Positions 1-64,000 of a stretch of DNA of 64,000 nt are shown in pieces. The translations under genes and the position numbers were made by a program. The DNA is from Lutibacter agarilyticus. GTDB taxonomy: Bacteria; Bacteroidota; Bacteroidia; Flavobacteriales; Flavobacteriaceae. Position 1 is the first letter of the stretch, and the number at the start of each line of letters is the position of its first letter. The notes beneath the pieces were generated by a model. It was not told where the DNA came from and did not search any database. It saw only the letters and a list, made by a program, of their open reading frames with translations. The stretch spans positions 186,001 through 250,000 of the forward strand of contig NZ_FZNT01000004.1 of assembly GCF_900188235.1 (NCBI RefSeq). Reading direction: 5' to 3'.

Positions 1-15
1 TTAAATTTATGTGTG

Positions 16-1206
16 TTAAACAACCTTGGTAATTTGTTTGTGCTGTTGATTTTTTTCAACTTGATTTATGATAGTTTCTACAGATAAATGTGAATACAAT
101 TTATCCTCAGGAGAATTCACACAATAATCTACCAATTGATCAATTGTTGAAGTTGCTACGTGCATTCTTGTATCAGATGAAGCATAATAAATGTAAACTT
201 TTCCATCTTCATCATCAATCCAACCATTTGAAAATACAACATTAGAAACATCTCCTAATCTTTCTTCCTTAAGAGGAGCCAATAAATGACCTCCAGGTTT
301 ATGAGTTACTATCCAAGGCTTCTCAAGATCTGTCATAAACATATACAACGTATATCTTAAACCAGCTGCTGTATTTCTAACACCATGTGCTAGATTCAAC
401 CATCCTTTTGATGTTTTAATTGGTGCTGGACCTAAGCCATTTTTTACTTCATAAATAGTATGATAGGTTTTTGCATCTACAATTTTCTCTTCTTTTACTT
501 CAGGGTTCTCAATGGTGTCAGACAGGCCAAATCCTATTCCCCCACCTTTTCCAGTGTCAATAAACCCATCTTGAGGACGCGTAAAAAAAGCGTACTTACC
601 TTCAACCAAATGCGGAAACAAAACTACGTTTCGTTGTTGACCAGTTGTTGAAATTAGGTCTGGTAAGCGTTCCCAACTTAATAGATCTTTTGTTCTTACA
701 ATTCCTGCATTGGCTACTGCTGTTGAAGTGTCTCCATCAGGTGAAGATGGATCTTTACGCTCACTACAAAACACACCATAAATCCAACCATCATCATGTT
801 GTGTTAAACGCATATCATAAACGTTTGTATCAAAATCACCTACAATTTGAGGGATTGTAATTGGTTTATCCCAAAACTTAAAATTATCTACACCATTTGG
901 GCTTTCAGCAATTGAAAAAAATGATTTTCTATCATTACCTTCTACTCTTACTACCAATAAATATTTACCATTAAGTTTTATTGCCCCTGCATTAAACGTT
1001 GCATTAAAACCAATACGTTCCATAAAATAAGGATTAGTTTCAGGGTTGTAATCAAAACGCCATTCTAAAGGAATATGATCTCTGGTTAAAATTGGATTTT
1101 CGTATTTATTATATATTCCATTTGTGCTAAATAACATTTTATTTTGCTCTACAACTAACTCCTTGTAGTTGTCTTCTATATGTTCTATACGTTTTAAATA
1201 ATTCAT
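16..1206 (-). CDS. GH130 4-O-beta-D-mannosyl-D-glucose phosphorylase
   Basis: This 396-residue cytoplasmic protein (no signal peptide) resembles GH130 subfamily 1, whose members use phosphate to split Man-beta-1,4-Glc into mannose 1-phosphate and glucose. What is seen: a five-bladed-propeller type sequence with the conserved [13 protein letters not shown] stretch (about 63-75), and VYDMRLT with Asp131 where the family's catalytic acid is expected. Length fits the family. It is the last mannan gene visible and follows two secreted GH26 enzymes, so it probably handles the disaccharide after import. In known pathways mannobiose is first epimerised to mannosyl-glucose; no epimerase gene is seen here, but the locus may continue left of the window. 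Confidence 0.9.
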
Positions 1207-1238
1207 TTCAATATATTTTTAAATATTTTATACTTTTT

Positions 1239-2336
1239 CTAATTGATATCGTCTAATAATAATATCTGCTCATCATTTTTAAATTTCAAAAAATCTGGCA
1301 ATGATGGATGTCCTTTGTATGGCACATAAAAATGAGTGGTATCATGATTACGCCAAACCATTACATATGATATTTTTTTAATAAGTTCTTTTTGCTTAAG
1401 TATTGGTAACAACTCTTGAGAGTACCAATTTTGATGTTCCAATTTATCAAATCCAGTTTCGGTAAACGCTGCTAGTTTACTTTTCTTCTCTGCAACATTT
1501 GCAACAATTTCTAATTTATTAACTGCCGCATCTAACCCTTCGCCTCCAGGCTGAAAATCGTAATAATTATCCATTGCCATAATATCTACATAAGCATCAC
1601 CTGGATACCATTTTAAATATTCTTCTTCAGAATGAAACTGCCTATCTGGAGAATATGCAATTAAAAGATTGTTTAAACCTTTTTCATTTCTTAAATAATT
1701 CACAGTAAATTGAAACAGTTTTTTATATTGTTCATTATCACAAAAATCTTCACCCCACCAAAACCAATTGCCATTCATTTCGTGCCAAGGTCTAAAAATG
1801 ATTGGAACTAAACTTCCATCTGTTCTTTTTAAACCTCTTAGAAAAGCACTAAAAAGATCCAATTTATAAATCAATTCTTGGTGATTTTCACCTCCAGGAA
1901 TTAACGTATTTACCATGTCAATTTCTTTAAACCAAGAGTTTATACTATCATTTAAAAAGGAAGGGTGCCAACTAATGGTATTTATTGCCCCAATTGAGTC
2001 TCCTTTTACAATTAATTTTTTAATATGATCAAATGGGACTTTATCTATATTTAAAGAATCTCCTATATGACCAATATCCCAACCTAAAATTGCAGGATAA
2101 CTTCCTGTTGCTTTTTTTACATCAGATTGTAAATACGCACCGCCATCATATCTCCAACCTATTCCATAAGCCAAATCATCCTGATGACCAAATAAAACCC
2201 CTTTATCATTTAGTTTATTTAACTTACTTAACAATAAGATTGCAGGAGTTTCCTTTCTACTTTCTACTTTTTTAGCTGGTTGCGAACAACTTAAAACTAT
2301 AAAAGATAAAATTATAATTTTTATTAATTTTCCCAT
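1239..2336 (-). CDS. GH26 endo-beta-1,4-mannanase, lipoprotein
   Basis: A 365-residue secreted mannan-cleaving enzyme of glycoside hydrolase family 26. The N terminus is a lipoprotein signal peptide with the lipid-bearing Cys at about residue 17 (VLSC). The catalytic (beta/alpha)8 domain fills the rest: HEMNGNWFWWGE carries the acid/base Glu186 and FTETGF the nucleophile Glu293. It lies 15 bp after the second GH26 gene and 32 bp before the GH130 gene, so it is part of the susC operon. As a lone catalytic domain it is the simpler of the two GH26 enzymes; it may act in the periplasm on short oligomers, but this is inference. Family assignment is firm; exact specificity is not. Confidence 0.92.
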   Translation of the reverse strand: MGKLIKIIILSFIVLSCSQPAKKVESRKETPAILLLSKLNKLNDKGVLFGHQDDLAYGIGWRYDGGAYLQSDVKKATGSYPAILGWDIGHIGDSLNIDKVPFDHIKKLIVKGDSIGAINTISWHPSFLNDSINSWFKEIDMVNTLIPGGENHQELIYKLDLFSAFLRGLKRTDGSLVPIIFRPWHEMNGNWFWWGEDFCDNEQYKKLFQFTVNYLRNEKGLNNLLIAYSPDRQFHSEEEYLKWYPGDAYVDIMAMDNYYDFQPGGEGLDAAVNKLEIVANVAEKKSKLAAFTETGFDKLEHQNWYSQELLPILKQKELIKKISYVMVWRNHDTTHFYVPYKGHPSLPDFLKFKNDEQILLLDDIN

Positions 2337-2351
2337 TTCTAAATTGGTAAT

Positions 2352-4298
2352 TTAATTATAAACCGAAAGAGTCTTAACTTCTTCCTGAAACAATGTTGTT
2401 GAACTATTTTTAAAATCTACAAAGTCATCTTTAACCGTTGTTGAACTGTTATTATTTGGAATAAACAAATCATTTTGAGAAGATTTCCAAGGTGCATTAA
2501 ACCAAGCAAGTACCCAAGCAATTCTTATGTCTGTTCCACCTTGTTCAATAGCTGTTAATATATTTGAAGTCCAAAACTTAGGTGAAAGATTAATGTAATT
2601 ATTTTTACCCGTTTCTGTTAAAGCAGCAACTTTTCCGTGATTGTATGCGAAATTTGATAATTGAATTAAATTATCTTTTAAGCTTGATGAGCCTGAGTCA
2701 TACATATCAATCCCTACTATATCTACATAGGCATCTCCAGGATAATAACTTTCATTTAATTGTTGATTTGGAGACCATCCAAATAACACCAAATTTGTTC
2801 TTTCTTTAATATAATCTACGGCCAACCTATAAAAATCAACATACAGTTGAGAAGAATGGTTTGTAGCTTTTGAACCCCACCAAAACCAATCGCCATCCAT
2901 TTCGTGAAATAACCTAAATACAACAGGGAAACCTAAATCATTGTTGATGATATCAATTAATTGATCTAGTTCATCATAAAACCAAGCTTGAGACCCATTG
3001 TTATCTTTTACCACATCATACATTAAACTTTTGTCTGTACTTGAAGTTATATCATTCAAATAAATTTTGTGATCTGTTTTACTTTGTTGGTGAAAATCAA
3101 ATGTTACTATAGATCCGTTATCATAGGCATGTTTAGCCTCATTGATATGAATTTGTTTTTGCTCAGTTATTTTATACAACATATAATGTGGATCTATTCC
3201 ATAAACTGCAGGGTGATCACCTGTAACATCTTTACAGTCTGAAGTATTTACATTATCACTAATACTATTAAGTTGAAATGAAAGAGGAAACTCTTGCCCA
3301 AAAGCAAATTGACTACTATTGGCTATAGAAGCAATATTGGTATATAAATTTTTTGTCATTGCAGAAGCATCAACATCTACAGGCTTATATTCGCCTTGAT
3401 GTCTAATTTCTACATTCATTTCATCTGTAGCTGTTTCATTTGAGGAATCAATAACTTTTAACGTAATTGCATGTGTCCCTAACGGTAAATTAACAGTTGT
3501 CATTTCTGTTGAAGCTATAACGGTATTGTCTAATAACCATTCAAAACTTTTTATAGGAGCTTCAACATCTGAAGAATTTGAGCCGTCTAAATTAACGGAG
3601 CCTTCTGATTCACTTGATGAGATAAGGACTAATTTATCTGGACCTGCATTTGCTATAGGTTTGTTATTTTCTGCTATAATTATTTTAACAGTATATGTTT
3701 TTTTTGTAATCCCATCTTTTTTAAGATCATAATTGATTGGGTTACTAAAATTGTTTTTTGTTTCATTGGATACTTGTTTTGTGCTGCCAATATATAATTC
3801 GCCATCTTCGCTTACCGTAAATTTAGCTGTTAAGTTTTCAAGTTCTGTCCCTGACGGAACAGTTGCCTCTATATCTAATTCACTTATTGAAAATGTAACA
3901 CTGTTTAATTCAACAACACTAAAAGTTAAAATTTTTGATTCAGAATTTATGATTACGGTATATGTTGTTCGTGATCCGTCTTCTGCCTCAACTGTATATT
4001 TTAATGGATTTGAAAAATCATTTTTACTTACACCTGAATTTTGTTGCGTACTACCAACAAATATTTTAGCTTTTGCAGATATTGAGAAAACAGCAGTTAA
4101 ATTTGTAACATCAATATCTTCCGTTAAAATAGTTTCAACATTATTATTTGATGAAATAGTAAAAGTGCTTGATACATCTTTTATTGAAAAACTTATCAAT
4201 TTAGATTCGCTACTTTTCTCAACAGTTTCATCATCCTCTTTTGTACAGGCAGCTACCACTATAAAAAACAGTACTATAATTTTTATATAATATTTCAT
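2352..4298 (-). CDS. Multidomain GH26 beta-mannanase, lipoprotein
   Basis: A 648-residue lipoprotein (Cys18 in VVAAC). After the signal come two tandem repeats of about 85 residues (roughly 35-118 and 120-208). Both contain a 'GST..Q....KN.FSNP..Y' core and end in a TYTV strand, like DUF5018-type beta domains. A PKD-like Ig domain follows (about 213-298, PIANAGPDK...). The C-terminal half is a GH26 catalytic domain with HEMDGDWFWWG (acid/base Glu466) and LTETGK (nucleophile Glu562). The spacer domains would hold the enzyme away from the outer membrane, so this is likely the surface endo-mannanase. It sits between the glycan-binding protein and the smaller GH26 in the same operon. Confidence 0.92.
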   Translation of the reverse strand: MKYYIKIIVLFFIVVAACTKEDDETVEKSSESKLISFSIKDVSSTFTISSNNNVETILTEDIDVTNLTAVFSISAKAKIFVGSTQQNSGVSKNDFSNPLKYTVEAEDGSRTTYTVIINSESKILTFSVVELNSVTFSISELDIEATVPSGTELENLTAKFTVSEDGELYIGSTKQVSNETKNNFSNPINYDLKKDGITKKTYTVKIIIAENNKPIANAGPDKLVLISSSESEGSVNLDGSNSSDVEAPIKSFEWLLDNTVIASTEMTTVNLPLGTHAITLKVIDSSNETATDEMNVEIRHQGEYKPVDVDASAMTKNLYTNIASIANSSQFAFGQEFPLSFQLNSISDNVNTSDCKDVTGDHPAVYGIDPHYMLYKITEQKQIHINEAKHAYDNGSIVTFDFHQQSKTDHKIYLNDITSSTDKSLMYDVVKDNNGSQAWFYDELDQLIDIINNDLGFPVVFRLFHEMDGDWFWWGSKATNHSSQLYVDFYRLAVDYIKERTNLVLFGWSPNQQLNESYYPGDAYVDIVGIDMYDSGSSSLKDNLIQLSNFAYNHGKVAALTETGKNNYINLSPKFWTSNILTAIEQGGTDIRIAWVLAWFNAPWKSSQNDLFIPNNNSSTTVKDDFVDFKNSSTTLFQEEVKTLSVYN

Positions 4299-4382
4299 TT
4301 CAAATACTTTATTTTATAATTAAATTTTAAACAGAGCATAATAAAATTATGCTCTGTTTAAATCAAAATCAAACACAAAAAA

Positions 4383-6065
4383 CTAATAACGAGCTCCTTC
4401 TGTTATTACCATTTCATCAATACTAACTGTTACTTCATTGCTTCCTGCTCTTCCAACAATTACCTCAATTCTATCAAACGGTACATCAAAAGCAAATCTA
4501 GTTTTTGACTTATAATGTGCTCCTAAATCTGTGCTATCATCACTCCAATTTTCCATATCTGTATTAAATAAGCTAAATTGAAATGTTTGCCAATCTTTTG
4601 AAGTATTTGGGAAGAATTTTTGAACCATTACTAACTGCTCATCATATTGATACATTCTTACAATTATATATTGCTGTGCATCTATAGAATTTACAGCAAA
4701 TGATAGGTAAGGATCTTCATATAAAGATAAATCTACACTCGACATATCTGTTGAAATTGTTTGTCCCCAGTAAGCTCCCCAGCCTCCTAAAGAACCATCA
4801 TCAACATATGTGAAAAAATTATCACCATAAAAAGGTTCTATAGCATCTTTTCTGAAATCCAATGAACCTATTACTTCGCTTCCATTCATAACATCTGGCC
4901 AGTTTTCAGTATCTTCAAACCCCATAACTACTATTTTTGCAGGTTTTGACGAACCACCAATTACATCTCCAATATCCTGACTACCATCATACTGTCCTTC
5001 AGTTATTTTTACAAATGCAATATCTAAATCTTGATTTGTACCAGCATTACCAGCCTTAAATCCTAATTTAGGTTTAAAATCACCCGAGTTAAATTCTCCA
5101 CCTTCCCAATTAGATTTAAGTGGTTGCGAAATAATAACCCATTCTCCTCCTGTATCAAATCCATATCCAAAATGTCTCCAATTTCCAGCTTGGTCTTCCA
5201 TTTGAAAATAACCACCGCTTCCTACAGGAGTTCTTACTGCAAAAGTTAAATAAGGTGTTACAATACCACTAATATCAGGAACTTCATTTGATGTCATTTC
5301 TCCTGTTGCTTTATCCCAACCATATCCTGGCGCTCTTAAAGAAAAGTAATTAGCTGTTTTTCCTAATACATCTCCATTCTCAACACTTGCAGTTGGCTCA
5401 CCAATATATTCATGTGTACCATCAGCAAAATCCCAAATCACAACTTCTTCATAAGTTATAAATGGATAAATCACATTTACTTTTTCAACTGTTGGAACAT
5501 CATTTTTTGCTAAACTTACAAAGTCAACATCAACTAAATCACCTGCTTTTAAATCCAATCCAGCTACAGAAACTATAATGGCATTCTGTCCTTTTGAAAC
5601 AACAGCCGCAGTTTCTCCATCAATTAAAATTTCATCTAATAAATCTACATTCTCACCCGTAACAATAAATGTTAAACCTACTTGTATATCACTTACTTCT
5701 GATACCGATGATTCTGGTATTATAGGTACAAATTTTTCTGAAGTTGAATACGTTTGTCTATACTCGTTAGAAACGATTATTGGAGCACCGTCAACTGACA
5801 TAGTTCTTGGAACCTGTATTGTTAAGGACTGCTCATCAGCTGAAACTTGTAAATTATCTCCTTTGGTCTCACCAAAGTATACACTTTTCACTTGTGTAAA
5901 ATTTCCTTTTAAAGTAATAGTACTTGAAAGTACATCGTTATAAGAACTTACGCTCGAAATTTCTGGTATTGGCCAGAGGATATCATATTCAGTATCATCT
6001 TGACAGCTAGTAAATCCAGCTAAAAATAATACCATCACAATTGTATTTATGAAATATTTTTTCAT
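4383..6065 (-). CDS. Surface glycan-binding lipoprotein with IPT/TIG domains (SusE/F position)
   Basis: A 560-residue lipoprotein (Cys21 in GFTSC). Residues about 35-200 look like two IPT/TIG immunoglobulin-like domains, with the 'I.G.....V..V.FG' style strands seen in SusE/F-position proteins. The C-terminal part, rich in Trp, Gly and Tyr, has the look of a beta-sandwich carbohydrate-binding region with many aromatic residues. It has no catalytic signature. The place directly after SusD is the usual slot for a surface glycan-binding protein that gathers polysaccharide for the SusCD complex. Function is inferred from position and architecture; the binding domain itself was not matched to a named family. 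Confidence 0.8.
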   Translation of the reverse strand: MKKYFINTIVMVLFLAGFTSCQDDTEYDILWPIPEISSVSSYNDVLSSTITLKGNFTQVKSVYFGETKGDNLQVSADEQSLTIQVPRTMSVDGAPIIVSNEYRQTYSTSEKFVPIIPESSVSEVSDIQVGLTFIVTGENVDLLDEILIDGETAAVVSKGQNAIIVSVAGLDLKAGDLVDVDFVSLAKNDVPTVEKVNVIYPFITYEEVVIWDFADGTHEYIGEPTASVENGDVLGKTANYFSLRAPGYGWDKATGEMTSNEVPDISGIVTPYLTFAVRTPVGSGGYFQMEDQAGNWRHFGYGFDTGGEWVIISQPLKSNWEGGEFNSGDFKPKLGFKAGNAGTNQDLDIAFVKITEGQYDGSQDIGDVIGGSSKPAKIVVMGFEDTENWPDVMNGSEVIGSLDFRKDAIEPFYGDNFFTYVDDGSLGGWGAYWGQTISTDMSSVDLSLYEDPYLSFAVNSIDAQQYIIVRMYQYDEQLVMVQKFFPNTSKDWQTFQFSLFNTDMENWSDDSTDLGAHYKSKTRFAFDVPFDRIEVIVGRAGSNEVTVSIDEMVITEGARY

Positions 6066-6084
6066 TTTATTCTGTTTTATTTTA

Positions 6085-7677
6085 TTAATAGCCTTTATTT
6101 TGTTCTAACCCAAAAGTATTTACATCTGCTAATGGAATTGGTAATAATCCATCGTGAGATTCGTAATTTCCAGTTTCAGGTAATAAATCAATTTTTCCCG
6201 TTCTTATAATATCAAAATATCTGATACCTTCAAGTGCTAACTCTAAACGTCTTTCATTCCAAATATCTTCAAGTAAATCATCTCCAGTACTTGTTACTTC
6301 TGGAACTGAAGCGCCTGGATATATATCAAATGTAAATCCTGATTTTTGACCCAATGCTGAACCTAATGGAAAAGTACTTCCTTCTGCTCTTGTTCTAATC
6401 ATATTTAAATACAAACGAGCATCGCTCTCCATTCCTTTCATATAAGCAGCTTCAGCATGCATTAGTAAAACTTCAGCATAACGAATAACTCTTTTATTAT
6501 TTGGTTGGTTATTATGATTCCCATTTCTTGCATCAGGAGCTAAAGCATATTTTCTATTTAATCTACAGCTAGTTACAAAGTCTTTAGTACTACTGTGTTC
6601 TAAAGTCCAAACTTGTTTTTCCCAACTTTGCTTAACCCCATATAAAACATCAAATTCTTGACCGTAAATTGTTGATTCTCTACGTGGATCTTTATCTCCA
6701 TATGCATTGTATAATGCATCTGTTGGAAGATTAAAACACCATCCCCAATCATCACGGTTCCCCATTTGAACTACTGTTGTATTACCTACACTTTCTCCCC
6801 ATTCATTATTGGTAGTTTCGTGTTGTACTTCAAAAATTGATTCATTATTATTTTCACCATCTTGTTCAAAAATTGAAGCAAAATTAGCAGCTAATGAATA
6901 TTCACCTGAATTGATAATATCATTTGTTAAGTTGTAAACTTCATTCCAATTGGTCATTACATCAACTGTATGTCCTGACGAAGCAGCTAAAACTGTATTG
7001 TTGGCATATGATGTTTCTTGAATTAAAGCTCTTGCTTTTAAAGCCATAGCAGCACCTTTAGTAACTCTACCTAAATCATTTGCATTGTAACTACCTTTTT
7101 TAGGAAGTACTGCAATTGCATCATCTAAATCTTTTTTAATAAGCGCATACACTTCTGCAACCGACGCTCTTGGCTCTATAAGGTCATCAACTGAATAATC
7201 TGCAGTTACTAACGGAACTCCACCAAACAAAGAAACAAGTTTAGAATAAGAATATGCTCTTAAAAATTTTGCTTCTCCAATTATTCTTTCTTTTAACTCT
7301 TCATCAAAAGTAGCTTCAGGTAATGAATTAATAATCTCATTAGTTCTAACAATTCCTGTGTACAATAACGACCAAGTTCCTGAAGAAACCCCATTTCCTG
7401 CATTTGCAGTAAAATCTCGTACATATTGACGTTCAGCCCAGTCAAATAAATCACTACCTCCTTTTAAGGCATCATCTGACATTAAATCACCATATACAAA
7501 GTATTCATCCTTCGACATTGTTGAGTAGCAAGCATTTAAACCTGCTAGTGCGTTTTCAGGATTATTAAAATATGACTCTGCTGTTTGAGTCCCTATATTC
7601 TCCAAGTCCAAGTCGGTACAAGAAGACATTGTGAAAAATACAATCGTAAAAAGGGACATAAATTTGAAATATTTCAT
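6085..7677 (-). CDS. susD: SusD/RagB-family nutrient-binding lipoprotein
   Basis: A 530-residue outer-membrane lipoprotein (Cys20 in MSSC) with the typical SusD pattern: an early NPENALAGLNACYS helix, the AKFLRAYSYSKLVSLFGGVPLV segment (split here around residues 135-157), then a C-terminal RagB/SusD domain with RYAEVLLMHAEA and ERRLELALEG. SusD forms a lid on the SusC barrel and binds the incoming oligosaccharide. It lies 19 bp after susC, in the same operon. The substrate is inferred to be beta-mannan oligosaccharide from the neighbouring GH26 and GH130 genes. Confidence 0.95.
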   Translation of the reverse strand: MKYFKFMSLFTIVFFTMSSCTDLDLENIGTQTAESYFNNPENALAGLNACYSTMSKDEYFVYGDLMSDDALKGGSDLFDWAERQYVRDFTANAGNGVSSGTWSLLYTGIVRTNEIINSLPEATFDEELKERIIGEAKFLRAYSYSKLVSLFGGVPLVTADYSVDDLIEPRASVAEVYALIKKDLDDAIAVLPKKGSYNANDLGRVTKGAAMALKARALIQETSYANNTVLAASSGHTVDVMTNWNEVYNLTNDIINSGEYSLAANFASIFEQDGENNNESIFEVQHETTNNEWGESVGNTTVVQMGNRDDWGWCFNLPTDALYNAYGDKDPRRESTIYGQEFDVLYGVKQSWEKQVWTLEHSSTKDFVTSCRLNRKYALAPDARNGNHNNQPNNKRVIRYAEVLLMHAEAAYMKGMESDARLYLNMIRTRAEGSTFPLGSALGQKSGFTFDIYPGASVPEVTSTGDDLLEDIWNERRLELALEGIRYFDIIRTGKIDLLPETGNYESHDGLLPIPLADVNTFGLEQNKGY

Positions 7678-7696
7678 ATCTATATTATTTTTTTAA

Positions 7697-10600
7697 TTAA
7701 AATGTTACGTTTACACCAAAATAGTAATATCTTGGTTGAGGGTAGTTTCCTAAGTCAACTCCAATACCCAAACTTGAATTATCACTATTTGCATCATGAG
7801 TTAAATCACCAATTTCAGGATCATACCCTTTATAATCTGTAAAGGTTAACAAGTTTTGACCTGACATATAAAAACGAACTTTAGTTAAAAAGCTTTTTTC
7901 ATAAACTGAAGCTGGTAATGAATATCCAATTTGAAGGTTTCTTAATTTTAAATAAGACCCGTTTTCAACATATCTATCTGAAAAACGTGTATTATTATTT
8001 GTATCAGATAATGTAGCTCTAGGCTCAGTTCCATTAGGATTATTTACTGGGTGAAAACGATCCATTCTTGAAGCAAATGCGTTGGTATAATCTTTAACCT
8101 CTAAAGTGAAGATTCCCATTCCATTTACAATTTCAGTTCCAGAAACTCCGAAAAAATCTCCAGATAAATCAAAACCTTTATACTCCATACTAAAGTTAAA
8201 TCCATAAGAAAAATCAGGTGTACCAGATCCCAATTTAGTACGGTCATCAGCATCTATTAATCCGTTATTATTATTATCAACAAATACTACATCACCTACT
8301 CTAGCATCAGGTTGAATAGGATCTCCTCCTTCACTTACATATGCATCAACTTCATCCTGTGTTCTAAAAATACCGTTTGTTTGGTACCCATAAAAATAAG
8401 CGATCTCATGCCCTTTTTCAGTTCTTGTGGTATATCCTAATTTATCTATGTAACCACCATCTAAATATGCGTTTGTATCAGAATTTAATTTTACAACTTC
8501 ATTTTTAATTGCCGTAAAATTTGCTCCAACATTAAATTTAAATTTATCATATGTTTTACCATAATTAGCTGAAAACTCAAACCCTTTATTAGACATTGTA
8601 CCAATATTTGCGTTTGGTCTATCTTTTGGATAGTAACCAGGAAGTGAAACACGGGTAATCATATCTTCCGTATTTTTAATAAAATAATCAGCAGTAATAG
8701 CTAAGTCTCCATTTAAAAAACCTGCATCTAAACCAATATTAGTAGTTTCAATTACTTCCCACTTTAAATCTGGTGTTGGAATATTTGTAGCTGTTCCTCC
8801 TTTATAAGGAATCCCATTAAACACATAGTACATTCCATAGTTTCCAATATTCGCAACATCAGAACCTGCTTGCGCACTAGCTTCATTTCCTACTTGCCCC
8901 CATCCAACTCTAAACTTTAATACTGAAAACACATCTAAATTCTGAATAAACTCTTCTTCATCCAATTTCCAAGATGCTCCAACCGATGGAAAAAGCCCCC
9001 ATTTATTGTCTCCTGAAAATTTACTTGAACCATCATAACGTACAGTACCTGTAATCATATATTTATTCTTAAAAGAATAAAAAGCACGCGCAAAAAACGA
9101 TTGAGTTGAAGATTGCCCTTGATATGCACCTAATTGTTCCTTATAAGAACTAGCCAAATTTAAATAACGCAAATCACTATCTTCTGGCACATTAATACCA
9201 ACACCACTAAATCCGTCATTTTCATTAAAAGAAGACTCTTGACCTAATGTAGCAATCAACTTATGAACATCATTAAATGTTTTATTATAATTTAAAACAT
9301 TGATCCAAGTTCTACTAAACCATTCACCTCTTCCTTCATATAATTCACTATCAGCTCTATAAAAATTTTCATTTAAATAGTAACTTGGCGCATAATTTTT
9401 ACTGTGAGTAAACCCTTTTGAAATATTAATGGTGCTTTTAAAATCTAACCCTTCAGTAATATTAATATCTAACCAACTTCTTAAACCATAAGAATTTGTA
9501 GCATTATCACCATATTGCAATTCATGAACTGCCCACAAAGGGTTTTGGCCCAAAGTTGTTCCTGTTGAAATATAGTTACCTTCATCATCAATACCTCTAT
9601 CCATAGGGCTCGTTTTTAAACCTAATGGCACAGGCCCACTATATAATCCTTGTGGTATGTTTCCATTTTCCTTATGAAATAGATTTATTTGCATACCTGC
9701 TTTAATTCTTTTACTGAATTGAAAATCTAACTTTGACTGTAACATGTATTTTTCAAAATCAGTATTTTTAACCAATCCATCTTCCGTAAAATAAGAACCA
9801 CTAATAGCATACATTAAGCTTCTATCTTCATTGTTTGCATCATTAAAACCACCTCTAACACTTAAGTTGTAATTATTTTGTGAAGCGTTTCTAAAAATTT
9901 CATCTTGCCAATTAGTTCCAACTGAATTATTTGCAAGTACATAGTTTATTCTTGTTTCTAAATCTGTTGGAATAGAAATTCCATCATTCGCAGCTGCTTC
10001 TAATATTAAGCTACCCTGTTGATTGGCATTTAACATATCAACTTGATTAGGAACTTCTCCATAACCATAATAACTGTTAAAAGAAAAAACAGGCTTGCTT
10101 GAAGCTTTTCCAGATTTAGTAGTAACAATTACAACTCCATTTGCTCCCTTATTACCATATATAGCAGTTGAAGATGCATCTTTTAATATCTCTACACTTT
10201 GGATATCTTCAGGAGCTATATGTTCCATACTTGTACCTGAAGGTATACCATCAATTACATATAATGGGTCAGAATTATTTGTACTACTTACCCCTCTAAT
10301 TCTAACTTTTAATCCTGCACCTGGTTCACCCGAGCTTTTAGTAATATTTACACCAGCTACACGACCTTGTATTGCTTGTAAAGGTTGATTTGAAGCAAAG
10401 TTTTCAAAAACCTCTCCTTTTACTTGAGCTACAGAACCAGTTAAATCACTCTTTTTCATGGTACCATAACCAACAACTACCACCTCATCAAGTCCCACTA
10501 AATCCGTTTTTAAAACAATGTTAATTGTAGACTTTCCGTCTACCTTAATTTCTTGGGTAGTAAACCCCATAAATGAAAATGTCAAAATTTCTTGACCACT

Positions 10601-10798
10601 ACTTAAATTAATAGTATAATTACCATCAAAATCAGTTGTTGTACCTTGTGACATTCCTTTAATTACAACAGTAACACCAGGCAAAGGTTGATTACTCTCA
10701 TCAGTAACCACACCAGTTAAAACTTTTTCTTGTCCAATTGAAACCCAAGAGGAAGCTAGAAAGAGCATCATTAAAATAAATCGAAGATTTTTTTTCAT
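7697..10798 (-). CDS. susC: SusC/RagA-family TonB-dependent outer-membrane transporter
   Basis: A 1033-residue TonB-dependent receptor. It starts with a signal peptide, then a carboxypeptidase-regulatory-like domain (about 25-105, VLTGVVTDE to the GFTTQEI region). A plug domain follows with the conserved DEVVVVGYGTMKKSDLTGS stretch (about 104-122) and the IRG / LYVIDGIP / AIYGNKGANGVVIVTTK motifs. The rest is a 22-strand type barrel ending in an aromatic residue (NVTF). It imports oligosaccharides captured by SusD using TonB energy. It is the first gene of the mannan operon, with a good Bacteroidota promoter about 145 bp upstream and putative AraC operators beside that promoter. Confidence 0.96.
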   Translation of the reverse strand: MKKNLRFILMMLFLASSWVSIGQEKVLTGVVTDESNQPLPGVTVVIKGMSQGTTTDFDGNYTINLSSGQEILTFSFMGFTTQEIKVDGKSTINIVLKTDLVGLDEVVVVGYGTMKKSDLTGSVAQVKGEVFENFASNQPLQAIQGRVAGVNITKSSGEPGAGLKVRIRGVSSTNNSDPLYVIDGIPSGTSMEHIAPEDIQSVEILKDASSTAIYGNKGANGVVIVTTKSGKASSKPVFSFNSYYGYGEVPNQVDMLNANQQGSLILEAAANDGISIPTDLETRINYVLANNSVGTNWQDEIFRNASQNNYNLSVRGGFNDANNEDRSLMYAISGSYFTEDGLVKNTDFEKYMLQSKLDFQFSKRIKAGMQINLFHKENGNIPQGLYSGPVPLGLKTSPMDRGIDDEGNYISTGTTLGQNPLWAVHELQYGDNATNSYGLRSWLDINITEGLDFKSTINISKGFTHSKNYAPSYYLNENFYRADSELYEGRGEWFSRTWINVLNYNKTFNDVHKLIATLGQESSFNENDGFSGVGINVPEDSDLRYLNLASSYKEQLGAYQGQSSTQSFFARAFYSFKNKYMITGTVRYDGSSKFSGDNKWGLFPSVGASWKLDEEEFIQNLDVFSVLKFRVGWGQVGNEASAQAGSDVANIGNYGMYYVFNGIPYKGGTATNIPTPDLKWEVIETTNIGLDAGFLNGDLAITADYFIKNTEDMITRVSLPGYYPKDRPNANIGTMSNKGFEFSANYGKTYDKFKFNVGANFTAIKNEVVKLNSDTNAYLDGGYIDKLGYTTRTEKGHEIAYFYGYQTNGIFRTQDEVDAYVSEGGDPIQPDARVGDVVFVDNNNNGLIDADDRTKLGSGTPDFSYGFNFSMEYKGFDLSGDFFGVSGTEIVNGMGIFTLEVKDYTNAFASRMDRFHPVNNPNGTEPRATLSDTNNNTRFSDRYVENGSYLKLRNLQIGYSLPASVYEKSFLTKVRFYMSGQNLLTFTDYKGYDPEIGDLTHDANSDNSSLGIGVDLGNYPQPRYYYFGVNVTF

Positions 10799-10944
10799 AA
10801 TAAATAATAAATTTGGTTTTAAGGCTTATGAAATAACTATTGTTTTTAAGCTGTTAAGTTGATTATCATAAACCTTCTTTTTAAATAATTAATTGTTTGT
10901 TTGATTTCAAATTACTTACAGAAACTATAAATAAATGATACTAT

Positions 10945-10975
10945 CAAAATTATGCTGAGAGTGTAATTTTAACAA
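10945..10975 (-). promoter_or_regulatory. susC promoter (Bacteroidota -33/-7 type)
   Basis: Read on the minus strand there is TTG, a 20-nt spacer, then TAATTTTG, which fits the Bacteroidota consensus TTG / TAnnTTTG. The start of transcription would fall near 10938, giving a leader of about 140 nt before the susC ATG at 10798. The pair of 12-mer repeats at 10980-11012 lies just upstream of the -33 element, the normal place for an activator. Confidence 0.6.
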
Positions 10976-10979
10976 ATAT

Positions 10980-11012
10980 TTTTACATCATTAGATGATAC
11001 TTTTACATCATT
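10980..11012. promoter_or_regulatory. Putative AraC operator, two 12-mers spaced 21 bp
   Basis: The 12-mer TTTTACATCATT occurs at 10980-10991 and again, identical, at 11001-11012, a start-to-start distance of exactly 21 bp or two helical turns. AraC-family activators typically bind direct half-sites about 21 bp apart. The nearer copy ends 4 bp from the -33 TTG of the susC promoter. Between the copies lies a small palindrome, ATCATTAGATGAT. The adjacent araC-type gene is the natural binder. This is inference from sequence and spacing. Confidence 0.5.
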
Positions 11013-11181
11013 CAATTATTACAGCGTACTAAAACCAATACACACACATCAAAACAATAGACTTATAATCAAGTGATTAAGCAAAATCTACTTATGTAAA
11101 AAACAAAATAATACATAAAACCATCAGTATAGCATTAGTACTATTTCAATATCAAGCAATACAAATACAACAAATTATTAT

Positions 11182-11195
11182 ACTTTTACATCAAA
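11182..11195. promoter_or_regulatory. Third operator-like repeat before the AraC-type gene
   Basis: TTTTACATCA recurs at 11184-11193, 19 bp before the ATG at 11212, with the same leading 'AC' as the copy at 11001. It overlaps TACTTTTA (11182-11189), a near-match to a -7 element. Binding here could repress the regulator's own gene. The function is inferred only. Confidence 0.35.
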
Positions 11196-11211
11196 TCTTA
11201 CACCGACACAA

Positions 11212-12084
11212 ATGGAAATACATCGAGAAATTACTCCGTTAAATGAAAATGATTGCTTTTTAGTTTTTGACAGACATAAAAATGATTTTGATTTTCCAAT
11301 TCATTTTCATCCTGAATTTGAAATTAATTTTATTAAAGGTGGAAAAGGAGCAAAAAGAGTTGTTGGAGATCACATTGGGGAAATTGAAGATTTTGAATTG
11401 GTGATGGTTGGGCCAAACATATATCACGGATGGGAAAACTATAAAAATGATAATTCTAAAGAAATGTATGAAATTACCATTCAATTCCCGAGATACTTAT
11501 TTGATGTGCAATTACTGAATAAAAATATATTAAAACCAATTAAAGATTTATTTAAAAATGCAAATCACGGAGTTCTCTTTTCTCAGGAAACCACCAAAAA
11601 CTTAGAAAGTAAATTAAATATCATCAGTAAAAAGAATGGATTTGACAATTTTATTGACTTTCAATCACTACTGTACGACTTAGCAATTAGTCGTGGACAA
11701 AAAATCTTAACAAATTTATCATTTGATGATCAAAATGATTTTCATAACAGCAATAGGATTGAAAAAGTCTTTAAATACATAAAAGAAAATTATAATAATA
11801 AAATTAGAGTTGAAGATGCTGCAAAAACCATCAATATGTCTGTAATTTCATTTAGTCGATTAATTAAACAACGAACAGGAAAAACTTTTGTTGAGTTTGT
11901 CAATGAATTTCGATTAGGATATGCAACACGGCAATTGATTGATACAAATGATAGTGTTTCCGAAATTTGCTATAGTTGTGGGTTTAATAACATTTCTAAC
12001 TTTAATCGTATTTTTAAAAAGAAACAAAACTGTACACCTTCTGAATTTAGAATGAATTTTAAAGTAACCAAAAAAATTATTTAG
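11212..12084 (+). CDS. AraC-family transcriptional regulator (cupin + HTH)
   Basis: A 290-residue DNA-binding regulator. The N-terminal half (about 1-150) is a cupin-like sensor with the FPIHFHPEFEINFI metal/ligand-pocket style motif. The C-terminal part (about 190-285) carries the two helix-turn-helix units of AraC proteins, including VEDAAKTINMSVISFSRLIK and the signature segment VSEICYSCGFNNISNFNRIFKK (given here as its ends: VSEICYSCGF ... FNRIFKK). It is transcribed away from the susC operon and only 3 nt from the sugar kinase gene. It most likely activates the mannan operon in response to a mannan-derived sugar. Many Sus loci use hybrid two-component or ECF regulators instead, so a cupin-AraC control is a variant. 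Confidence 0.9.
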   Translation: MEIHREITPLNENDCFLVFDRHKNDFDFPIHFHPEFEINFIKGGKGAKRVVGDHIGEIEDFELVMVGPNIYHGWENYKNDNSKEMYEITIQFPRYLFDVQLLNKNILKPIKDLFKNANHGVLFSQETTKNLESKLNIISKKNGFDNFIDFQSLLYDLAISRGQKILTNLSFDDQNDFHNSNRIEKVFKYIKENYNNKIRVEDAAKTINMSVISFSRLIKQRTGKTFVEFVNEFRLGYATRQLIDTNDSVSEICYSCGFNNISNFNRIFKKKQNCTPSEFRMNFKVTKKII

Positions 12085-12087
12085 ATA

Positions 12088-12975
12088 ATGCGTAAAATAA
12101 AAGCTGTATGCTTTGGAGAGATTCTTTTCGACGTATTTCTAAAACATAAAAAAATAGGAGGCGCACCTTTAAATGTAATTTCAAGATTAAAATCATTTGG
12201 AATTGATGTTTTGATTATAAGCGCTGTAGGCAATGATAATAATGGCAGAGAGCTGATTGAGTATTTCAATAATCTAGATATTAATTCTGATTCAATCCAA
12301 ATTAATGAAAATTACCCAACTGGAATTGTAAACGTAAGTTTAAATGAGAAAGGAAATGCATCATACAATATAACTCACCCTTCTGCTTGGGATAAAATTA
12401 GTTTGACTAGAGATGACACTGAACTAGTTAGGAATGCTGATCTTTTATTATATGGAAGTTTAGCTTCTCGTGATAAATCTACAAAAAAAACACTATTACA
12501 ACTTTTAGAAGTAGCAAAATACAAAATATTTGATGTAAACTTAAGAGCTCCACATTATTCTGAAAGTACGCTAAAAGAACTTATGGCAGCTGCAGATTTC
12601 ATTAAATTTAATGATGATGAATTGTTTAAGGTTGCAAAATCTTTAGATTCAAAACATAAATCTTTAGAGCAAAATATAAAATACATTTCTAAAAAAACTA
12701 ATACAAATACTATTTGTGTAACCTTAGGCTCTCATGGGGCCGTATTATATCACAAACGAAAGTTTTACAATAATTATGGCTTTAAGGTTGATGTAATTGA
12801 TACAGTTGGTTCCGGTGATTCATTTTTAGCAGCATTAATAACAAAATTATTTAACAAACCCGATCCACAAGAGGCTATTAATTTTGCTTGTGCTGTTGGT
12901 GCCATAGTTGCACAAAATGATGGTGCTAATCCCAAAATATCTCAAATAGAAATTGATGAGTTTCTAAATGATTAA
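12088..12975 (+). CDS. PfkB-family carbohydrate kinase (fructokinase-like)
   Basis: A 295-residue ribokinase/PfkB kinase. It has the N-terminal substrate site GGAPLNVISRLKSFG (about 22-36) and the C-terminal signature DTVGSGDSFLAALI, whose Asp is the catalytic base and whose GSGD forms the anion hole. Length is typical of fructokinases. It starts 3 nt after the stop of the AraC-type regulator, so both are probably co-transcribed and belong to mannan catabolism. A plausible role is phosphorylation of fructose made from mannose by an isomerase, but no isomerase is visible and the substrate is not proven. Confidence 0.87.
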   Translation: MRKIKAVCFGEILFDVFLKHKKIGGAPLNVISRLKSFGIDVLIISAVGNDNNGRELIEYFNNLDINSDSIQINENYPTGIVNVSLNEKGNASYNITHPSAWDKISLTRDDTELVRNADLLLYGSLASRDKSTKKTLLQLLEVAKYKIFDVNLRAPHYSESTLKELMAAADFIKFNDDELFKVAKSLDSKHKSLEQNIKYISKKTNTNTICVTLGSHGAVLYHKRKFYNNYGFKVDVIDTVGSGDSFLAALITKLFNKPDPQEAINFACAVGAIVAQNDGANPKISQIEIDEFLND

Positions 12976-13126
12976 TTGAGATATTTTTTTAAAATCTAAA
13001 TCTTTAGTAACTCAAAATAAGCTATATTTATACTTACAAATATTGTTTAATTTACCGTAAACAGTTCCGTAAACGATTTAAGTAGAAAAAAGCATATAAT
13101 AGCATAAAATACGGGTTTTATTCAAA

Positions 13127-13168
13127 TTCATAACCCGGAGGTCTGCAGTTCAATTCTGCATCACGCTA
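13127..13168 (+). tRNA. 3' fragment of a Met(CAT)-type tRNA, likely integration-site scar
   Basis: From an anticodon-loop-like TTCATAA (CAT at 13129-13131) the sequence continues as a normal tRNA: CCCGG stem strand, AGGTC variable loop, T-stem TGCAG/CTGCA around a TTCAATT loop (144-160 of 13 kb), then the 3' acceptor strand TCACGCT and discriminator A. No matching 5' acceptor or D-arm is found upstream; instead ATACGGGTTTTATTCAAA precedes it. So this is a partial tRNA. An integrase pseudogene begins about 50 bp downstream, which fits a tRNA attachment site. Confidence 0.65.
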
Positions 13169-13186
13169 CTATTTTAAATTCAATAA

Positions 13187-13218
13187 AAACAACGGTTTAA
13201 CTTTCTAAACCGTTGTTT
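13187..13218 (+). terminator. Strong hairpin after the tRNA fragment
   Basis: AAACAACGGTTT (13187-13198) pairs perfectly with AAACCGTTGTTT (13207-13218) around an 8-nt loop, and the 3' arm ends in a T-run. It looks like the intrinsic terminator of the former tRNA gene. It ends 2 nt before the first ATG of the integrase frame. Confidence 0.6.
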
Positions 13219-13219
13219 T

Positions 13220-14564
13220 ATGCCTAATTTAAATGAATTACTTACCTTTAATGTCAAAAGTGCATACGATTTTCCAATGAATAAGAATTTTTCTAACCCC
13301 AAAATATATACCGCCAATGGCGATTTAAAGAAGCGTTGGTATGTATATTTTTCCTTTCAAAATCCTGAAACTGGAAAATTAAAAAGAGTTACACCATTTT
13401 ATGGAAAAGCCAACAAGTATAAAACGAAGGAAGATCGTTTATATGTTTTATCTGCCTACCGTAAAAAATTATTGGAATTATTAAAGAAAGGTTACAATCC
13501 TTTTGAAAATAATACAGCGTTATTTCAAAAACAACATGAGGCGGAACATCCCAAAGTGGTTTCAATTGAAAAACAGGAAGCAGCTATAAAAACTCAAAAC
13601 CAGTTACACCTGAAAAACTTGAAATAGCTAAAGAGCCTCAAAAAGTGGTTACAACCGATCAAAAAACCATTAAAGAAGCCTTTGAATTTGCGCTATCATT
13701 AAAGAAAAACGTCGTTAATCCTAGAACTTATACAGAATACGATAGCAAGCAAAAAAACTACAAGCGTTTATCAAGAAACAGTATCCGCATATAACTTATA
13801 TAGATGAGTTAACTAAAAATATGGTACTGCAATTTTTAAATAGTGTGTTGCAACGTACCAGTGCAAGAAGTAGAAACAATTATCGTTTGGACTTAAGTAG
13901 TTTAATGCAGATATTGGAAGACAATGAAATCATTGCGTCTAACATAGTTAGGAAAATTTCTGCTTTAAAAACCACCCCAGAACGGCACAAAACCTATTCA
14001 AGCAAAACTCAAGAAGAGATTTTTAGCTATTTAGAAACCAAGGACCCTTTACTCCGATTGTATATCTTGTTTATTTCTTACAATTTTCTTCGACCTATCG
14101 AAGTAAACAGATTAAAAGTAAAGGATATCAATATAAAAGAGAAGTATCTACAATTTAAAGCAAAGAACAAACCTTTTAAAAAGAAGAGTATTCCAGATAT
14201 TTTACTAAATGAACTACCAGATTTATCTAACCTAAATCCAGATGATTATTTATTCACTCCAAAAAAAATTGGAGTTGTTTGGGAATCTTCAGAACAAAAT
14301 AAAAGGGATTATTTTTCTAAACGATTTAAAAGTGTCGTCAAAGATCATTTTGATTTAGGTATAGACTATGGATTATACAGTTTTAGACATTATTTTATCT
14401 CTAAATCATATAACGAACTTGAAAAGAAATACGCTCCTTTTGAAGCAAAAAGTAGGCTCATGCGAATTACTGGTCATGCATCAATGACTGCTTTGGAAAA
14501 ATATTTAAGAGATATTGATGCTGAACTTGCTGAAGACTATTCTGAACTTTTAAAAACAACCTAA
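13220..14564 (+). pseudogene. Tyrosine integrase, disrupted by two frameshifts
   Basis: The N-terminal part (13220-13627) matches flavobacterial phage-type integrases (SNPKIYTANGDLKKRWYVYF; an arm/core-binding region). The catalytic part (13821-14564) has the first Arg in LRPIEVNRLK, box II as YSFRHYF, GHASMT, and the nucleophile Tyr in LEKYLRDI. Between them the coding continues in two other frames: the frame shifts near the A-run 13588-13592 and shifts back near the seven-A run 13751-13757. Reading across gives a continuous protein of about 448 residues. As written the gene cannot make a full enzyme. Either the element is decayed or two homopolymer errors are present. The ATG at 13277 is an alternative start. 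Confidence 0.85.
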
Positions 14565-14565
14565 A

Positions 14566-15363
14566 ATGGCATCCAAAATTAAAAATACCACTTTGTTTTT
14601 AGATGAATTAGTAGAAGTGTTTTTTCATAAGTCGATATACTATATTCCTAGCGAAATCATTCCTGAAAACGCTAAAGATGCTGTAAGGCTTCAAATAAAA
14701 CTTAACTACTTTGACCAATATTATTTCGCAGATAATGAATTAGGATTTAGTGCATTTAACAATAATGATGCGAAAGACCTAAATTCAAATTTAATTGGTA
14801 AAAGAGCTTTTCTAGAACAGAATACGTTTAAATTAATTAAAAAAAAGAAAAAATTAGAGTTCTTGGCTATTATAGAAAAGTATTACGAATACTTAATGCT
14901 ATTTATAGATTTCACAGAATGGTTAATTACAAATATTAAAAAGTACAATGGAGAAAATGTAGATTTAAGTATTATTGGAGCGTTCCAAGTACAGCATCAA
15001 TTTTTCATAAAACATTTAAAGGATATCTGTAATTACTTTGGAGAGCTTTTGAATTTAGAAAAGGATTTTAATTTCACAGTAGGGCTGTTTGTTTTTGAAT
15101 ACCTTCCTGATATCTTATCAAGATATTCTAAAATGATTGAAAATCGAGATGAAGTAGTCGTTCAAAATGAGATTAACAAAAAGGAATTAAAACAAAAAAA
15201 ATCAGAAGACACCAATCAAGAAATAATAAAAAAGCAATCTAAGAAGTTAGTTGCTAAAAAGGTGAAAGAAAAACCTCAATTAGATCTTGATGAAATCGAA
15301 AGTATGATTTTAATAAACGTTTTTAATGTTGATAAAGCTATCATAAATACTTATCACACATAA
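14566..15363 (+). CDS. Unrecognised protein next to the integrase
   Basis: A 265-residue protein, starting 1 nt after the integrase stop and so probably co-expressed with it. It is not recognised. It is rich in Lys, Phe, Tyr, Leu and Ile, mostly helical in appearance, with a hydrophobic-aromatic stretch at about 105-125 (YYEYLMLFIDFTEWLI) and a very basic, coiled-coil-like tail at about 205-238. No catalytic motif, signal peptide or HTH is evident. Position and composition suggest an accessory gene of the mobile element. Confidence 0.6.
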   Translation: MASKIKNTTLFLDELVEVFFHKSIYYIPSEIIPENAKDAVRLQIKLNYFDQYYFADNELGFSAFNNNDAKDLNSNLIGKRAFLEQNTFKLIKKKKKLEFLAIIEKYYEYLMLFIDFTEWLITNIKKYNGENVDLSIIGAFQVQHQFFIKHLKDICNYFGELLNLEKDFNFTVGLFVFEYLPDILSRYSKMIENRDEVVVQNEINKKELKQKKSEDTNQEIIKKQSKKLVAKKVKEKPQLDLDEIESMILINVFNVDKAIINTYHT

Positions 15364-15386
15364 AAACCAGTGTTTTGGTGGTTGGT

Positions 15387-15519
15387 GGTGGCGAATTCAC
15401 CTTAAACGGTGGCAACTGGTGGCAAATTTAGATATAAACGGGGTATTTTGGTGGCTAGTGGTGGCTGTTGGTGGCGAATTTAATAAAGAATTGGTGGCTC
15501 TTGGTGTTTATGTGGTGGC
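15387..15519 (+). repeat. Array of eight GGTGGC motifs
   Basis: GGTGGC begins at 15387, 15408, 15418, 15450, 15460, 15470, 15493 and 15514. Four of the seven gaps are multiples of 10 bp, three of them exactly 10, and the core at 15450-15475 holds three copies in a row. GT-rich sequence of this kind stands out in an AT-rich genome. Repeats beside an integrase could be arm-type protein-binding sites, but this is inference. Confidence 0.6.
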
Positions 15520-15683
15520 GTATTCTATGGTTTTGTAGTGTTTTTAGAATGTATTTATTACAGATCGCAAATTTACTTTAAAAAAAACTGGGAGAAGGTG
15601 TGTTTGAAATTATTCAGAATAACGCAACTTAAAAATTAAGATGGATTAAAATAAATTCCTCTTAATTTAGACTGGTCTATCTA

Positions 15684-15772
15684 TTTTCCGCTGTTTTCCG
15701 CTACTTTCCGCTGTTTTTCCGTTGAATTTCCGCTGTTTTTTTTTGTTTCCGTAGTTTTCCCGCAACATTCCG
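15684..15772 (+). repeat. Array of TTTCCGCT-like motifs
   Basis: TTTTCCGCT/CTTTCCGCT repeats begin at about 15684, 15694 and 15704 (10-bp period), followed by looser copies (TTTTCCGTTG, TTTCCGCTG, TTTCCGTAG, TTCCCGCAAC, TTCCGCAG) up to about 15772. The array lies about 165 bp after the GGTGGC array and shares its helical-turn spacing. Confidence 0.6.
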
Positions 15773-16263
15773 CAGTTTATATTTGAGTTACATATTGGCG
15801 GCTAACTATATTCAATAAATCACGAAAAACTGTTCAATTTATTCCATTGGCTTCGCCTACGACTTTTTTACCTGTAATTATATTAAACTGTAATTACCTT
15901 TACACAAAACATAAGACAAGGATTGTAACAAGATTATTTTTTTTCATGATTCCTCTTCTTTTATTTAGCAACAAATGTGCTGGTTATCCAATAAAAGAAT
16001 TCCAACGACTGATACTTTTCGCATCCATTCCTATAGAGGGTTTACTAATTTAGTTTCCAATATTAGTTAAGTCTAAAAACTTATTTTTAGCAGATGAGGC
16101 AGAACCCTATTGAGGGTTAATAATATTGAAGTAGACAAACTTAAAGGTGCAATACACTAATATAATTTACCTAGTTAAATATAATGAGGGCAATAATTGA
16201 CTTTGGGAAACAATGATCTTTTAACAACTCATTTTTAAGTTAGATAAGACAAAAGTCAACACG

Positions 16264-17091
16264 CTATATAAAAGTTTTTTTGTAGTGTTTTTTCAACATT
16301 GAAATTTCTTTAAATGTACCTATAAATTCATCTCCAAACTTATTTAAAAAGTCAATAATAAAAGGTTGATTTAAATTAGCTTTTTTTAGCAATTCTTTAT
16401 CTTCAAAAATAGTATCTGGAACTCCTTTTTCAAGTATTTCACCCTTATCCATTATGATAACATAATCTGCCCAAAAATATGCCCTATTAACATCGTGAGT
16501 TGAAATTAATATTGTTTTTCCTTTTTTATGTAACGTATCTAAATAATTAAAAATTAATTTTGAATACATAGGGTCCAAGTTAGAAGCTGGTTCATCACAA
16601 ACAATTAATTCAGGCTCCATTGCTAATACTGAAGCTAAACACACCCGCTTTTTTTGTCCAGTACTTAATTGATATGGTGGTTTATTTATAATAGATTCTA
16701 GCGAAAAATCAATAATTACTTTCTCTGCTTTTGCTCTTACAATCTCAACATCTTTAAATTTATTCAATAAACCAAAAGAAATCTCTTCATATACGCTAGG
16801 TGCTATTAATTGATAATCGGGTTCAGGAAATAACAACCCTATTTTAGATCGCAATTCTCGTAATCCTTTTTTCTTATAACTATACGCTACATTTTTAAAT
16901 GACAAATCTCCTTTTGTAGGTTTTAAAATACCATTAAGCAACAACATTAAAGTTGACTTCCCTGCTCCATTCCCTCCAAGTAAAGCAATTTTTTTTCCTA
17001 TCGGAATTTCTAAATTAATTCCATTTAAAGCTGTATCACCATTCGGATAGGTATAACTAATATTGTTCAGTTCAATTATATTTTGAATCAT
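16264..17091 (-). CDS. cbiO: Cobalt ECF transporter ATPase CbiO
   Basis: A 275-residue ABC ATPase that powers cobalt uptake with CbiM, CbiN and CbiQ. It shows Walker A GGNGAGKST (about 38-46), the Q-loop region, the signature LSTGQKKR (about 142-149), Walker B LIVCDEP and the ISTHD switch His. The NLDP after Walker B is typical of ECF ATPases. It overlaps cbiQ by 4 nt (ATGA) and is the last gene of the cobalamin operon, which fits cobalt supply for B12 synthesis. Confidence 0.93.
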   Translation of the reverse strand: MIQNIIELNNISYTYPNGDTALNGINLEIPIGKKIALLGGNGAGKSTLMLLLNGILKPTKGDLSFKNVAYSYKKKGLRELRSKIGLLFPEPDYQLIAPSVYEEISFGLLNKFKDVEIVRAKAEKVIIDFSLESIINKPPYQLSTGQKKRVCLASVLAMEPELIVCDEPASNLDPMYSKLIFNYLDTLHKKGKTILISTHDVNRAYFWADYVIIMDKGEILEKGVPDTIFEDKELLKKANLNQPFIIDFLNKFGDEFIGTFKEISMLKKHYKKTFI

Positions 17092-17840
17092 ATTATAGAA
17101 ATTATAAAGGCTGCAACTATTGCCATGTTTACCGCTAAAGGAATTGTTATCTTTTTTATATCGAAATTCAATTTTGGTTTTACAAATAGATATTCATTAT
17201 TTCCTAACCTTGAATCCATTGCTATTTCTATTTTTGAAGTTTGCAGCATAGATTGTTTAAAAACGGCTCCAAAAAGATAGACAAATGAGTTTATTGAATT
17301 TTTTCGAATAGAAGCATAGCCCATTCTACATTTTTGAGCAATTAACATGGTTTTAGTAGTATACATAAGCATATGAATAAACTTATAGATAAGCACAAAC
17401 AACTCTATAAACAAGCTTGTTATTTTACAAACAAACATAATTTCTGCAATTTCAGAAATTGTATGCGTTAATAACCAAAAATACACAACACTTACAATTG
17501 CATAACTTCTAAATAAAATGGATATAGCAACAGGTAATGTCTCCTTGTTAAAATAAATATACGTATGCCAATTTCCATTCAAATTAATTGACACAAGCAA
17601 TGTTAAACACCCTATAAAAATAAAAGCGCTTGGTATTAAAAATAGTTTTAGTAATTTTAAAATTGACTGTTGTGTTACATATATAATTGCTATTAAAAAA
17701 ATGACAACAATACCAATATGAAAAAATATATTAGTTGAAATAATAGACAATATAAATGCAGGTAACACATATAGACTTTTTATGACTACAGGTGTTTTCA
17801 CTAGTTTATGATTGTAATTATATAAATCTTTAATGAGCAT
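17088..17840 (-). CDS. cbiQ: Cobalt ECF transporter transmembrane subunit CbiQ
   Basis: A 250-residue membrane protein with about five to six hydrophobic segments. CbiQ/EcfT proteins couple ATP hydrolysis by CbiO to substrate passage through CbiM. The coupling helices near the C-terminal half carry the expected basic motif region (AQKCRMGYA at about 169-177 is in the place of an A-R-G type coupling motif). It is adjacent to cbiN with no gap and overlaps cbiO, an arrangement that leaves little doubt on identity. Confidence 0.88.
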   Translation of the reverse strand: MLIKDLYNYNHKLVKTPVVIKSLYVLPAFILSIISTNIFFHIGIVVIFLIAIIYVTQQSILKLLKLFLIPSAFIFIGCLTLLVSINLNGNWHTYIYFNKETLPVAISILFRSYAIVSVVYFWLLTHTISEIAEIMFVCKITSLFIELFVLIYKFIHMLMYTTKTMLIAQKCRMGYASIRKNSINSFVYLFGAVFKQSMLQTSKIEIAMDSRLGNNEYLFVKPKLNFDIKKITIPLAVNMAIVAAFIISII

Positions 17841-18125
17841 TTACGCTTTTTGTTTTGAATTTCTTTGAATAAAATAAAATGCTATTACACTTAACCCCAA
17901 AGTTGTTTGAAAAGCGAATAAAAGGGTTTCTCCACATTCTCCTGATGGTTCCCAAATACTTTCAGCCCAAGGCTTATAGTTAGGCGCTAATTCATTAATT
18001 ATTCCAACTGTTTGATCGTCTGTACCTGCAAAATTGGATACAATATCTGCTAAAAAAAACTGCATTGCAATAAGTCCTAAAGCAACAGCAATAATTGTAA
18101 TATTAATTATTTTTCTATTTTTCAT
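17841..18125 (-). CDS. cbiN: Cobalt transport protein CbiN
   Basis: A 94-residue protein with two membrane segments, at the N terminus (about 7-28) and near the C terminus (about 68-86). Between them are the family's conserved elements: FAGTDDQ, then YKPWAESIWEPSGECGETLLFAFQ (here given as YKPW, EPSGE and LLFAFQ), matching the CbiN pattern. CbiN is the small accessory subunit that with CbiM binds Co2+. It overlaps cbiM by 4 nt. Confidence 0.88.
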   Translation of the reverse strand: MKNRKIINITIIAVALGLIAMQFFLADIVSNFAGTDDQTVGIINELAPNYKPWAESIWEPSGECGETLLFAFQTTLGLSVIAFYFIQRNSKQKA

Positions 18126-18859
18126 TTCAATGAAGGATTTATTGTTAGAAGCTCTGTTTTACTGTAATTCATAATAAGCTTAAATACAAAAGCGGTAAAA
18201 ACACCTTCAATTAAAGCTAACGGAACCTGTGTTATAGCAAAAACACTCAAAAATTTATTCGTATTTTCTAATAAACTATTTGTTTCTGATTGGAACGCTA
18301 AAGCTAATTGAAATGAAGTAGCAACATATATTAAAATATCAGATACAACAGCTGCTAAAAAAATACTTAACCATTGTGATAGTTTTAGTTTCAATGCTAA
18401 TTTATATACCAAAACTGCACTAAATGCACCAACAACAGCCATTGAAAAAGCATTTGCTCCAAGCGTAGTAATTCCCCCGTGGGCAAGCAATAAAGCTTGA
18501 AATAATAAGACAATTACTCCTGCAACAGACATAGTAGACGCTCCAAACAAAATTGCACCCAATGCAATACCTGTTAAATGCGAACTACTTCCTGCAACTG
18601 ATGGTATTTTAAATGATGACAAGACAAATACAAATGCTGCTACAACCGCAAATAACATTTTAGCTTTTGGAACTTCTTCTAGTTGTTTTTTTAATTTCCT
18701 ATAACCTATTATTAAAAACGGCGTAAAAATAACCACCCAAAACAAAGCCCATTCTTTAGGCAAAAAACCTTCAGCAATATGCATACTAAATCCTTTAAAA
18801 GGTATTAATAACACACATAAAGCAATTCCTAATTTTTTCATAATAACTATTTTATTCAA
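18122..18859 (-). CDS. cbiM: Cobalt ECF transporter substrate-binding subunit CbiM
   Basis: A 245-residue membrane protein. The mature N terminus, MHIAEGFLP at about 26-34, is the CbiM hallmark: Met-His at the processed end binds cobalt. Before it is a cleavable signal peptide. The second Met (18841, MKKLGIAL) gives a more normal signal peptide than the first (18859), so the true start may be 18841. Further segments include GSSSHLTGIALGAILFG, typical of the family. It follows cobN by 2 nt. Confidence 0.93.
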   Translation of the reverse strand: MNKIVIMKKLGIALCVLLIPFKGFSMHIAEGFLPKEWALFWVVIFTPFLIIGYRKLKKQLEEVPKAKMLFAVVAAFVFVLSSFKIPSVAGSSSHLTGIALGAILFGASTMSVAGVIVLLFQALLLAHGGITTLGANAFSMAVVGAFSAVLVYKLALKLKLSQWLSIFLAAVVSDILIYVATSFQLALAFQSETNSLLENTNKFLSVFAITQVPLALIEGVFTAFVFKLIMNYSKTELLTINPSLK

Positions 18860-18861
18860 AT

Positions 18862-21800
18862 TTATTCCAACTCATTTTCAGATTCCAAAAATAAGTTCTG
18901 CAATTTTTCAACGGTTTCTTCCGAAGGATTTTCCCACATACCTCTTTGAATAGCTTCCAACATACGCTCAGACATATCTTTTAAAGCCCATTTATTATTT
19001 TTCTCAATAAATGCTTTATTCTCTTCATCAAATAAGTAAGATTCTGTAATCCCCTGATACATGAAATCTTCAATTAAATTTGTGGTAGCATCATAGGCGA
19101 ACAAATAATCCATTGTAGCTGTCATTTCAAAAGCACCTTTATAACCGTGATCACGCATTCCGCTCATCCATTTCGGATTTACAACGCGTGATCGATATAC
19201 TTTATGTAATTCCTCTTTTAACGTTTTAATTTTGGGATTATCGGGTCTTGAATGGTCTCCAAAGAATGTTTCTGGTTGCTCTCCTTTAACCTTTTTTACT
19301 GCGGAAGTCATTCCGCCTTGAAACTGGTAATAATCATCAGAATCTAACAAATCGTGTTCTCTGTTATCCTGATTTTGAATTACAACTTCAATATTTTCTA
19401 AGCGTTTTTCAAAAGATTCGTGAGCAGATTTTCCTTCATTTTTGTTTCCGAAGTACGCAAAACCGCTCCAATTGATATATACTTGCGCTAAGTCTTCTTG
19501 TGTTTCCCAGTTCTTTCCGTCAATTAAACCTTGTAATCCTGCTCCATAAGCTCCAGGTTTCGATCCAAAAACCCGGTACAGTGAGCGCTCTTCTGCTTGT
19601 TGTTCAGATAATCCTTTAGCTACCCAATCCTTTTTTTCAGCATTGAATCGTTTTCTTATAGGATTCATTTCATCATCTTCATCCAACGTCGCAATTTTTT
19701 CAATGGCAGCATTAAATAATGAAATTACATCAGGAAATGCATCTCTGAAAAATCCAGAAATACGCAATAAAACATCAACTCTTGGTCGTTTTAATTCTAA
19801 TAATGATATAATTTCAAAATCACTTACCCTCCTATTCATTCCAGACCAAATTGGCCGAACTCCTAATAAAGCAAATGCTTGCGCAATATCGTCTCCTCCT
19901 GTTCGCATTGTTGAAGTTCCCCAAACAGAAATTCCAATGGAGGTTGGATATTCTCCTTGATCTTGAACATAACGATCAATAATATTTTTAGCACTTTTCA
20001 CACCTAATTCATACGCTGATTGAGAAGGAATTGTTCTTGTATCTACAGAATAAAAGTTTTTCCCAGTTGGTAAAATATCTAACCTTCCTCGTGTTGGAGC
20101 ACCTGAACCACCGGGAGGAACATAACTTCCATTTAAACCTTTTAACAGGTTTGTAATTTCATCTTTGGTTCTTGTGATTTTTGGTAACGTAGAAGTTTCG
20201 ACTTCATTAATAACAGCCAACGTTTCAGTACCTAAACCTTCTTTATTCAATTCATTATTTAACAAATCGTCAATATAATTTTTCGCTTTCAGCTCTAATA
20301 TTTCAACCGCTTGACCATAAGTTCTACATTGAATGGAATCTATAAAATGATTATAATTCAATTCAAAATCCACGTCAATCGGATTAAAATTAAGTTTTAA
20401 ATCGTTTGCAATAGCTTGCGTAATCCCTGGATTATTAGTTGATGGTAAACGATGTAAAGCCACCATTAAATCGGTTAATTTTTCACCTTCTGGATGTTTT
20501 CCAAAAATATGAAGTCCACCTCTAATTTGTGCCTCTTTTAATTCACATAAATAACCATCAATTACTTCTAACAATTCATCAATATCTTTACCATCATTAT
20601 TTAAATCGGATTTCAAATTGGTGGTATTCACCAATGCTTCAATCTTACTTTTTATCAAACTAGCTCTTTTAGGATCTAATAAAGCGGCTTCATAAAATTC
20701 ATCAATTAACAATTCTAACTTCAACAAATCCCCATAATTTTCAGCACGAGTCATTGGAGGAATTAGATGATCTAAAATAATAGCGTGTGTTCTTCTTTTT
20801 GCTTGTGTACCTTCACCCGGATCATTGATAATAAACGGATAGAAATGTGGAATTTCGCCTAAAATAGCACTCGGAAAACAGCTTTCTTCACTTAAAGCAA
20901 CACTTTTTCCTGGCAACCATTCCAAGTTCCCGTGTTTTCCCATATGAATAATGGCATCCGCTTTAAAATACTGCTGTAACCAAACATAATACGCCAAATA
21001 CGCATATGTTGGCGGTAAATCTGGTGAGTGATAGGTTGCTTGTAAATCAATATCATATCCTCTACTTGGCTGAATACTTACAAAAACATTTCCTAAACAA
21101 ACTCCAGGAATTATAAAATTGCCATTTCTGTAATTAGGAGAATCAGTTGGGTTTCCCCATTGCTCTTCAACCTTTTCACGTAATGAAATGGCTAAATTAT
21201 TGTAATAGGCAAAAAAGTCACTTGCTGGAATAGTCAAATTTATTGTTGCTGAATGCAAAGAATCAGGATCGTTGGTAATATTCTCCGTTAATTGAGTTAT
21301 TAAATCATCAACAGTATTAGGAATATCTGCCCCTAAATCATATCCAACTTTGTTTAATTCGTGAATTAAATCTACCGTACTTTGTGGTGTATCTAAACCA
21401 ACTCCATTCGCCAATCTGCTATTTTTATTCGGATAATTTGGAACGACTAAAGCAATTTTTTTTTCGTTGTTTTCTTTACTATTCAACCTGATCCAAGCTT
21501 TTACTTGTTTAGCAACCTTGTTACAACCTTCATCAAAAGCAACATATTTTACGACTTCAGAATCGGTTAAATCATCTTTTTCTAAAGCTTCTTTAAATGA
21601 AATAGCTGTAGAAATAATTTTACCATCAACTTCAGGCAAAGCAATATTCATAGCAACATCCGTTGGAGGCAACCCAAAACTACCTTCAGCCCAAGTTTCT
21701 TTATTACAACTTGCCATTATTCCTTGAATTACAGGAACATTAAACGTGTTAAACAAGCCATCTTCAGTAGTTTCGTTAAACGATTGAATTGAAAAACCAG

Positions 21801-22608
21801 TTGTATTAATAATTACTTTTGGCGTGCTTAAATTATGTTCTTTTAATAATTCAAGAATGCTATATTTTATGTTTTTATCTCGATAAGATAAAGCCATTAC
21901 AGTTATGGCCAACACTCCATTTTCCGCTAACTTTTCAGTCAATTTTAAAATTGGATCTAAATTATCAGCTAAATAATAGCTTCTATATCCAAAAATAATT
22001 GCCAACGGTTGATTTGTTGGTTTATAAGCTGTTGTTAATACACCTTCTTTAGGATGAAATAAAAACAACTCCGGCGTATTTATTTTTTCTTTAATTTGAA
22101 AATCAACAGCTAAAGTTGAATTCAATATTTTTTTAAGAGCTTCTTCTGTATTATCCGATCCACCAGCCATTAAATAGTTCCAAATACTATCTACTTCTGT
22201 TAATGGAAGTGTAGATAATTGCATTAATTCTAAATCTGGCTTATCATCACCTGGCATAAAGATTAACTGAATGTCATTTTCTTCAGCATAATCAGAAATC
22301 GCTTCACACAAATAGGAAAAATAAGCGGTACCTCCCAATAACTTCAAAACAACCACTTTTGCCTTTGAAACTACTTCTTCAATATAAGTATCAATGGTTA
22401 GCTCTTGTTTAAAATAGCTGAGATTTGCCAATCGTAAACTTGGTAGCTTCTCATTTTCAGCATATAATTTTTTATATACTTTATTTAGAATGTACAAATC
22501 GGTATCTGCTGCTGATAAAAACAACACATCTCCAGGTTTTTGTTGTACATAAAAAACACCTTCGTCATTAGGATTCCAGCCTCCAGGTATGGTTGATATT
22601 AAATGCAA
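18862..22608 (-). CDS. cobN: CobN, large subunit of cobaltochelatase
   Basis: A 1248-residue protein of the CobN/magnesium chelatase H family, of full family length. Visible hallmarks are HMGKHGNLEWLPGKS (about 568-582), FIINDPGEGTQAKRR and GSKPGAYGAGLQ. In aerobic B12 makers CobN inserts Co2+ into hydrogenobyrinate diamide with an AAA partner. Here the ChlI/D-like ATPase at 25575 is a candidate partner and CobW lies directly upstream. Because the rest of the pathway looks like the early-cobalt type with CbiX, the exact role of CobN is open; it could serve scavenging or low-cobalt conditions. Confidence 0.93.
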   Translation of the reverse strand: MHLISTIPGGWNPNDEGVFYVQQKPGDVLFLSAADTDLYILNKVYKKLYAENEKLPSLRLANLSYFKQELTIDTYIEEVVSKAKVVVLKLLGGTAYFSYLCEAISDYAEENDIQLIFMPGDDKPDLELMQLSTLPLTEVDSIWNYLMAGGSDNTEEALKKILNSTLAVDFQIKEKINTPELFLFHPKEGVLTTAYKPTNQPLAIIFGYRSYYLADNLDPILKLTEKLAENGVLAITVMALSYRDKNIKYSILELLKEHNLSTPKVIINTTGFSIQSFNETTEDGLFNTFNVPVIQGIMASCNKETWAEGSFGLPPTDVAMNIALPEVDGKIISTAISFKEALEKDDLTDSEVVKYVAFDEGCNKVAKQVKAWIRLNSKENNEKKIALVVPNYPNKNSRLANGVGLDTPQSTVDLIHELNKVGYDLGADIPNTVDDLITQLTENITNDPDSLHSATINLTIPASDFFAYYNNLAISLREKVEEQWGNPTDSPNYRNGNFIIPGVCLGNVFVSIQPSRGYDIDLQATYHSPDLPPTYAYLAYYVWLQQYFKADAIIHMGKHGNLEWLPGKSVALSEESCFPSAILGEIPHFYPFIINDPGEGTQAKRRTHAIILDHLIPPMTRAENYGDLLKLELLIDEFYEAALLDPKRASLIKSKIEALVNTTNLKSDLNNDGKDIDELLEVIDGYLCELKEAQIRGGLHIFGKHPEGEKLTDLMVALHRLPSTNNPGITQAIANDLKLNFNPIDVDFELNYNHFIDSIQCRTYGQAVEILELKAKNYIDDLLNNELNKEGLGTETLAVINEVETSTLPKITRTKDEITNLLKGLNGSYVPPGGSGAPTRGRLDILPTGKNFYSVDTRTIPSQSAYELGVKSAKNIIDRYVQDQGEYPTSIGISVWGTSTMRTGGDDIAQAFALLGVRPIWSGMNRRVSDFEIISLLELKRPRVDVLLRISGFFRDAFPDVISLFNAAIEKIATLDEDDEMNPIRKRFNAEKKDWVAKGLSEQQAEERSLYRVFGSKPGAYGAGLQGLIDGKNWETQEDLAQVYINWSGFAYFGNKNEGKSAHESFEKRLENIEVVIQNQDNREHDLLDSDDYYQFQGGMTSAVKKVKGEQPETFFGDHSRPDNPKIKTLKEELHKVYRSRVVNPKWMSGMRDHGYKGAFEMTATMDYLFAYDATTNLIEDFMYQGITESYLFDEENKAFIEKNNKWALKDMSERMLEAIQRGMWENPSEETVEKLQNLFLESENELE

Positions 22609-22626
22609 ATTATGTTGGTTTGATTG

Positions 22627-23649
22627 TCATGATAAAACAGTTTCAGCAATTGATTTCAAATTACGACCAATAATAACCAAGCTTGTTTTTCTTATTTCGG
22701 TTGCTTTCCAAGGTCTGTCAAAATAGTAATCAAAACGCTCGCCAACACCTTGTAATACCATACGCATTGGTTTGTTTGGAATATTTACAAAACCTTTTAT
22801 TCTGTAAATTTCTTCTTGTTGAACACGTGTTTTTAATGTTGCTACCAATTGTCTAATATCAGCAGTTTCAGGATATTCAACAACAATGGTATTGATATCA
22901 TCATCGTGGTCGTGGTCATGATGATGCTCATGGTGATGTTCGTGAATTGAATGACGATTGTCTAAATCATCTTCCGTACTTGCTTCAATCCCCAATAACA
23001 ATTCATTATCAATTAATCCATTTTGAATGGAAATAATTTTTACATTTGGTCTGGCTTTTTTAATAATTAGGTTCTTAACCTCGGCTAATTTCTCAGCTTC
23101 TAATAAATCGGTTTTACTAACCAATACCAAATCTGCACAAGACAACTGATCTAAAAATAATTCTTCAATGGGTATTTCGTGATCCAAAGAATCATCAGCC
23201 AAACGTTGTTTTTGAACTCGTTCTCTATCACATAATTCACCTGTAATCATTCCAACAGCATCAACAACTGTAATTACAGAATCAATGGTTATATGCGGCT
23301 TTAAATCTGGCCAGTTTACAGCTCTAATCAAAGGTTTAGGCATTGCCAAACCAGAAGTTTCTATCACAATATGGTCTATTTCATTTTTACGCTCAATTAA
23401 ATCTAACATAGCGGGCAAAAACTCTTCTTGAACGGTACAACAAATACAGCCATTTGCCAATTCAATTAAGTTGCATTCATCATCTCCACAACCCGATTTT
23501 ATAATATCTCCATCAATTCCAATTTCACCAAATTCGTTTACCAACACAGCAATTTTTTTACCGTTGGCATTTTTAATCATATTGTGAACTAACGTAGTTT
23601 TTCCTACTCCAAGAAAACCTGTTATAACAGTAATAGGTATTTTTTTCAT
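22627..23649 (-). CDS. cobW: CobW-family GTPase/metallochaperone
   Basis: A 340-residue G3E GTPase. It shows Walker A GFLGVGKTTLV (about 12-22), the metal-binding CxCC in NGCICCTVQEE (about 68-78), ETSG, and SKTD for guanine recognition. A very His/Asp-rich loop at about 240-255 (HEHHHEHHHDHDHDDD) could hold metal ions. CobW proteins deliver Co2+ during B12 synthesis; this one is transcribed just before cobN. The C-terminal CobW_C domain is present. Confidence 0.92.
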   Translation of the reverse strand: MKKIPITVITGFLGVGKTTLVHNMIKNANGKKIAVLVNEFGEIGIDGDIIKSGCGDDECNLIELANGCICCTVQEEFLPAMLDLIERKNEIDHIVIETSGLAMPKPLIRAVNWPDLKPHITIDSVITVVDAVGMITGELCDRERVQKQRLADDSLDHEIPIEELFLDQLSCADLVLVSKTDLLEAEKLAEVKNLIIKKARPNVKIISIQNGLIDNELLLGIEASTEDDLDNRHSIHEHHHEHHHDHDHDDDINTIVVEYPETADIRQLVATLKTRVQQEEIYRIKGFVNIPNKPMRMVLQGVGERFDYYFDRPWKATEIRKTSLVIIGRNLKSIAETVLS

Positions 23650-23661
23650 TTGTAGCTATTT

Positions 23662-24249
23662 TTACTTAGTAGTTTTCTTTTTTCTTTTATATAGAAATAA
23701 ATTCCATTTTTCTTCAGCAACTCCTTGCTTGTCCATTTCAGCTCTTGCCATTGTAAAAAACAAATCAGACAATCTGTTTATATACGCTGAAATATAATCG
23801 TGGACACTTTCAGGATCTTCTCGCATTAACGTTACCATTTTACGCTCTCCTCTTCTAATTTGTGTACGACAAACGTGGCATAATGCTGAAATTTCATTTC
23901 CTCCAGGTAATAAAAAATAATCTGAAGAAGCACTCATTGCTCCTTCCAATTCGTCAATCCATTGTTCACAAAATTCTGCCCCATCTTCTGGTCTCGGATT
24001 TTCATTTTCCTTTCTTGCATCTGAAGGACGTGCCAAATGAGACATCATATTCATAATGTCCTTTTGAATTTTATGTAAATTTGGTTGCCATTCGTGGGTT
24101 TCACCCAATTTAGCTCTTAACAGTCCAATGGTTGAATTTGCTTCATCAATAGTTCCAATACATTCCACTCTTGGTGAGTCTTTATATTGTCTGCTTCCTC
24201 CAAAAACTCCTGTTTGTCCTTTATCTCCTTTTCGAGTGTAAACTTTCAT
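23662..24249 (-). CDS. ATP:cob(I)alamin adenosyltransferase, PduO type
   Basis: A 195-residue enzyme that adds the 5'-deoxyadenosyl group to cob(I)alamin or cob(I)yrinate diamide. It has the N-terminal KGDKGQTGVFGG ATP-binding motif, the middle LLPGGNEISALCHVCRTQIRRGER region (here LLPGG and CRTQIRRGER) and INRLSDLFF at the C-terminal end, all typical of PduO-type enzymes rather than CobA/BtuR. It lies between cbiA and cobW in the operon. Confidence 0.92.
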   Translation of the reverse strand: MKVYTRKGDKGQTGVFGGSRQYKDSPRVECIGTIDEANSTIGLLRAKLGETHEWQPNLHKIQKDIMNMMSHLARPSDARKENENPRPEDGAEFCEQWIDELEGAMSASSDYFLLPGGNEISALCHVCRTQIRRGERKMVTLMREDPESVHDYISAYINRLSDLFFTMARAEMDKQGVAEEKWNLFLYKRKKKTTK

Positions 24250-24262
24250 CTCTTTTAATTTT

Positions 24263-25582
24263 TTAGTTAGTAAGTAATTTTAATAGGTTTTTTAATAGTT
24301 TTTCTTGTCCTAAATAATAATGAATGTAGGATGCTAAAACATTTTTATATTGAAACACAACCGTATCTACTTCGCTTTCTCTTGCGTTAAACACGGTTGC
24401 TATACTTTTTGAATTTTTATGTTGAAAGATTGTTGAATAATGAAATTCGTGACCTTTCAATTCAAAATCATCAAACTGAATGGTTCTGTAACCTAAATTC
24501 AATTTCATTGCTTGCATTGAAGTTGAAAAATCAAAAACATTGGCCATTTCAAATTCATTTCCTTCTTTATCTATAATAGATTTCCCCAAATACATCATTC
24601 CGCCACATTCAGCAATAATCTTCCCTCCTGCTTCAGCAAAATTCTTGATGCTTTGAAGCATTGATTTGTTGTCAGACAATTGTTTTGTGTAAAATTCGGG
24701 GTAACCTCCAGGTAAATACACCAAATCTACATGGGGCAATTTTTCATCTTTTAACGGACTAAAAAACGTAACATCACCAAATTGTTTTAAACATTCAACA
24801 TTTTGAACATAGCTAAAATTAAATCCTTCATCTTCAGCAACAGCAATGTTTATTTTTTTTGAAGTTGAAATAGTCGGAATTTCATTCGTTGACTTCTCAT
24901 CCAACAAGCAACAATCCAATAATGAATCTATATCCACTGTTTCCTCCATTGCATTAGCAACTTTTTCAATTACTGAATCGTAACCTTGCATTTCTTGAAT
25001 AGACAATCCTAAATGTCTGGAAGGAATTTCACAATCGGCAAGAAATGGAACGTGACCCAAAGCCGGAATACCAACATCTTCACAAGCTTCTAATAAGAAT
25101 TGATAATGACTCTTGGTATTCACTCTGTTAAATATGACTCCAGCAATATTCAACGATTTATCGAAGTTTTTAAAACCATACAATAATGGAGCAACAGAAT
25201 AGGCTACAGACTTAGCGTCAACGACCAAAATAATAGGTAAATCCAACACTTTTGCAACTTCTGCCGTACTTCCGTTGGACCTTCTGGCACCATCAAATAA
25301 GCCCATCACACCTTCAACACAAACAGCTCCTTTATCTTTAGCATATGTTGCATAGGTTGCTAAAATATCATCGGTATCTGTCATATATAAATCCAGATTC
25401 AAACCATTTTTTCCGCAGGCTACTTTATGAAATTTAGGATCGATATAATCTGGCCCAACTTTAAAAGGTTGCGTAGAAATACCACGATTTTCTAAAGCAC
25501 GAAGTAAACCTAAAGTAATGGTAGTTTTACCTGAATTACTTGTAGGTGCAGCAATAATAAATTGAGGAATTTGTTTAACCAT
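24263..25582 (-). CDS. cbiA: Cobyrinate a,c-diamide synthase CbiA/CobB
   Basis: A 439-residue glutamine amidotransferase that amidates the a and c side chains. The N-terminal dethiobiotin-synthetase-like ATPase domain has APTSNSGKTTI (about 11-21) and VGPDYIDPKFH. The C-terminal class I GATase-like domain has LPGGYPE and the nucleophile Cys in AECGGMMYLG. Its start overlaps the end of the upstream chelatase gene by 8 nt. Confidence 0.94.
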   Translation of the reverse strand: MVKQIPQFIIAAPTSNSGKTTITLGLLRALENRGISTQPFKVGPDYIDPKFHKVACGKNGLNLDLYMTDTDDILATYATYAKDKGAVCVEGVMGLFDGARRSNGSTAEVAKVLDLPIILVVDAKSVAYSVAPLLYGFKNFDKSLNIAGVIFNRVNTKSHYQFLLEACEDVGIPALGHVPFLADCEIPSRHLGLSIQEMQGYDSVIEKVANAMEETVDIDSLLDCCLLDEKSTNEIPTISTSKKINIAVAEDEGFNFSYVQNVECLKQFGDVTFFSPLKDEKLPHVDLVYLPGGYPEFYTKQLSDNKSMLQSIKNFAEAGGKIIAECGGMMYLGKSIIDKEGNEFEMANVFDFSTSMQAMKLNLGYRTIQFDDFELKGHEFHYSTIFQHKNSKSIATVFNARESEVDTVVFQYKNVLASYIHYYLGQEKLLKNLLKLLTN

Positions 25583-27263
25583 TTTGTAGCATTAAAGGTT
25601 CGTAATTCGCTCTAATTTTTGTTGCAAATTTTTGCGCTAAATTTAATTTCACCAAACCTTTTTCAGCATCTACAACGGTTAATTGATGTACAGATTTACA
25701 GTAGGTCTGACAAGCAATAACGGCTTCATCAAAAGCATTCTCCGCATCGGTATTAAATTTACCATCCGTAATAATGATTAATTCATAATTGATGTCCTTT
25801 GAATTGTTTGTCAAGGCTTTAATTCTCTTAAAAGCAGGAATAATATTTGTTTTACCTCCTGTTTTAATGTCTTTCAGTTTCTCTAGCAATTCATCCATAT
25901 CTTTGGATGAGTCTTGTATTAAATCGGCATCACCATTGTATAATGAAATTAATGAATAAATAGGTTTTAAACCACTCTCTGATTTTGCGAATTTCTCCAC
26001 CAAACCTTTGGCATACGCAACCACTTTTTCTTTTAACATGGATCCGCTTGAATCCAATAAAAATATTAGATGTGGTTGTGTTTTACTTTGTTGAAATTTG
26101 TTTTTTATTTCGAATTTATCCGTAGCTAAATATTGAGAAACCGTTTTTCTATTGTCAATATTCTTCAATTCTGAAGGACTTTCAGTCAATTGATTTTGCT
26201 GATGATAACTCTTGGTATTCGCTCCATTTTTTGAGCCAGCCTTTACCCCATTTAAATGCTTACGTTCATTGGCAGGAATTATGGATTGAAATGTATGCTC
26301 TTGTTGTGAACTATTTGAAGAATTTTCTTCTTGTTGTTCTTGGTGTTGCTGTTCTTGTTGTTGTTCTTCTTTTGAATTACTCTGTTCTTTAGAAAAATCG
26401 CCATTATTTGAACGATGATTCAATACAAAAGGAGCTATTTTTTGCAAGTGAAACTCTTCAACGATAGTATCGCTTAAATATGCTGCATACGCTCTTGAAG
26501 TTTTCAACAATAAAATATCTGCTCTATGCCCTTCAACTTCATTTATCAAGGCCAAATTAGCTGCTATTTCATATAAACTTTCATCTATTTTTATAGACTT
26601 CAAATTTTTCTGAGCATTTTTAATTTGCTCAACTATTTTTTCTTGTTTTTCAGCATAAGTAGTTACAAAATCTTGTGGATGGTCATCAAATTGCAATCTG
26701 TTCGAAATAATTTGAGTTCTTTCTTCCAAAGAAATAGCTGTTTTTATAACAACACTTAATCCAAATCTGTCTTTTAATTGCGGACGTAAATCTCCTTCTT
26801 CAGGATTCATTGATCCAATTAAACAAAAGCGACTTTCAATAGTTTTTGAAATTCCTTCTCTTTCCAAATGGTAAGATCCGGTAGCGGATGCATCTAATAA
26901 AACATCCATTAAATAATCATTTAACAAATTAATTTCATCAATATATAAGCAACCTTTATGCGCTTTTGCTAATAATCCAAGTTGAACTTGCTCTCTCTTT
27001 TCATTAATCAACTTCTCTAAATTCACGTGCCCTAAAACCCGATCTTCAGAAACACCAATTGGTAAATTCACAAAAGGAAACGAATCTTCAGCTTCAATTA
27101 AATGAGCCAAAGAACGAATTAAAGTTGTTTTACCTGTCCCCTTATCTCCAATGGCCAAAACACCACCTAATAAAGGATCAATAACATTCAATAGCAAGGC
27201 CAATTTAAAATCGTCTTGACCGACAATTGCAGAAAATGGAAATATGTTATTTAATGTTTTCAT
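25575..27263 (-). CDS. ChlI/ChlD-like chelatase subunit (AAA+ and VWA domains)
   Basis: A 562-residue fusion of a magnesium-chelatase-like AAA+ ATPase and a von Willebrand factor A domain. Walker A is GDKGTGKTT (about 38-46), Walker B is LYIDEINLL, and SMNPEEGDLRPQ is the family insert. A Gln/Glu/Ser-rich linker follows at about 296-330. The VWA part has the MIDAS motif DSSGSM (about 406-411) and later TDGKF. It probably serves as the ATPase partner of CobN in cobalt insertion, replacing CobS/CobT. It overlaps cbiA by 8 nt and the transporter gene by 4 nt. Confidence 0.88.
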   Translation of the reverse strand: MKTLNNIFPFSAIVGQDDFKLALLLNVIDPLLGGVLAIGDKGTGKTTLIRSLAHLIEAEDSFPFVNLPIGVSEDRVLGHVNLEKLINEKREQVQLGLLAKAHKGCLYIDEINLLNDYLMDVLLDASATGSYHLEREGISKTIESRFCLIGSMNPEEGDLRPQLKDRFGLSVVIKTAISLEERTQIISNRLQFDDHPQDFVTTYAEKQEKIVEQIKNAQKNLKSIKIDESLYEIAANLALINEVEGHRADILLLKTSRAYAAYLSDTIVEEFHLQKIAPFVLNHRSNNGDFSKEQSNSKEEQQQEQQHQEQQEENSSNSSQQEHTFQSIIPANERKHLNGVKAGSKNGANTKSYHQQNQLTESPSELKNIDNRKTVSQYLATDKFEIKNKFQQSKTQPHLIFLLDSSGSMLKEKVVAYAKGLVEKFAKSESGLKPIYSLISLYNGDADLIQDSSKDMDELLEKLKDIKTGGKTNIIPAFKRIKALTNNSKDINYELIIITDGKFNTDAENAFDEAVIACQTYCKSVHQLTVVDAEKGLVKLNLAQKFATKIRANYEPLMLQNG

Positions 27264-27976
27264 ACAGCAAAAATTGTATTATAAATCCAATAAGAACCTA
27301 TTAAAATGGAAGCCAAACCAGCAACACCATTCATCCATTTAAAAATGGAAAGATTCTTCTCTATAAAACGACTCATTACGGCAATTAAAGAATAACTATA
27401 AACACCCATTGCAATGATAATTCCCAAACATTCAACCACTAAAACAATAACAGCATCTGTAATTGTTGCGGCACTAATAACCAATGCCGAAGTTAACGCT
27501 CCACCAGTACCAGCCAATCCGTGTAACATACCAACCCAAAAAGATTTATTCATTGGATTCATTGCTATTTCTTCACCACCTTTACCGTGTAAATGGATTA
27601 AATTTGAATCTAAATGATCGTGTTCTTCAATTTCTTTATGCTTTTGAATCATCTCTTTGATTCTATGATTTCTTCTAATTGCAGTAACTCCCAACCAAAT
27701 CATAATTGGACCAACAGAGACTTCTGCCCAGTAAGAAATATCTTGAATAAAAAGTCCTAACGAAGATTTAAATAGCAAGGCTACAACTCCAAACAATAAC
27801 AATGTTAAAGAATGCCCTAAAGCCCATTGAGAAGCTTGTAAAACTGTTTTAAATGATGTTTTTTCTTTTGTAATTGCATTTTCTGTTGCTAATACAGAAA
27901 TTGCAGTAACGTGATCTGGCTCAAATGAATGTAAAACACCAGCCATTAAGGGTCTCACCAAATTTACTATACTCAT
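27260..27976 (-). CDS. NicO/UreH-like metal transporter, probably cobalt or nickel
   Basis: A 238-residue membrane protein with about six hydrophobic segments. The first contains HSFEPDHVTAI (about 17-27), the HxxxxDH pattern of nickel/cobalt permeases, and a central hydrophilic loop is rich in His (HKEIEEHDHLD, HLHGKGG). The motif LHGLAGTGGALTS is also like NicO/UreH proteins. Its place inside the cobalamin operon suggests cobalt movement. Direction of transport cannot be told from sequence. Confidence 0.75.
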   Translation of the reverse strand: MSIVNLVRPLMAGVLHSFEPDHVTAISVLATENAITKEKTSFKTVLQASQWALGHSLTLLLFGVVALLFKSSLGLFIQDISYWAEVSVGPIMIWLGVTAIRRNHRIKEMIQKHKEIEEHDHLDSNLIHLHGKGGEEIAMNPMNKSFWVGMLHGLAGTGGALTSALVISAATITDAVIVLVVECLGIIIAMGVYSYSLIAVMSRFIEKNLSIFKWMNGVAGLASILIGSYWIYNTIFAV

Positions 27977-29064
27977 ATTTTTTTATATTTAATGTACTCG
28001 CCACTTTTACCGATTAAGTACACATCTAATGCTACTTTATTAATTATTTCTTTGCTTTGGAAATAGCATTTTTCCAATAGCTTTTGATAAAAATTTTCTT
28101 CACTATTAAACGGAAATATTTCAGTTAATCTTCCTGCCATATTTAGTTCTAAAATTTTATCGGTTGTTGTTGAATCATAACCACAAGCTGCAGCAACACT
28201 TACAACAAATTCTTTATTCCAACTAGAAACACAACTATGCGTATCCGTTCTACCATAAGCCAATTTCACCGCTTTCCCCAACATAATTCCAATCGTTACT
28301 TTTTCTATTTTTGAAGTGCTTATTTTATTTAAAGTTTCTCCTATCCAATTTCCAAAATGAATAAAAGATTGTTCTGTTAAATTTGGAAATAATTGTCGTA
28401 AATACTTCTCACTTCTCGCTCCAGAATTAATAACAACTTCATTAATTCCATTTGCGACAGCAACATCAATTCCTTGTTCAATACTTGCAATATAGGATGA
28501 TGAGGAATATGGTTTTACAATTCCTGAAGTTCCTAAAATGGATAAACCATTTAAAATTCCGACACGTTCATTCAAGGTACGTTTTGCCATTTTTTTTCCA
28601 TTGGTTACAAAAATTGAAATTACCAAGCCACATTCTAGATCATAGTCGTGCAATAACTTTTGAACTGCACTTGTCATCATTTTTCTTGGAACAGGATTAA
28701 TAGCTGGTTCGCCAACTGCCAACTCTAAACCGGGCAATGTAACCGTACCAACACCTTCACCACCAACAAACTTGATTTCTTTACTTTTAGTCAATTGAAT
28801 TTCACAGCCAACCTCAGCGCCATTTGTAACATCCGGATCATCTCCTGCATCTTTTATAACACTGCATTTTGCACTATCATTTGTAAATTCATTGGTATGA
28901 ATTTTAATCTCCAATATTTTATCTATTGGCAAATGAACATTGACTTTCGATTGTTTTTTTTGTTCAATAATAGATACCAACGCTGCTTTAACAGCTGCCG
29001 TAGCAGAAGTTCCGGTTGTAAAACCATCTCTTAAAGGTCCGTCTGGTACTTTTCTTAATCCCAT
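27973..29064 (-). CDS. cbiD: Cobalt-precorrin-5B C1-methyltransferase CbiD
   Basis: A 363-residue enzyme that methylates C1 in the oxygen-independent corrin pathway using SAM. It has the family start LRDGFTTGTSATAAVKAAL, followed by KDAGDDPDVTNGAEV, GGEGVGTVTLPGL and PAINPVPRKM, all CbiD hallmarks. It overlaps the transporter gene by 4 nt and lies 1 nt after cobK. CbiD is the marker that this cluster follows the anaerobic-type route. Confidence 0.95.
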   Translation of the reverse strand: MGLRKVPDGPLRDGFTTGTSATAAVKAALVSIIEQKKQSKVNVHLPIDKILEIKIHTNEFTNDSAKCSVIKDAGDDPDVTNGAEVGCEIQLTKSKEIKFVGGEGVGTVTLPGLELAVGEPAINPVPRKMMTSAVQKLLHDYDLECGLVISIFVTNGKKMAKRTLNERVGILNGLSILGTSGIVKPYSSSSYIASIEQGIDVAVANGINEVVINSGARSEKYLRQLFPNLTEQSFIHFGNWIGETLNKISTSKIEKVTIGIMLGKAVKLAYGRTDTHSCVSSWNKEFVVSVAAACGYDSTTTDKILELNMAGRLTEIFPFNSEENFYQKLLEKCYFQSKEIINKVALDVYLIGKSGEYIKYKKI

Positions 29065-29065
29065 T

Positions 29066-29827
29066 TTATTGAACTGTTGTTTTTAAAATTTCTAACAAAG
29101 CTGATTTATTGTTCACCAATTGAAAAGAGATTGGTAATTCAGGCTTTTTTATAATTACAATTGGAATATTACAGTGTTTTGCAGCATCTATCTTCACCGA
29201 CAATGCGCCGCTATTCCCACTTTCTTTGGTGATCACAACTTCAATAATTTTTTGTTGAAAAAGTGCAACCTCAGCTTCAACTGATGTATTTGGATAACCC
29301 AAAATCAATTGACTTTCTGGGAAATTGCTTTTCAACGCAATATCTTTTGAAGATGGTCTATCTAAAATTCTGAAATAACTCAAGTTATTTTTCCAAAAGT
29401 TTTCAAACTTTACAATTGTTTGAACTCCTGTTAATCCCAATAAGATTTTTCCATTGAATTTTTCATGCAACAGAGTCAATGCATCTTCATAATCATCTAC
29501 ATAATGAATCATTGCATGTTGTATTCTCTCAGGATACTCTCTTTGCAATCTATAAACGGGTATTTCACATTTTTCGGCAACTACATCAATTGTTCTATGT
29601 AATTCTTCCGCAAAAGGATGTGATGCGTGAATAATGGCTGTAATATTTTTATCAGAAATAAATTGCTCTAAATTTTCAACAGAAAAAGCACCAAAACGAT
29701 AAATTCCACAATCACCTAATTCCACTTTTATTTCAGTTTTAGAGGAATAGATATACTGCAATTGAAGTGCTTCTAACACCTCAATTGCTTGTTTACCTTC
29801 TGTTGTTCCTCCAAAAACTAATATCAT
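29066..29827 (-). CDS. cobK: Precorrin-6A reductase CobK/CbiJ
   Basis: A 253-residue NAD(P)H-dependent reductase of the corrin ring (cobalt-precorrin-6A in this route). Seen are ILVFGGTTEGKQ at the N terminus, ASHPFAEELHRT (about 68-79), the PVYRLQRE segment, LTGVQTIVKF and TKESGNSGALSVKIDAA, all conserved in the family. It sits between cbiG-cbiF and cbiD, separated from the former by 105 bp that hold a repeat pair. Confidence 0.92.
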   Translation of the reverse strand: MILVFGGTTEGKQAIEVLEALQLQYIYSSKTEIKVELGDCGIYRFGAFSVENLEQFISDKNITAIIHASHPFAEELHRTIDVVAEKCEIPVYRLQREYPERIQHAMIHYVDDYEDALTLLHEKFNGKILLGLTGVQTIVKFENFWKNNLSYFRILDRPSSKDIALKSNFPESQLILGYPNTSVEAEVALFQQKIIEVVITKESGNSGALSVKIDAAKHCNIPIVIIKKPELPISFQLVNNKSALLEILKTTVQ

Positions 29828-29852
29828 CTCTATTCTCTTATTTTTTTATCTC

Positions 29853-29930
29853 TTCTAAAATTGTCTCACTGAGCTTGTCGAATTGCACTCTTTCTATAAT
29901 TGTCACACTGAGCTTGTCGAAGTGCGCTCT
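29853..29930 (+). repeat. Two tandem copies of a 39-bp REP-like repeat
   Basis: Units 29853-29891 and 29892-29930 share the core CACTGAGCTTGTCGAA with a few differences outside it. Each holds the partial palindrome CACTgagcttgtcgaAGTG. This kind of short intergenic repeat is common in Flavobacteriaceae genomes (general knowledge). It lies inside the cobalamin operon, 2 bp from the stop codon of cbiG-cbiF. Confidence 0.75.
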
Positions 29931-29932
29931 AT

Positions 29933-31774
29933 TTACTCGTTTAAAACAAATTTTTTGTTTGTTCTAAAAATGTGTTTCCATTCTGGACTGTATAAATGTG
30001 ATCTATTTTTTCGTGCTCCAATGGCTTCACCAACAATAATTAAAACAGTTCTCGATTTTTTACTATCCTTTACTATTTGTGCCAAATCCTCTAATTTTCC
30101 TTGGTAAATTTCTTCATCTTTCCAAGTCAATCTGTACATCACAGCAACTGGTGTACTTGCATCATAATGTTCTAATAATTGATTTTGAACTTTCTTCGCA
30201 ATACCAACACTTAAAAACAAACACATAGTAGCTTTGTGCTTTGCCATTTCAACTAATTTTTCAGTTGCTGGTAATGGTGTTTTACCTTCTCCTCTAGTTA
30301 AAATAATAGATTGTACGACTTCAGGAATTGTAAATTCTGATTTTAATGCTGCCGCAGCGGCACTAAATGAAGAGATACCAGGAACGATAAAGTATTCCAT
30401 TCCTAATTCATCAAAAATGGTCATTTGCTCTTGAATAGCGCCATAAATAGAAGGATCACCACATTGTAAACGAACTATTGAATTTCCTTTGATATAATGT
30501 TTTTGCATTAAAGCAACTTGCTCTTCCAAAGTCATTGAAGCTGAATTACGAACCACAGCGCCTTTTTTACACCAATTGGTCATTTCTTCAGGAATTAAAC
30601 TCCCTGCATATAACACACAATCAGCATTTTCTAAGTATTGTTTTCCTTTTACAGTAATTAATTCTTCATCACCAGGACCTGCTCCAATAATTGCTATTTG
30701 AGCTTTTCTTTCAACCTTTGAATTTAAAGCAACGGCAAACGTGAATTTTTCATTATTATCCAAAATAACTTTTTGCTTTTCAACTAATAATGTTTTGGTA
30801 TTTGCCATTAACATAGCTGTAGATTCTGAAACACCGTCCACTCCAATTTTTTCTTGTACCATTAAACTTGGGTTTGGCACATTTACAGTATCAATTTCTT
30901 CAGAAGTAAAAGTTTTAAAAGGAGTCTTATTATTTTTACTCCAATCTAAATAAGCACTTTGTTTTGCTTTAATATCAATAGAACCAAAGTTTTCAATAGC
31001 TGAGAACAACAATCCTTTTTCTTCGAATTTTACTTTAAAAGTTTCATCAAATAAACGTTCATCTAAACTTTTTGAACAACCTGAACCAACAGATAACACT
31101 TTAGGTACATAATACAATACTGGAATTGTAGTTGTAATTTCTTTATACGTTACGGCTATTAATAATTCAAATTGAGTGAAATCAATTTCACTTTCATTAT
31201 AAAAAACAGTGACAAAATTGGGTAGACTCTTTTCTAAAAAATCCGTTCCGTGGTCTTTTACATCTAACAATAAAGCAGTAGGCTTATTATTTACAAATAA
31301 AGCCATTACTTCATTTAATGTCGAAGTACTTTCTGTTTTCCAATTAAATTGTTTTCCAAGCGTATCCACCCCCCAAATTTCTTGCACATCACTTGATGTT
31401 GAAATAATTGCTTTTCCACCCAATAATTGCGCAACTTTATTTGCAAAATCATTGGCACCGCCAGTATGTCCGCTAATTACAGACTGTACATTTAATCCCA
31501 ATTCGTCAGCACAAATTACAGCTGCATCCTTATATTTATCATTTAAAAATGGTGCAATTGTGCGTACACAAATTCCCAAGGCACTGATAAAACAGATGCC
31601 GTCAATTTTCGAGAAATTATCAGCCAGATAATCTGAAATTGAAGAGACTACTGATACATGTTTATTATCAGATGTACGCGTTGTAATTATTAATGATTTT
31701 GGAAATTGTTTTTGTAAAACTAAGGCTTGTTCAATCCCTTTATCCGTAATTGCTATGATGCTTATTTTTTTCAT
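29933..31774 (-). CDS. CbiG-CbiF fusion: cobalt-precorrin-5A hydrolase / precorrin-4 C11-methyltransferase
   Basis: A 613-residue two-enzyme protein. Residues about 1-340 are CbiG: N-terminal ISAL/GICVRTIAPFLNDKY region, VISGHTGGANDFA, and the SVGSGCSK C-terminal core. Residues about 355-605 are a SAM-dependent corrin methyltransferase: IIGAGPGDEELITVKG at the start, then LQCGDPSIYGAIQEQ and VPGISSFSAAAA, as in CbiF/CobM. CbiF methylates C11 and CbiG then opens the delta-lactone and releases acetaldehyde, so the fusion joins two consecutive steps. Confidence 0.93.
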   Translation of the reverse strand: MKKISIIAITDKGIEQALVLQKQFPKSLIITTRTSDNKHVSVVSSISDYLADNFSKIDGICFISALGICVRTIAPFLNDKYKDAAVICADELGLNVQSVISGHTGGANDFANKVAQLLGGKAIISTSSDVQEIWGVDTLGKQFNWKTESTSTLNEVMALFVNNKPTALLLDVKDHGTDFLEKSLPNFVTVFYNESEIDFTQFELLIAVTYKEITTTIPVLYYVPKVLSVGSGCSKSLDERLFDETFKVKFEEKGLLFSAIENFGSIDIKAKQSAYLDWSKNNKTPFKTFTSEEIDTVNVPNPSLMVQEKIGVDGVSESTAMLMANTKTLLVEKQKVILDNNEKFTFAVALNSKVERKAQIAIIGAGPGDEELITVKGKQYLENADCVLYAGSLIPEEMTNWCKKGAVVRNSASMTLEEQVALMQKHYIKGNSIVRLQCGDPSIYGAIQEQMTIFDELGMEYFIVPGISSFSAAAAALKSEFTIPEVVQSIILTRGEGKTPLPATEKLVEMAKHKATMCLFLSVGIAKKVQNQLLEHYDASTPVAVMYRLTWKDEEIYQGKLEDLAQIVKDSKKSRTVLIIVGEAIGARKNRSHLYSPEWKHIFRTNKKFVLNE

Positions 31775-31779
31775 TTTTT

Positions 31780-32976
31780 CTAATTTTTCACTGCTGCGTG
31801 AATTGTAATTTTATTGTGTTGATTTAACTGAATACTTGTGCTATCAATAGCATAATCAAGTGCTGTCAGCTCATTTACAAAGGTTGTACTAGTTGTTTCT
31901 TTTACTGCGTTGGTTACAAATCTTGTTGAAGGATTTAACTGATATATTTTATGAATCATTTCTTTCAATCTATTTCCGTGACCACCTATAAAAACAACAT
32001 CTGGAGTTGGATATTCTGACAAGTCTAAATCGAAAAAATCATCGATTACCACGTTAATTCCCGGCGTTGAAAATCGTTCTTTATTCAACTGAATAATTGC
32101 GCTACATTCCTCTCTTTTTTCAAAAGCGGTAATATCCAAATGCGGAAAATGTTTTTTTGCTTCAATAGATACAGAGCCAGTACACGCTCCAATATCCCAG
32201 AAAACAGCTGTGTTTTTTAATTGTAAAGCGTTTAAAGTACTCAACCGAATAGGCATTTTGGTAATCATATTCAATCTGTTCGGAAGTGGAATAAAATCTG
32301 CATCTGGAATTCCAAAAGAACTATTTTTCACAAATTTCCGCTCCAATAGTACACAGTTTAAATTTTGATGATTTAACAACTGGCATTCCTTTAAACTATA
32401 AGTGTTAATTTTTTCATCATCACCATCTAATTCTTCTCCTACTGTAATATTATAATTATCAAAACCATATTTTAACAAACGTGCTGCAATAGCTGCAGGC
32501 GTTTTTTTGTTATCGGTTAAAACTCCAATCAAAGGCTCTTCATGAATTAAAGCAATATCTAACGCTGACCAAACTCTACCGTGAACAGATACTGAACGCA
32601 ATAAACTATAATCAATCATTGTTTTTTGACATAACCGTTGAATACTATTGAAATATGGAAATGATTTGATACTAGCTTCTGGCATATACCTTTTTAATGT
32701 GTTTCCAAACCCATAAAAGAAAGGGTCACCTGAAGCAAAAATCATAATTGGTTTATGCGCATCACCGTATTTTAATAAAACGGAATCCATTCTTCCAGAT
32801 ATTTCTATCCAAGTATGTTGTTTTGGCAACATTGATTTCACGAGTTCGTAATGCCTTTTTCCGCCAGAAAAAACCTTGGTACTTTGTATTAAAAACAAAA
32901 TGGCATCATTTATAATTGGTTTGGAATGATTGCCAATACCAACCAAATAAAATTCTATATGTTGTCTTTTACTCAT
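31780..32976 (-). CDS. cobL: Precorrin-6Y C5,15-methyltransferase CbiE-CbiT/CobL
   Basis: A 398-residue bifunctional enzyme. The N-terminal half (about 8-210) is a tetrapyrrole methylase (VGIGNHSKPIIND..., ASGDPFFYGFGNTL), which methylates C5 as CbiE. The C-terminal half (about 235-395) is a Rossmann methyltransferase with WDIGACTGSVSIEAKK and FIGGHGNRL, as in CbiT, which methylates C15 and decarboxylates the C12 acetate. It ends 5 nt before cbiG-cbiF and starts 2 nt after bluB. Confidence 0.93.
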   Translation of the reverse strand: MSKRQHIEFYLVGIGNHSKPIINDAILFLIQSTKVFSGGKRHYELVKSMLPKQHTWIEISGRMDSVLLKYGDAHKPIMIFASGDPFFYGFGNTLKRYMPEASIKSFPYFNSIQRLCQKTMIDYSLLRSVSVHGRVWSALDIALIHEEPLIGVLTDNKKTPAAIAARLLKYGFDNYNITVGEELDGDDEKINTYSLKECQLLNHQNLNCVLLERKFVKNSSFGIPDADFIPLPNRLNMITKMPIRLSTLNALQLKNTAVFWDIGACTGSVSIEAKKHFPHLDITAFEKREECSAIIQLNKERFSTPGINVVIDDFFDLDLSEYPTPDVVFIGGHGNRLKEMIHKIYQLNPSTRFVTNAVKETTSTTFVNELTALDYAIDSTSIQLNQHNKITIHAAVKN

Positions 32977-32978
32977 TG

Positions 32979-33617
32979 TTAATAGTGATTGTAAATTAAA
33001 ACTTCGTCAATAGTTTTTCTTTTTTCCCATTTTAATTTCTCCAACTCAGGATTTTCATAAAAAAAATCTACGTGTCCTAAACATAAATAACCTATCAATT
33101 CTCGGTCTTCTGGTGCATTTAAAATAGTTTTAACTTTATTTGGGTTCAAAATACTAACCCAACCAAGCCCCACACCTAATGCTCTTGCCATTAACCACAT
33201 ATTTTGTATAGCGCAAACCACACTAAATACTCCAGCCTCTTTCATAGAAGTTTGTCCTAAAACTGGATGCTCTTTAGGCTTATAGAATACTGCTATATTT
33301 AAAGCCGATTCTGAAATTCCTTCTAATTTCAATTGGGTATAAGCATCTCCTTTTTTTCCTTCAAATAAATCAGCCGCTTTTTCATTTTCTTCAAAAAAGC
33401 TTTGCTTAATTTTAGTTCTAATGGCAGCATCTTTTACCACAACAAATTCCCAAGGCTGAGAAAATCCAACAGAAGGCGCATTTACACCCGCAAACAATAT
33501 TTTTTCAAGATCTTCTTTTGAAATATCTTTATCTATAAACCTGTTTCCTCTAACATCTCTTCTGGAAAGAATGATGTTTTCTAAAGTTTCTATGTCTTCT
33601 GAAGTAAATTTGTTCAT
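32979..33617 (-). CDS. bluB: 5,6-dimethylbenzimidazole synthase BluB
   Basis: A 212-residue nitroreductase-fold flavoprotein. BluB uses O2 to break down reduced FMN and forms 5,6-dimethylbenzimidazole, the lower ligand of B12. Seen are the FMN-binding SRRDVRGNRF (about 13-22), NAPSVGFSQPWEFVVV (about 51-66) and GLGWVSILNP with the BluB-type spacing. Its place in the operon supports BluB over a general nitroreductase. It implies DMB as lower ligand and the presence of oxygen. Confidence 0.92.
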   Translation of the reverse strand: MNKFTSEDIETLENIILSRRDVRGNRFIDKDISKEDLEKILFAGVNAPSVGFSQPWEFVVVKDAAIRTKIKQSFFEENEKAADLFEGKKGDAYTQLKLEGISESALNIAVFYKPKEHPVLGQTSMKEAGVFSVVCAIQNMWLMARALGVGLGWVSILNPNKVKTILNAPEDRELIGYLCLGHVDFFYENPELEKLKWEKRKTIDEVLIYNHY

Positions 33618-33627
33618 TGGAATTTGT

Positions 33628-35004
33628 TTATGATTCGAAGTAAGTTGAAGCTTCTTCTAATGTGTAAGCCGCATTTACAATTGCTGCTGCTACATTACTT
33701 CCTCCTCTATTTCCTTCAATAAGTACCCAATCGGTATCTTTTACCTGTGATAATTGTTCTTTAGACTCAATTACATTTACAAATCCTACGGGTGCTCCAA
33801 TAACTCCCGTTGGTTTAAAACCGTTATTATTTCTAATCTGATCTGTAATTTCCATTAAAGCAGTTGGTGCATTTCCAATAACGTACAATGCGTTTGGATG
33901 CAATTCAATGGCTTTTCTAATTCCTGCCTGAGAACGTGTAATATTTTCTTTTACGGCTAATTTCTGTGCATCTTCATCATTTAAATAGCAATGGATACTT
34001 GTTCCATATTGTTCACTAAAAGCTTTCGTAATTCCAGCTTTTACCATAGTTACATCAGTGATAATTTCACCTCCGCTTTTAAGGTAGTTATGTAAGGTTG
34101 AAATTGCATTTTCAGTAGATTTATAAAACTGGTGATCGTCTAAAACTCCTGTGGTATGAATTACACGTGTAATTGCCCATTTATCATTATTAGCGTAGTC
34201 TAAATCTTGAATATGATTTGTAACTATTCTAAAGCTTTCTTGCTGAATTTCTTTTCCTGTATGTGGTTTTCTATTTAAGTATCCACGAGGCGTTACCAAA
34301 TAGTTTTTAAATTGAAATGTTTGAGAGTTCCCAATCATTACCAAACTAAACATATCTACATCTTCTGGGTTGAATTCTCCAAGCGTAGTAATTTTAATAT
34401 TTTCATCTGGACGTGTCACTTGTTTTACAATAGCTACGGGTGTTGAAGCGCTTCTTTCTTCTAAAAATATTTTTTGTAATCTACCTAACTGCCAGTGTCT
34501 TTTTATACTTTTTGGATTGTATAAACTTGTTACAAAATCTCCCATTGCAGCTGCTCTAATTCTTTTTTCAATCACATTCCAAGGTGTCATTAAATCTGAC
34601 AATGAAATACAACAGAAATCATGACCTAGTGGTGCTCCTAATTTACTTCCTGAGGCTAAAAATGCTGAAATACCTGGTAAGGTTTCTAATTCAAGGTTTT
34701 CAATATCTCGTTTAGCAACCATTTCGTAAACAATTGCTGCCATTGAATAAATACTGGCATCACCAGAACCAATTACAACAACATATTTACCTTCTTTTGC
34801 CTTTTCAATTGCTTTTTCTGCACGCGCTTCTTCCTTTCCTAAAGGCATTGAGATTAACTCTGCATCTTCTCTGAAAAACTCTTTTCCAAATTGAAAATAG
34901 TAATCATACCCAATAACAACATCAGCTAATGCCAACGCATTTTTTACTAATGGCAACATATAATTTTTATCTCCTGGTCCAAGACCTGCTACTGTAATTT
35001 TCAT
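33628..35004 (-). CDS. CbiH-CbiC fusion: precorrin-3B C17-methyltransferase / precorrin-8X methylmutase
   Basis: A 458-residue fusion. Residues about 1-235 are CbiH/CobJ: VAGLGPGDKNYMLPL, GSGDASIYSMA, and LPGISAFLASGSKLGAPLGHDFC (here LPGISAF and GAPLGHDF). This enzyme methylates C17 and contracts the ring. Residues about 255-455 are CbiC/CobH: VIHTTGVLDD, DVTMVKAGI, NAPTAL and GVIGAPVGFVN, which moves the C11 methyl to C12. The fused steps are not consecutive in the pathway. It overlaps cobI by 4 nt. Confidence 0.93.
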   Translation of the reverse strand: MKITVAGLGPGDKNYMLPLVKNALALADVVIGYDYYFQFGKEFFREDAELISMPLGKEEARAEKAIEKAKEGKYVVVIGSGDASIYSMAAIVYEMVAKRDIENLELETLPGISAFLASGSKLGAPLGHDFCCISLSDLMTPWNVIEKRIRAAAMGDFVTSLYNPKSIKRHWQLGRLQKIFLEERSASTPVAIVKQVTRPDENIKITTLGEFNPEDVDMFSLVMIGNSQTFQFKNYLVTPRGYLNRKPHTGKEIQQESFRIVTNHIQDLDYANNDKWAITRVIHTTGVLDDHQFYKSTENAISTLHNYLKSGGEIITDVTMVKAGITKAFSEQYGTSIHCYLNDEDAQKLAVKENITRSQAGIRKAIELHPNALYVIGNAPTALMEITDQIRNNNGFKPTGVIGAPVGFVNVIESKEQLSQVKDTDWVLIEGNRGGSNVAAAIVNAAYTLEEASTYFES

Positions 35005-35705
35005 TTTTTGATAGTTATTAAAGAGAAATATGGAATATCTCTTTTGTTAATTTCTTCTAAATTAGAAGCTATAAATTGATTTTTTGTTCCTAATTTTTCA
35101 GAATAATTAACGAAATAATTCCCCTTGGAAAGCACCTTATTAACCACACCCATTGCCGATTTAATTTTCATTAAAACAACAGTATCAAAATATGTTAAAG
35201 CTTCTTCTAATTCTGCCTCAGTTTGTACTCTTGGTAAAATAATAAGCTTTTCATTTTGTAAACATAAAGGTGCTAAATGTTCTGAAGCGGCTAATGCATA
35301 TGAAGTAATTCCAGGGATTAATTCTACATTGAAATTTTCTTTTTTAATTTTCTCTAACAAATATGAAAAAGAGCTAAACGTATTTACATCTCCTTCACTT
35401 ACAATGGCTATTTTCAAGCCTTTTTTATAATCCTCCTTAATTTGTTCAAAAGTTAAATCGTATAATTTACTTACTTTAACTCGTGCCAAATCCATTTCTA
35501 AATAGAACCCTTCAAATTTAGTTGCATCTAATTTATAATGCTCTAAAATACTTAGTGAGTAACTTGATTTCACTCCGCTTTTAAACAAAGATCCAGGGTA
35601 GTAAATTTTATCTGCTTCTTGTAAAACTTTTAATCCTTTTAAGGTAATTAAATCAGGATCTCCTGGTCCTAATGAAACTCCATAAATAATTGATTTTGTA
35701 TTCAT
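35001..35705 (-). CDS. cbiL: Precorrin-2 / cobalt-factor II C20-methyltransferase
   Basis: A 234-residue SAM-dependent tetrapyrrole methylase. The start YGVSLGPGDPDLITLKG is the family's first motif, SEGDVNTFSSFSYL the second, and LIPGITSYALAASE the third; this set fits CobI/CbiL rather than the other methylases. It adds the C20 methyl. As the neighbouring genes are the early-cobalt type, the substrate is likely cobalt-factor II. It lies between cbiX and cbiH-cbiC. Confidence 0.92.
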   Translation of the reverse strand: MNTKSIIYGVSLGPGDPDLITLKGLKVLQEADKIYYPGSLFKSGVKSSYSLSILEHYKLDATKFEGFYLEMDLARVKVSKLYDLTFEQIKEDYKKGLKIAIVSEGDVNTFSSFSYLLEKIKKENFNVELIPGITSYALAASEHLAPLCLQNEKLIILPRVQTEAELEEALTYFDTVVLMKIKSAMGVVNKVLSKGNYFVNYSEKLGTKNQFIASNLEEINKRDIPYFSLITIKK

Positions 35706-35729
35706 TTATTCTTTTTTTATTGGAATTGA

Positions 35730-36662
35730 TTAAATTCCTAAAATATTTTTTAATGTTTTTGAAATACTTTTTTTAGCACCTACTTTTTCATCTTCTTCAA
35801 ACAAAATTCCTTTCACATTTAAATGGTGACCTATTTGTTCTTTTCCTATTTCCTCTTCAAACCCAACAATTTGCTTACGGTATTTACAAACTTGGCAATT
35901 CATATTTCCCGTTCCATTAATTGCCTCATCTAAGCGTTCATCAAAAGCTTTTAAAATCAGCTCATCTTTTCCAAAAGGTTTTGTTGATATATAGGTATTT
36001 GTGGTTGTTTCGTTAAAATCTTCAACAGCTTTATAAATACGTTCTAACAAAATTCCTGTAAAAAAGAAAAATGGAATTACATAGGTTCTTTTAAAACCTA
36101 ATTTCTCAACAAACTCCATTGATTCTTTAACACTTGGATACGCCGTACCGCTATACCCAACGGTAGCAAAACCAAATCCCATTCCTTCCCAAAGCATACT
36201 ACATAATTTGTGTACATCTGAATTTGCATCAGGATCAGTGGTTCCTCTTCCTACCACAATTAAAGCCGTTTCTTTTCTTGGTATTGCTGGTAATTCTTGT
36301 TCTTTTTCTAAAATAATTTTCTGAGATAAATCCAATAAAAAAGTACTAACACCTAAATGTTTCCCCATTTTTATAGTTAAATCTGAATGGTAAGATTGTA
36401 ACGTATTTAACTCATACGGAATGTCATTTTTGGCATGAGAACCTGCAAAAAGTATAATTGGTAACGCATAAATTTCACGAATCCCTTTTTCATACATACG
36501 CTCTACTGCAGCTTCATATAAAGGATGATTGAATTCTAAAAAACCATAATCAACTTCATAATCAGCATACCTTGCCTTCAAAACATCAACCATTTCTTTA
36601 AATGCAGTAGTACCCGTTTTGGTTCTACTACCGTGACCACATAATAAAATTCCTTTTTTCAT
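35730..36662 (-). CDS. cbiX: Sirohydrochlorin cobaltochelatase CbiX (long form)
   Basis: A 310-residue ATP-independent chelatase that puts Co2+ into sirohydrochlorin. It has two CbiX-type repeats: LLCGHGSRTKTG (about 6-17) with the metal-binding His and PIILFAGSHAKNDIP (about 68-82), then VVGRGTTDPDANSD and the FFFFTGIL segment. After about residue 255 is a tail with CQVCKYRKQ, a CxxC that may hold an iron-sulfur cluster or metal, as in some longer CbiX proteins. It opens the early-cobalt route and follows the uroporphyrinogen methylase gene by 2 nt. Confidence 0.92.
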   Translation of the reverse strand: MKKGILLCGHGSRTKTGTTAFKEMVDVLKARYADYEVDYGFLEFNHPLYEAAVERMYEKGIREIYALPIILFAGSHAKNDIPYELNTLQSYHSDLTIKMGKHLGVSTFLLDLSQKIILEKEQELPAIPRKETALIVVGRGTTDPDANSDVHKLCSMLWEGMGFGFATVGYSGTAYPSVKESMEFVEKLGFKRTYVIPFFFFTGILLERIYKAVEDFNETTTNTYISTKPFGKDELILKAFDERLDEAINGTGNMNCQVCKYRKQIVGFEEEIGKEQIGHHLNVKGILFEEDEKVGAKKSISKTLKNILGI

Positions 36663-36664
36663 AA

Positions 36665-38212
36665 TTATTGAATTGGTTCAACTCCTATTAAAAACACTAC
36701 TGGCATTGGTAATGGATTTTCTTTTATAGCTGCTTCTATTTCTCCTAATGTTGAACTTAGCAACAGTTTATTTGCTCGAGATACATTGGAAATAGCATTG
36801 ATTGGAATGTTTGGATTTCCAGTAACTTCAATTAATTTTGGAATTAATTTATCTAAACTTTTTAACCCCATATATAAAGCCAATGAATTACCTGCCTTTA
36901 ATAAAGATGCAATACCCTTTAGCTGATCAAATGAATAATCGGCTGTATGTGCTGTACAAATTAAAACTGCGTTAGATTTTTTACGTTCGGTAATTGGAAT
37001 ATTGCAATAACTTGCAGCAGCTAACGCCGCCGAAATACCTGGCACAACATTAAATGGTATTTTTTCTTTGGTTAAATAACGAGCTTCCTCACCTGCTCTT
37101 CCATAAATATATGGATCACCTGATTTTATACGAACAACCTTTTTTCCTAAATAATAATATTTATGAAATAACATATTGATATTATCTTGACGCTCCATTT
37201 GACAGAATTTATCTCCAAATTTTCGTCCTACATAAACTCTTTCCGCAGTTGTATTTATATCTAAAATTTCTTCACTAATTAAGTTATCGTGTAATATAAT
37301 TTCAGCATCTTTTATTAATTCATACGCTTGAAGTGTTAATAGTTTAATATTTCCTGGACCTGCGCCTATGATAGAAACCGTACCTTCAGACTCACTTTTG
37401 AAAATTTGTTCAGGATTGTCAAATTTGTATGTAAAATTCAACAGCTCTTTAGATTTAGAGTTATCAATTATTTTCTTTTCTGAAATTTTTTCTGAAGCCT
37501 CAAAAACAGGTTGATCTAATTCTAAAATTTTAGCTGCATTTTTATAATAATTTGCTCTTACTGGATGTTTTGAAGCGCAACCATTGATAATTTCGCCAAA
37601 ACAATCTTGTTCAATTATAGCATTTATAAGACCTATACAATCTTCTCTGTGAATTAAATTCACCTGAGCTGAAGCATTTTTTAAGACTCTTTTCCCTGCT
37701 AAAAATTTCCCTGGATGTCTGTCAGGACCAATTAATCCTGCTAAACGTAAAATTGTTGCGTTTTCACCAAAATGATTTTGAATTACTTTTTCAGCTGCCA
37801 AAACGGCAACACCCGATTCTTTCACTGGAATAGCTTCAATACTTTCAGAAATAGGAATAGCACTAGCACCATAAACAGCCGTAGTACTTACAAAAATCAC
37901 TTTTACATTCTTTGGCGTTTTATTTGCAATTTGTGCTATTATACTTGGATAAATAGTTAATATATTTTCTATTCTTCTTGGAGGAATATTGATAACTAAA
38001 TATGCTGTATCTTCAATAAAACTATCCCAATCTCCTATAATTTTAGTTGGTAAAACTTCAATCCTACTAACATAAAAAGGATGCTTTGCTAATTCTTTTG
38101 ATTTAGCAATTGATGATGTACTTCCTGTAATTAAATTTCCTTTTTGATGCAGATTTATGGCTAATGATTCTCCTAACCATCCAACACCAAGTATTGCTAT
38201 TTTCTTAGACAT
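36665..38212 (-). CDS. SDR/YeeZ-like domain fused to uroporphyrinogen-III C-methyltransferase
   Basis: A two-domain protein of about 515 residues. The N-terminal part (about 1-265) is a Rossmann-fold epimerase-like domain with VGWLGESLA after IAILG, and VIFVSTTAVYG; it resembles YeeZ-type NAD(P)-binding proteins. The C-terminal part (about 275-515) is SUMT/CobA: VSIIGAGPGNIKLLTLQA, VRIKSGDPYIYGRAGEEA and VVPGISAALAAA. SUMT makes precorrin-2 from uroporphyrinogen III. The start is taken at 38212 (MSKKIAILG); the ATG at 38221 would add three residues. The fusion partner is not one usually seen with SUMT, and its role is unknown. Confidence 0.88.
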   Translation of the reverse strand: MSKKIAILGVGWLGESLAINLHQKGNLITGSTSSIAKSKELAKHPFYVSRIEVLPTKIIGDWDSFIEDTAYLVINIPPRRIENILTIYPSIIAQIANKTPKNVKVIFVSTTAVYGASAIPISESIEAIPVKESGVAVLAAEKVIQNHFGENATILRLAGLIGPDRHPGKFLAGKRVLKNASAQVNLIHREDCIGLINAIIEQDCFGEIINGCASKHPVRANYYKNAAKILELDQPVFEASEKISEKKIIDNSKSKELLNFTYKFDNPEQIFKSESEGTVSIIGAGPGNIKLLTLQAYELIKDAEIILHDNLISEEILDINTTAERVYVGRKFGDKFCQMERQDNINMLFHKYYYLGKKVVRIKSGDPYIYGRAGEEARYLTKEKIPFNVVPGISAALAAASYCNIPITERKKSNAVLICTAHTADYSFDQLKGIASLLKAGNSLALYMGLKSLDKLIPKLIEVTGNPNIPINAISNVSRANKLLLSSTLGEIEAAIKENPLPMPVVFLIGVEPIQ

Positions 38213-38456
38213 TTGTTTCATTTATATGAGGTTCTAAAATTCCTCCCAATTGAATATTTAAACAATAATTCCAAATTGTATTTTTTGTTGAATCCAATTT
38301 AATTATTGCGACTGTTTCTCCTATTTTATTTTTAAATCCTATGCCTTTAGCGCCATTACTTGTCAACCTAAAATATTCTGTACTCGTTATTTTTTGTTGT
38401 ACCAGTTCTATAGGTTCCTTTTTGGAACAAAACCTATAATTAAATGGATGCTTTTG
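38205..38456 (-). other. Hidden open frame, probable C-terminal part of the [2Fe-2S] protein
   Basis: Downstream of the stop of the [2Fe-2S] protein gene an 83-codon frame stays open to 38205 but has no ATG. From the five-A run (T-run 38419-38423 on the plus strand) it reads KKEPIELVQQKI..., then ...GIGFKNKIGETVAII and ends INETNV, a normal-looking protein sequence. One extra A in that run would join it to the upstream gene without a break. Its stop overlaps the start of the SDR-SUMT gene, as expected for a coupled gene pair. Confidence 0.5.
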
Positions 38457-39031
38457 TTATTTATAAATTCTAGATTTATTGCATAAACATCTTCATATCG
38501 CACTGCAACCAAATCTTTAAAATCAAATAATTCACCATTATTTAATTGTAACGTAGCGCCACTTTTTGTTTGAAAAAGAAATAGAAATAACGGAAATAAA
38601 TATTGATCTGAACTAAATCCTTTTGTAATACAACACATCCCCAAATCCACATCATTTTTCTGCTGAAAACCATTTGGTTGTATTGGTTTTATTTCTTTTT
38701 CAGAAATTACTTTACCCCAATTATTTTGATACAATAAATAAGGGGTTACCCCCTTTTGTTCATTGACATGAGATGCTATAATTTCTTGAATTTTAGAAGC
38801 TGTTAAGTTTTTATACCAATAGTTTCCAGATTGCACAATACAGGTTGGAGCATCTTCGCACCTACCGTTACATCTAGTTTTAATGGTGTGGGTTTTATTC
38901 CAAAGGTTATTATTTCTTATATAGGCTCTTGCATTTCTAGTTACAATTTCGCCTCCTGCCTTTTGACAAGAATCTCCATCACAAAAGAAAAAAGTAGTAG
39001 TAGTAGTTGCTGTTGCTAAGTTTTTACCCAT
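38408..39031 (-). CDS. Thioredoxin-like [2Fe-2S] ferredoxin domain protein, probably frameshifted
   Basis: A 207-residue protein. The N-terminal 75 residues carry Cys17, Cys22, Cys54, Cys58 and Cys64 in CDGDSC and CNGRCEDAPTC, as in thioredoxin-like [2Fe-2S] ferredoxins. The rest (about 100-207) is not recognised. A run of ACT triplets codes for five Thr at 9-13. It is the first larger gene after the riboswitch, so a role in electron supply to the pathway is possible. The reading frame ends at 38408, but an open frame continues beyond (see 38205-38456), so the natural protein may have about 275 residues. Confidence 0.75.
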   Translation of the reverse strand: MGKNLATATTTTTFFFCDGDSCQKAGGEIVTRNARAYIRNNNLWNKTHTIKTRCNGRCEDAPTCIVQSGNYWYKNLTASKIQEIIASHVNEQKGVTPYLLYQNNWGKVISEKEIKPIQPNGFQQKNDVDLGMCCITKGFSSDQYLFPLFLFLFQTKSGATLQLNNGELFDFKDLVAVRYEDVYAINLEFINNKSIHLIIGFVPKRNL

Positions 39032-39137
39032 TACTTAATAAATTAAGATGGATAGTAGCTATTAGAAAAACTATTTTTAGCGCAAAAAATACTCCGTTTA
39101 TTGCATAAAATAGTTTAAAAAAAATTGATTTTTTCAT
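39024..39137 (-). CDS. Short hydrophobic leader peptide between riboswitch and operon
   Basis: A 37-codon ORF on the minus strand starts MKKSIFFKLFYAINGVFF and continues as one strongly hydrophobic segment with two Lys at the start. Its stop overlaps the ATG of the [2Fe-2S] protein gene by 8 nt, an arrangement typical of translational coupling. It lies in the leader downstream of the cobalamin riboswitch. It could be a small membrane protein or simply an AU-rich leader ORF. Confidence 0.4.
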   Translation of the reverse strand: MKKSIFFKLFYAINGVFFALKIVFLIATIHLNLLSNG

Positions 39138-39244
39138 TCTACTTTTGTTTCATCAAGAATAAAACAAAGAGTAAGAACTAAACCTATAGGTAGTTTTCAA
39201 ACACTTCAACTTTTACTCCCGAAAGTTTTGTATATAAATTTTGC

Positions 39245-39425
39245 TTTTTGGCAGGTTTTCTGACTTACTCTACTTTTAACGTCTTCCCATCAAAATATTG
39301 ACAGTGACATAGTGTTAAAAGCTTTTTTAGAGCTTACAGCTGCGGGTACAGTTCTCGATTTAAACGAGATTCCCTTTTTAATTCCATTTCTTTTACAAAA
39401 CAAGAAACCAAAAGCGAGGCAAATG
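39245..39425 (-). ncRNA. Cobalamin riboswitch
   Basis: Read on the minus strand the order of conserved elements is: AAAAGGGAAT, then ACTGTACCCGCAGCTGTAAG, the TGTCACTGT strand, TGGGAAGACG (B12 box region), and GTAAGTCAGAAAACCTGCC at the 3' end. These fit the AdoCbl riboswitch consensus in sequence and order. It lies upstream of the operon 39137-16264 and should turn it down when cobalamin is plentiful. An obvious intrinsic terminator was not found after it, so control may be at translation. Confidence 0.93.
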
Positions 39426-39427
39426 TA
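39420..39427 (-). promoter_or_regulatory. -7 promoter element for the riboswitch transcript
   Basis: TACATTTG on the minus strand matches TAnnTTTG and would start transcription near 39414, right at the 5' edge of the riboswitch. The -33 element is poor. Confidence 0.45.
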
Positions 39428-39476
39428 AATATTAATACAATCTAAACCTAAGATAAAATATTAATTTATCTTAAAT

Positions 39477-40022
39477 TCAACAGTAAATGTCTTTTAAATT
39501 ATTTATGATAAAATCAACTCTTAACTGTACAGAAGTAAAAGGCAAATACACAATTTTGAAATTATGATTTTTGTAGTATGCTATCAATTTATTGGATAAT
39601 GACCATTGATACTCAAAAGATTCAGGCCGTTGAGGATCCTTTATATAAATATGAGACCACGGCAATGCAAAAAACACTACGGGGTGATAATATTGATTGA
39701 AATCAAAGTTTTTTAGATCCTCAAATATGGGTTTGTCAGCAAATTCTAAATATGCCATCGTATCAATTAAACTTCTGTCACAAAATAAACTTTCAGGTTG
39801 CTTTTTAAATCGAATCAATGTTTCATCAAATACCAACCTTGCAAATCGTTCCATATTTCCCCAAGGCATTCCGTTATTTCCTGAATTTTGTTCTGCAATA
39901 ATTATGTCTCTAGAAACTTCATTTAAACATTGAATTCCTTTTTCTTCTAAGGCATTTATCAATGTCGATTTCCCAGATCCTGGAGCCCCCGATATAATAT
40001 ATTTTTTTTTTATTTCAGCCAT
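39477..40022 (-). CDS. Small P-loop ATPase (AAA_28-like) in the cobalamin cluster
   Basis: A 181-residue nucleotide-binding protein with Walker A SGAPGSGKST (about 11-20) and CDRSLIDTMAYLEFA in the middle, the layout of nucleoside/kinase-like P-loop enzymes. It is not recognised as CobU, which has a different motif set, but its place after cbiP, cobD and cbiB is the slot where a cobinamide kinase gene would be expected. It could phosphorylate cobinamide, or be a general AAA_28 ATPase. It overlaps the cbiB gene by 13 nt. Confidence 0.75.
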   Translation of the reverse strand: MAEIKKKYIISGAPGSGKSTLINALEEKGIQCLNEVSRDIIIAEQNSGNNGMPWGNMERFARLVFDETLIRFKKQPESLFCDRSLIDTMAYLEFADKPIFEDLKNFDFNQYYHPVVFFALPWSHIYIKDPQRPESFEYQWSLSNKLIAYYKNHNFKIVYLPFTSVQLRVDFIINNLKDIYC

Positions 40023-40945
40023 AAAAAAACAAGTACTGAAACAATTACAAATACTATACTAGATGCATAATTTATGTTGGCCACCTTATTAATTTCTTGA
40101 TGTTGAATTAATCGATTGTTAGTGCCTATAAAAGGCTTTTTATAAATTTTACCACCATAAAAATTTGGCCCTCCAAATTGACAGTTTATCACATAGGCTA
40201 ATGCTGCTTCTGGATAACCCGCATTTGGGCTGCTATGTTTTTTTCCTTCTTTAAAAACAAAGAAAACACCTTTAATTTTAAACTGAACTACTAAAATTAA
40301 AATAGCTGTAATTCTTGATGGAATATAATTTACAACATCATCTAAAATTGCTGCAAACTTACCAAATTGCTCGTAACGGTCATTTTTGTAACCAATCATA
40401 GAGTCTAAAGTATTGATCATTTTATACGCCATAATTCCTGGCACACCAAAACAAACAAAATAAAACAACGGCGCAATAATACCATCACTTAAATTCTCAG
40501 ACATTGTTTCTAAAGTGGCTATTCTAATTTGTTGCTCATTCAATGCTGAAGTATCTCTACCAACTATCCACGATAATCTTTTTCTGCCAGCTTCTAACCC
40601 TTCGTTATTTAACACATTAAAAACAGCTTTACCTTCAATCACTAATGTTTTATTTGCTAAACAGTAAAATAACATTAATATTGAGAAAGCAATTTCAACC
40701 ATATGATAATTGTTATTTCTCAAAAAATTAATAAAGAAAAAAGGCAATAGAAAAACACTTCCAACCAAAACGATGGTTAGCAACATTCCTTTTATAAATT
40801 GAGAAGCTCCTTTATTTAATTGTTTTTCTCCTGATGAAATTAAATTTCCATACCCAACAATTAAATGCGGTAACAATTTGGGGTCACCAACTAAAAGATC
40901 CAATAAAAACCCTGAAACTAATATATAAACGAATGTTAATTCCAT
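40010..40945 (-). CDS. cbiB: Adenosylcobinamide-phosphate synthase CbiB/CobD
   Basis: A membrane enzyme of 311 residues that joins the aminopropanol arm to cobyric acid. It starts at MELTFVYILVSGFLLDLLVGDP: LDLLVGDP and LPHLIVGYG are family motifs, as are VGRDTSALN and SENLSDGIIAPLFYF. The longer frame from 41008 would overlap the previous gene by 73 nt and adds no conserved sequence, so the start at 40945 is chosen. About four to five membrane segments are visible. Confidence 0.93.
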   Translation of the reverse strand: MELTFVYILVSGFLLDLLVGDPKLLPHLIVGYGNLISSGEKQLNKGASQFIKGMLLTIVLVGSVFLLPFFFINFLRNNNYHMVEIAFSILMLFYCLANKTLVIEGKAVFNVLNNEGLEAGRKRLSWIVGRDTSALNEQQIRIATLETMSENLSDGIIAPLFYFVCFGVPGIMAYKMINTLDSMIGYKNDRYEQFGKFAAILDDVVNYIPSRITAILILVVQFKIKGVFFVFKEGKKHSSPNAGYPEAALAYVINCQFGGPNFYGGKIYKKPFIGTNNRLIQHQEINKVANINYASSIVFVIVSVLVFLWLK

Positions 40946-41949
40946 TCTTTTAAGGCTTTTATCAATACTGAATTTTCTATTGAAGATTGCACTGCTAAAC
41001 GAATACACTCTCCTTTTAATCCGGTAAAATTAGTAGCATTTCGGACTAAAATTTGATGATTTTCAATCAAATACTTCTTTAATTCAGAAGCTGTTCCTTT
41101 TTGAAGTTCAACCAAAAAATAGGTGGTATAACCCTCCATCACATTTAAATAAGGAATGCTATTTACTTGAGTTTTAAAAACAGCTGTTTCCGCTAATAGC
41201 TCATCAATATCAAACGTTAACTTTTTATAATTATTAAATATAAACACACCCGAAGCAATCGCCAAACTATTGACGCTCCAAGGCATTTTTAACGCAAATA
41301 AATTATGGATAACTATTGAATTTGATATTACATATCCCAAACGCAAACCTGGCATTGCAAATGTTTTTGTTAAAGAACGTACTATTGAAATATTTGAATA
41401 GGTACGTATCAAAGGCAATACAGAATTTACAGCATTTGTAAATTCATAATACGCTTCATCTATTATAAAATGTGCATTTGGAAAAGATTTTAGTAAACTT
41501 TCAATTTCTTCAAAGTTTAAAATTTTTCCATCAGGATTATTAGGATTACATATAAAAACCAAGTTATCTTCATAATTAGTTTCAAAAATCTCTTCTCTTG
41601 AAATAAAACGATGTGCTAACTTGTTAATTTTACAAGCATCTTCATATTCGGCAAAAGTAGGCCCAACAATTATAGCTTTTTTATGTTGAAAACACTGTGC
41701 TATTAAATAGAAGGCTTCCGTTGCTCCATTAGAAAACAAAAACTGATCTTCATCTAAATCAAAATGTTTGGCAGCCAACACGTTTAATTCTTTAGCTGCA
41801 GGTGAAGGATAATTTTGGATTTGAACTACCTTGCTTTCCAACTCTTTTAACAATAAAGAAGAACAACCTTTATAATATACATTTGAACTGAAATTGTATT
41901 TTATGCCACCCTTAAATTGATGCAAATCATCACCGTGTCCATTTATCAT
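40936..41949 (-). CDS. cobD: L-threonine-O-3-phosphate decarboxylase-like aminotransferase
   Basis: A 337-residue PLP enzyme of the class I/II aminotransferase fold. It has FSNGATEAFYL (about 73-83), CNPNNPDGKI, FIIDEAYYEF and the PLP Lys in RSLTKTFAMPGLRLGY. In the cobalamin context the function is to make (R)-1-amino-2-propanol phosphate from threonine phosphate (CobD of Salmonella naming; also called CobC). Histidinol-phosphate aminotransferase is the main alternative, but position between cbiP and cbiB supports the B12 role. Confidence 0.88.
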   Translation of the reverse strand: MINGHGDDLHQFKGGIKYNFSSNVYYKGCSSLLLKELESKVVQIQNYPSPAAKELNVLAAKHFDLDEDQFLFSNGATEAFYLIAQCFQHKKAIIVGPTFAEYEDACKINKLAHRFISREEIFETNYEDNLVFICNPNNPDGKILNFEEIESLLKSFPNAHFIIDEAYYEFTNAVNSVLPLIRTYSNISIVRSLTKTFAMPGLRLGYVISNSIVIHNLFALKMPWSVNSLAIASGVFIFNNYKKLTFDIDELLAETAVFKTQVNSIPYLNVMEGYTTYFLVELQKGTASELKKYLIENHQILVRNATNFTGLKGECIRLAVQSSIENSVLIKALKEWN

Positions 41950-43406
41950 GCTACTATAGTTGTTTGAGCGTATATTTTTTCAATATCAAGACAATCTCTT
42001 AATAAATCTGCTAGCTTATCAAAATTTTCATTTTTAAATGCTTCGTAGTTTTTCACTTCATTTTTAGACACACTTCCTAATAAATCATCAATCACCACTT
42101 GATTATCAAAAATCCCGTGCATATAAGATCCCCAGCAATTATCATTCAATAAATAACCTTCTTTAGTATCATTAATTTGAAGTAATGGTGATGGTTTATT
42201 AGTTACAGACGTTCCCATATGAATTTCATAACCTCTGCATTTTTCTTCATAGTTTTTAAACTTGAATTCACGCTGAATAGTGGTTTTTTCTTTTGTTAAT
42301 GCTGTTTTTAAAGGTAATATTCCTAAACCAGGAATAATGGTAGCATCGCTTTCTACACCAAAAGGATCACTCACTTCTTCCCCCATCATTTGATAACCAC
42401 CACAAATACCTATCACTTTTTTACCTACATCAAATGCTTTTAATACCACTTTTGCAATACAATCTGTACGTAAAAATTGTAAGTCGGCAATAGTGTTCTT
42501 AGTTCCTGGAAGTATAATGATATCTGCCTTCTCTATTTCTTCAGCACTTTTTGAATAAAACAAATTAACACGCTCATCACGTTCCAATAAATTAAAATCG
42601 GTGTAATTTGAAATATGTGGTAATAAAACAACCGCAATATTAATTTTTTCTGTAGAAGCCATTTCATTTTTCTGACTTAAAGCAACAGAATCTTCATCTT
42701 CAATATAAATATCCGATGCATAAGGCACTACTCCAATAACGGGAATACCTGTTAGCTCTTCAATCTTGTCTCTACCAGTTTCAAATAAATTAATATCACC
42801 TCTAAACTTATTTATAATAATTCCTTTAATTAAATCTCGCTCCCATTTTTCCAACAATTCAATGGTTCCGTAAACACTTGCAAAAACACCACCTTTATCA
42901 ATATCTGCAATTAAATAAACGGAGGCTTTGGCATATTGTGCCATTCTCATATTTACAATATCTCTATGCTTTAGGTTTAATTCAGAAATACTTCCTGCGC
43001 CTTCTAGTACAATTGGATGGTATTCAGCAGCCAAAGAATCGAACGCGTTTTTAGCCTCATTAAATAAATTCTCTTTATTATTCCCTAAAAAATATTCGTT
43101 TGCTGTTTGGTTTCCAATAGGCTTACCGTGCAATATTATTTGTGAAGATTTATGTGAAGTTGGTTTCAACAATACAGGATTCATATTGCTTTTACAAGGA
43201 ATACCACAAGCATCAGCCTGCACTGCTTGTGCTCTACCAATCTCTAAACCCTCAGGAGTTACAAAACTGTTCAGCGACATATTTTGCGCTTTAAAAGGTG
43301 CTGGATGATAGCCATCTTGTTTTAAAACTCTGCAAAATCCTGCTGTAATAATACTTTTTCCAACATCTGATCCTGTACCAACAAACATTATGGGGCTTTT
43401 CTTCAT
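41946..43406 (-). CDS. cobQ: Cobyric acid synthase CbiP/CobQ
   Basis: A 486-residue glutamine amidotransferase that amidates four side chains of cobyrinate a,c-diamide. The ATPase part has FVGTGSDVGKSII (about 8-20), KAQNMSLNSFVTPEG and VLEGAGSISE. The GATase part has LPGTKNTIADL, the nucleophile Cys in IGICGGYQMMG and YMHGIFDN. It is the first gene of the upstream cobalamin block, overlapping the next gene by 4 nt. Confidence 0.95.
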   Translation of the reverse strand: MKKSPIMFVGTGSDVGKSIITAGFCRVLKQDGYHPAPFKAQNMSLNSFVTPEGLEIGRAQAVQADACGIPCKSNMNPVLLKPTSHKSSQIILHGKPIGNQTANEYFLGNNKENLFNEAKNAFDSLAAEYHPIVLEGAGSISELNLKHRDIVNMRMAQYAKASVYLIADIDKGGVFASVYGTIELLEKWERDLIKGIIINKFRGDINLFETGRDKIEELTGIPVIGVVPYASDIYIEDEDSVALSQKNEMASTEKINIAVVLLPHISNYTDFNLLERDERVNLFYSKSAEEIEKADIIILPGTKNTIADLQFLRTDCIAKVVLKAFDVGKKVIGICGGYQMMGEEVSDPFGVESDATIIPGLGILPLKTALTKEKTTIQREFKFKNYEEKCRGYEIHMGTSVTNKPSPLLQINDTKEGYLLNDNCWGSYMHGIFDNQVVIDDLLGSVSKNEVKNYEAFKNENFDKLADLLRDCLDIEKIYAQTTIVA

Positions 43407-44117
43407 AAAACACTTTTCTAATAAGTCGCCAAATATACAAATGAAAAAACTATAAATTATTATAGTTTAATGTAATTTGAAATGATAATTTATTCTCCCC
43501 TATTTCTAATGGATATTTTTACAAATATTTAGATTTTGGACTAATTCATTTTAAAATGATATTCCTATAAATAATAATGTAATACATTTATTTTTTTAAA
43601 CTATATTGCATTAAATATTTGTATAATTACAAAGCTAAAACAACGCCATAGAAAAAATGATATTGTAACGCATCTTTAATTTTGATATGTTTAAAATAAA
43701 CTCTTCTTAGTTTATAAAGATCTATCTACTTTAGATTGTTCTCCGCTACTTTTTAGTAACTCCTTATAATAGTTGATAATCACTTTAGCGAATTAATTAT
43801 TAAAATATACCGTTTTATCAACGTGTCAATGAAAATATTCTTTAAAACTTCTTACGCTTCCTAAATCAAAAGAAAACCAATAATCAGATAGAGATACTAT
43901 GTTTGTATCCATCATTATTTGTAGTGAAAAACATTTAATAATTTACATGAATAAATTTAAATATAGATAAAAAAGCTAATCTAAATTCTTTTATTCTTGG
44001 AGTAGATTACAAAATAAATAAAAATTTACCATTATTTGTTTAACTTTTTGAGTTTTAAATTAAACATTTTTATATCTTTACTTATAAATATAAAAAAACA
44101 ACCTAAATTCTACTAAT
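43407..44117. other. Long AT-rich intergenic region
   Basis: About 710 bp between the cobQ start and the Lacal_2735-type gene. Apart from the promoter-like element at 43430 nothing is recognised: no ORF of note, no tRNA and no clear hairpin-terminator. Confidence 0.6.
43430..43437 (-). promoter_or_regulatory. -7 element before cobQ
   Basis: TATATTTG on the minus strand matches TAnnTTTG, 23 nt before the cobQ ATG at 43406. The -33 element is not clear. No riboswitch motifs are found in this leader. Confidence 0.35.
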
Positions 44118-44282
44118 ATGTTTGGACTATTTAAAAAGAAGTCAGAAAAAGATAAATTATACGAGCAATATAAAAAGCTTACAAAAGAAGCACATAGCCT
44201 CTCTTCTAATAATAGAAAACTGAGTGATCAAAAAGTTTATGAAGCCGAGGAGATTATGAAAAAGTTAGAAAATCTAAATTAA
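44118..44282 (+). CDS. Lacal_2735-family small protein
   Basis: A 54-codon ORF that begins MFGLFKKKSEKDKLYEQYKK and goes on with an Asn-Asn-Arg-Lys helix break and a final EEIMKKLENLN. This layout (FGLFKK start, two charged helices) matches the small Lacal_2735 family found in Flavobacteriia. Function is unknown. It lies 3 nt before the DUF2452 gene, so the two are probably co-transcribed. Confidence 0.8.
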   Translation: MFGLFKKKSEKDKLYEQYKKLTKEAHSLSSNNRKLSDQKVYEAEEIMKKLENLN

Positions 44283-44285
44283 CAA

Positions 44286-44690
44286 ATGAGCGATAAAAAG
44301 AAACCCGATAGTATTGTTTTTAATATTGAATCGCAAAAATATGACGCTTCTTTAAAACCATATGCAACCAATGTTGGCGCACCAGTAATTACAAGTACTG
44401 ACACTGCAGCTTGGAAAAACAGAAGCATTCATAAATTAAACCATCAAATACATTCAAGGTTTGAAGAGATAAAAAAGCAGTACGAACAACTAATCCAAGA
44501 ATTTGAATTTAACAACGTCATATACAATGCAAAATTTAATTTTGAACCCATTACAGGTAAAACCTATCATTTGTATAAAAGAGCTAATGGTGAAAACTTT
44601 TTATCAATTATAGCTCAAGATCAATGTAATTTTAATTTCCAAGGAAGTTTTCGTTTAAATACTTATCAATCATGGGAAAAAGTAATTTAA
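44286..44690 (+). CDS. DUF2452 domain protein
   Basis: A 134-residue cytoplasmic protein. The sequence PYATNVGAPVITSTDTAAWKN (here PYATNVGAPVI and AAWKN) and the FEPITGKTYHLY segment are the DUF2452 hallmarks. The middle is a charged helix (HSRFEEIKKQYEQLIQEF). Function is unknown. It follows the Lacal_2735-type gene by 3 nt. Confidence 0.82.
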   Translation: MSDKKKPDSIVFNIESQKYDASLKPYATNVGAPVITSTDTAAWKNRSIHKLNHQIHSRFEEIKKQYEQLIQEFEFNNVIYNAKFNFEPITGKTYHLYKRANGENFLSIIAQDQCNFNFQGSFRLNTYQSWEKVI

Positions 44691-45022
44691 TTACACAATT
44701 AAAAAAATTATAGAAATACAATTAGATTACATCATAGAAACACCTTAGGAATACTATATACTTTTTGAAATTATAGCATTGTATATTAAAATGCCAAAAA
44801 AGTAAAAATCACAACTGAACTCCTAAAGTTCATTTAAAAACAATTTGATTTTTCAATATACAAATCTATAGAAAAATCAAATCATTCTTATAACATCCGA
44901 AGAATGAGCAGACATCGTTTAAATTGTTGCCACTTTAACAACTCCTAATTCTGAATTTATTTTAGGTTTACGAAAACATAAGTTTTCTTTCAAAAACCCA
45001 CTTATTGTTTTTAAAAACTATT
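44691..45022. other. Intergenic region without recognised content
   Basis: A 332-bp AT-rich gap between convergent genes. A short start-less frame ends near 45030 but has no further support. No terminator hairpin is clear. Confidence 0.5.
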
Positions 45023-46429
45023 TTACCTAAAAATATAACGCTCTAACTCACCATCTAAATTAAGCATCTCAATACGCAACACATCGTTACCTGATTTGTT
45101 TGAAATCATATCAACAACATCATCAACCGTTGTTACCTTTTTATTATTAATGGCAGTAATTACAAAGCCTTTTTTAACACCATAATACATCAACTCTTGG
45201 TTAGTAATATCTTCGACTCTCACTCCATTTTCAATGTTCAGTTTCTTCAATTCACTAGCATTTAAATTTTTCAATTCCATACCTAAAGAAGAAACACTAC
45301 TCATTTCATTTTTACTTAAAGTTACATTCGAAATATACTTTTTCCCATCTCTTAAATAAGAAACGTTTACCACATCACCTGGGCGCTTTGTTCTAATAAA
45401 CCCCGTTAAATCGGCATAAGTTGAAATTTTAACACCATCCATTTGAATGATAATATCATTCCCTTTTAACCCAGCTTTTTCAGCACCAGAACCTTCCGTA
45501 ACGTCTGAAATATAAAAACCTTCAGTAGTATCAATATCTAAGTTTTCAGCTACTTTATTGTTCAACTCACCTCCTTTTACTCCTAAAATTGCTTTTTGAA
45601 CATTTCCATACTCCATTAAATCCTCAATCACTTTTTTAGTAATGTTTGAAGGTACCGCAAAAGAATAACCAACAAACGATCCTGTTTGAGAAGAAATAGC
45701 GGTATTAATTCCAATTAACTCCCCTCTAGTATTCACCAAAGCACCTCCACTATTTCCTGGGTTTACAGCTGCATCAGTTTGAATAAAAGAATCGGTTACT
45801 TTACCGTTTCCATGCAAGTCACGCCCCTTAGCACTAATTATTCCAGCAGTTACTGTTGATGTTAAGTTGTAGGGATTTCCAACAGCTAACACCCACTCAC
45901 CAACTTTAACTGCATCTGAATTTCCGAAGGTAATATAAGGAAGTTCATCTGTTTTAACTTTTAACAACGCAATATCGTTGGTTGGATCAGCACCTATTAA
46001 TTCAGCTTTCAATACTTTTTTATTATTCAAGGTTACTTCAATTTCTGAAGCCCCTTTAATAACATGGTTATTTGTAACTATGTACCCGTCTGATGAAATA
46101 ATTACACCACTTCCTGTTCCAACTTGTGAATATTGCTTGGTTCCGTTTCCTTGACCATAGAAAAATTCCCTGTATGGATCTCTAACTGTTTTATATGAAG
46201 TGTTCTTTACATGCACTACAGTATTCAATGTTTTTTCGGCTGTTACCGTAAAATCTGTGTTTTCAACAGCATTCACCGTATTTAAATAATTTGCTTGAAC
46301 AGTGGCAGGTTGAGCCTTAACTTGTTTTTCATAAACTATTGGAGCCTCTTCAATAAATAATTTATAAGTGCCTAATGTTAAAGCACCTCCAATTGCAGAA
46401 AACAATACAATACTTAAAAATTTTTTCAT
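45023..46429 (-). CDS. HtrA/DegP-type periplasmic serine protease
   Basis: A 468-residue envelope protease. An N-terminal hydrophobic segment (about 5-27) serves as signal or anchor. The trypsin-like domain has the triad His in TNNHVIKG, Asp in DPTNDIALLKV and Ser in NPGNSGGALVN. Two PDZ domains follow (about 275-365 and 375-465). HtrA proteins remove misfolded proteins in the periplasm. A TAnnTTTG element (TAAATTTG, 46458-46465 on the minus strand) lies 28 nt before the start. Confidence 0.94.
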   Translation of the reverse strand: MKKFLSIVLFSAIGGALTLGTYKLFIEEAPIVYEKQVKAQPATVQANYLNTVNAVENTDFTVTAEKTLNTVVHVKNTSYKTVRDPYREFFYGQGNGTKQYSQVGTGSGVIISSDGYIVTNNHVIKGASEIEVTLNNKKVLKAELIGADPTNDIALLKVKTDELPYITFGNSDAVKVGEWVLAVGNPYNLTSTVTAGIISAKGRDLHGNGKVTDSFIQTDAAVNPGNSGGALVNTRGELIGINTAISSQTGSFVGYSFAVPSNITKKVIEDLMEYGNVQKAILGVKGGELNNKVAENLDIDTTEGFYISDVTEGSGAEKAGLKGNDIIIQMDGVKISTYADLTGFIRTKRPGDVVNVSYLRDGKKYISNVTLSKNEMSSVSSLGMELKNLNASELKKLNIENGVRVEDITNQELMYYGVKKGFVITAINNKKVTTVDDVVDMISNKSGNDVLRIEMLNLDGELERYIFR

Positions 46430-46579
46430 TTTTGATTGATTTTTGTAAATTATAACTCAAATTTAAATCTTTATTATATTCAAAAAAATGCTTTAACGCT
46501 ATGTTAACGCTCATTTAACGGATTTTAACATTTTACATTTCTTACAGAATTTTTAGCAAAAAAACTTAGTTGAATTTAG

Positions 46580-46587
46580 TACATTTG
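46580..46587 (+). promoter_or_regulatory. -7 element 5 nt before dapF
   Basis: TACATTTG ends at 46587 and the dapF ATG begins at 46593. The transcription start would fall at or very close to the ATG, so a leaderless mRNA is likely. The -33 element is weak. Confidence 0.5.
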
Positions 46588-46592
46588 TACTC

Positions 46593-47372
46593 ATGAAACT
46601 ACATTTTTACAAATATCAGGGAACCGGAAACGATTTTGTTATGATTGATAATCGTTCATTATTTTTCCCGAAAGATGACGTTCAATTAATAAATAAACTT
46701 TGCGATCGCAGGTTTGGCATTGGTGCTGATGGCTTAATTTTATTAGAACCATCTAAAACTGCAGATTTTACAATGGTCTACTATAATGCTGATGGAAACG
46801 AAGGCAGTATGTGTGGAAATGGTGGTCGCTGCTTAGTTGCTTTTGCAAACCAACTTGAGGTGATTAAGAACGAAACTACTTTTGATGCTGTTGACGGATT
46901 ACACTATGCAACCATAAATAATGGTATTGTAAGCTTGAAAATGATTGACGTTTATGAAATTAGCACTCAAAATACTGACCTATTTTTAAACACAGGCTCT
47001 CCACATCATATTCAGTTTAGTAATAATGTTGCTGCTATTAATGTAAAAGAATTAGGTGCCAAAATTAGATATGGCGCTCCTTATTTTGAAGAAGGAACTA
47101 ATGTGAATTTTGCTGAGCAAGTTTCTGAAAACGCTTTCAAAGTAAGAACCTATGAACGTGGTGTTGAAGATGAAACTTTAGCTTGTGGAACTGGTGTTAC
47201 AGCGGTTGCTATTGCAGCTAACAGCGCTAATAAAACTTCAAAAAATACCATACAACTTGAAGTATTGGGTGGAAACTTAGAAGTTTCATTTGACAAAAGT
47301 GAAAATATCTACACGAATGTGTTTTTAAAAGGTCCTGCTCAATTTGTTTTTGAAGGAGATATTCAAATTTAA
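46593..47372 (+). CDS. dapF: Diaminopimelate epimerase DapF
   Basis: A 259-residue PLP-independent epimerase that converts LL- to meso-diaminopimelate for lysine and peptidoglycan. It has KYQGTGNDFVMIDNR at the start, the first catalytic Cys in CGNGGRC (about 75-81) and the second in ACGTGVTA (about 198-205). Length is typical. It starts the dapF-GNAT-mltG operon; the next gene overlaps its stop by 1 nt. Confidence 0.96.
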   Translation: MKLHFYKYQGTGNDFVMIDNRSLFFPKDDVQLINKLCDRRFGIGADGLILLEPSKTADFTMVYYNADGNEGSMCGNGGRCLVAFANQLEVIKNETTFDAVDGLHYATINNGIVSLKMIDVYEISTQNTDLFLNTGSPHHIQFSNNVAAINVKELGAKIRYGAPYFEEGTNVNFAEQVSENAFKVRTYERGVEDETLACGTGVTAVAIAANSANKTSKNTIQLEVLGGNLEVSFDKSENIYTNVFLKGPAQFVFEGDIQI

Positions 47373-47893
47373 TGGCTACATTACTTGGTAAACATATAAG
47401 CTTAAGAGCATTAGAACCTGAAGATTTAAATTTTTTGTTTTCTATTGAAAACGACGAATCTTTTTGGGAAATTAGCAATACTCAGTTGCCATTTTCAAAA
47501 TATATTCTTAAAAATTATATTGAAAACGCACATCAAGATATATATGAAGCCAAACAATATCGCTTTGTAATTTGCAACACCGCAAACACTCCTGTTGGAA
47601 TGATTGATTTGTTTGAATTTGAACCTCAGCATAGCAGAGTTGGGATTGGCTTATTAGTACTTCCTAATTATCAAAGAAAAGGTTATGCTTCAGAAGCATT
47701 AGAACTTGTAATTGAGTATGCTTTTACACGTTTAAATGCGCATCAACTATTTGCCAATATCACTCAAGATAATAATAAAAGTATTGCCTTATTTGAAAAA
47801 TTCAATTTTAAAATCGCCGGAACTAAAAAAGATTGGATATTTTTTAATAATGGCTATAAAAATGAATTATTATACCAATTAATTAAACATTAA
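47372..47893 (+). CDS. GNAT N-acetyltransferase (RimJ/RimL-like)
   Basis: A 173-residue acetyltransferase. The acetyl-CoA binding segment is YQRKGYASEALELVIEYAF (about 108-126, the Q/RxxGxG/A type), followed by QDNNKSIALFEKFNFK, typical of the RimJ/RimL branch. The substrate is not known. It sits between dapF and mltG in the same operon. Confidence 0.88.
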   Translation: MATLLGKHISLRALEPEDLNFLFSIENDESFWEISNTQLPFSKYILKNYIENAHQDIYEAKQYRFVICNTANTPVGMIDLFEFEPQHSRVGIGLLVLPNYQRKGYASEALELVIEYAFTRLNAHQLFANITQDNNKSIALFEKFNFKIAGTKKDWIFFNNGYKNELLYQLIKH

Positions 47894-47894
47894 C

Positions 47895-48929
47895 ATGAGT
47901 TTAAAAAAGTTAATTCTATTCATAAGTGGCCTACTTATTATAATTGCAGGTGTATCTGCTTTTAATTTTTACACTAAAATATACAAACCGAATACGGTAA
48001 AAGAAGGCTATTTATACATTCCTACAGGTAGTAGTTTTAATGAAGTCGAAAATTTAACACGACCATTTTTAAAAAGGGTGAAACCATTTATTTGGGTTGC
48101 CACTAAAAAAAACTACCCAAACACGATTAAACCGGGGAAATATTTTATTTCAGAAGGAATGAATAACAACGATTTGGTAAATTTATTACGAAGTGGAAAA
48201 CAAACTCCTGTAAAATTATCATTCAACAATCAAGATACTTTTGAAAAACTTGCCGGAAGAATTGCTGAACAAATTGAAGCTGATTCAATTTCACTGCTAA
48301 AAGTCTTTAAAAATTCAGAATTTACAACAAAAAAAGGTTTTAATTCTAAAACCAGTATTGGCATGTACATTCCTAATACCTATCAATTTTATTGGAATAC
48401 TTCTGCTGAAGCTTTTCAACAAAAAATGGAAAAGGAATATCAACGATTTTGGAATGAAAGTAGAATTAATAAAGCTAAAAAATTAAAATTAACTAAAAAT
48501 CAGGTAATTACCTTAGCATCCATAGTTCAAAAAGAAACAGCTCTTGTAAAAGAAAGACCAATTGTTGCTGGATTATATTTAAATAGATATTACGATAAAT
48601 GGCCATTACAAGCCGATCCTACCATAATTTTTGCATTGAAACAACAATACGGATCTGACACCGTAATTAAGCGTGTTTTAACAAAGGATTTGACTATAGA
48701 TTCTCCTTACAACACTTATAAAAATAGTGGTTTACCTCCAGGGCCGATTGCTATGCCTGACATCTCTTCAATAGACGCTGTATTAAACCCAACCAAGCAT
48801 AAATACTACTACATGTGCGCCAGTATAACTAACATTGGTCAGCACGAATTTGCAAAAAATTTAGCGCAACACAACAGAAATGCCGCCAAGTATCAAAAAT
48901 GGTTAAGCAAGCAAGGTGTTAACAGGTAA
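47895..48929 (+). CDS. mltG: Endolytic murein transglycosylase MltG
   Basis: A 344-residue YceG-family enzyme that cuts new glycan strands. An N-terminal membrane segment (about 5-25) anchors it. The LysM-like region follows, then the catalytic domain with LASIVQKETAL, whose Glu is the catalytic residue, NRYYDKWPLQADPTI, YNTYKNSGLPPGPI and the PTKHKYYYM end motif. It starts 1 nt after the GNAT gene. Confidence 0.93.
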   Translation: MSLKKLILFISGLLIIIAGVSAFNFYTKIYKPNTVKEGYLYIPTGSSFNEVENLTRPFLKRVKPFIWVATKKNYPNTIKPGKYFISEGMNNNDLVNLLRSGKQTPVKLSFNNQDTFEKLAGRIAEQIEADSISLLKVFKNSEFTTKKGFNSKTSIGMYIPNTYQFYWNTSAEAFQQKMEKEYQRFWNESRINKAKKLKLTKNQVITLASIVQKETALVKERPIVAGLYLNRYYDKWPLQADPTIIFALKQQYGSDTVIKRVLTKDLTIDSPYNTYKNSGLPPGPIAMPDISSIDAVLNPTKHKYYYMCASITNIGQHEFAKNLAQHNRNAAKYQKWLSKQGVNR

Positions 48930-49067
48930 AAACCCTTAACCTCAAACGTTTTCACACCACTTTATTTTAAATATTTTTCACACTTATAAATAAATTCATT
49001 ATTTTTATACAACAAAAATTAACTTTTACTAATGATTTACTAAATTAAATTATTTTTTACAAAAAAC

Positions 49068-49097
49068 TTGTTTATATTAAAAAATAGTCTAATTTTG
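49068..49097 (+). promoter_or_regulatory. Promoter for the lysozyme-like gene
   Basis: TTG (49068-49070), a 19-nt spacer and TAATTTTG (49090-49097) form a near-perfect Bacteroidota promoter. Transcription would start near 49104, 32 nt before the ATG at 49136. Confidence 0.65.
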
Positions 49098-49135
49098 CAC
49101 CCCGAAATTTACTAGGTATTTAAAACCTTTAAATT

Positions 49136-49753
49136 ATGAGAAAAACAATCATATTTTTAAGTTTAATTATTTTAGTTATTTTTATTTCTGGATTTTCAGA
49201 AATTAAATTAATAACTAATAACACAACAAACTTAACGGCTAGCTTAAGCTACGTTCCTACCGAAACAGAAAGCATTGAACCTATTTTCCAGATTCCTTTT
49301 GTAGGCAATTCATTTAATGGATTTAGAGAAGCGCTTGCATTTAAAGAATCACAAGGTAAATATAATGCTGTTAACACTCTTGGGTATTTAGGAAAATACC
49401 AATTCGGAAGAAGCACATTAGAAAGATTCAACATTTACAACACTAAAACATTCTTAGAAAGTCCTGAATTACAGGAAGATGCTTTTATAGCATTATGCTC
49501 TGTTAATAAATGGATTTTAAGAAAAGACATCAAGCGAAAAGTAGGTAAAAAAATCAACGGAACTGAAATTACTGAGTCAGGTATATTAGCTGCAGCTCAT
49601 TTAGCGGGCGCTGGTAACGTTAAAAAATATTTACGAAGTAATGGAAGTTCTCAATTTAAAGACGCCTACGGGAGCTCAATACAACATTACATTAAAAAAT
49701 TCTCAGGTTACGACACTTCATTTATTGAAGCAAATCAAAAACCAGTATTATAA
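49136..49753 (+). CDS. Secreted lysozyme-like / transglycosylase-type protein
   Basis: A 205-residue protein with an N-terminal signal or anchor (about 4-22). The core FREALAFKESQGKYNAVNTLG (here FREALAFKESQGKY) with the Glu at about residue 68, and GKYQFGRSTLE, resembles the lysozyme-like fold of lytic transglycosylases, where a Glu near the start of the domain is catalytic. Later parts (AAAHLAGAGNVKKYL) also fit. It is probably a cell-wall enzyme. The exact family is not fixed. Confidence 0.7.
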   Translation: MRKTIIFLSLIILVIFISGFSEIKLITNNTTNLTASLSYVPTETESIEPIFQIPFVGNSFNGFREALAFKESQGKYNAVNTLGYLGKYQFGRSTLERFNIYNTKTFLESPELQEDAFIALCSVNKWILRKDIKRKVGKKINGTEITESGILAAAHLAGAGNVKKYLRSNGSSQFKDAYGSSIQHYIKKFSGYDTSFIEANQKPVL

Positions 49754-49774
49754 TTTTCGAATTATTGTGAAAAT

Positions 49775-49806
49775 AAAAAACTCAAACTTTTCAGTTTGAG
49801 TTTTTT
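49775..49806. terminator. Bidirectional intrinsic terminator
   Basis: AAAAAACTCAAACT (49775-49788) pairs with AGTTTGAGTTTTTT (49793-49806) around a 4-nt loop. A-run on one side and T-run on the other make it work for both the lysozyme-like gene and the convergent rsmI-like gene. Confidence 0.85.
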
Positions 49807-50521
49807 ATTCTTTATGAATTACAAAAATAGTTGGTCTTTTATGCAAGTCTGGATGCTCTTTATCCCACTCTTTAATGGTCAACGTTTTAATATATTCATC
49901 TTTCAGAGTAATATCACAAGCTATACAAAGTTTTGTTGACGAGCTTAATGCATTTTTTAAATCTGCAAACATTTTTTCATTCCTGTACGGAGTTTCAATA
50001 AATATTTGAGATTGTTTTTTTTCTTTAGATAAACGCTCTAAATCTTTAATTGCTTTTTTTCTTTCAGCAGCATCAATAGGTAAATACCCATTGAATGCGA
50101 AATTTTGACCATTAAACCCAGAAGCCATCATAGCCAAAACAATTGATGAAGGTCCAACCATAGGAACTACTCTAATTCCTTTTTCGTGCGCCAACTTTAC
50201 AACATCAGCGCCAGGATCTGCAATAGCAGGTACTCCAGCCTCAGAAAGCAATCCCACTGAAATGCCTTGCTCACAAACATCTAAATAAGTTTGCACTTCA
50301 ACCTCTTCTACATATTTATCTAGTTTGTATAAAACCAAAGAAGGTTGCGACTTTTTAGGTGTAATTTTTTTTATAAATCTTCGTGCTGTTTTTTCATTCT
50401 CAACAACAAAATGATTTAACTCTTCAATGATTTTTTTTACTGAATACGGAAGCACTTCTAAAGGTTCATTATCACCTAAAGTTGTAGGAATTAAATATAA
50501 TTTACCTTTTTGATTATTCAT
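49805..50521 (-). CDS. SAM-dependent methyltransferase, RsmI-like
   Basis: A 238-residue tetrapyrrole-methylase-fold protein. It has LYLIPTTLGD at the start, GLLSEAGVPAIADPGADVV (about 88-106), VVPMVGPSSIVLAMMASGF and FIETPYRN, the motifs of RsmI-type 16S rRNA ribose methyltransferases. Bacteroidota often have this divergent copy, and its exact target is not known. It overlaps the phosphatase gene by 8 nt. Confidence 0.85.
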   Translation of the reverse strand: MNNQKGKLYLIPTTLGDNEPLEVLPYSVKKIIEELNHFVVENEKTARRFIKKITPKKSQPSLVLYKLDKYVEEVEVQTYLDVCEQGISVGLLSEAGVPAIADPGADVVKLAHEKGIRVVPMVGPSSIVLAMMASGFNGQNFAFNGYLPIDAAERKKAIKDLERLSKEKKQSQIFIETPYRNEKMFADLKNALSSSTKLCIACDITLKDEYIKTLTIKEWDKEHPDLHKRPTIFVIHKE

Positions 50522-50975
50522 TTGAATTAATTTTTTTTGAAATCACATCGCAAGCTTCATCCAACATATTGTAAACATTCTTAAACCCAAATTCACCTCC
50601 GTAATATGGATCTGGAACATCTAAATCTTCACCAGGAAAAACTTCATTTAAAATTAAGCTAACTTTTGCTTTATCCTCTTCATTTCGAGCCAACTCAATA
50701 ACATCTCTATAATTTGATTGATCCATCACATAAATCAAATCGAAATTATCAAAATCTTTCACTATAAATTTTCGAGCTTGTTGATTTGTAATATCAATTC
50801 CATGTACCGAAGCTACTGAAATAGATCTTTTATCAGGTTTTGCACCTATATGATACCCACCTGTACCAGCTGAATCAATAAAAGTTTTGTGAGAAAAAAC
50901 TTTAGATCTTAAAATACCTTCAGCTAATGGCGATCGGCAAATGTTCCCCAAGCAAACCATTAATACTTTAGTCAT
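50514..50975 (-). CDS. Low-molecular-weight protein-tyrosine phosphatase
   Basis: A 153-residue phosphatase. The P-loop CLGNICRSPLAEG near the N terminus carries the nucleophile Cys8 and Arg14, and VPDPYYGG near residue 122 holds the general acid Asp. Length is typical. It lies between dnaA and the rsmI-like gene, all on the minus strand. Confidence 0.94.
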   Translation of the reverse strand: MTKVLMVCLGNICRSPLAEGILRSKVFSHKTFIDSAGTGGYHIGAKPDKRSISVASVHGIDITNQQARKFIVKDFDNFDLIYVMDQSNYRDVIELARNEEDKAKVSLILNEVFPGEDLDVPDPYYGGEFGFKNVYNMLDEACDVISKKINSNE

Positions 50976-50980
50976 TGTAA

Positions 50981-52411
50981 TTAAAATGTAAGTTTTTTAG
51001 TAATATCGTCTACGTATTTTCTAAACTGCTTATCAGTCTCCGTTAAATTATCAACTGTTTTACAAGCATGCAGTACCGTTGCGTGATCTCTTTTTCCAAT
51101 TTGAGAACCAATACTTGCCAATGAAGCTTTGGTCATTCTTTTAGCAAAGTACATTGCCAACTGACGCGCTTGAACAATATGACGTTTACGCGTTTTAGAT
51201 TGTAAAGTTGCTACATCTAATTCAAAATAGTTAGAAACAATTTTTTGAATGTAATCTATAGAAACTTCTCTTTTGGTGTTTTTTACAAATTTATCTACAA
51301 TTTGTCTGGTTAAAGATAAGGTAAACTCTTTTCTATTGAATGAAGCTTGTGCAATCATTGAGATTAAAACACCTTCTAACTCTCTAACGTTCGATTTAAT
51401 ATGTTTTGCAATATATTCTACAATTTCATCTGGCATTTCTACACCATCTCTGTACAATTTATTTTGCAAGATAGAAACTCGTGTTTCATAGTCAGGTGCT
51501 TGTAACTCAGCAGACAATCCCCACTTAAATCTTGAAAGCAATCGTTGTTCAATATCCTGCATATCAACAGGAGCTTTATCTGAAGTTAAAATAACCTGCT
51601 TCCCATTTTGGTGCAAGTGATTAAAAATATGGAAAAATACATCTTGAGTTCCTGTCTTACCAGATAAGAATTGAACATCATCAATAATTAACACATCAAT
51701 CATTTGATAAAAATGAATAAAATCATTTCTAGTATTTCCTTTTACAGAATCAATGTATTGTTGTGTAAACTTTTCAGAAGAAATATATAAAACTGTTTTG
51801 TCTGGATACTTATCTTTAATTTCAACCCCTATCGCATGCGCAATGTGTGTTTTACCTAAACCAACACCTCCATAAATTAACAATGGATTAAACGATGTTC
51901 CTCCAGGCTTATTAGCCACTGCCAAACCAGCAGAACGCCCTAACCTATTTGAGTCACCTTCAACAAAACTTGCGAAATTATAATTAGGGTTTAATTGAGA
52001 TTCAACTTTAACTTTCTGAATCCCAGGAATGATAAACGGATTTTTTAACTCTCGTTTATTCAAATCTAAGGGAGCGTTTACTCCTTGACTAGAATGAATT
52101 GGGTTTCTATTAGAACTTGGAATTTTCACAGTATGCGGATTGCTACTACTGTAATTATTTTCCATTCTCACATCATAAATCAACTTTGCATCAGCACCCA
52201 ATTGTTTTACCAAAGCAACTCTTAATAACTTAATGTAATGCTCTTCTAACCATTCATAAAAAAACTTACTTGGCACCTGAATTGTTAAAGCTTCACCAGA
52301 TAATTTTATAGGCTTAATAGGTTCAAACCATGTTTTGTACGCTTGTTGCTTGATATTATCCTCTATAAAAGATAAACACTCACCCCAAACTGATGATGCA
52401 GTTTTCGTCAT
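50981..52411 (-). CDS. dnaA: Chromosomal replication initiator DnaA
   Basis: A 476-residue AAA+ initiator. Domain I is at about 1-85; the variable linker is at about 95-140. The ATPase has Walker A YGGVGLGKTH (about 181-190) and Walker B VLIIDDVQFL. The C-terminal DNA-binding domain has IGSQIGKRDHATVLHACKTV (here GKRDHATVLHA). No cluster of DnaA boxes was found nearby, so the origin is probably elsewhere. Confidence 0.97.
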   Translation of the reverse strand: MTKTASSVWGECLSFIEDNIKQQAYKTWFEPIKPIKLSGEALTIQVPSKFFYEWLEEHYIKLLRVALVKQLGADAKLIYDVRMENNYSSSNPHTVKIPSSNRNPIHSSQGVNAPLDLNKRELKNPFIIPGIQKVKVESQLNPNYNFASFVEGDSNRLGRSAGLAVANKPGGTSFNPLLIYGGVGLGKTHIAHAIGVEIKDKYPDKTVLYISSEKFTQQYIDSVKGNTRNDFIHFYQMIDVLIIDDVQFLSGKTGTQDVFFHIFNHLHQNGKQVILTSDKAPVDMQDIEQRLLSRFKWGLSAELQAPDYETRVSILQNKLYRDGVEMPDEIVEYIAKHIKSNVRELEGVLISMIAQASFNRKEFTLSLTRQIVDKFVKNTKREVSIDYIQKIVSNYFELDVATLQSKTRKRHIVQARQLAMYFAKRMTKASLASIGSQIGKRDHATVLHACKTVDNLTETDKQFRKYVDDITKKLTF

Positions 52412-52578
52412 TGGTACTAAAAAAGTATTAAAAAGTTAATAATTAATTGATTACATTAGAGCAATTCTTGTCATTCTTTGGCTGTACAAAAATGTGAATA
52501 TTTTTCATCATAAAAAAATAAAATATCTATTGATTATTAATTTTTTTTTGCGTAAATAACACTTCATAAATATACAAA

Positions 52579-52983
52579 ATGATATCAGATAAAATACAAT
52601 TTAGAGTGAGATATGGTGAAACCGACCAAATGAGTTATGCTTATCACGGAAATTATGCGGCCTATTTTGAAATGGGAAGAACTGAATGGCTAAGAAAACT
52701 AGGGGTTTCGTACAGAAGTATGGAAGAAAATGGCATTATGTTACCTGTAATTAATCTAAATACAAATTACTTAAAACCTGCAAAATATGATGATATTTTA
52801 ACCCTCAAAACTACTTTAGCAAAAAAACCAACAGCAAGAATAGAATTTGAGTTTGAAATTCACAATGAAAATAACGAATTGTTAACAACTGCAACTGCAA
52901 CTTTGGTGTTTGTAAACATGAAAACGAACCGACCAACTCGTATTCCAGAAGACTTGTTAAATAAAATAAACTTTAAGAAGTAA
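52579..52983 (+). CDS. Acyl-CoA thioesterase, YbgC/4HBT family
   Basis: A 134-residue hot-dog-fold enzyme with VRYGETDQMSYAYHGNYAAYFE (here RYGETDQM and HGNYAAYFE), where the Asp is the catalytic residue of YbgC-type thioesterases. It is divergent from dnaA. Its end overlaps the convergent yigZ-like gene by 11 nt. Confidence 0.88.
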   Translation: MISDKIQFRVRYGETDQMSYAYHGNYAAYFEMGRTEWLRKLGVSYRSMEENGIMLPVINLNTNYLKPAKYDDILTLKTTLAKKPTARIEFEFEIHNENNELLTTATATLVFVNMKTNRPTRIPEDLLNKINFKK

Positions 52984-53590
52984 CTTTTTTAATTTTTAAA
53001 CAGCGTAAGTCTAAAAACAATTGATGGATTTTTGCTGCATTTTTTTTTCGAACAGCAATTAAAAAATCACAATTGAGTTCCATTTTTTGATCTAATAGAA
53101 TTAAGGACTGCTCTTTTACAATTCGCATTACCTTATTCATGTGTTGGTATTCAAAAATTATTTGAAAATAAACATCAATTGTTTTTTCGACAACTATAAC
53201 TTCCTCTAAAATTAATTTAGTAGATGTTTTGTACGCGTTAATTAAACCACCAACACCTAGTTTAGTTCCCCCAAAATAACGTACAACAACCACTAAAACG
53301 TTTGTTAAATCAAAAGATAAAATTTGCCCGTAAATTGGTTGACCTGCAGAATTACTAGGTTCTCCATCATCATTTGCACGATAACGCATATCTTCTACTC
53401 CAATTCTATAAGCATAACACCAATGCCTTGCAGTATGGTGTTTTTTCTTCAATGCATCAATATGTAATTTTACTTCTTCTTCAGAAGTAACTGGGAATAC
53501 ATACCCAATAAATTTGCTTCCTTTATCTTTAAAAAGAGCGTCTCCACCAGCAATATCAATTGTTTTGTATGTATCTTTTTCTAAATCCAT
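52973..53590 (-). CDS. YigZ/IMPACT-family protein
   Basis: A 205-residue protein with the UPF0029/IMPACT N-terminal domain: KKHHTARHWCYAYRIG (about 48-63), NDDGEPSNSAGQPIYGQI and VVVRYFGGTKLGVGGLI. A C-terminal DUF1949-like domain follows. The role is unclear; the family is linked to translation control and ribosome work. Confidence 0.9.
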   Translation of the reverse strand: MDLEKDTYKTIDIAGGDALFKDKGSKFIGYVFPVTSEEEVKLHIDALKKKHHTARHWCYAYRIGVEDMRYRANDDGEPSNSAGQPIYGQILSFDLTNVLVVVVRYFGGTKLGVGGLINAYKTSTKLILEEVIVVEKTIDVYFQIIFEYQHMNKVMRIVKEQSLILLDQKMELNCDFLIAVRKKNAAKIHQLFLDLRCLKIKKVTS

Positions 53591-53612
53591 AAATAAATAT
53601 TAAATAGAAGAA

Positions 53613-54662
53613 CTAATAATTCTTATAAATGGACAACGTATCATTCGAAATTTCTTTAATTTCAAATGGTGCTTTTTTTAATTCAGGTGCTTTCAACCCT
53701 TTTTCAAATAAAACATCTCCAACAAAAACAACAGCCTCATCCCATAAATCTGCATCCATAAAACCTTGTAAAGTTTGCTTCCCTCCTTCAATAATTATGG
53801 ATTGAATTTCATACTTATATAAAACATCACAAATTTGTTGAAGTACATTTTCTTTGAAGTTAATCTGTTCAAAAACTACATTTTCATAAGAATTTATGAC
53901 CTGTTTTACTTCTGAAAAAACAATTGTTTTGGTAGTTCCATTCAACAAATTATAATTCGATGGAATTTTAGCTGTTCTATCAATAACTACGCGAATTGGA
54001 TTATTTCCACCCCAACTTCTAACTGTTAAACTTGGATTGTCATTTAAAGCGGTATTGGTTCCAACTAAAATTGCTTGTTCTTCAGCACGCATTTTATGCA
54101 CTAATTGCTGAGAATAGGTATTTGAAATCCAGTTTGGAGAAACAGCATCTGTTTCATTTCTTAATTTATCAATAAAACCATCTTTTGTTTCAGCCCATTT
54201 CAACACAATAAAAGGACGCTTTTTAGCATGAAACGTAAAAAAGCGTTTATTTAGTTGATAACATTCGTTTTCTAAAACACCCACAAAAACATCACAACCG
54301 TTTTCTATCAAATATTTCACTCCTTTTCCACTAACTTTACTGTTTGAATCTACAATTCCTACAACAACATTTTTAATCCCCATTTCAACAATTAAATGAG
54401 CGCAAGGAGGTGTTTTTCCAAAATGAGAACAAGGCTCTAAACTCACATAAATAGTCGCATTTTTTAACAACGATCTATCTTCAACCGCATTTATAGCATT
54501 TACTTCAGCATGAGGCTCACCCGCTTTTTTATGCCAACCTTCACCTATAATAGTATCATTTAAAACCACAACACTACCAACCATAGGATTTGGATAGGTG
54601 GTGCCAATTCCATTTTTAGCAAGTTGAATGCAACGTTTTATGTATTTTTCATGTAAATTCAC
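53613..54662 (-). CDS. ribD: Riboflavin biosynthesis protein RibD
   Basis: A bifunctional deaminase-reductase of 349 residues. The deaminase zinc site is PHAEVNAI and PCSHFGKTPPC; the reductase domain has RPFIVLKWAETKDGFI, VGTNTALNDNPSLTVR and IIEGGKQTLQGF. The frame stays open to an ATG at 54794, but that would run through the start of the divergent GNAT gene. The start is placed at GTG 54662, where the family begins (HEKYIKRCIQLAKNG). TATTTTTG, a -7 element, ends 4 nt before this GTG and supports it. Confidence 0.92.
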   Translation of the reverse strand: MNLHEKYIKRCIQLAKNGIGTTYPNPMVGSVVVLNDTIIGEGWHKKAGEPHAEVNAINAVEDRSLLKNATIYVSLEPCSHFGKTPPCAHLIVEMGIKNVVVGIVDSNSKVSGKGVKYLIENGCDVFVGVLENECYQLNKRFFTFHAKKRPFIVLKWAETKDGFIDKLRNETDAVSPNWISNTYSQQLVHKMRAEEQAILVGTNTALNDNPSLTVRSWGGNNPIRVVIDRTAKIPSNYNLLNGTTKTIVFSEVKQVINSYENVVFEQINFKENVLQQICDVLYKYEIQSIIIEGGKQTLQGFMDADLWDEAVVFVGDVLFEKGLKAPELKKAPFEIKEISNDTLSIYKNY

Positions 54663-54666
54663 AGCG

Positions 54667-54674
54667 CAAAAATA
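54667..54674 (-). promoter_or_regulatory. -7 element 4 nt before the ribD GTG
   Basis: TATTTTTG on the minus strand, 4 nt before the GTG at 54662, with a TTG 18 nt upstream. It indicates a leaderless ribD mRNA and supports the non-ATG start. Confidence 0.5.
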
Positions 54675-54684
54675 GCATTTTAAA

Positions 54685-55176
54685 ATGACTCTCAACAACT
54701 TTACAATACGAGAAATTGAACCAAAAGACAACCCTAAAATTGCCAAAGCTATTCGGGAAGTTTTAATTGAGTTTGGCGTACCAAAAGTTGGCACTGCTTA
54801 TGCCGATACTATTTTAGATACGTTATCTGAAGCTTACACCGTTCAAAATTCGATTTATTTTGTGGTTGAAAAAAATGGAGAGATTTATGGCGGTGCAGGA
54901 ATTAAACAATTAGACAATTACGATGGAAATATTTGTGAACTTCAAAAAATGTATTTTAAATCTGAAGCTAGAGGAATGGGTTTGGGAAGTAAAATGATGG
55001 ATAGTTGCCTGCAAAAAGCAATTGAATTTGGTTTTGAAAAATGCTATTTAGAAACACTTCCTTATATGGAAGAAGCTAGAAAATTATACCGAAAAGCTGG
55101 ATTTAAAGATTTAGACGCTCCAATGGGAGATACTGGTCATTATTCTTGTAATTTATGGATGCTTAAAAATTTATAA
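54685..55176 (+). CDS. GNAT-family acetyltransferase
   Basis: A 163-residue acetyltransferase with KSEARGMGLGSKMMDSCL (about 93-110), the acetyl-CoA loop, followed by CYLETLPYMEEARKLYRKAGFK. The substrate is unknown. Its start is 22 nt from the divergent ribD start, and its stop overlaps the prmC start by 1 nt. Confidence 0.88.
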   Translation: MTLNNFTIREIEPKDNPKIAKAIREVLIEFGVPKVGTAYADTILDTLSEAYTVQNSIYFVVEKNGEIYGGAGIKQLDNYDGNICELQKMYFKSEARGMGLGSKMMDSCLQKAIEFGFEKCYLETLPYMEEARKLYRKAGFKDLDAPMGDTGHYSCNLWMLKNL

Positions 55177-56039
55177 TGGAACTAATAGCTTTTAAAAAAC
55201 ACTTTTTTTCAGCGTTGTCTGAAATATATCCTGAAACAGAAATTCAATCGTTTTTCAATATTTTAATTGAATTTAAACTTCATTTAAAAAGAATAGACGC
55301 TGCCTTACAGCCTTCTTTTGAAATTGAAACAACAGCTTTAGATTTTCTTAAAAAAGCAACTTCAGATTTAAAAAGCCAAATTCCTATACAATATATAATA
55401 GGTGAAACGGAATTTTACGGACTTCCTTTTTATGTAAATAAAAACGTATTAATTCCAAGACCTGAAACTGAAGAATTGGTAGCTTGGATTATCAACGACA
55501 GGAAAGCTGAAGACTCAAAAAATTCAATCAAAATTTTAGACATTGGAACAGGAAGTGGCTGCATTCCAATTTCATTGGCCAAAAATATTCCTAATGCAGA
55601 AGTTTCTTCCATTGACATTTCTTCCGAAGCCATAAAAACTGCTGAAAAAAATGCAACTTTAAACAACGTTGATATTCAATTTATGGAAGCTGATATTTTA
55701 AACACCTCCAATCTTCCATACATAGTTGATGTAATTGTAAGCAATCCTCCTTATGTCCGCGAGATAGAAAAACAAGAAATGCAAAAAAACGTTTTAGAAT
55801 ATGAACCACAATTAGCATTGTTTGTAGAAGATGAAAATCCGCTTTTATTTTATGATAAAATTGCTGATTTAGCAAAAAATTATTTATCAAAAAATGGGCA
55901 ATTGTATTTTGAAATCAATCAATATTTAGGAAAAGAAACTGTTGAACTCTTAAAAACTAAAGGATTTACAACTATTGAACTGAAAAAAGATCTTTTTGGA
56001 GTAGACCGAATGATAAAAGCATCTTTTAATAACTCGTAA
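55176..56039 (+). CDS. prmC: Peptide chain release factor N5-glutamine methyltransferase PrmC
   Basis: A 287-residue methyltransferase that modifies the GGQ motif of release factors. It has the N-terminal helical domain, PIQYIIGETEFYGL and VLIPRPETEELV, then the SAM motif LDIGTGSGCIPISLA (about 124-138) and NPPYVRE (about 192-198), which positions the Gln substrate. Confidence 0.94.
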   Translation: MELIAFKKHFFSALSEIYPETEIQSFFNILIEFKLHLKRIDAALQPSFEIETTALDFLKKATSDLKSQIPIQYIIGETEFYGLPFYVNKNVLIPRPETEELVAWIINDRKAEDSKNSIKILDIGTGSGCIPISLAKNIPNAEVSSIDISSEAIKTAEKNATLNNVDIQFMEADILNTSNLPYIVDVIVSNPPYVREIEKQEMQKNVLEYEPQLALFVEDENPLLFYDKIADLAKNYLSKNGQLYFEINQYLGKETVELLKTKGFTTIELKKDLFGVDRMIKASFNNS

Positions 56040-56092
56040 TTCTTTGTCGTTTTTGAAGTTATTTCTCTAACCATACTTAATTCTAAAACAAG

Positions 56093-56100
56093 TACCTTTG
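56093..56100 (+). promoter_or_regulatory. -7 element 4 nt before the helicase gene
   Basis: TACCTTTG ends at 56100 and the ATG is at 56105, so the mRNA is probably leaderless. The -33 element is not clear. Confidence 0.45.
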
Positions 56101-56104
56101 CCAA

Positions 56105-57418
56105 ATGGTAAAAAACATAAAAAATCAGGAGGCAATTCTTAACAAATTAGGTATTGAAAAGCTGAATCAAATGCAAGAAGATGCTTTTGAAGCAATTTCA
56201 ACGAATTCAGAAATTATTTTATTATCGCCTACCGGAACCGGAAAAACATTAGCGTTTTTATTACCAATCATTGAAAATTTAAATCCCGCTCTAAAAAACA
56301 TACAAGTTTTAATTTTAACACCCTCCAGAGAACTTGCCATTCAAATTGAACAAGTAATTAGAGAAATGGGCAGCGGCTACAAAGCAAATGCCGTTTACGG
56401 CGGAAGATCTGGTTCAAAAGATAAAGTAGAATTAAAACATCCACCAGCAATTTTAATTGGAACACCCGGAAGAATTGCAGATCATATTGAACGAGAAACT
56501 TTTGAAATACACGATATTAAAACATTGGTGCTTGATGAATTTGATAAATCACTAGAAATTGGTTTTGAAGAGGATATGAAGTTTATAGTACAAGAATTAA
56601 CTTCGACACAAAAAAAAGTATTAACCTCTGCCACGCAAAAAGTAAAGATTCCGGATTTTATGGCAATTAAAAGTCCGAAAAGGTTAAATTACCTAAGTAA
56701 CAAATCAACTAATTTAAAACTTGCCGTTTTAGAAACTGAAAACCAAAACAAATTACAAGCTTTAGAAAAACTACTAGGCAATATTGGTCAAGGCTGCGGA
56801 ATCATATTTTGCAATTTAAAAGCTAGCATTGAAGTTATAAGTGATTTTTTATACAAAAAAGGGATAAATCACGGCACTTTTTCGGGTGATTTAGAACAAC
56901 TTGATAGAGAAAGATCGCTATTGAAATTTAGAAACGGCACTAGTAAAATTTTAGTTGCTACAGATTTAGCGGCAAGAGGTATTGATATTCCAGAAATGGA
57001 TTTTATTATTCATTATGAATTACCTTCAAGACCTGATGAATTTATTCATAGAAACGGAAGAACCGCCCGTATGAACAGCAACGGAACAGCTTATATTTTA
57101 AAATGGGAACAAGAAGAATTACCAGTTTTTATTAAAGACGTCGAAGAAATTAGTATTGAAAAAACTAAAAAATTAGCAAACAGCAACTGGAAAACCTTAT
57201 ATATTTCTGGCGGAAGAAAAGACAAAATTTCAAAAGGAGATATTGCTGGTTTATTTTTTAAACAAGGAAATCTAAAAAAAGATGCACTTGGCATTATTGA
57301 AGTAAAACAAGATTGTTCTTATGTTGCTGTATCAACCTCAAACGTAAAAGATTTAGTTGAGCAACTAAACAACAGCAGACTAAAAAAGAGAAAAGTTAGA
57401 ATTAGTATTTTAAATTAA
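56105..57418 (+). CDS. DEAD-box RNA helicase with DbpA-type RNA-binding tail
   Basis: A 437-residue RNA helicase. Motifs in order: Q motif LNQMQEDAF, Walker A SPTGTGKT, TPSREL, GTPGR, DEFD (in the place of DEAD), SAT, then in the second domain ATDLAARGID and HRNGRTAR. The C-terminal 70 residues (GDIAGLFFKQG, DALGIIEVKQDCSYVAV) are a DbpA-type RNA-binding domain, which in E. coli binds 23S rRNA helix 92. A role in ribosome assembly is likely. Confidence 0.92.
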   Translation: MVKNIKNQEAILNKLGIEKLNQMQEDAFEAISTNSEIILLSPTGTGKTLAFLLPIIENLNPALKNIQVLILTPSRELAIQIEQVIREMGSGYKANAVYGGRSGSKDKVELKHPPAILIGTPGRIADHIERETFEIHDIKTLVLDEFDKSLEIGFEEDMKFIVQELTSTQKKVLTSATQKVKIPDFMAIKSPKRLNYLSNKSTNLKLAVLETENQNKLQALEKLLGNIGQGCGIIFCNLKASIEVISDFLYKKGINHGTFSGDLEQLDRERSLLKFRNGTSKILVATDLAARGIDIPEMDFIIHYELPSRPDEFIHRNGRTARMNSNGTAYILKWEQEELPVFIKDVEEISIEKTKKLANSNWKTLYISGGRKDKISKGDIAGLFFKQGNLKKDALGIIEVKQDCSYVAVSTSNVKDLVEQLNNSRLKKRKVRISILN

Positions 57419-57442
57419 TTATACTTTTTAAACTCAAAAAAG

Positions 57443-57450
57443 TAACTTTG
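57443..57450 (+). promoter_or_regulatory. -7 element 4 nt before trmD
   Basis: TAACTTTG ends at 57450 and the trmD ATG is at 57455, giving a probable leaderless mRNA. Confidence 0.45.
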
Positions 57451-57454
57451 CACT

Positions 57455-58132
57455 ATGCGAATTGACATTATAACAGTTTCACCAGAATTAATTAAAAGTC
57501 CGTTTGAATATTCAATTATTAAACGCGCTATAGATAAAGAATTGGTTGAAGTTCATTTTCACGATTTAAGAACCTATGCGTTAAATAGCTACGGAAAAAT
57601 TGATGATTATCAGTTTGGCGGTGGTGCAGGAATGGTTTTAATGATAGAACCTATTGATAATTGTATTTCAAAATTAAAAGCAGAGCGCGATTATGATGAA
57701 ATTATTTACATGACTCCTGATGCTCCAACGTTAAATCAGCAAACAGCAAACACTCTTTCATTAAATGAAAACATGATTATTTTATGCGGACATTATAAAG
57801 GTGTAGACCAACGCGTACGCGATTTATTTATCACCAAAGAAATTTCAATAGGCGATTTTGTACTAAGCGGCGGCGAATTAGGTGCTGCTGTTTTATGCGA
57901 TACCATTATACGGTTAATTCCAGGTGTTTTAGGTGATGAAACTTCGGCCCTTACAGACTCTTTTCAAGACAATTTATTGTCGCCACCGGTTTACACAAGA
58001 CCTTCTGAATATAAAGAACTTAAGGTTCCTGAAGTGCTACTTTCTGGCAATTTTCCAAAGATAGAAGAATGGAGAAGCGATAAAGCTTACGAGCATACAA
58101 AAAAAATTAGACCTGATTTGTTGGAAGACTAA
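57455..58132 (+). CDS. trmD: tRNA (guanine-N1)-methyltransferase TrmD
   Basis: A 225-residue SPOUT methyltransferase that makes m1G37. It has the N-terminal [36 protein letters not shown] and the knot region [15 protein letters not shown] (about 128-142). It is followed by rplS, a common partner. Confidence 0.96.
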
Positions 58133-58150
58133 TATTTTTCATTAAATTTG
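58121..58150 (+). promoter_or_regulatory. rplS promoter
   Basis: TTG (58121-58123), a 19-nt spacer and TAAATTTG (58143-58150) fit the Bacteroidota consensus. The -33 part lies in the last codons of trmD. The leader would be about 63 nt. Confidence 0.6.
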
Positions 58151-58219
58151 CACACTCAAAATTAACCTCTGACGAAAATCGTGAATGTTAGTTTTAGAAA
58201 AACCATTAAAAAATTAACA

Positions 58220-58570
58220 ATGGAAGCTTTAGTAAAATTTATACAAGACGAATTTGTAACTAAAAAAGAATTTCCTCAATTTCAAGCAGGAGATACTATT
58301 ACAGTTTATTACGAAATTAAAGAGGGAGAAAAAACTAGAACACAGTTTTTTAGAGGTGTAGTTATTCAAAGAAGAGGAACTGGATCATCTGAAACATTTA
58401 CAATCAGAAAAATGTCTGGTACTGTAGGTGTAGAACGTATTTTCCCTGTAAACTTACCTGCAATTCAAAAAATTGAAGTTAACAAACAAGGTAGAGTACG
58501 TAGAGCACGTATTTTCTATTTTAGAGGTTTAACTGGTAAAAAAGCAAGAATTCAAGAAAGAAGACGCTAG
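58220..58570 (+). CDS. rplS: 50S ribosomal protein L19
   Basis: A 116-residue ribosomal protein. The start MEALVKFIQDEF at 58220 is the family's usual N terminus; the longer frame from 58181 adds 13 unconserved residues. Conserved parts are FQAGDTITVYY, GVVIQRRGTGSSETFTIRKMS (here RRGTGSSETFTIRK), GVERIFPV and RVRRARIFYFRGLTGKKARI (here RRARIFYFRGLTGKKARI). L19 sits at the 30S-50S interface. Confidence 0.96.
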   Translation: MEALVKFIQDEFVTKKEFPQFQAGDTITVYYEIKEGEKTRTQFFRGVVIQRRGTGSSETFTIRKMSGTVGVERIFPVNLPAIQKIEVNKQGRVRRARIFYFRGLTGKKARIQERRR

Positions 58571-58591
58571 TCTTAATTTCAAAAATCTTAC

Positions 58592-58625
58592 AAAGCCCGT
58601 ATTGAATATTCAATACGGGCTTTTT
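58592..58625 (+). terminator. rplS intrinsic terminator
   Basis: A perfect inverted repeat covers 58592-58623, with arms starting AAAGCCCGTATTG and ending CAATACGGGCTTT, followed by T residues. Confidence 0.9.
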
Positions 58626-59112
58626 TATTGTTAACAATTGTTCATAACACTAGTTCATATCCTGTTGATATTAACATAGTTATAAATTTGTTTCTGTTAA
58701 ATATTGGTTGTTAATTTACATTAGAATTAAACGATGAAAAATAAAGCAATGCATTTTAATGCAACTTTTCGGAGTCAGCAATAAAAATTCAAAGTTCAAT
58801 TCAAAATGTTCTTGAACATCGTTTTTATAACCACACTTTTAGAGCGTAATGTAGCCAAGTATTTAGCATGAATAATGGAAACAGGTTTTAAAAACAACAT
58901 TTTTAAAATAATGTTCTAAGGCAAGTAATTTTTAATTACAACAAAGTTTTAGGCAGTGTTTTAAAAGAAGTAACTAATTTAATAAGATGTTGGGTTTGTA
59001 AGAACTAACAAGTTGAAGTGAGATTGTTTGTTACTTGGCTAATAGTTGAAAAACGAAAGCAAAGCAATTAAATAAAACGAACAGAAAACTTATTAAATAA
59101 AGTGTTTCAGCA

Positions 59113-59156
59113 AAAAGCCATGATAATGAGAAATCAATATGATGGCTTTTGTTTTA
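59113..59156 (+). terminator. Orphan intrinsic terminator
   Basis: AAAAGCCAT (59113-59121) pairs with ATGGCTTTT (59142-59150), followed by a T-rich tail. No protein gene ends nearby. Confidence 0.5.
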
Positions 59157-59258
59157 TATATTATTATTTCCTCATTTTTCCATATTTATTTTTATGTTAT
59201 TATTATTACATTGCCTTATTTATAACGTTTTCGCAATGTGTATTTTGCTAAAATATAG

Positions 59259-59266
59259 TACATTTG
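59259..59266 (+). promoter_or_regulatory. -7 element before the isocitrate dehydrogenase gene
   Basis: TACATTTG matches TAnnTTTG and lies 79 nt before the ATG at 59346. The -33 element is poor. Confidence 0.4.
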
Positions 59267-59339
59267 CTTTACTTTAAGCTAAAATAAAAATATGAATATT
59301 TTTATCAGTTCGTTAAAATATTTGTAAAAAAACACCTAA

Positions 59340-61592
<2,253 letters not shown>

Positions 61593-61614
61593 TCTAAAAT
61601 GTTTTTTTAAATAT

Positions 61615-61646
61615 AAAAGCGAGCTGTTATGCTCGCTTTTTTTTAT
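61615..61646 (+). terminator. Intrinsic terminator after the isocitrate dehydrogenase gene
   Basis: AAAAGCGAGC (61615-61624) pairs with GCTCGCTTTT (61631-61640), loop of 6 nt, then a T-run. murQ starts 10 nt later. Confidence 0.88.
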
Positions 61647-61655
61647 TTTTGAAAA

Positions 61656-62477
61656 ATGAGTTTTACAAAAACAACCGAACAACCTTCAAAGTATAATCAT
61701 TTAGAAAAAATGACCGTACAAGAACTTCTTACAAATATAAATGCAGAAGATACATCTGTACCATTGGCTGTTGAAAAAACAATACCACAAATTGAAAAGT
61801 TAGTGAATGAAATAGTTTCCAGAATGAAAAATGGTGGACGCTTATTTTATGTTGGAGCCGGCACAAGTGGAAGACTGGGAATTGTAGACGCATCGGAATG
61901 CCCTCCTACTTTTGGTGTTTCACATGATGTAGTTATAGGTATTATCGCAGGTGGAGATGTAGCCATAAGAAAAGCTGTTGAATTTGCTGAAGATGCTACA
62001 ACGCAATGTTGGGAAGATTTAAAAGCGTATTCAATTAACAAAAATGATACAGTAATTGGTATCGCTGCATCTGGCACTACGCCTTATGTAATTGCTGGTT
62101 TAGAGATGTGTAATAAATATCAAATTTTAACTGGCTGTATCACTTGCAATGAAGGAAGTCCACTGGGTAAAACTGCTACACATCCTATTGAAGTAATTGT
62201 TGGACCTGAATTTGTAACAGGTAGTTCAAGAATGAAAGCAGGAACCGCTCAAAAACTTGTTTTAAATATGATTTCAACAAGTGTGATGATTCAACTAGGA
62301 AAAATAAAAGGCAATAGAATGGTTGATATGCAATTATCAAACAATAAATTGGTTGACCGTGGAACTAAAATGCTGATGGACGAATTAAATATTTCAGAAG
62401 CAAAAGCGGAAAAACTACTTTTGAAGCATAACAATGTAAGAGCTGCAATAAATAACTTTAATAATGGCAACCAATAG
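61656..62477 (+). CDS. murQ: N-acetylmuramic acid 6-phosphate etherase MurQ
   Basis: A 273-residue SIS-domain enzyme that removes the lactyl group from MurNAc-6-phosphate in cell-wall recycling. It has GGRLFYVGAGTSGRLGIVDASECPPTFG (here VGAGTSGRLG and DASECPPTFG), ALE/GIAASGTTPYV and VTGSSRMKAGTAQKLVLNM (here GSSRMKAGTAQK). Its end overlaps the DUF6095 gene by 14 nt. Confidence 0.96.
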   Translation: MSFTKTTEQPSKYNHLEKMTVQELLTNINAEDTSVPLAVEKTIPQIEKLVNEIVSRMKNGGRLFYVGAGTSGRLGIVDASECPPTFGVSHDVVIGIIAGGDVAIRKAVEFAEDATTQCWEDLKAYSINKNDTVIGIAASGTTPYVIAGLEMCNKYQILTGCITCNEGSPLGKTATHPIEVIVGPEFVTGSSRMKAGTAQKLVLNMISTSVMIQLGKIKGNRMVDMQLSNNKLVDRGTKMLMDELNISEAKAEKLLLKHNNVRAAINNFNNGNQ

Positions 62478-62688
62478 AAAAGAATTAGGAAGAGGCTTAA
62501 AGTACGAACTAGGAGCATTACCACTTTTAATTATTGCTCCTATATTAATAACTATGGGCTTTAAAGCTATTAAACAGCAAAACAATTATATTTGGCTAAT
62601 TGTTGGAATTCTACTAGCAATAAGTGCTATTGTATTAGGTTTTTTAGGGATTAAAATTATATTAAATGCTTTTTTTGAAAAAGATTAA
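62464..62688 (+). CDS. DUF6095-family small membrane protein
   Basis: A 74-residue protein with two membrane segments (about 18-36 and 43-68) and a short basic N terminus, ATNRKELGRGLKY. It matches the small DUF6095 proteins of Flavobacteriia. Function is unknown. It sits between murQ and the ATP-grasp-like gene with overlaps on both sides. Confidence 0.78.
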   Translation: MATNRKELGRGLKYELGALPLLIIAPILITMGFKAIKQQNNYIWLIVGILLAISAIVLGFLGIKIILNAFFEKD

Positions 62689-63737
62689 TGGGCGCTTTTA
62701 AATTTAACAAATGGGAATATTGGCCAAGCTATCTATTTTATGTACCTAACATACCCTACGCAATTTATTTAGCTTTAAGAGCTAAAAACTTTGTATTTTT
62801 TTCAGCAACAAATCCTGCGATTAAACATTCAGGAAATGGTAGTGAATCTAAGTTTTCAACCATCCAATTAATTCCAGAAGCTTTTAAACCTGTATCTATT
62901 TTTATAAAAACCAAAGATAAAATCTCAAACACACTACTTCAAGTTGCAAAAAACAATCTAAAATACCCTGTAATTATAAAACCAGATATTGGTTTTAGAG
63001 GTTTGTTAGTTAAAAAAATAAATTCAGAAAATGAATTGATTTCCTACCTTGAAAAACATCACGAGCTAGATTTAATAATTCAAGAATTTATAGATTTCAA
63101 AAATGAATGTGGTATTTTTTATCATAGAATTCCTTCAGAAAAAAAAGGAAAAATAACATCGATAACACTTAAAAGATATTTAACTATAAAGGGCGATGGA
63201 AAATCCTCTTTAAAAGAGTTAATTAAAAATGATAAGCGAGCAAAATTATACATTTCACTTTTAACAGAATTACACAAAAACAAGCTTAATACAGTGCTTA
63301 AAAAGGATGAAATAAAAACCTTAAACAGTATTGGAAACCATTCTAAAGGAACGCAATTCATCAATGGAAATCATTTAATTTCTTCTGAATTAGAAAATGG
63401 AATTGATTCAATTTATAAACAAATACCAAATTGGTTTTATGGAAGACTAGATTTAAAATACAATACTTTTGAAGAACTTGTTCAGCTTAAAAATTTTAAA
63501 ATAATTGAAATAAACGGTATTATTTCAGAACCAACTCACATTTACGATCCTGAAAAAATTAGTTATTTCAAAGCTTTAAAAGAAATTAGAAAACATTGGA
63601 AAATAATGTTTCAAATTGCAAACTTAAATCATACAAAATTCAACATTGAGTACGATAAATTATCTGATTTTACAAATAGTTTAAAACAATTAAAGAGGTA
63701 TACAAGGAAAATTCAAAAACAAAGCTTGAAACAATAA
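62688..63737 (+). CDS. ATP-grasp-like protein, D-Ala-D-Ala ligase related
   Basis: A 349-residue protein. The middle has YPVIIKPDIGFRGLLVKKI (about 92-110) and LIIQEFIDFKNECGIFYHR, the nucleotide-binding pattern of ATP-grasp enzymes; FKIIEINGIISEPTHIYDP near 265-283 fits the metal-binding end of such a domain. The N-terminal 60 residues resemble a membrane-bound or lipid-associated start (WPSYLFYVPNIPYAIYLAL). Substrate unknown; a link to cell wall is possible given murQ upstream. Confidence 0.7.
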   Translation: MGAFKFNKWEYWPSYLFYVPNIPYAIYLALRAKNFVFFSATNPAIKHSGNGSESKFSTIQLIPEAFKPVSIFIKTKDKISNTLLQVAKNNLKYPVIIKPDIGFRGLLVKKINSENELISYLEKHHELDLIIQEFIDFKNECGIFYHRIPSEKKGKITSITLKRYLTIKGDGKSSLKELIKNDKRAKLYISLLTELHKNKLNTVLKKDEIKTLNSIGNHSKGTQFINGNHLISSELENGIDSIYKQIPNWFYGRLDLKYNTFEELVQLKNFKIIEINGIISEPTHIYDPEKISYFKALKEIRKHWKIMFQIANLNHTKFNIEYDKLSDFTNSLKQLKRYTRKIQKQSLKQ

Positions 63738-63756
63738 AAGTTACTTTTTTAATAAA

Positions 63757-64000
63757 CTATTTATTATTTAGGGTTATTTTAGGTGTTGTAGGATTAAAAC
63801 CAAAGTCCTCGTCAGGTAATTCAATTCCTAATTGTGATATTACATAACCTACGCTAGCAAAATGATGAATTGCGTGGCTATGTGCCTGAATTAAAATGGC
63901 TGAAAGTGTATAATTAGCGGTTACAACACCCAAACCTAAATCGTCTGTTACAGTAACCATTGTATTGCATTTTTCAGTATCTAAATAATCTAACTTCTTA
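63757..64000 (-). CDS. DinB-family protein, C-terminal part (runs off the window)
   Basis: On the minus strand the frame is open from the window end to 63757; only the last 81 or so codons are visible. HAIHHFASVGYV with its two His residues is the metal-binding end of DinB/YfiT-like proteins. Read upstream of the Met at 63960, the frame continues as LDYLDTEKCNTMVTV, so the visible ATG is internal. Confidence 0.7.
   Translation of the reverse strand, partial: KKLDYLDTEKCNTMVTVTDDLGLGVVTANYTLSAILIQAHSHAIHHFASVGYVISQLGIELPDEDFGFNPTTPKITLNNK

Follow-up and report, generated by a model that had tools for sequence, protein, structure and literature searches.

In the 64,000-nucleotide stretch of Lutibacter agarilyticus DNA that we analysed (the window), a susC-led operon on the minus strand diverges from the gene of an AraC-family regulator on the plus strand, and the region between them contains repeated words. 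This raises the question of whether the repeats are the means by which the regulator controls the operon. We consider it highly probable that the repeats serve the divergently encoded AraC-family regulator as its operator, through which it would activate the susC operon and limit its own synthesis.

The word TTTTACATCATT stands twice on the plus strand, at 10980-10991 and 11001-11012. A 10-base core of it, TTTTACATCA, occurs again on the same strand at 11184-11193. A search of the letters thus bore out the initial annotation, which had reported a 12-mer at 10980 and 11001, 21 bp apart, with its core at 11184. The shared word is longer than this, since the repeat unit is a 14-mer, RTAYTTTTACATCA, with starts at 10976, 10997 and 11180, which is present as ATATTTTTACATCA at 10976-10989 and as ATACTTTTACATCA at both 10997-11010 and 11180-11193. 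When intergenic regions matched in length and dinucleotide composition were simulated, 0.025% of them contained an exact 12-mer repeated at a distance of 21 bp, and 0 of 20,000 contained a four-letter 10-mer in three copies. No further 12-mer repeating exactly at +21 was found anywhere in the 64-kb window. When two mismatches to the 12-mer were allowed, the window yielded 44 sites against 37 expected, which is the chance level, indicating that the signal resides in the exact word and its arrangement. The repeats are real, and they look functional.

The position of the first pair points to the susC promoter. The proximal half-site (10976-10989, minus strand) is RTAYTTTTACATCA on the plus strand and reads TGATGTAAAAATAT towards susC, and the distal half-site (10997-11010, minus strand) lies exactly 21 bp upstream of it. 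The proximal half-site meets a minus-strand -33 element, TTTG (10973-10976), which is YTTG in all relatives and which is separated by exactly 20 bp from a minus-strand -7 element, TAATTTTG (10945-10952), of the form TAnnTTTG. The earlier placement of the first pair beside the -33 of a good susC promoter was therefore correct, and the string YTTG-N20-TAnnTTTG occurs only twice in 128 kb of strand. With the -7 box placed at -12 to -5 relative to the transcription start (PMC9723704), the predicted susC start is at approximately 10940, the 5' leader is approximately 142 nt long, and the operator extends from -70 to -36, with the distal half-site at -70 to -57 and the proximal half-site at -49 to -36.

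We found orthologues of the AraC protein, with 63-77% identity, in loci L022, L023, L025, L045 (G299), L046 (G386) and L047 (G312), which together with the window make up seven loci, and also in L024 of Marinilabilia rubra. In each of the seven, two half-sites exactly 21 bp apart precede the divergent gene, and the proximal half-site meets YTTG, followed after exactly 20 bp by TAnnTTTG on the divergent gene's strand. The initial annotation had suggested looking for the 12-mer at the same place in related genomes, and this comparison bore it out: the pair, its spacing and its -33/-7 register have been kept in 7/7 loci in which the regulator lies beside its target. Direct-repeat half-sites about two helical turns apart that abut the -35/-33 element are an architecture of the AraC/XylS family, and it is seen here with a fixed 21-bp spacing and register. 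The arrangement is class-II AraC geometry, as at araI1-araI2 of E. coli, and the predicted activation of the susC promoter follows from it. For all seven loci, leave-one-out matrices run over 7.7-64 kb gave their highest score for a 21-bp pair at the divergent promoter. Likewise, when a matrix made solely from the relatives was run over both strands of the 64 kb, the three sites of the window took ranks 1, 2 and 3, with scores of 19.0-20.5 bits against 13.3 bits for the next match. The linker DNA between the operators is saturated and does not align above shuffles, so that the half-sites are islands of constraint. The occurrence of the same words at the same places in six relatives suggests that the switch is real, with the proviso that the seven loci are not fully independent, L045 and L046 probably being closely related.

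The gene that the operator precedes is not always the same. It is susC in five loci (the window, L022, L023, L045 and L046) and GH26-GH130 genes in L025 and L047. Marinilabilia has an araC gene without a divergent pair. The best match in the M. rubra genome to R1, a sequence profile of the operator that was built without the Marinilabilia sequence, scored 22.7 bits and lies 25.6 kb from araC (L077 8115-8149; G830:C57 ~84115), where it precedes a GH26-GH130-epimerase-MFS_2-GH2 series and has the register YTTG-N20-TTTTTTTG. A genome without an orthologue reached 22.8 bits with R1, so the Marinilabilia score is unexceptional and the weight of this match comes from its location and register. We examined two further orthologue genomes of the Marinilabilia order. 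In G976, the araC-side half-site is kept, but no pair ahead of the GH26-GH130 operon was convincing as an activation operator; in G862, the best pair was rejected as an operator because it spans the GH26 start codon. Since the confirmed targets vary between susC and GH26-GH130, their common denominator is the mannan-disaccharide module, and the common target would be GH26-GH130-epimerase-symporter rather than susC as such. One 14-mer, ATACTATTTTATCT, is found in identical form ahead of a susC-type gene in Marinilabilia (L024 1550) and ahead of the GH26-GH130 operon in G976 (L093 7686), and is perhaps a diverged half-site of the Marinilabilia/G976 branch.

The third half-site (11180-11193, minus strand) is a predicted autorepression site. 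It lies over the araC -7 region, and in an alignment it falls on the araC -7 region of L045 and L046. As the initial annotation had proposed, it overlaps a -7-like element of araC, the plus-strand candidate TATACTTT (11179-11186), though this is a weak match when compared with TATATTTT, TATATTTG and TAGTTTTG of the relatives. A decayed fourth half-site, ATACAAATACAACA (11159-11172, minus strand; weak score of 6.2 bits), lies 21 bp before the third, whereas the better upstream copy in relatives lies at 23 bp; L022, L025, L045 and L046 have paired half-sites 23 bp apart upstream of araC. The upstream half-site starts 22 bp before TATATTTT in L045 and L046, in which the downstream half-site overlaps TATATTTT, and a half-site likewise starts 22 bp before the TATATTTG box in L024 and in G976, which is out of sample. 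Half-sites near the araC -7 were seen in L022, L023, L024, L025, L045, L046 and G976, and no araC-side match was found in L047. The window has a perfect copy over the araC -7 region, a decayed upstream copy and a poor araC -7 of its own. The araC-side half-sites are oriented away from araC. Because the third copy sits on the araC -7 region, autorepression, which the initial annotation had predicted together with activation of susC, is likely: protein bound to the araC-side half-sites would be expected to block RNA polymerase.

Looping between the two operators, which the initial annotation had considered possible, is only weakly hinted at. As a compatible extension of the main explanation, the regulator could additionally repress in the absence of sugar through a loop that bridges both operators, such that induction would include relief of the loop, as at araBAD. 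The susC-side and araC-side operators are co-oriented and lie approximately 172-204 bp apart in the loci that have both, and with one choice of sites five of six loci cluster in their operator distance modulo 10.5 (Rayleigh p ~0.05). However, this clustering is gone when the strongest araC-side site is taken as the reference (p = 0.32). Furthermore, the activation geometry is present in L047 without an araC-side match, and it is kept in Marinilabilia with the activation operator 25 kb from araC. We give repression through a loop a rather low probability.

The operon itself begins with susC (7697-10798), which heads 15 minus-strand genes that cover 24.5 kb with gaps of no more than 84 bp. It is followed by susD (6085-7677), a 560-aa protein without a Pfam match whose position suggests a surface glycan-binding protein (4383-6065), a GH26 enzyme with a PKD-like domain (2352-4298), a second GH26 enzyme (1239-2336) and a GH130 phosphorylase (16-1206), all on the minus strand, and the operon runs on beyond the window. 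The genes after GH130 encode an epimerase of the GlcNAc-2-epimerase family, an MFS_2 symporter, a protein without assignment and a CBM35 protein, and then a sulfatase, an aldo/keto reductase, a second epimerase-like protein, a GH2 enzyme and phosphomannose isomerase (PMI). A susC/susD pair, GH26 and GH130 in one cluster are the hallmark of a β-mannan PUL. From this gene content, which includes two GH26 genes, GH130, an epimerase, GH2 and PMI, the locus is a β-mannan locus, in agreement with its first description as a mannan locus. Sulfatase genes are a recurring feature of the mannan loci that go with this regulator (L044 6179-7951; L045, L046 and L047), hinting at sulfated mannans as substrate.

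The regulator (11212-12084, plus strand) is a 290-aa protein of the AraC/XylS family with a cupin-type N-terminal domain, helices and a C-terminal double HTH. Its C-terminal part, with the two HTH motifs of the family, matches PF12833 (HTH_18, 2.3e-22) and PF00165 (HTH_AraC, 3.6e-17), and PDB sequence and fold matches support a canonical AraC/XylS double HTH. The AlphaFold2 model, built from 26 sequences (pLDDT 81; with 8 sequences the N-terminal part was poor), has seven beta strands, a helical segment, a low-confidence linker at residues 173-178 and the HTH domain. It matches AraC-family members over their full length, as well as the regulatory domains of RhaR and AraC. The Pfam Cupin_2 match is sub-threshold (0.0056), and it is the model and its fold matches that identify an N-terminal cupin-like ligand-binding/dimerisation domain of the kind found in the AraC/XylS family. 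Residues H31, H33, E37 and H72 (HxH...E...H) are invariant in 26 sequences and correspond to classic cupin metal motifs. The assignment as a cupin-AraC regulator, made initially from the sequence alone, is thus upheld by Pfam, the model and the matches. Among orthologues, down to Marinilabilia, the HTH helices hardly vary, which is in line with the conserved half-site. Tandem paralogous cupin-AraC genes, in twos or threes, are found at G032:C8:196466-199243 (L007, L019 and L021) and also in G028 and G013.

We propose that a cytoplasmic mannan-derived sugar, probably mannobiose, mannosyl-glucose or a short mannooligosaccharide, would load the regulator dimer. A β-mannosyl disaccharide or short oligosaccharide is suggested as inducer by the conserved GH130-epimerase-symporter genes and by the induction pattern of the Muricauda β-mannan locus, which excerpts of the published account describe as induced more by mannans than by mannose (PMC9860051). 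At -70 to -36 of the susC promoter, the sugar-loaded dimer would occupy both direct half-sites with their 21-bp spacing and contact RNA polymerase at the abutting -33/-7 elements, and this contact would activate the 24.5-kb β-mannan operon. The same regulator on the third half-site, together with the weak fourth copy, would limit its own synthesis at the araC -7. The analysis establishes the sites, their conservation in a fixed register, their association with this regulator and with mannan genes, and the architecture of the protein; binding, activation, autorepression and inducer are in each case predictions.

In its own 4.1-Mb genome, R1 scored 42.7 bits at the operator and 19.4 bits at the next place, and the operator is unique in that genome. 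Third in rank comes the araC-side site, and those of the remaining top matches that we checked fall in coding sequence. Three secondary matches (L031, L049 and L051) were rejected as regulon members, all being inside coding sequence, and the whole-genome regulon scan returned no target beyond the mannan locus. Among 399 sampled Flavobacteriaceae, matches above 38 bits were confined to its own genome and three genomes with an orthologous AraC, each of which was recovered as the best match of its genome by a second profile, R2, trained without those three genomes. None of 20 araC paralogues from the genus (43-53% identity) has the motif upstream, indicating that it is specific to the orthologous group. 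Words of the form TACTATTT near araC in L002 and several paralogues are possibly related, and no convincing 21-bp pair was found among them. Sampling across the phylum revealed no additional orthologue.

Operator presence thus tracks the AraC orthologue genome by genome, which argues against the operator serving another regulator, such as a hybrid two-component system (HTCS) elsewhere in the genome, while the adjacent AraC acts elsewhere. HTCS do bind DNA through domains of the AraC type, and direct repeats approximately 21 bp apart have been predicted as their sites too (PMC3878776). The orthologue has an HTCS as its neighbour in Marinilabilia and a hybrid kinase in L047, and the Muricauda mannan locus, in the excerpted account, holds both HTCS and AraC types (PMC9860051). 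On the other hand, no HTCS is present among the genes examined in the window's own locus, and the araC-side copy has been kept. We therefore judge assignment to another regulator to be very improbable. Chance similarity within a 22% GC intergenic region, although compatible with the roughly expected yield of the two-mismatch search in such AT-rich DNA, is a negligible explanation in view of the intergenic simulations, the fact that all seven loci retain the word with its spacing and register, and the lack of the operator in other genomes.

Returning to the AraC-family regulator as the protein that would use the operator, the loci could tentatively be seen as those of a clade of metal-type cupin AraC β-mannan regulators in which spacing separates two jobs, 21-bp half-sites at the -33 serving activation and 23-bp half-sites over the araC -7 (L022, L025, L045 and L046) serving autorepression. 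The activation cassette (the pair plus YTTG-N20-TAnnTTTG) may then have travelled across Bacteroidota as one block, shifting between susC and the GH26-GH130-epimerase-symporter operon.

The half-sites of E. coli AraC have a 21-bp direct-repeat spacing and overlap the -35 element. At araBAD, an AraC dimer occupies the adjacent araI1-araI2 half-sites, and further operators lie at the regulator gene (PMC4760080). The window resembles araI1-araI2 (pBAD) in its cupin-AraC protein, its two adjacent half-sites before a promoter and its operators at the regulator gene. It differs from pBAD in its half-site sequence, its Bacteroidota -33/-7 promoter, the lack of any known CRP site, a loop that is at most possible, a 24.5-kb Sus-type mannan operon as the controlled unit and the invariant metal-type cupin residues of its regulator. 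In Bacteroides, the HTCS operators in front of polysaccharide operons are likewise direct repeats, and their sites are on average 21 bp apart (Ravcheev et al. 2013, PMC3878776). They share with the window the 21-bp direct repeats, the polysaccharide operon and the AraC-type DNA-binding domain. However, an HTCS is a sensor kinase in the membrane, fused to a response regulator, whereas the window regulator is a soluble cupin-AraC protein of 290 aa in which HTH domains alone pass the Pfam cut-offs, with no sensor, histidine kinase or receiver among them.

Excerpts of the Muricauda sp. account describe an AraC-type factor, FG28_RS02325, that is expressed within a GH26/GH130/epimerase β-mannan locus (PMC9860051), a likeness to the window that is one of description rather than sequence. 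In those excerpts, the Muricauda locus differs from the window in also having an HTCS, and no operator is mentioned. Control of a β-mannan locus by an AraC-type regulator, which the initial annotation had called not the commonest kind, is thus supported as to the regulator, yet as a control type it had been noted before in Muricauda. A hybrid two-component regulator with an HTH adjoins the AraC orthologue at L024 1697-5737, like the Muricauda HTCS and AraC pair, and the hybrid kinase that adjoins the orthologue at L047 9317-13702 has no HTH match. CgrA (ZGAL_3159) of Zobellia galactanivorans is, like the window regulator, an AraC-family regulator of a marine flavobacterial polysaccharide locus; excerpts of its description present it as a positive regulator whose deletion slows growth on the polysaccharide (PMC5698469). 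Unlike the window, that system concerns carrageenan and a complex dispersed regulon, and the excerpts describe no operator. Our literature search found no description of the operator reported here. The mechanism would be of an ordinary, well-known type, and the operator itself appears to be new, well delimited and well supported. In many marine Bacteroidota PULs a regulator is present and its operator is unassigned; here it was possible to predict from sequence an operator with its promoter register, a regulon of one operon and a class of candidate inducers, and the operator could be used as a genome-scan marker for β-mannan loci of this type.

A gene for a PfkB sugar kinase (12088-12975, plus strand) lies 3 bp behind araC and is probably co-transcribed with it; araC in L022 and L023 has no such co-directional gene behind it. 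Near the kinase gene, the window contains a weak phage-integrase-like ORF (13821-14564) that is below the Pfam cut-off. Past the mannan locus, a cobalamin biosynthesis/cobalt transport cluster (16264-31774) includes CobN-type, CobW, CbiQ, CbiG and CobB/CobQ-type amidotransferase genes.
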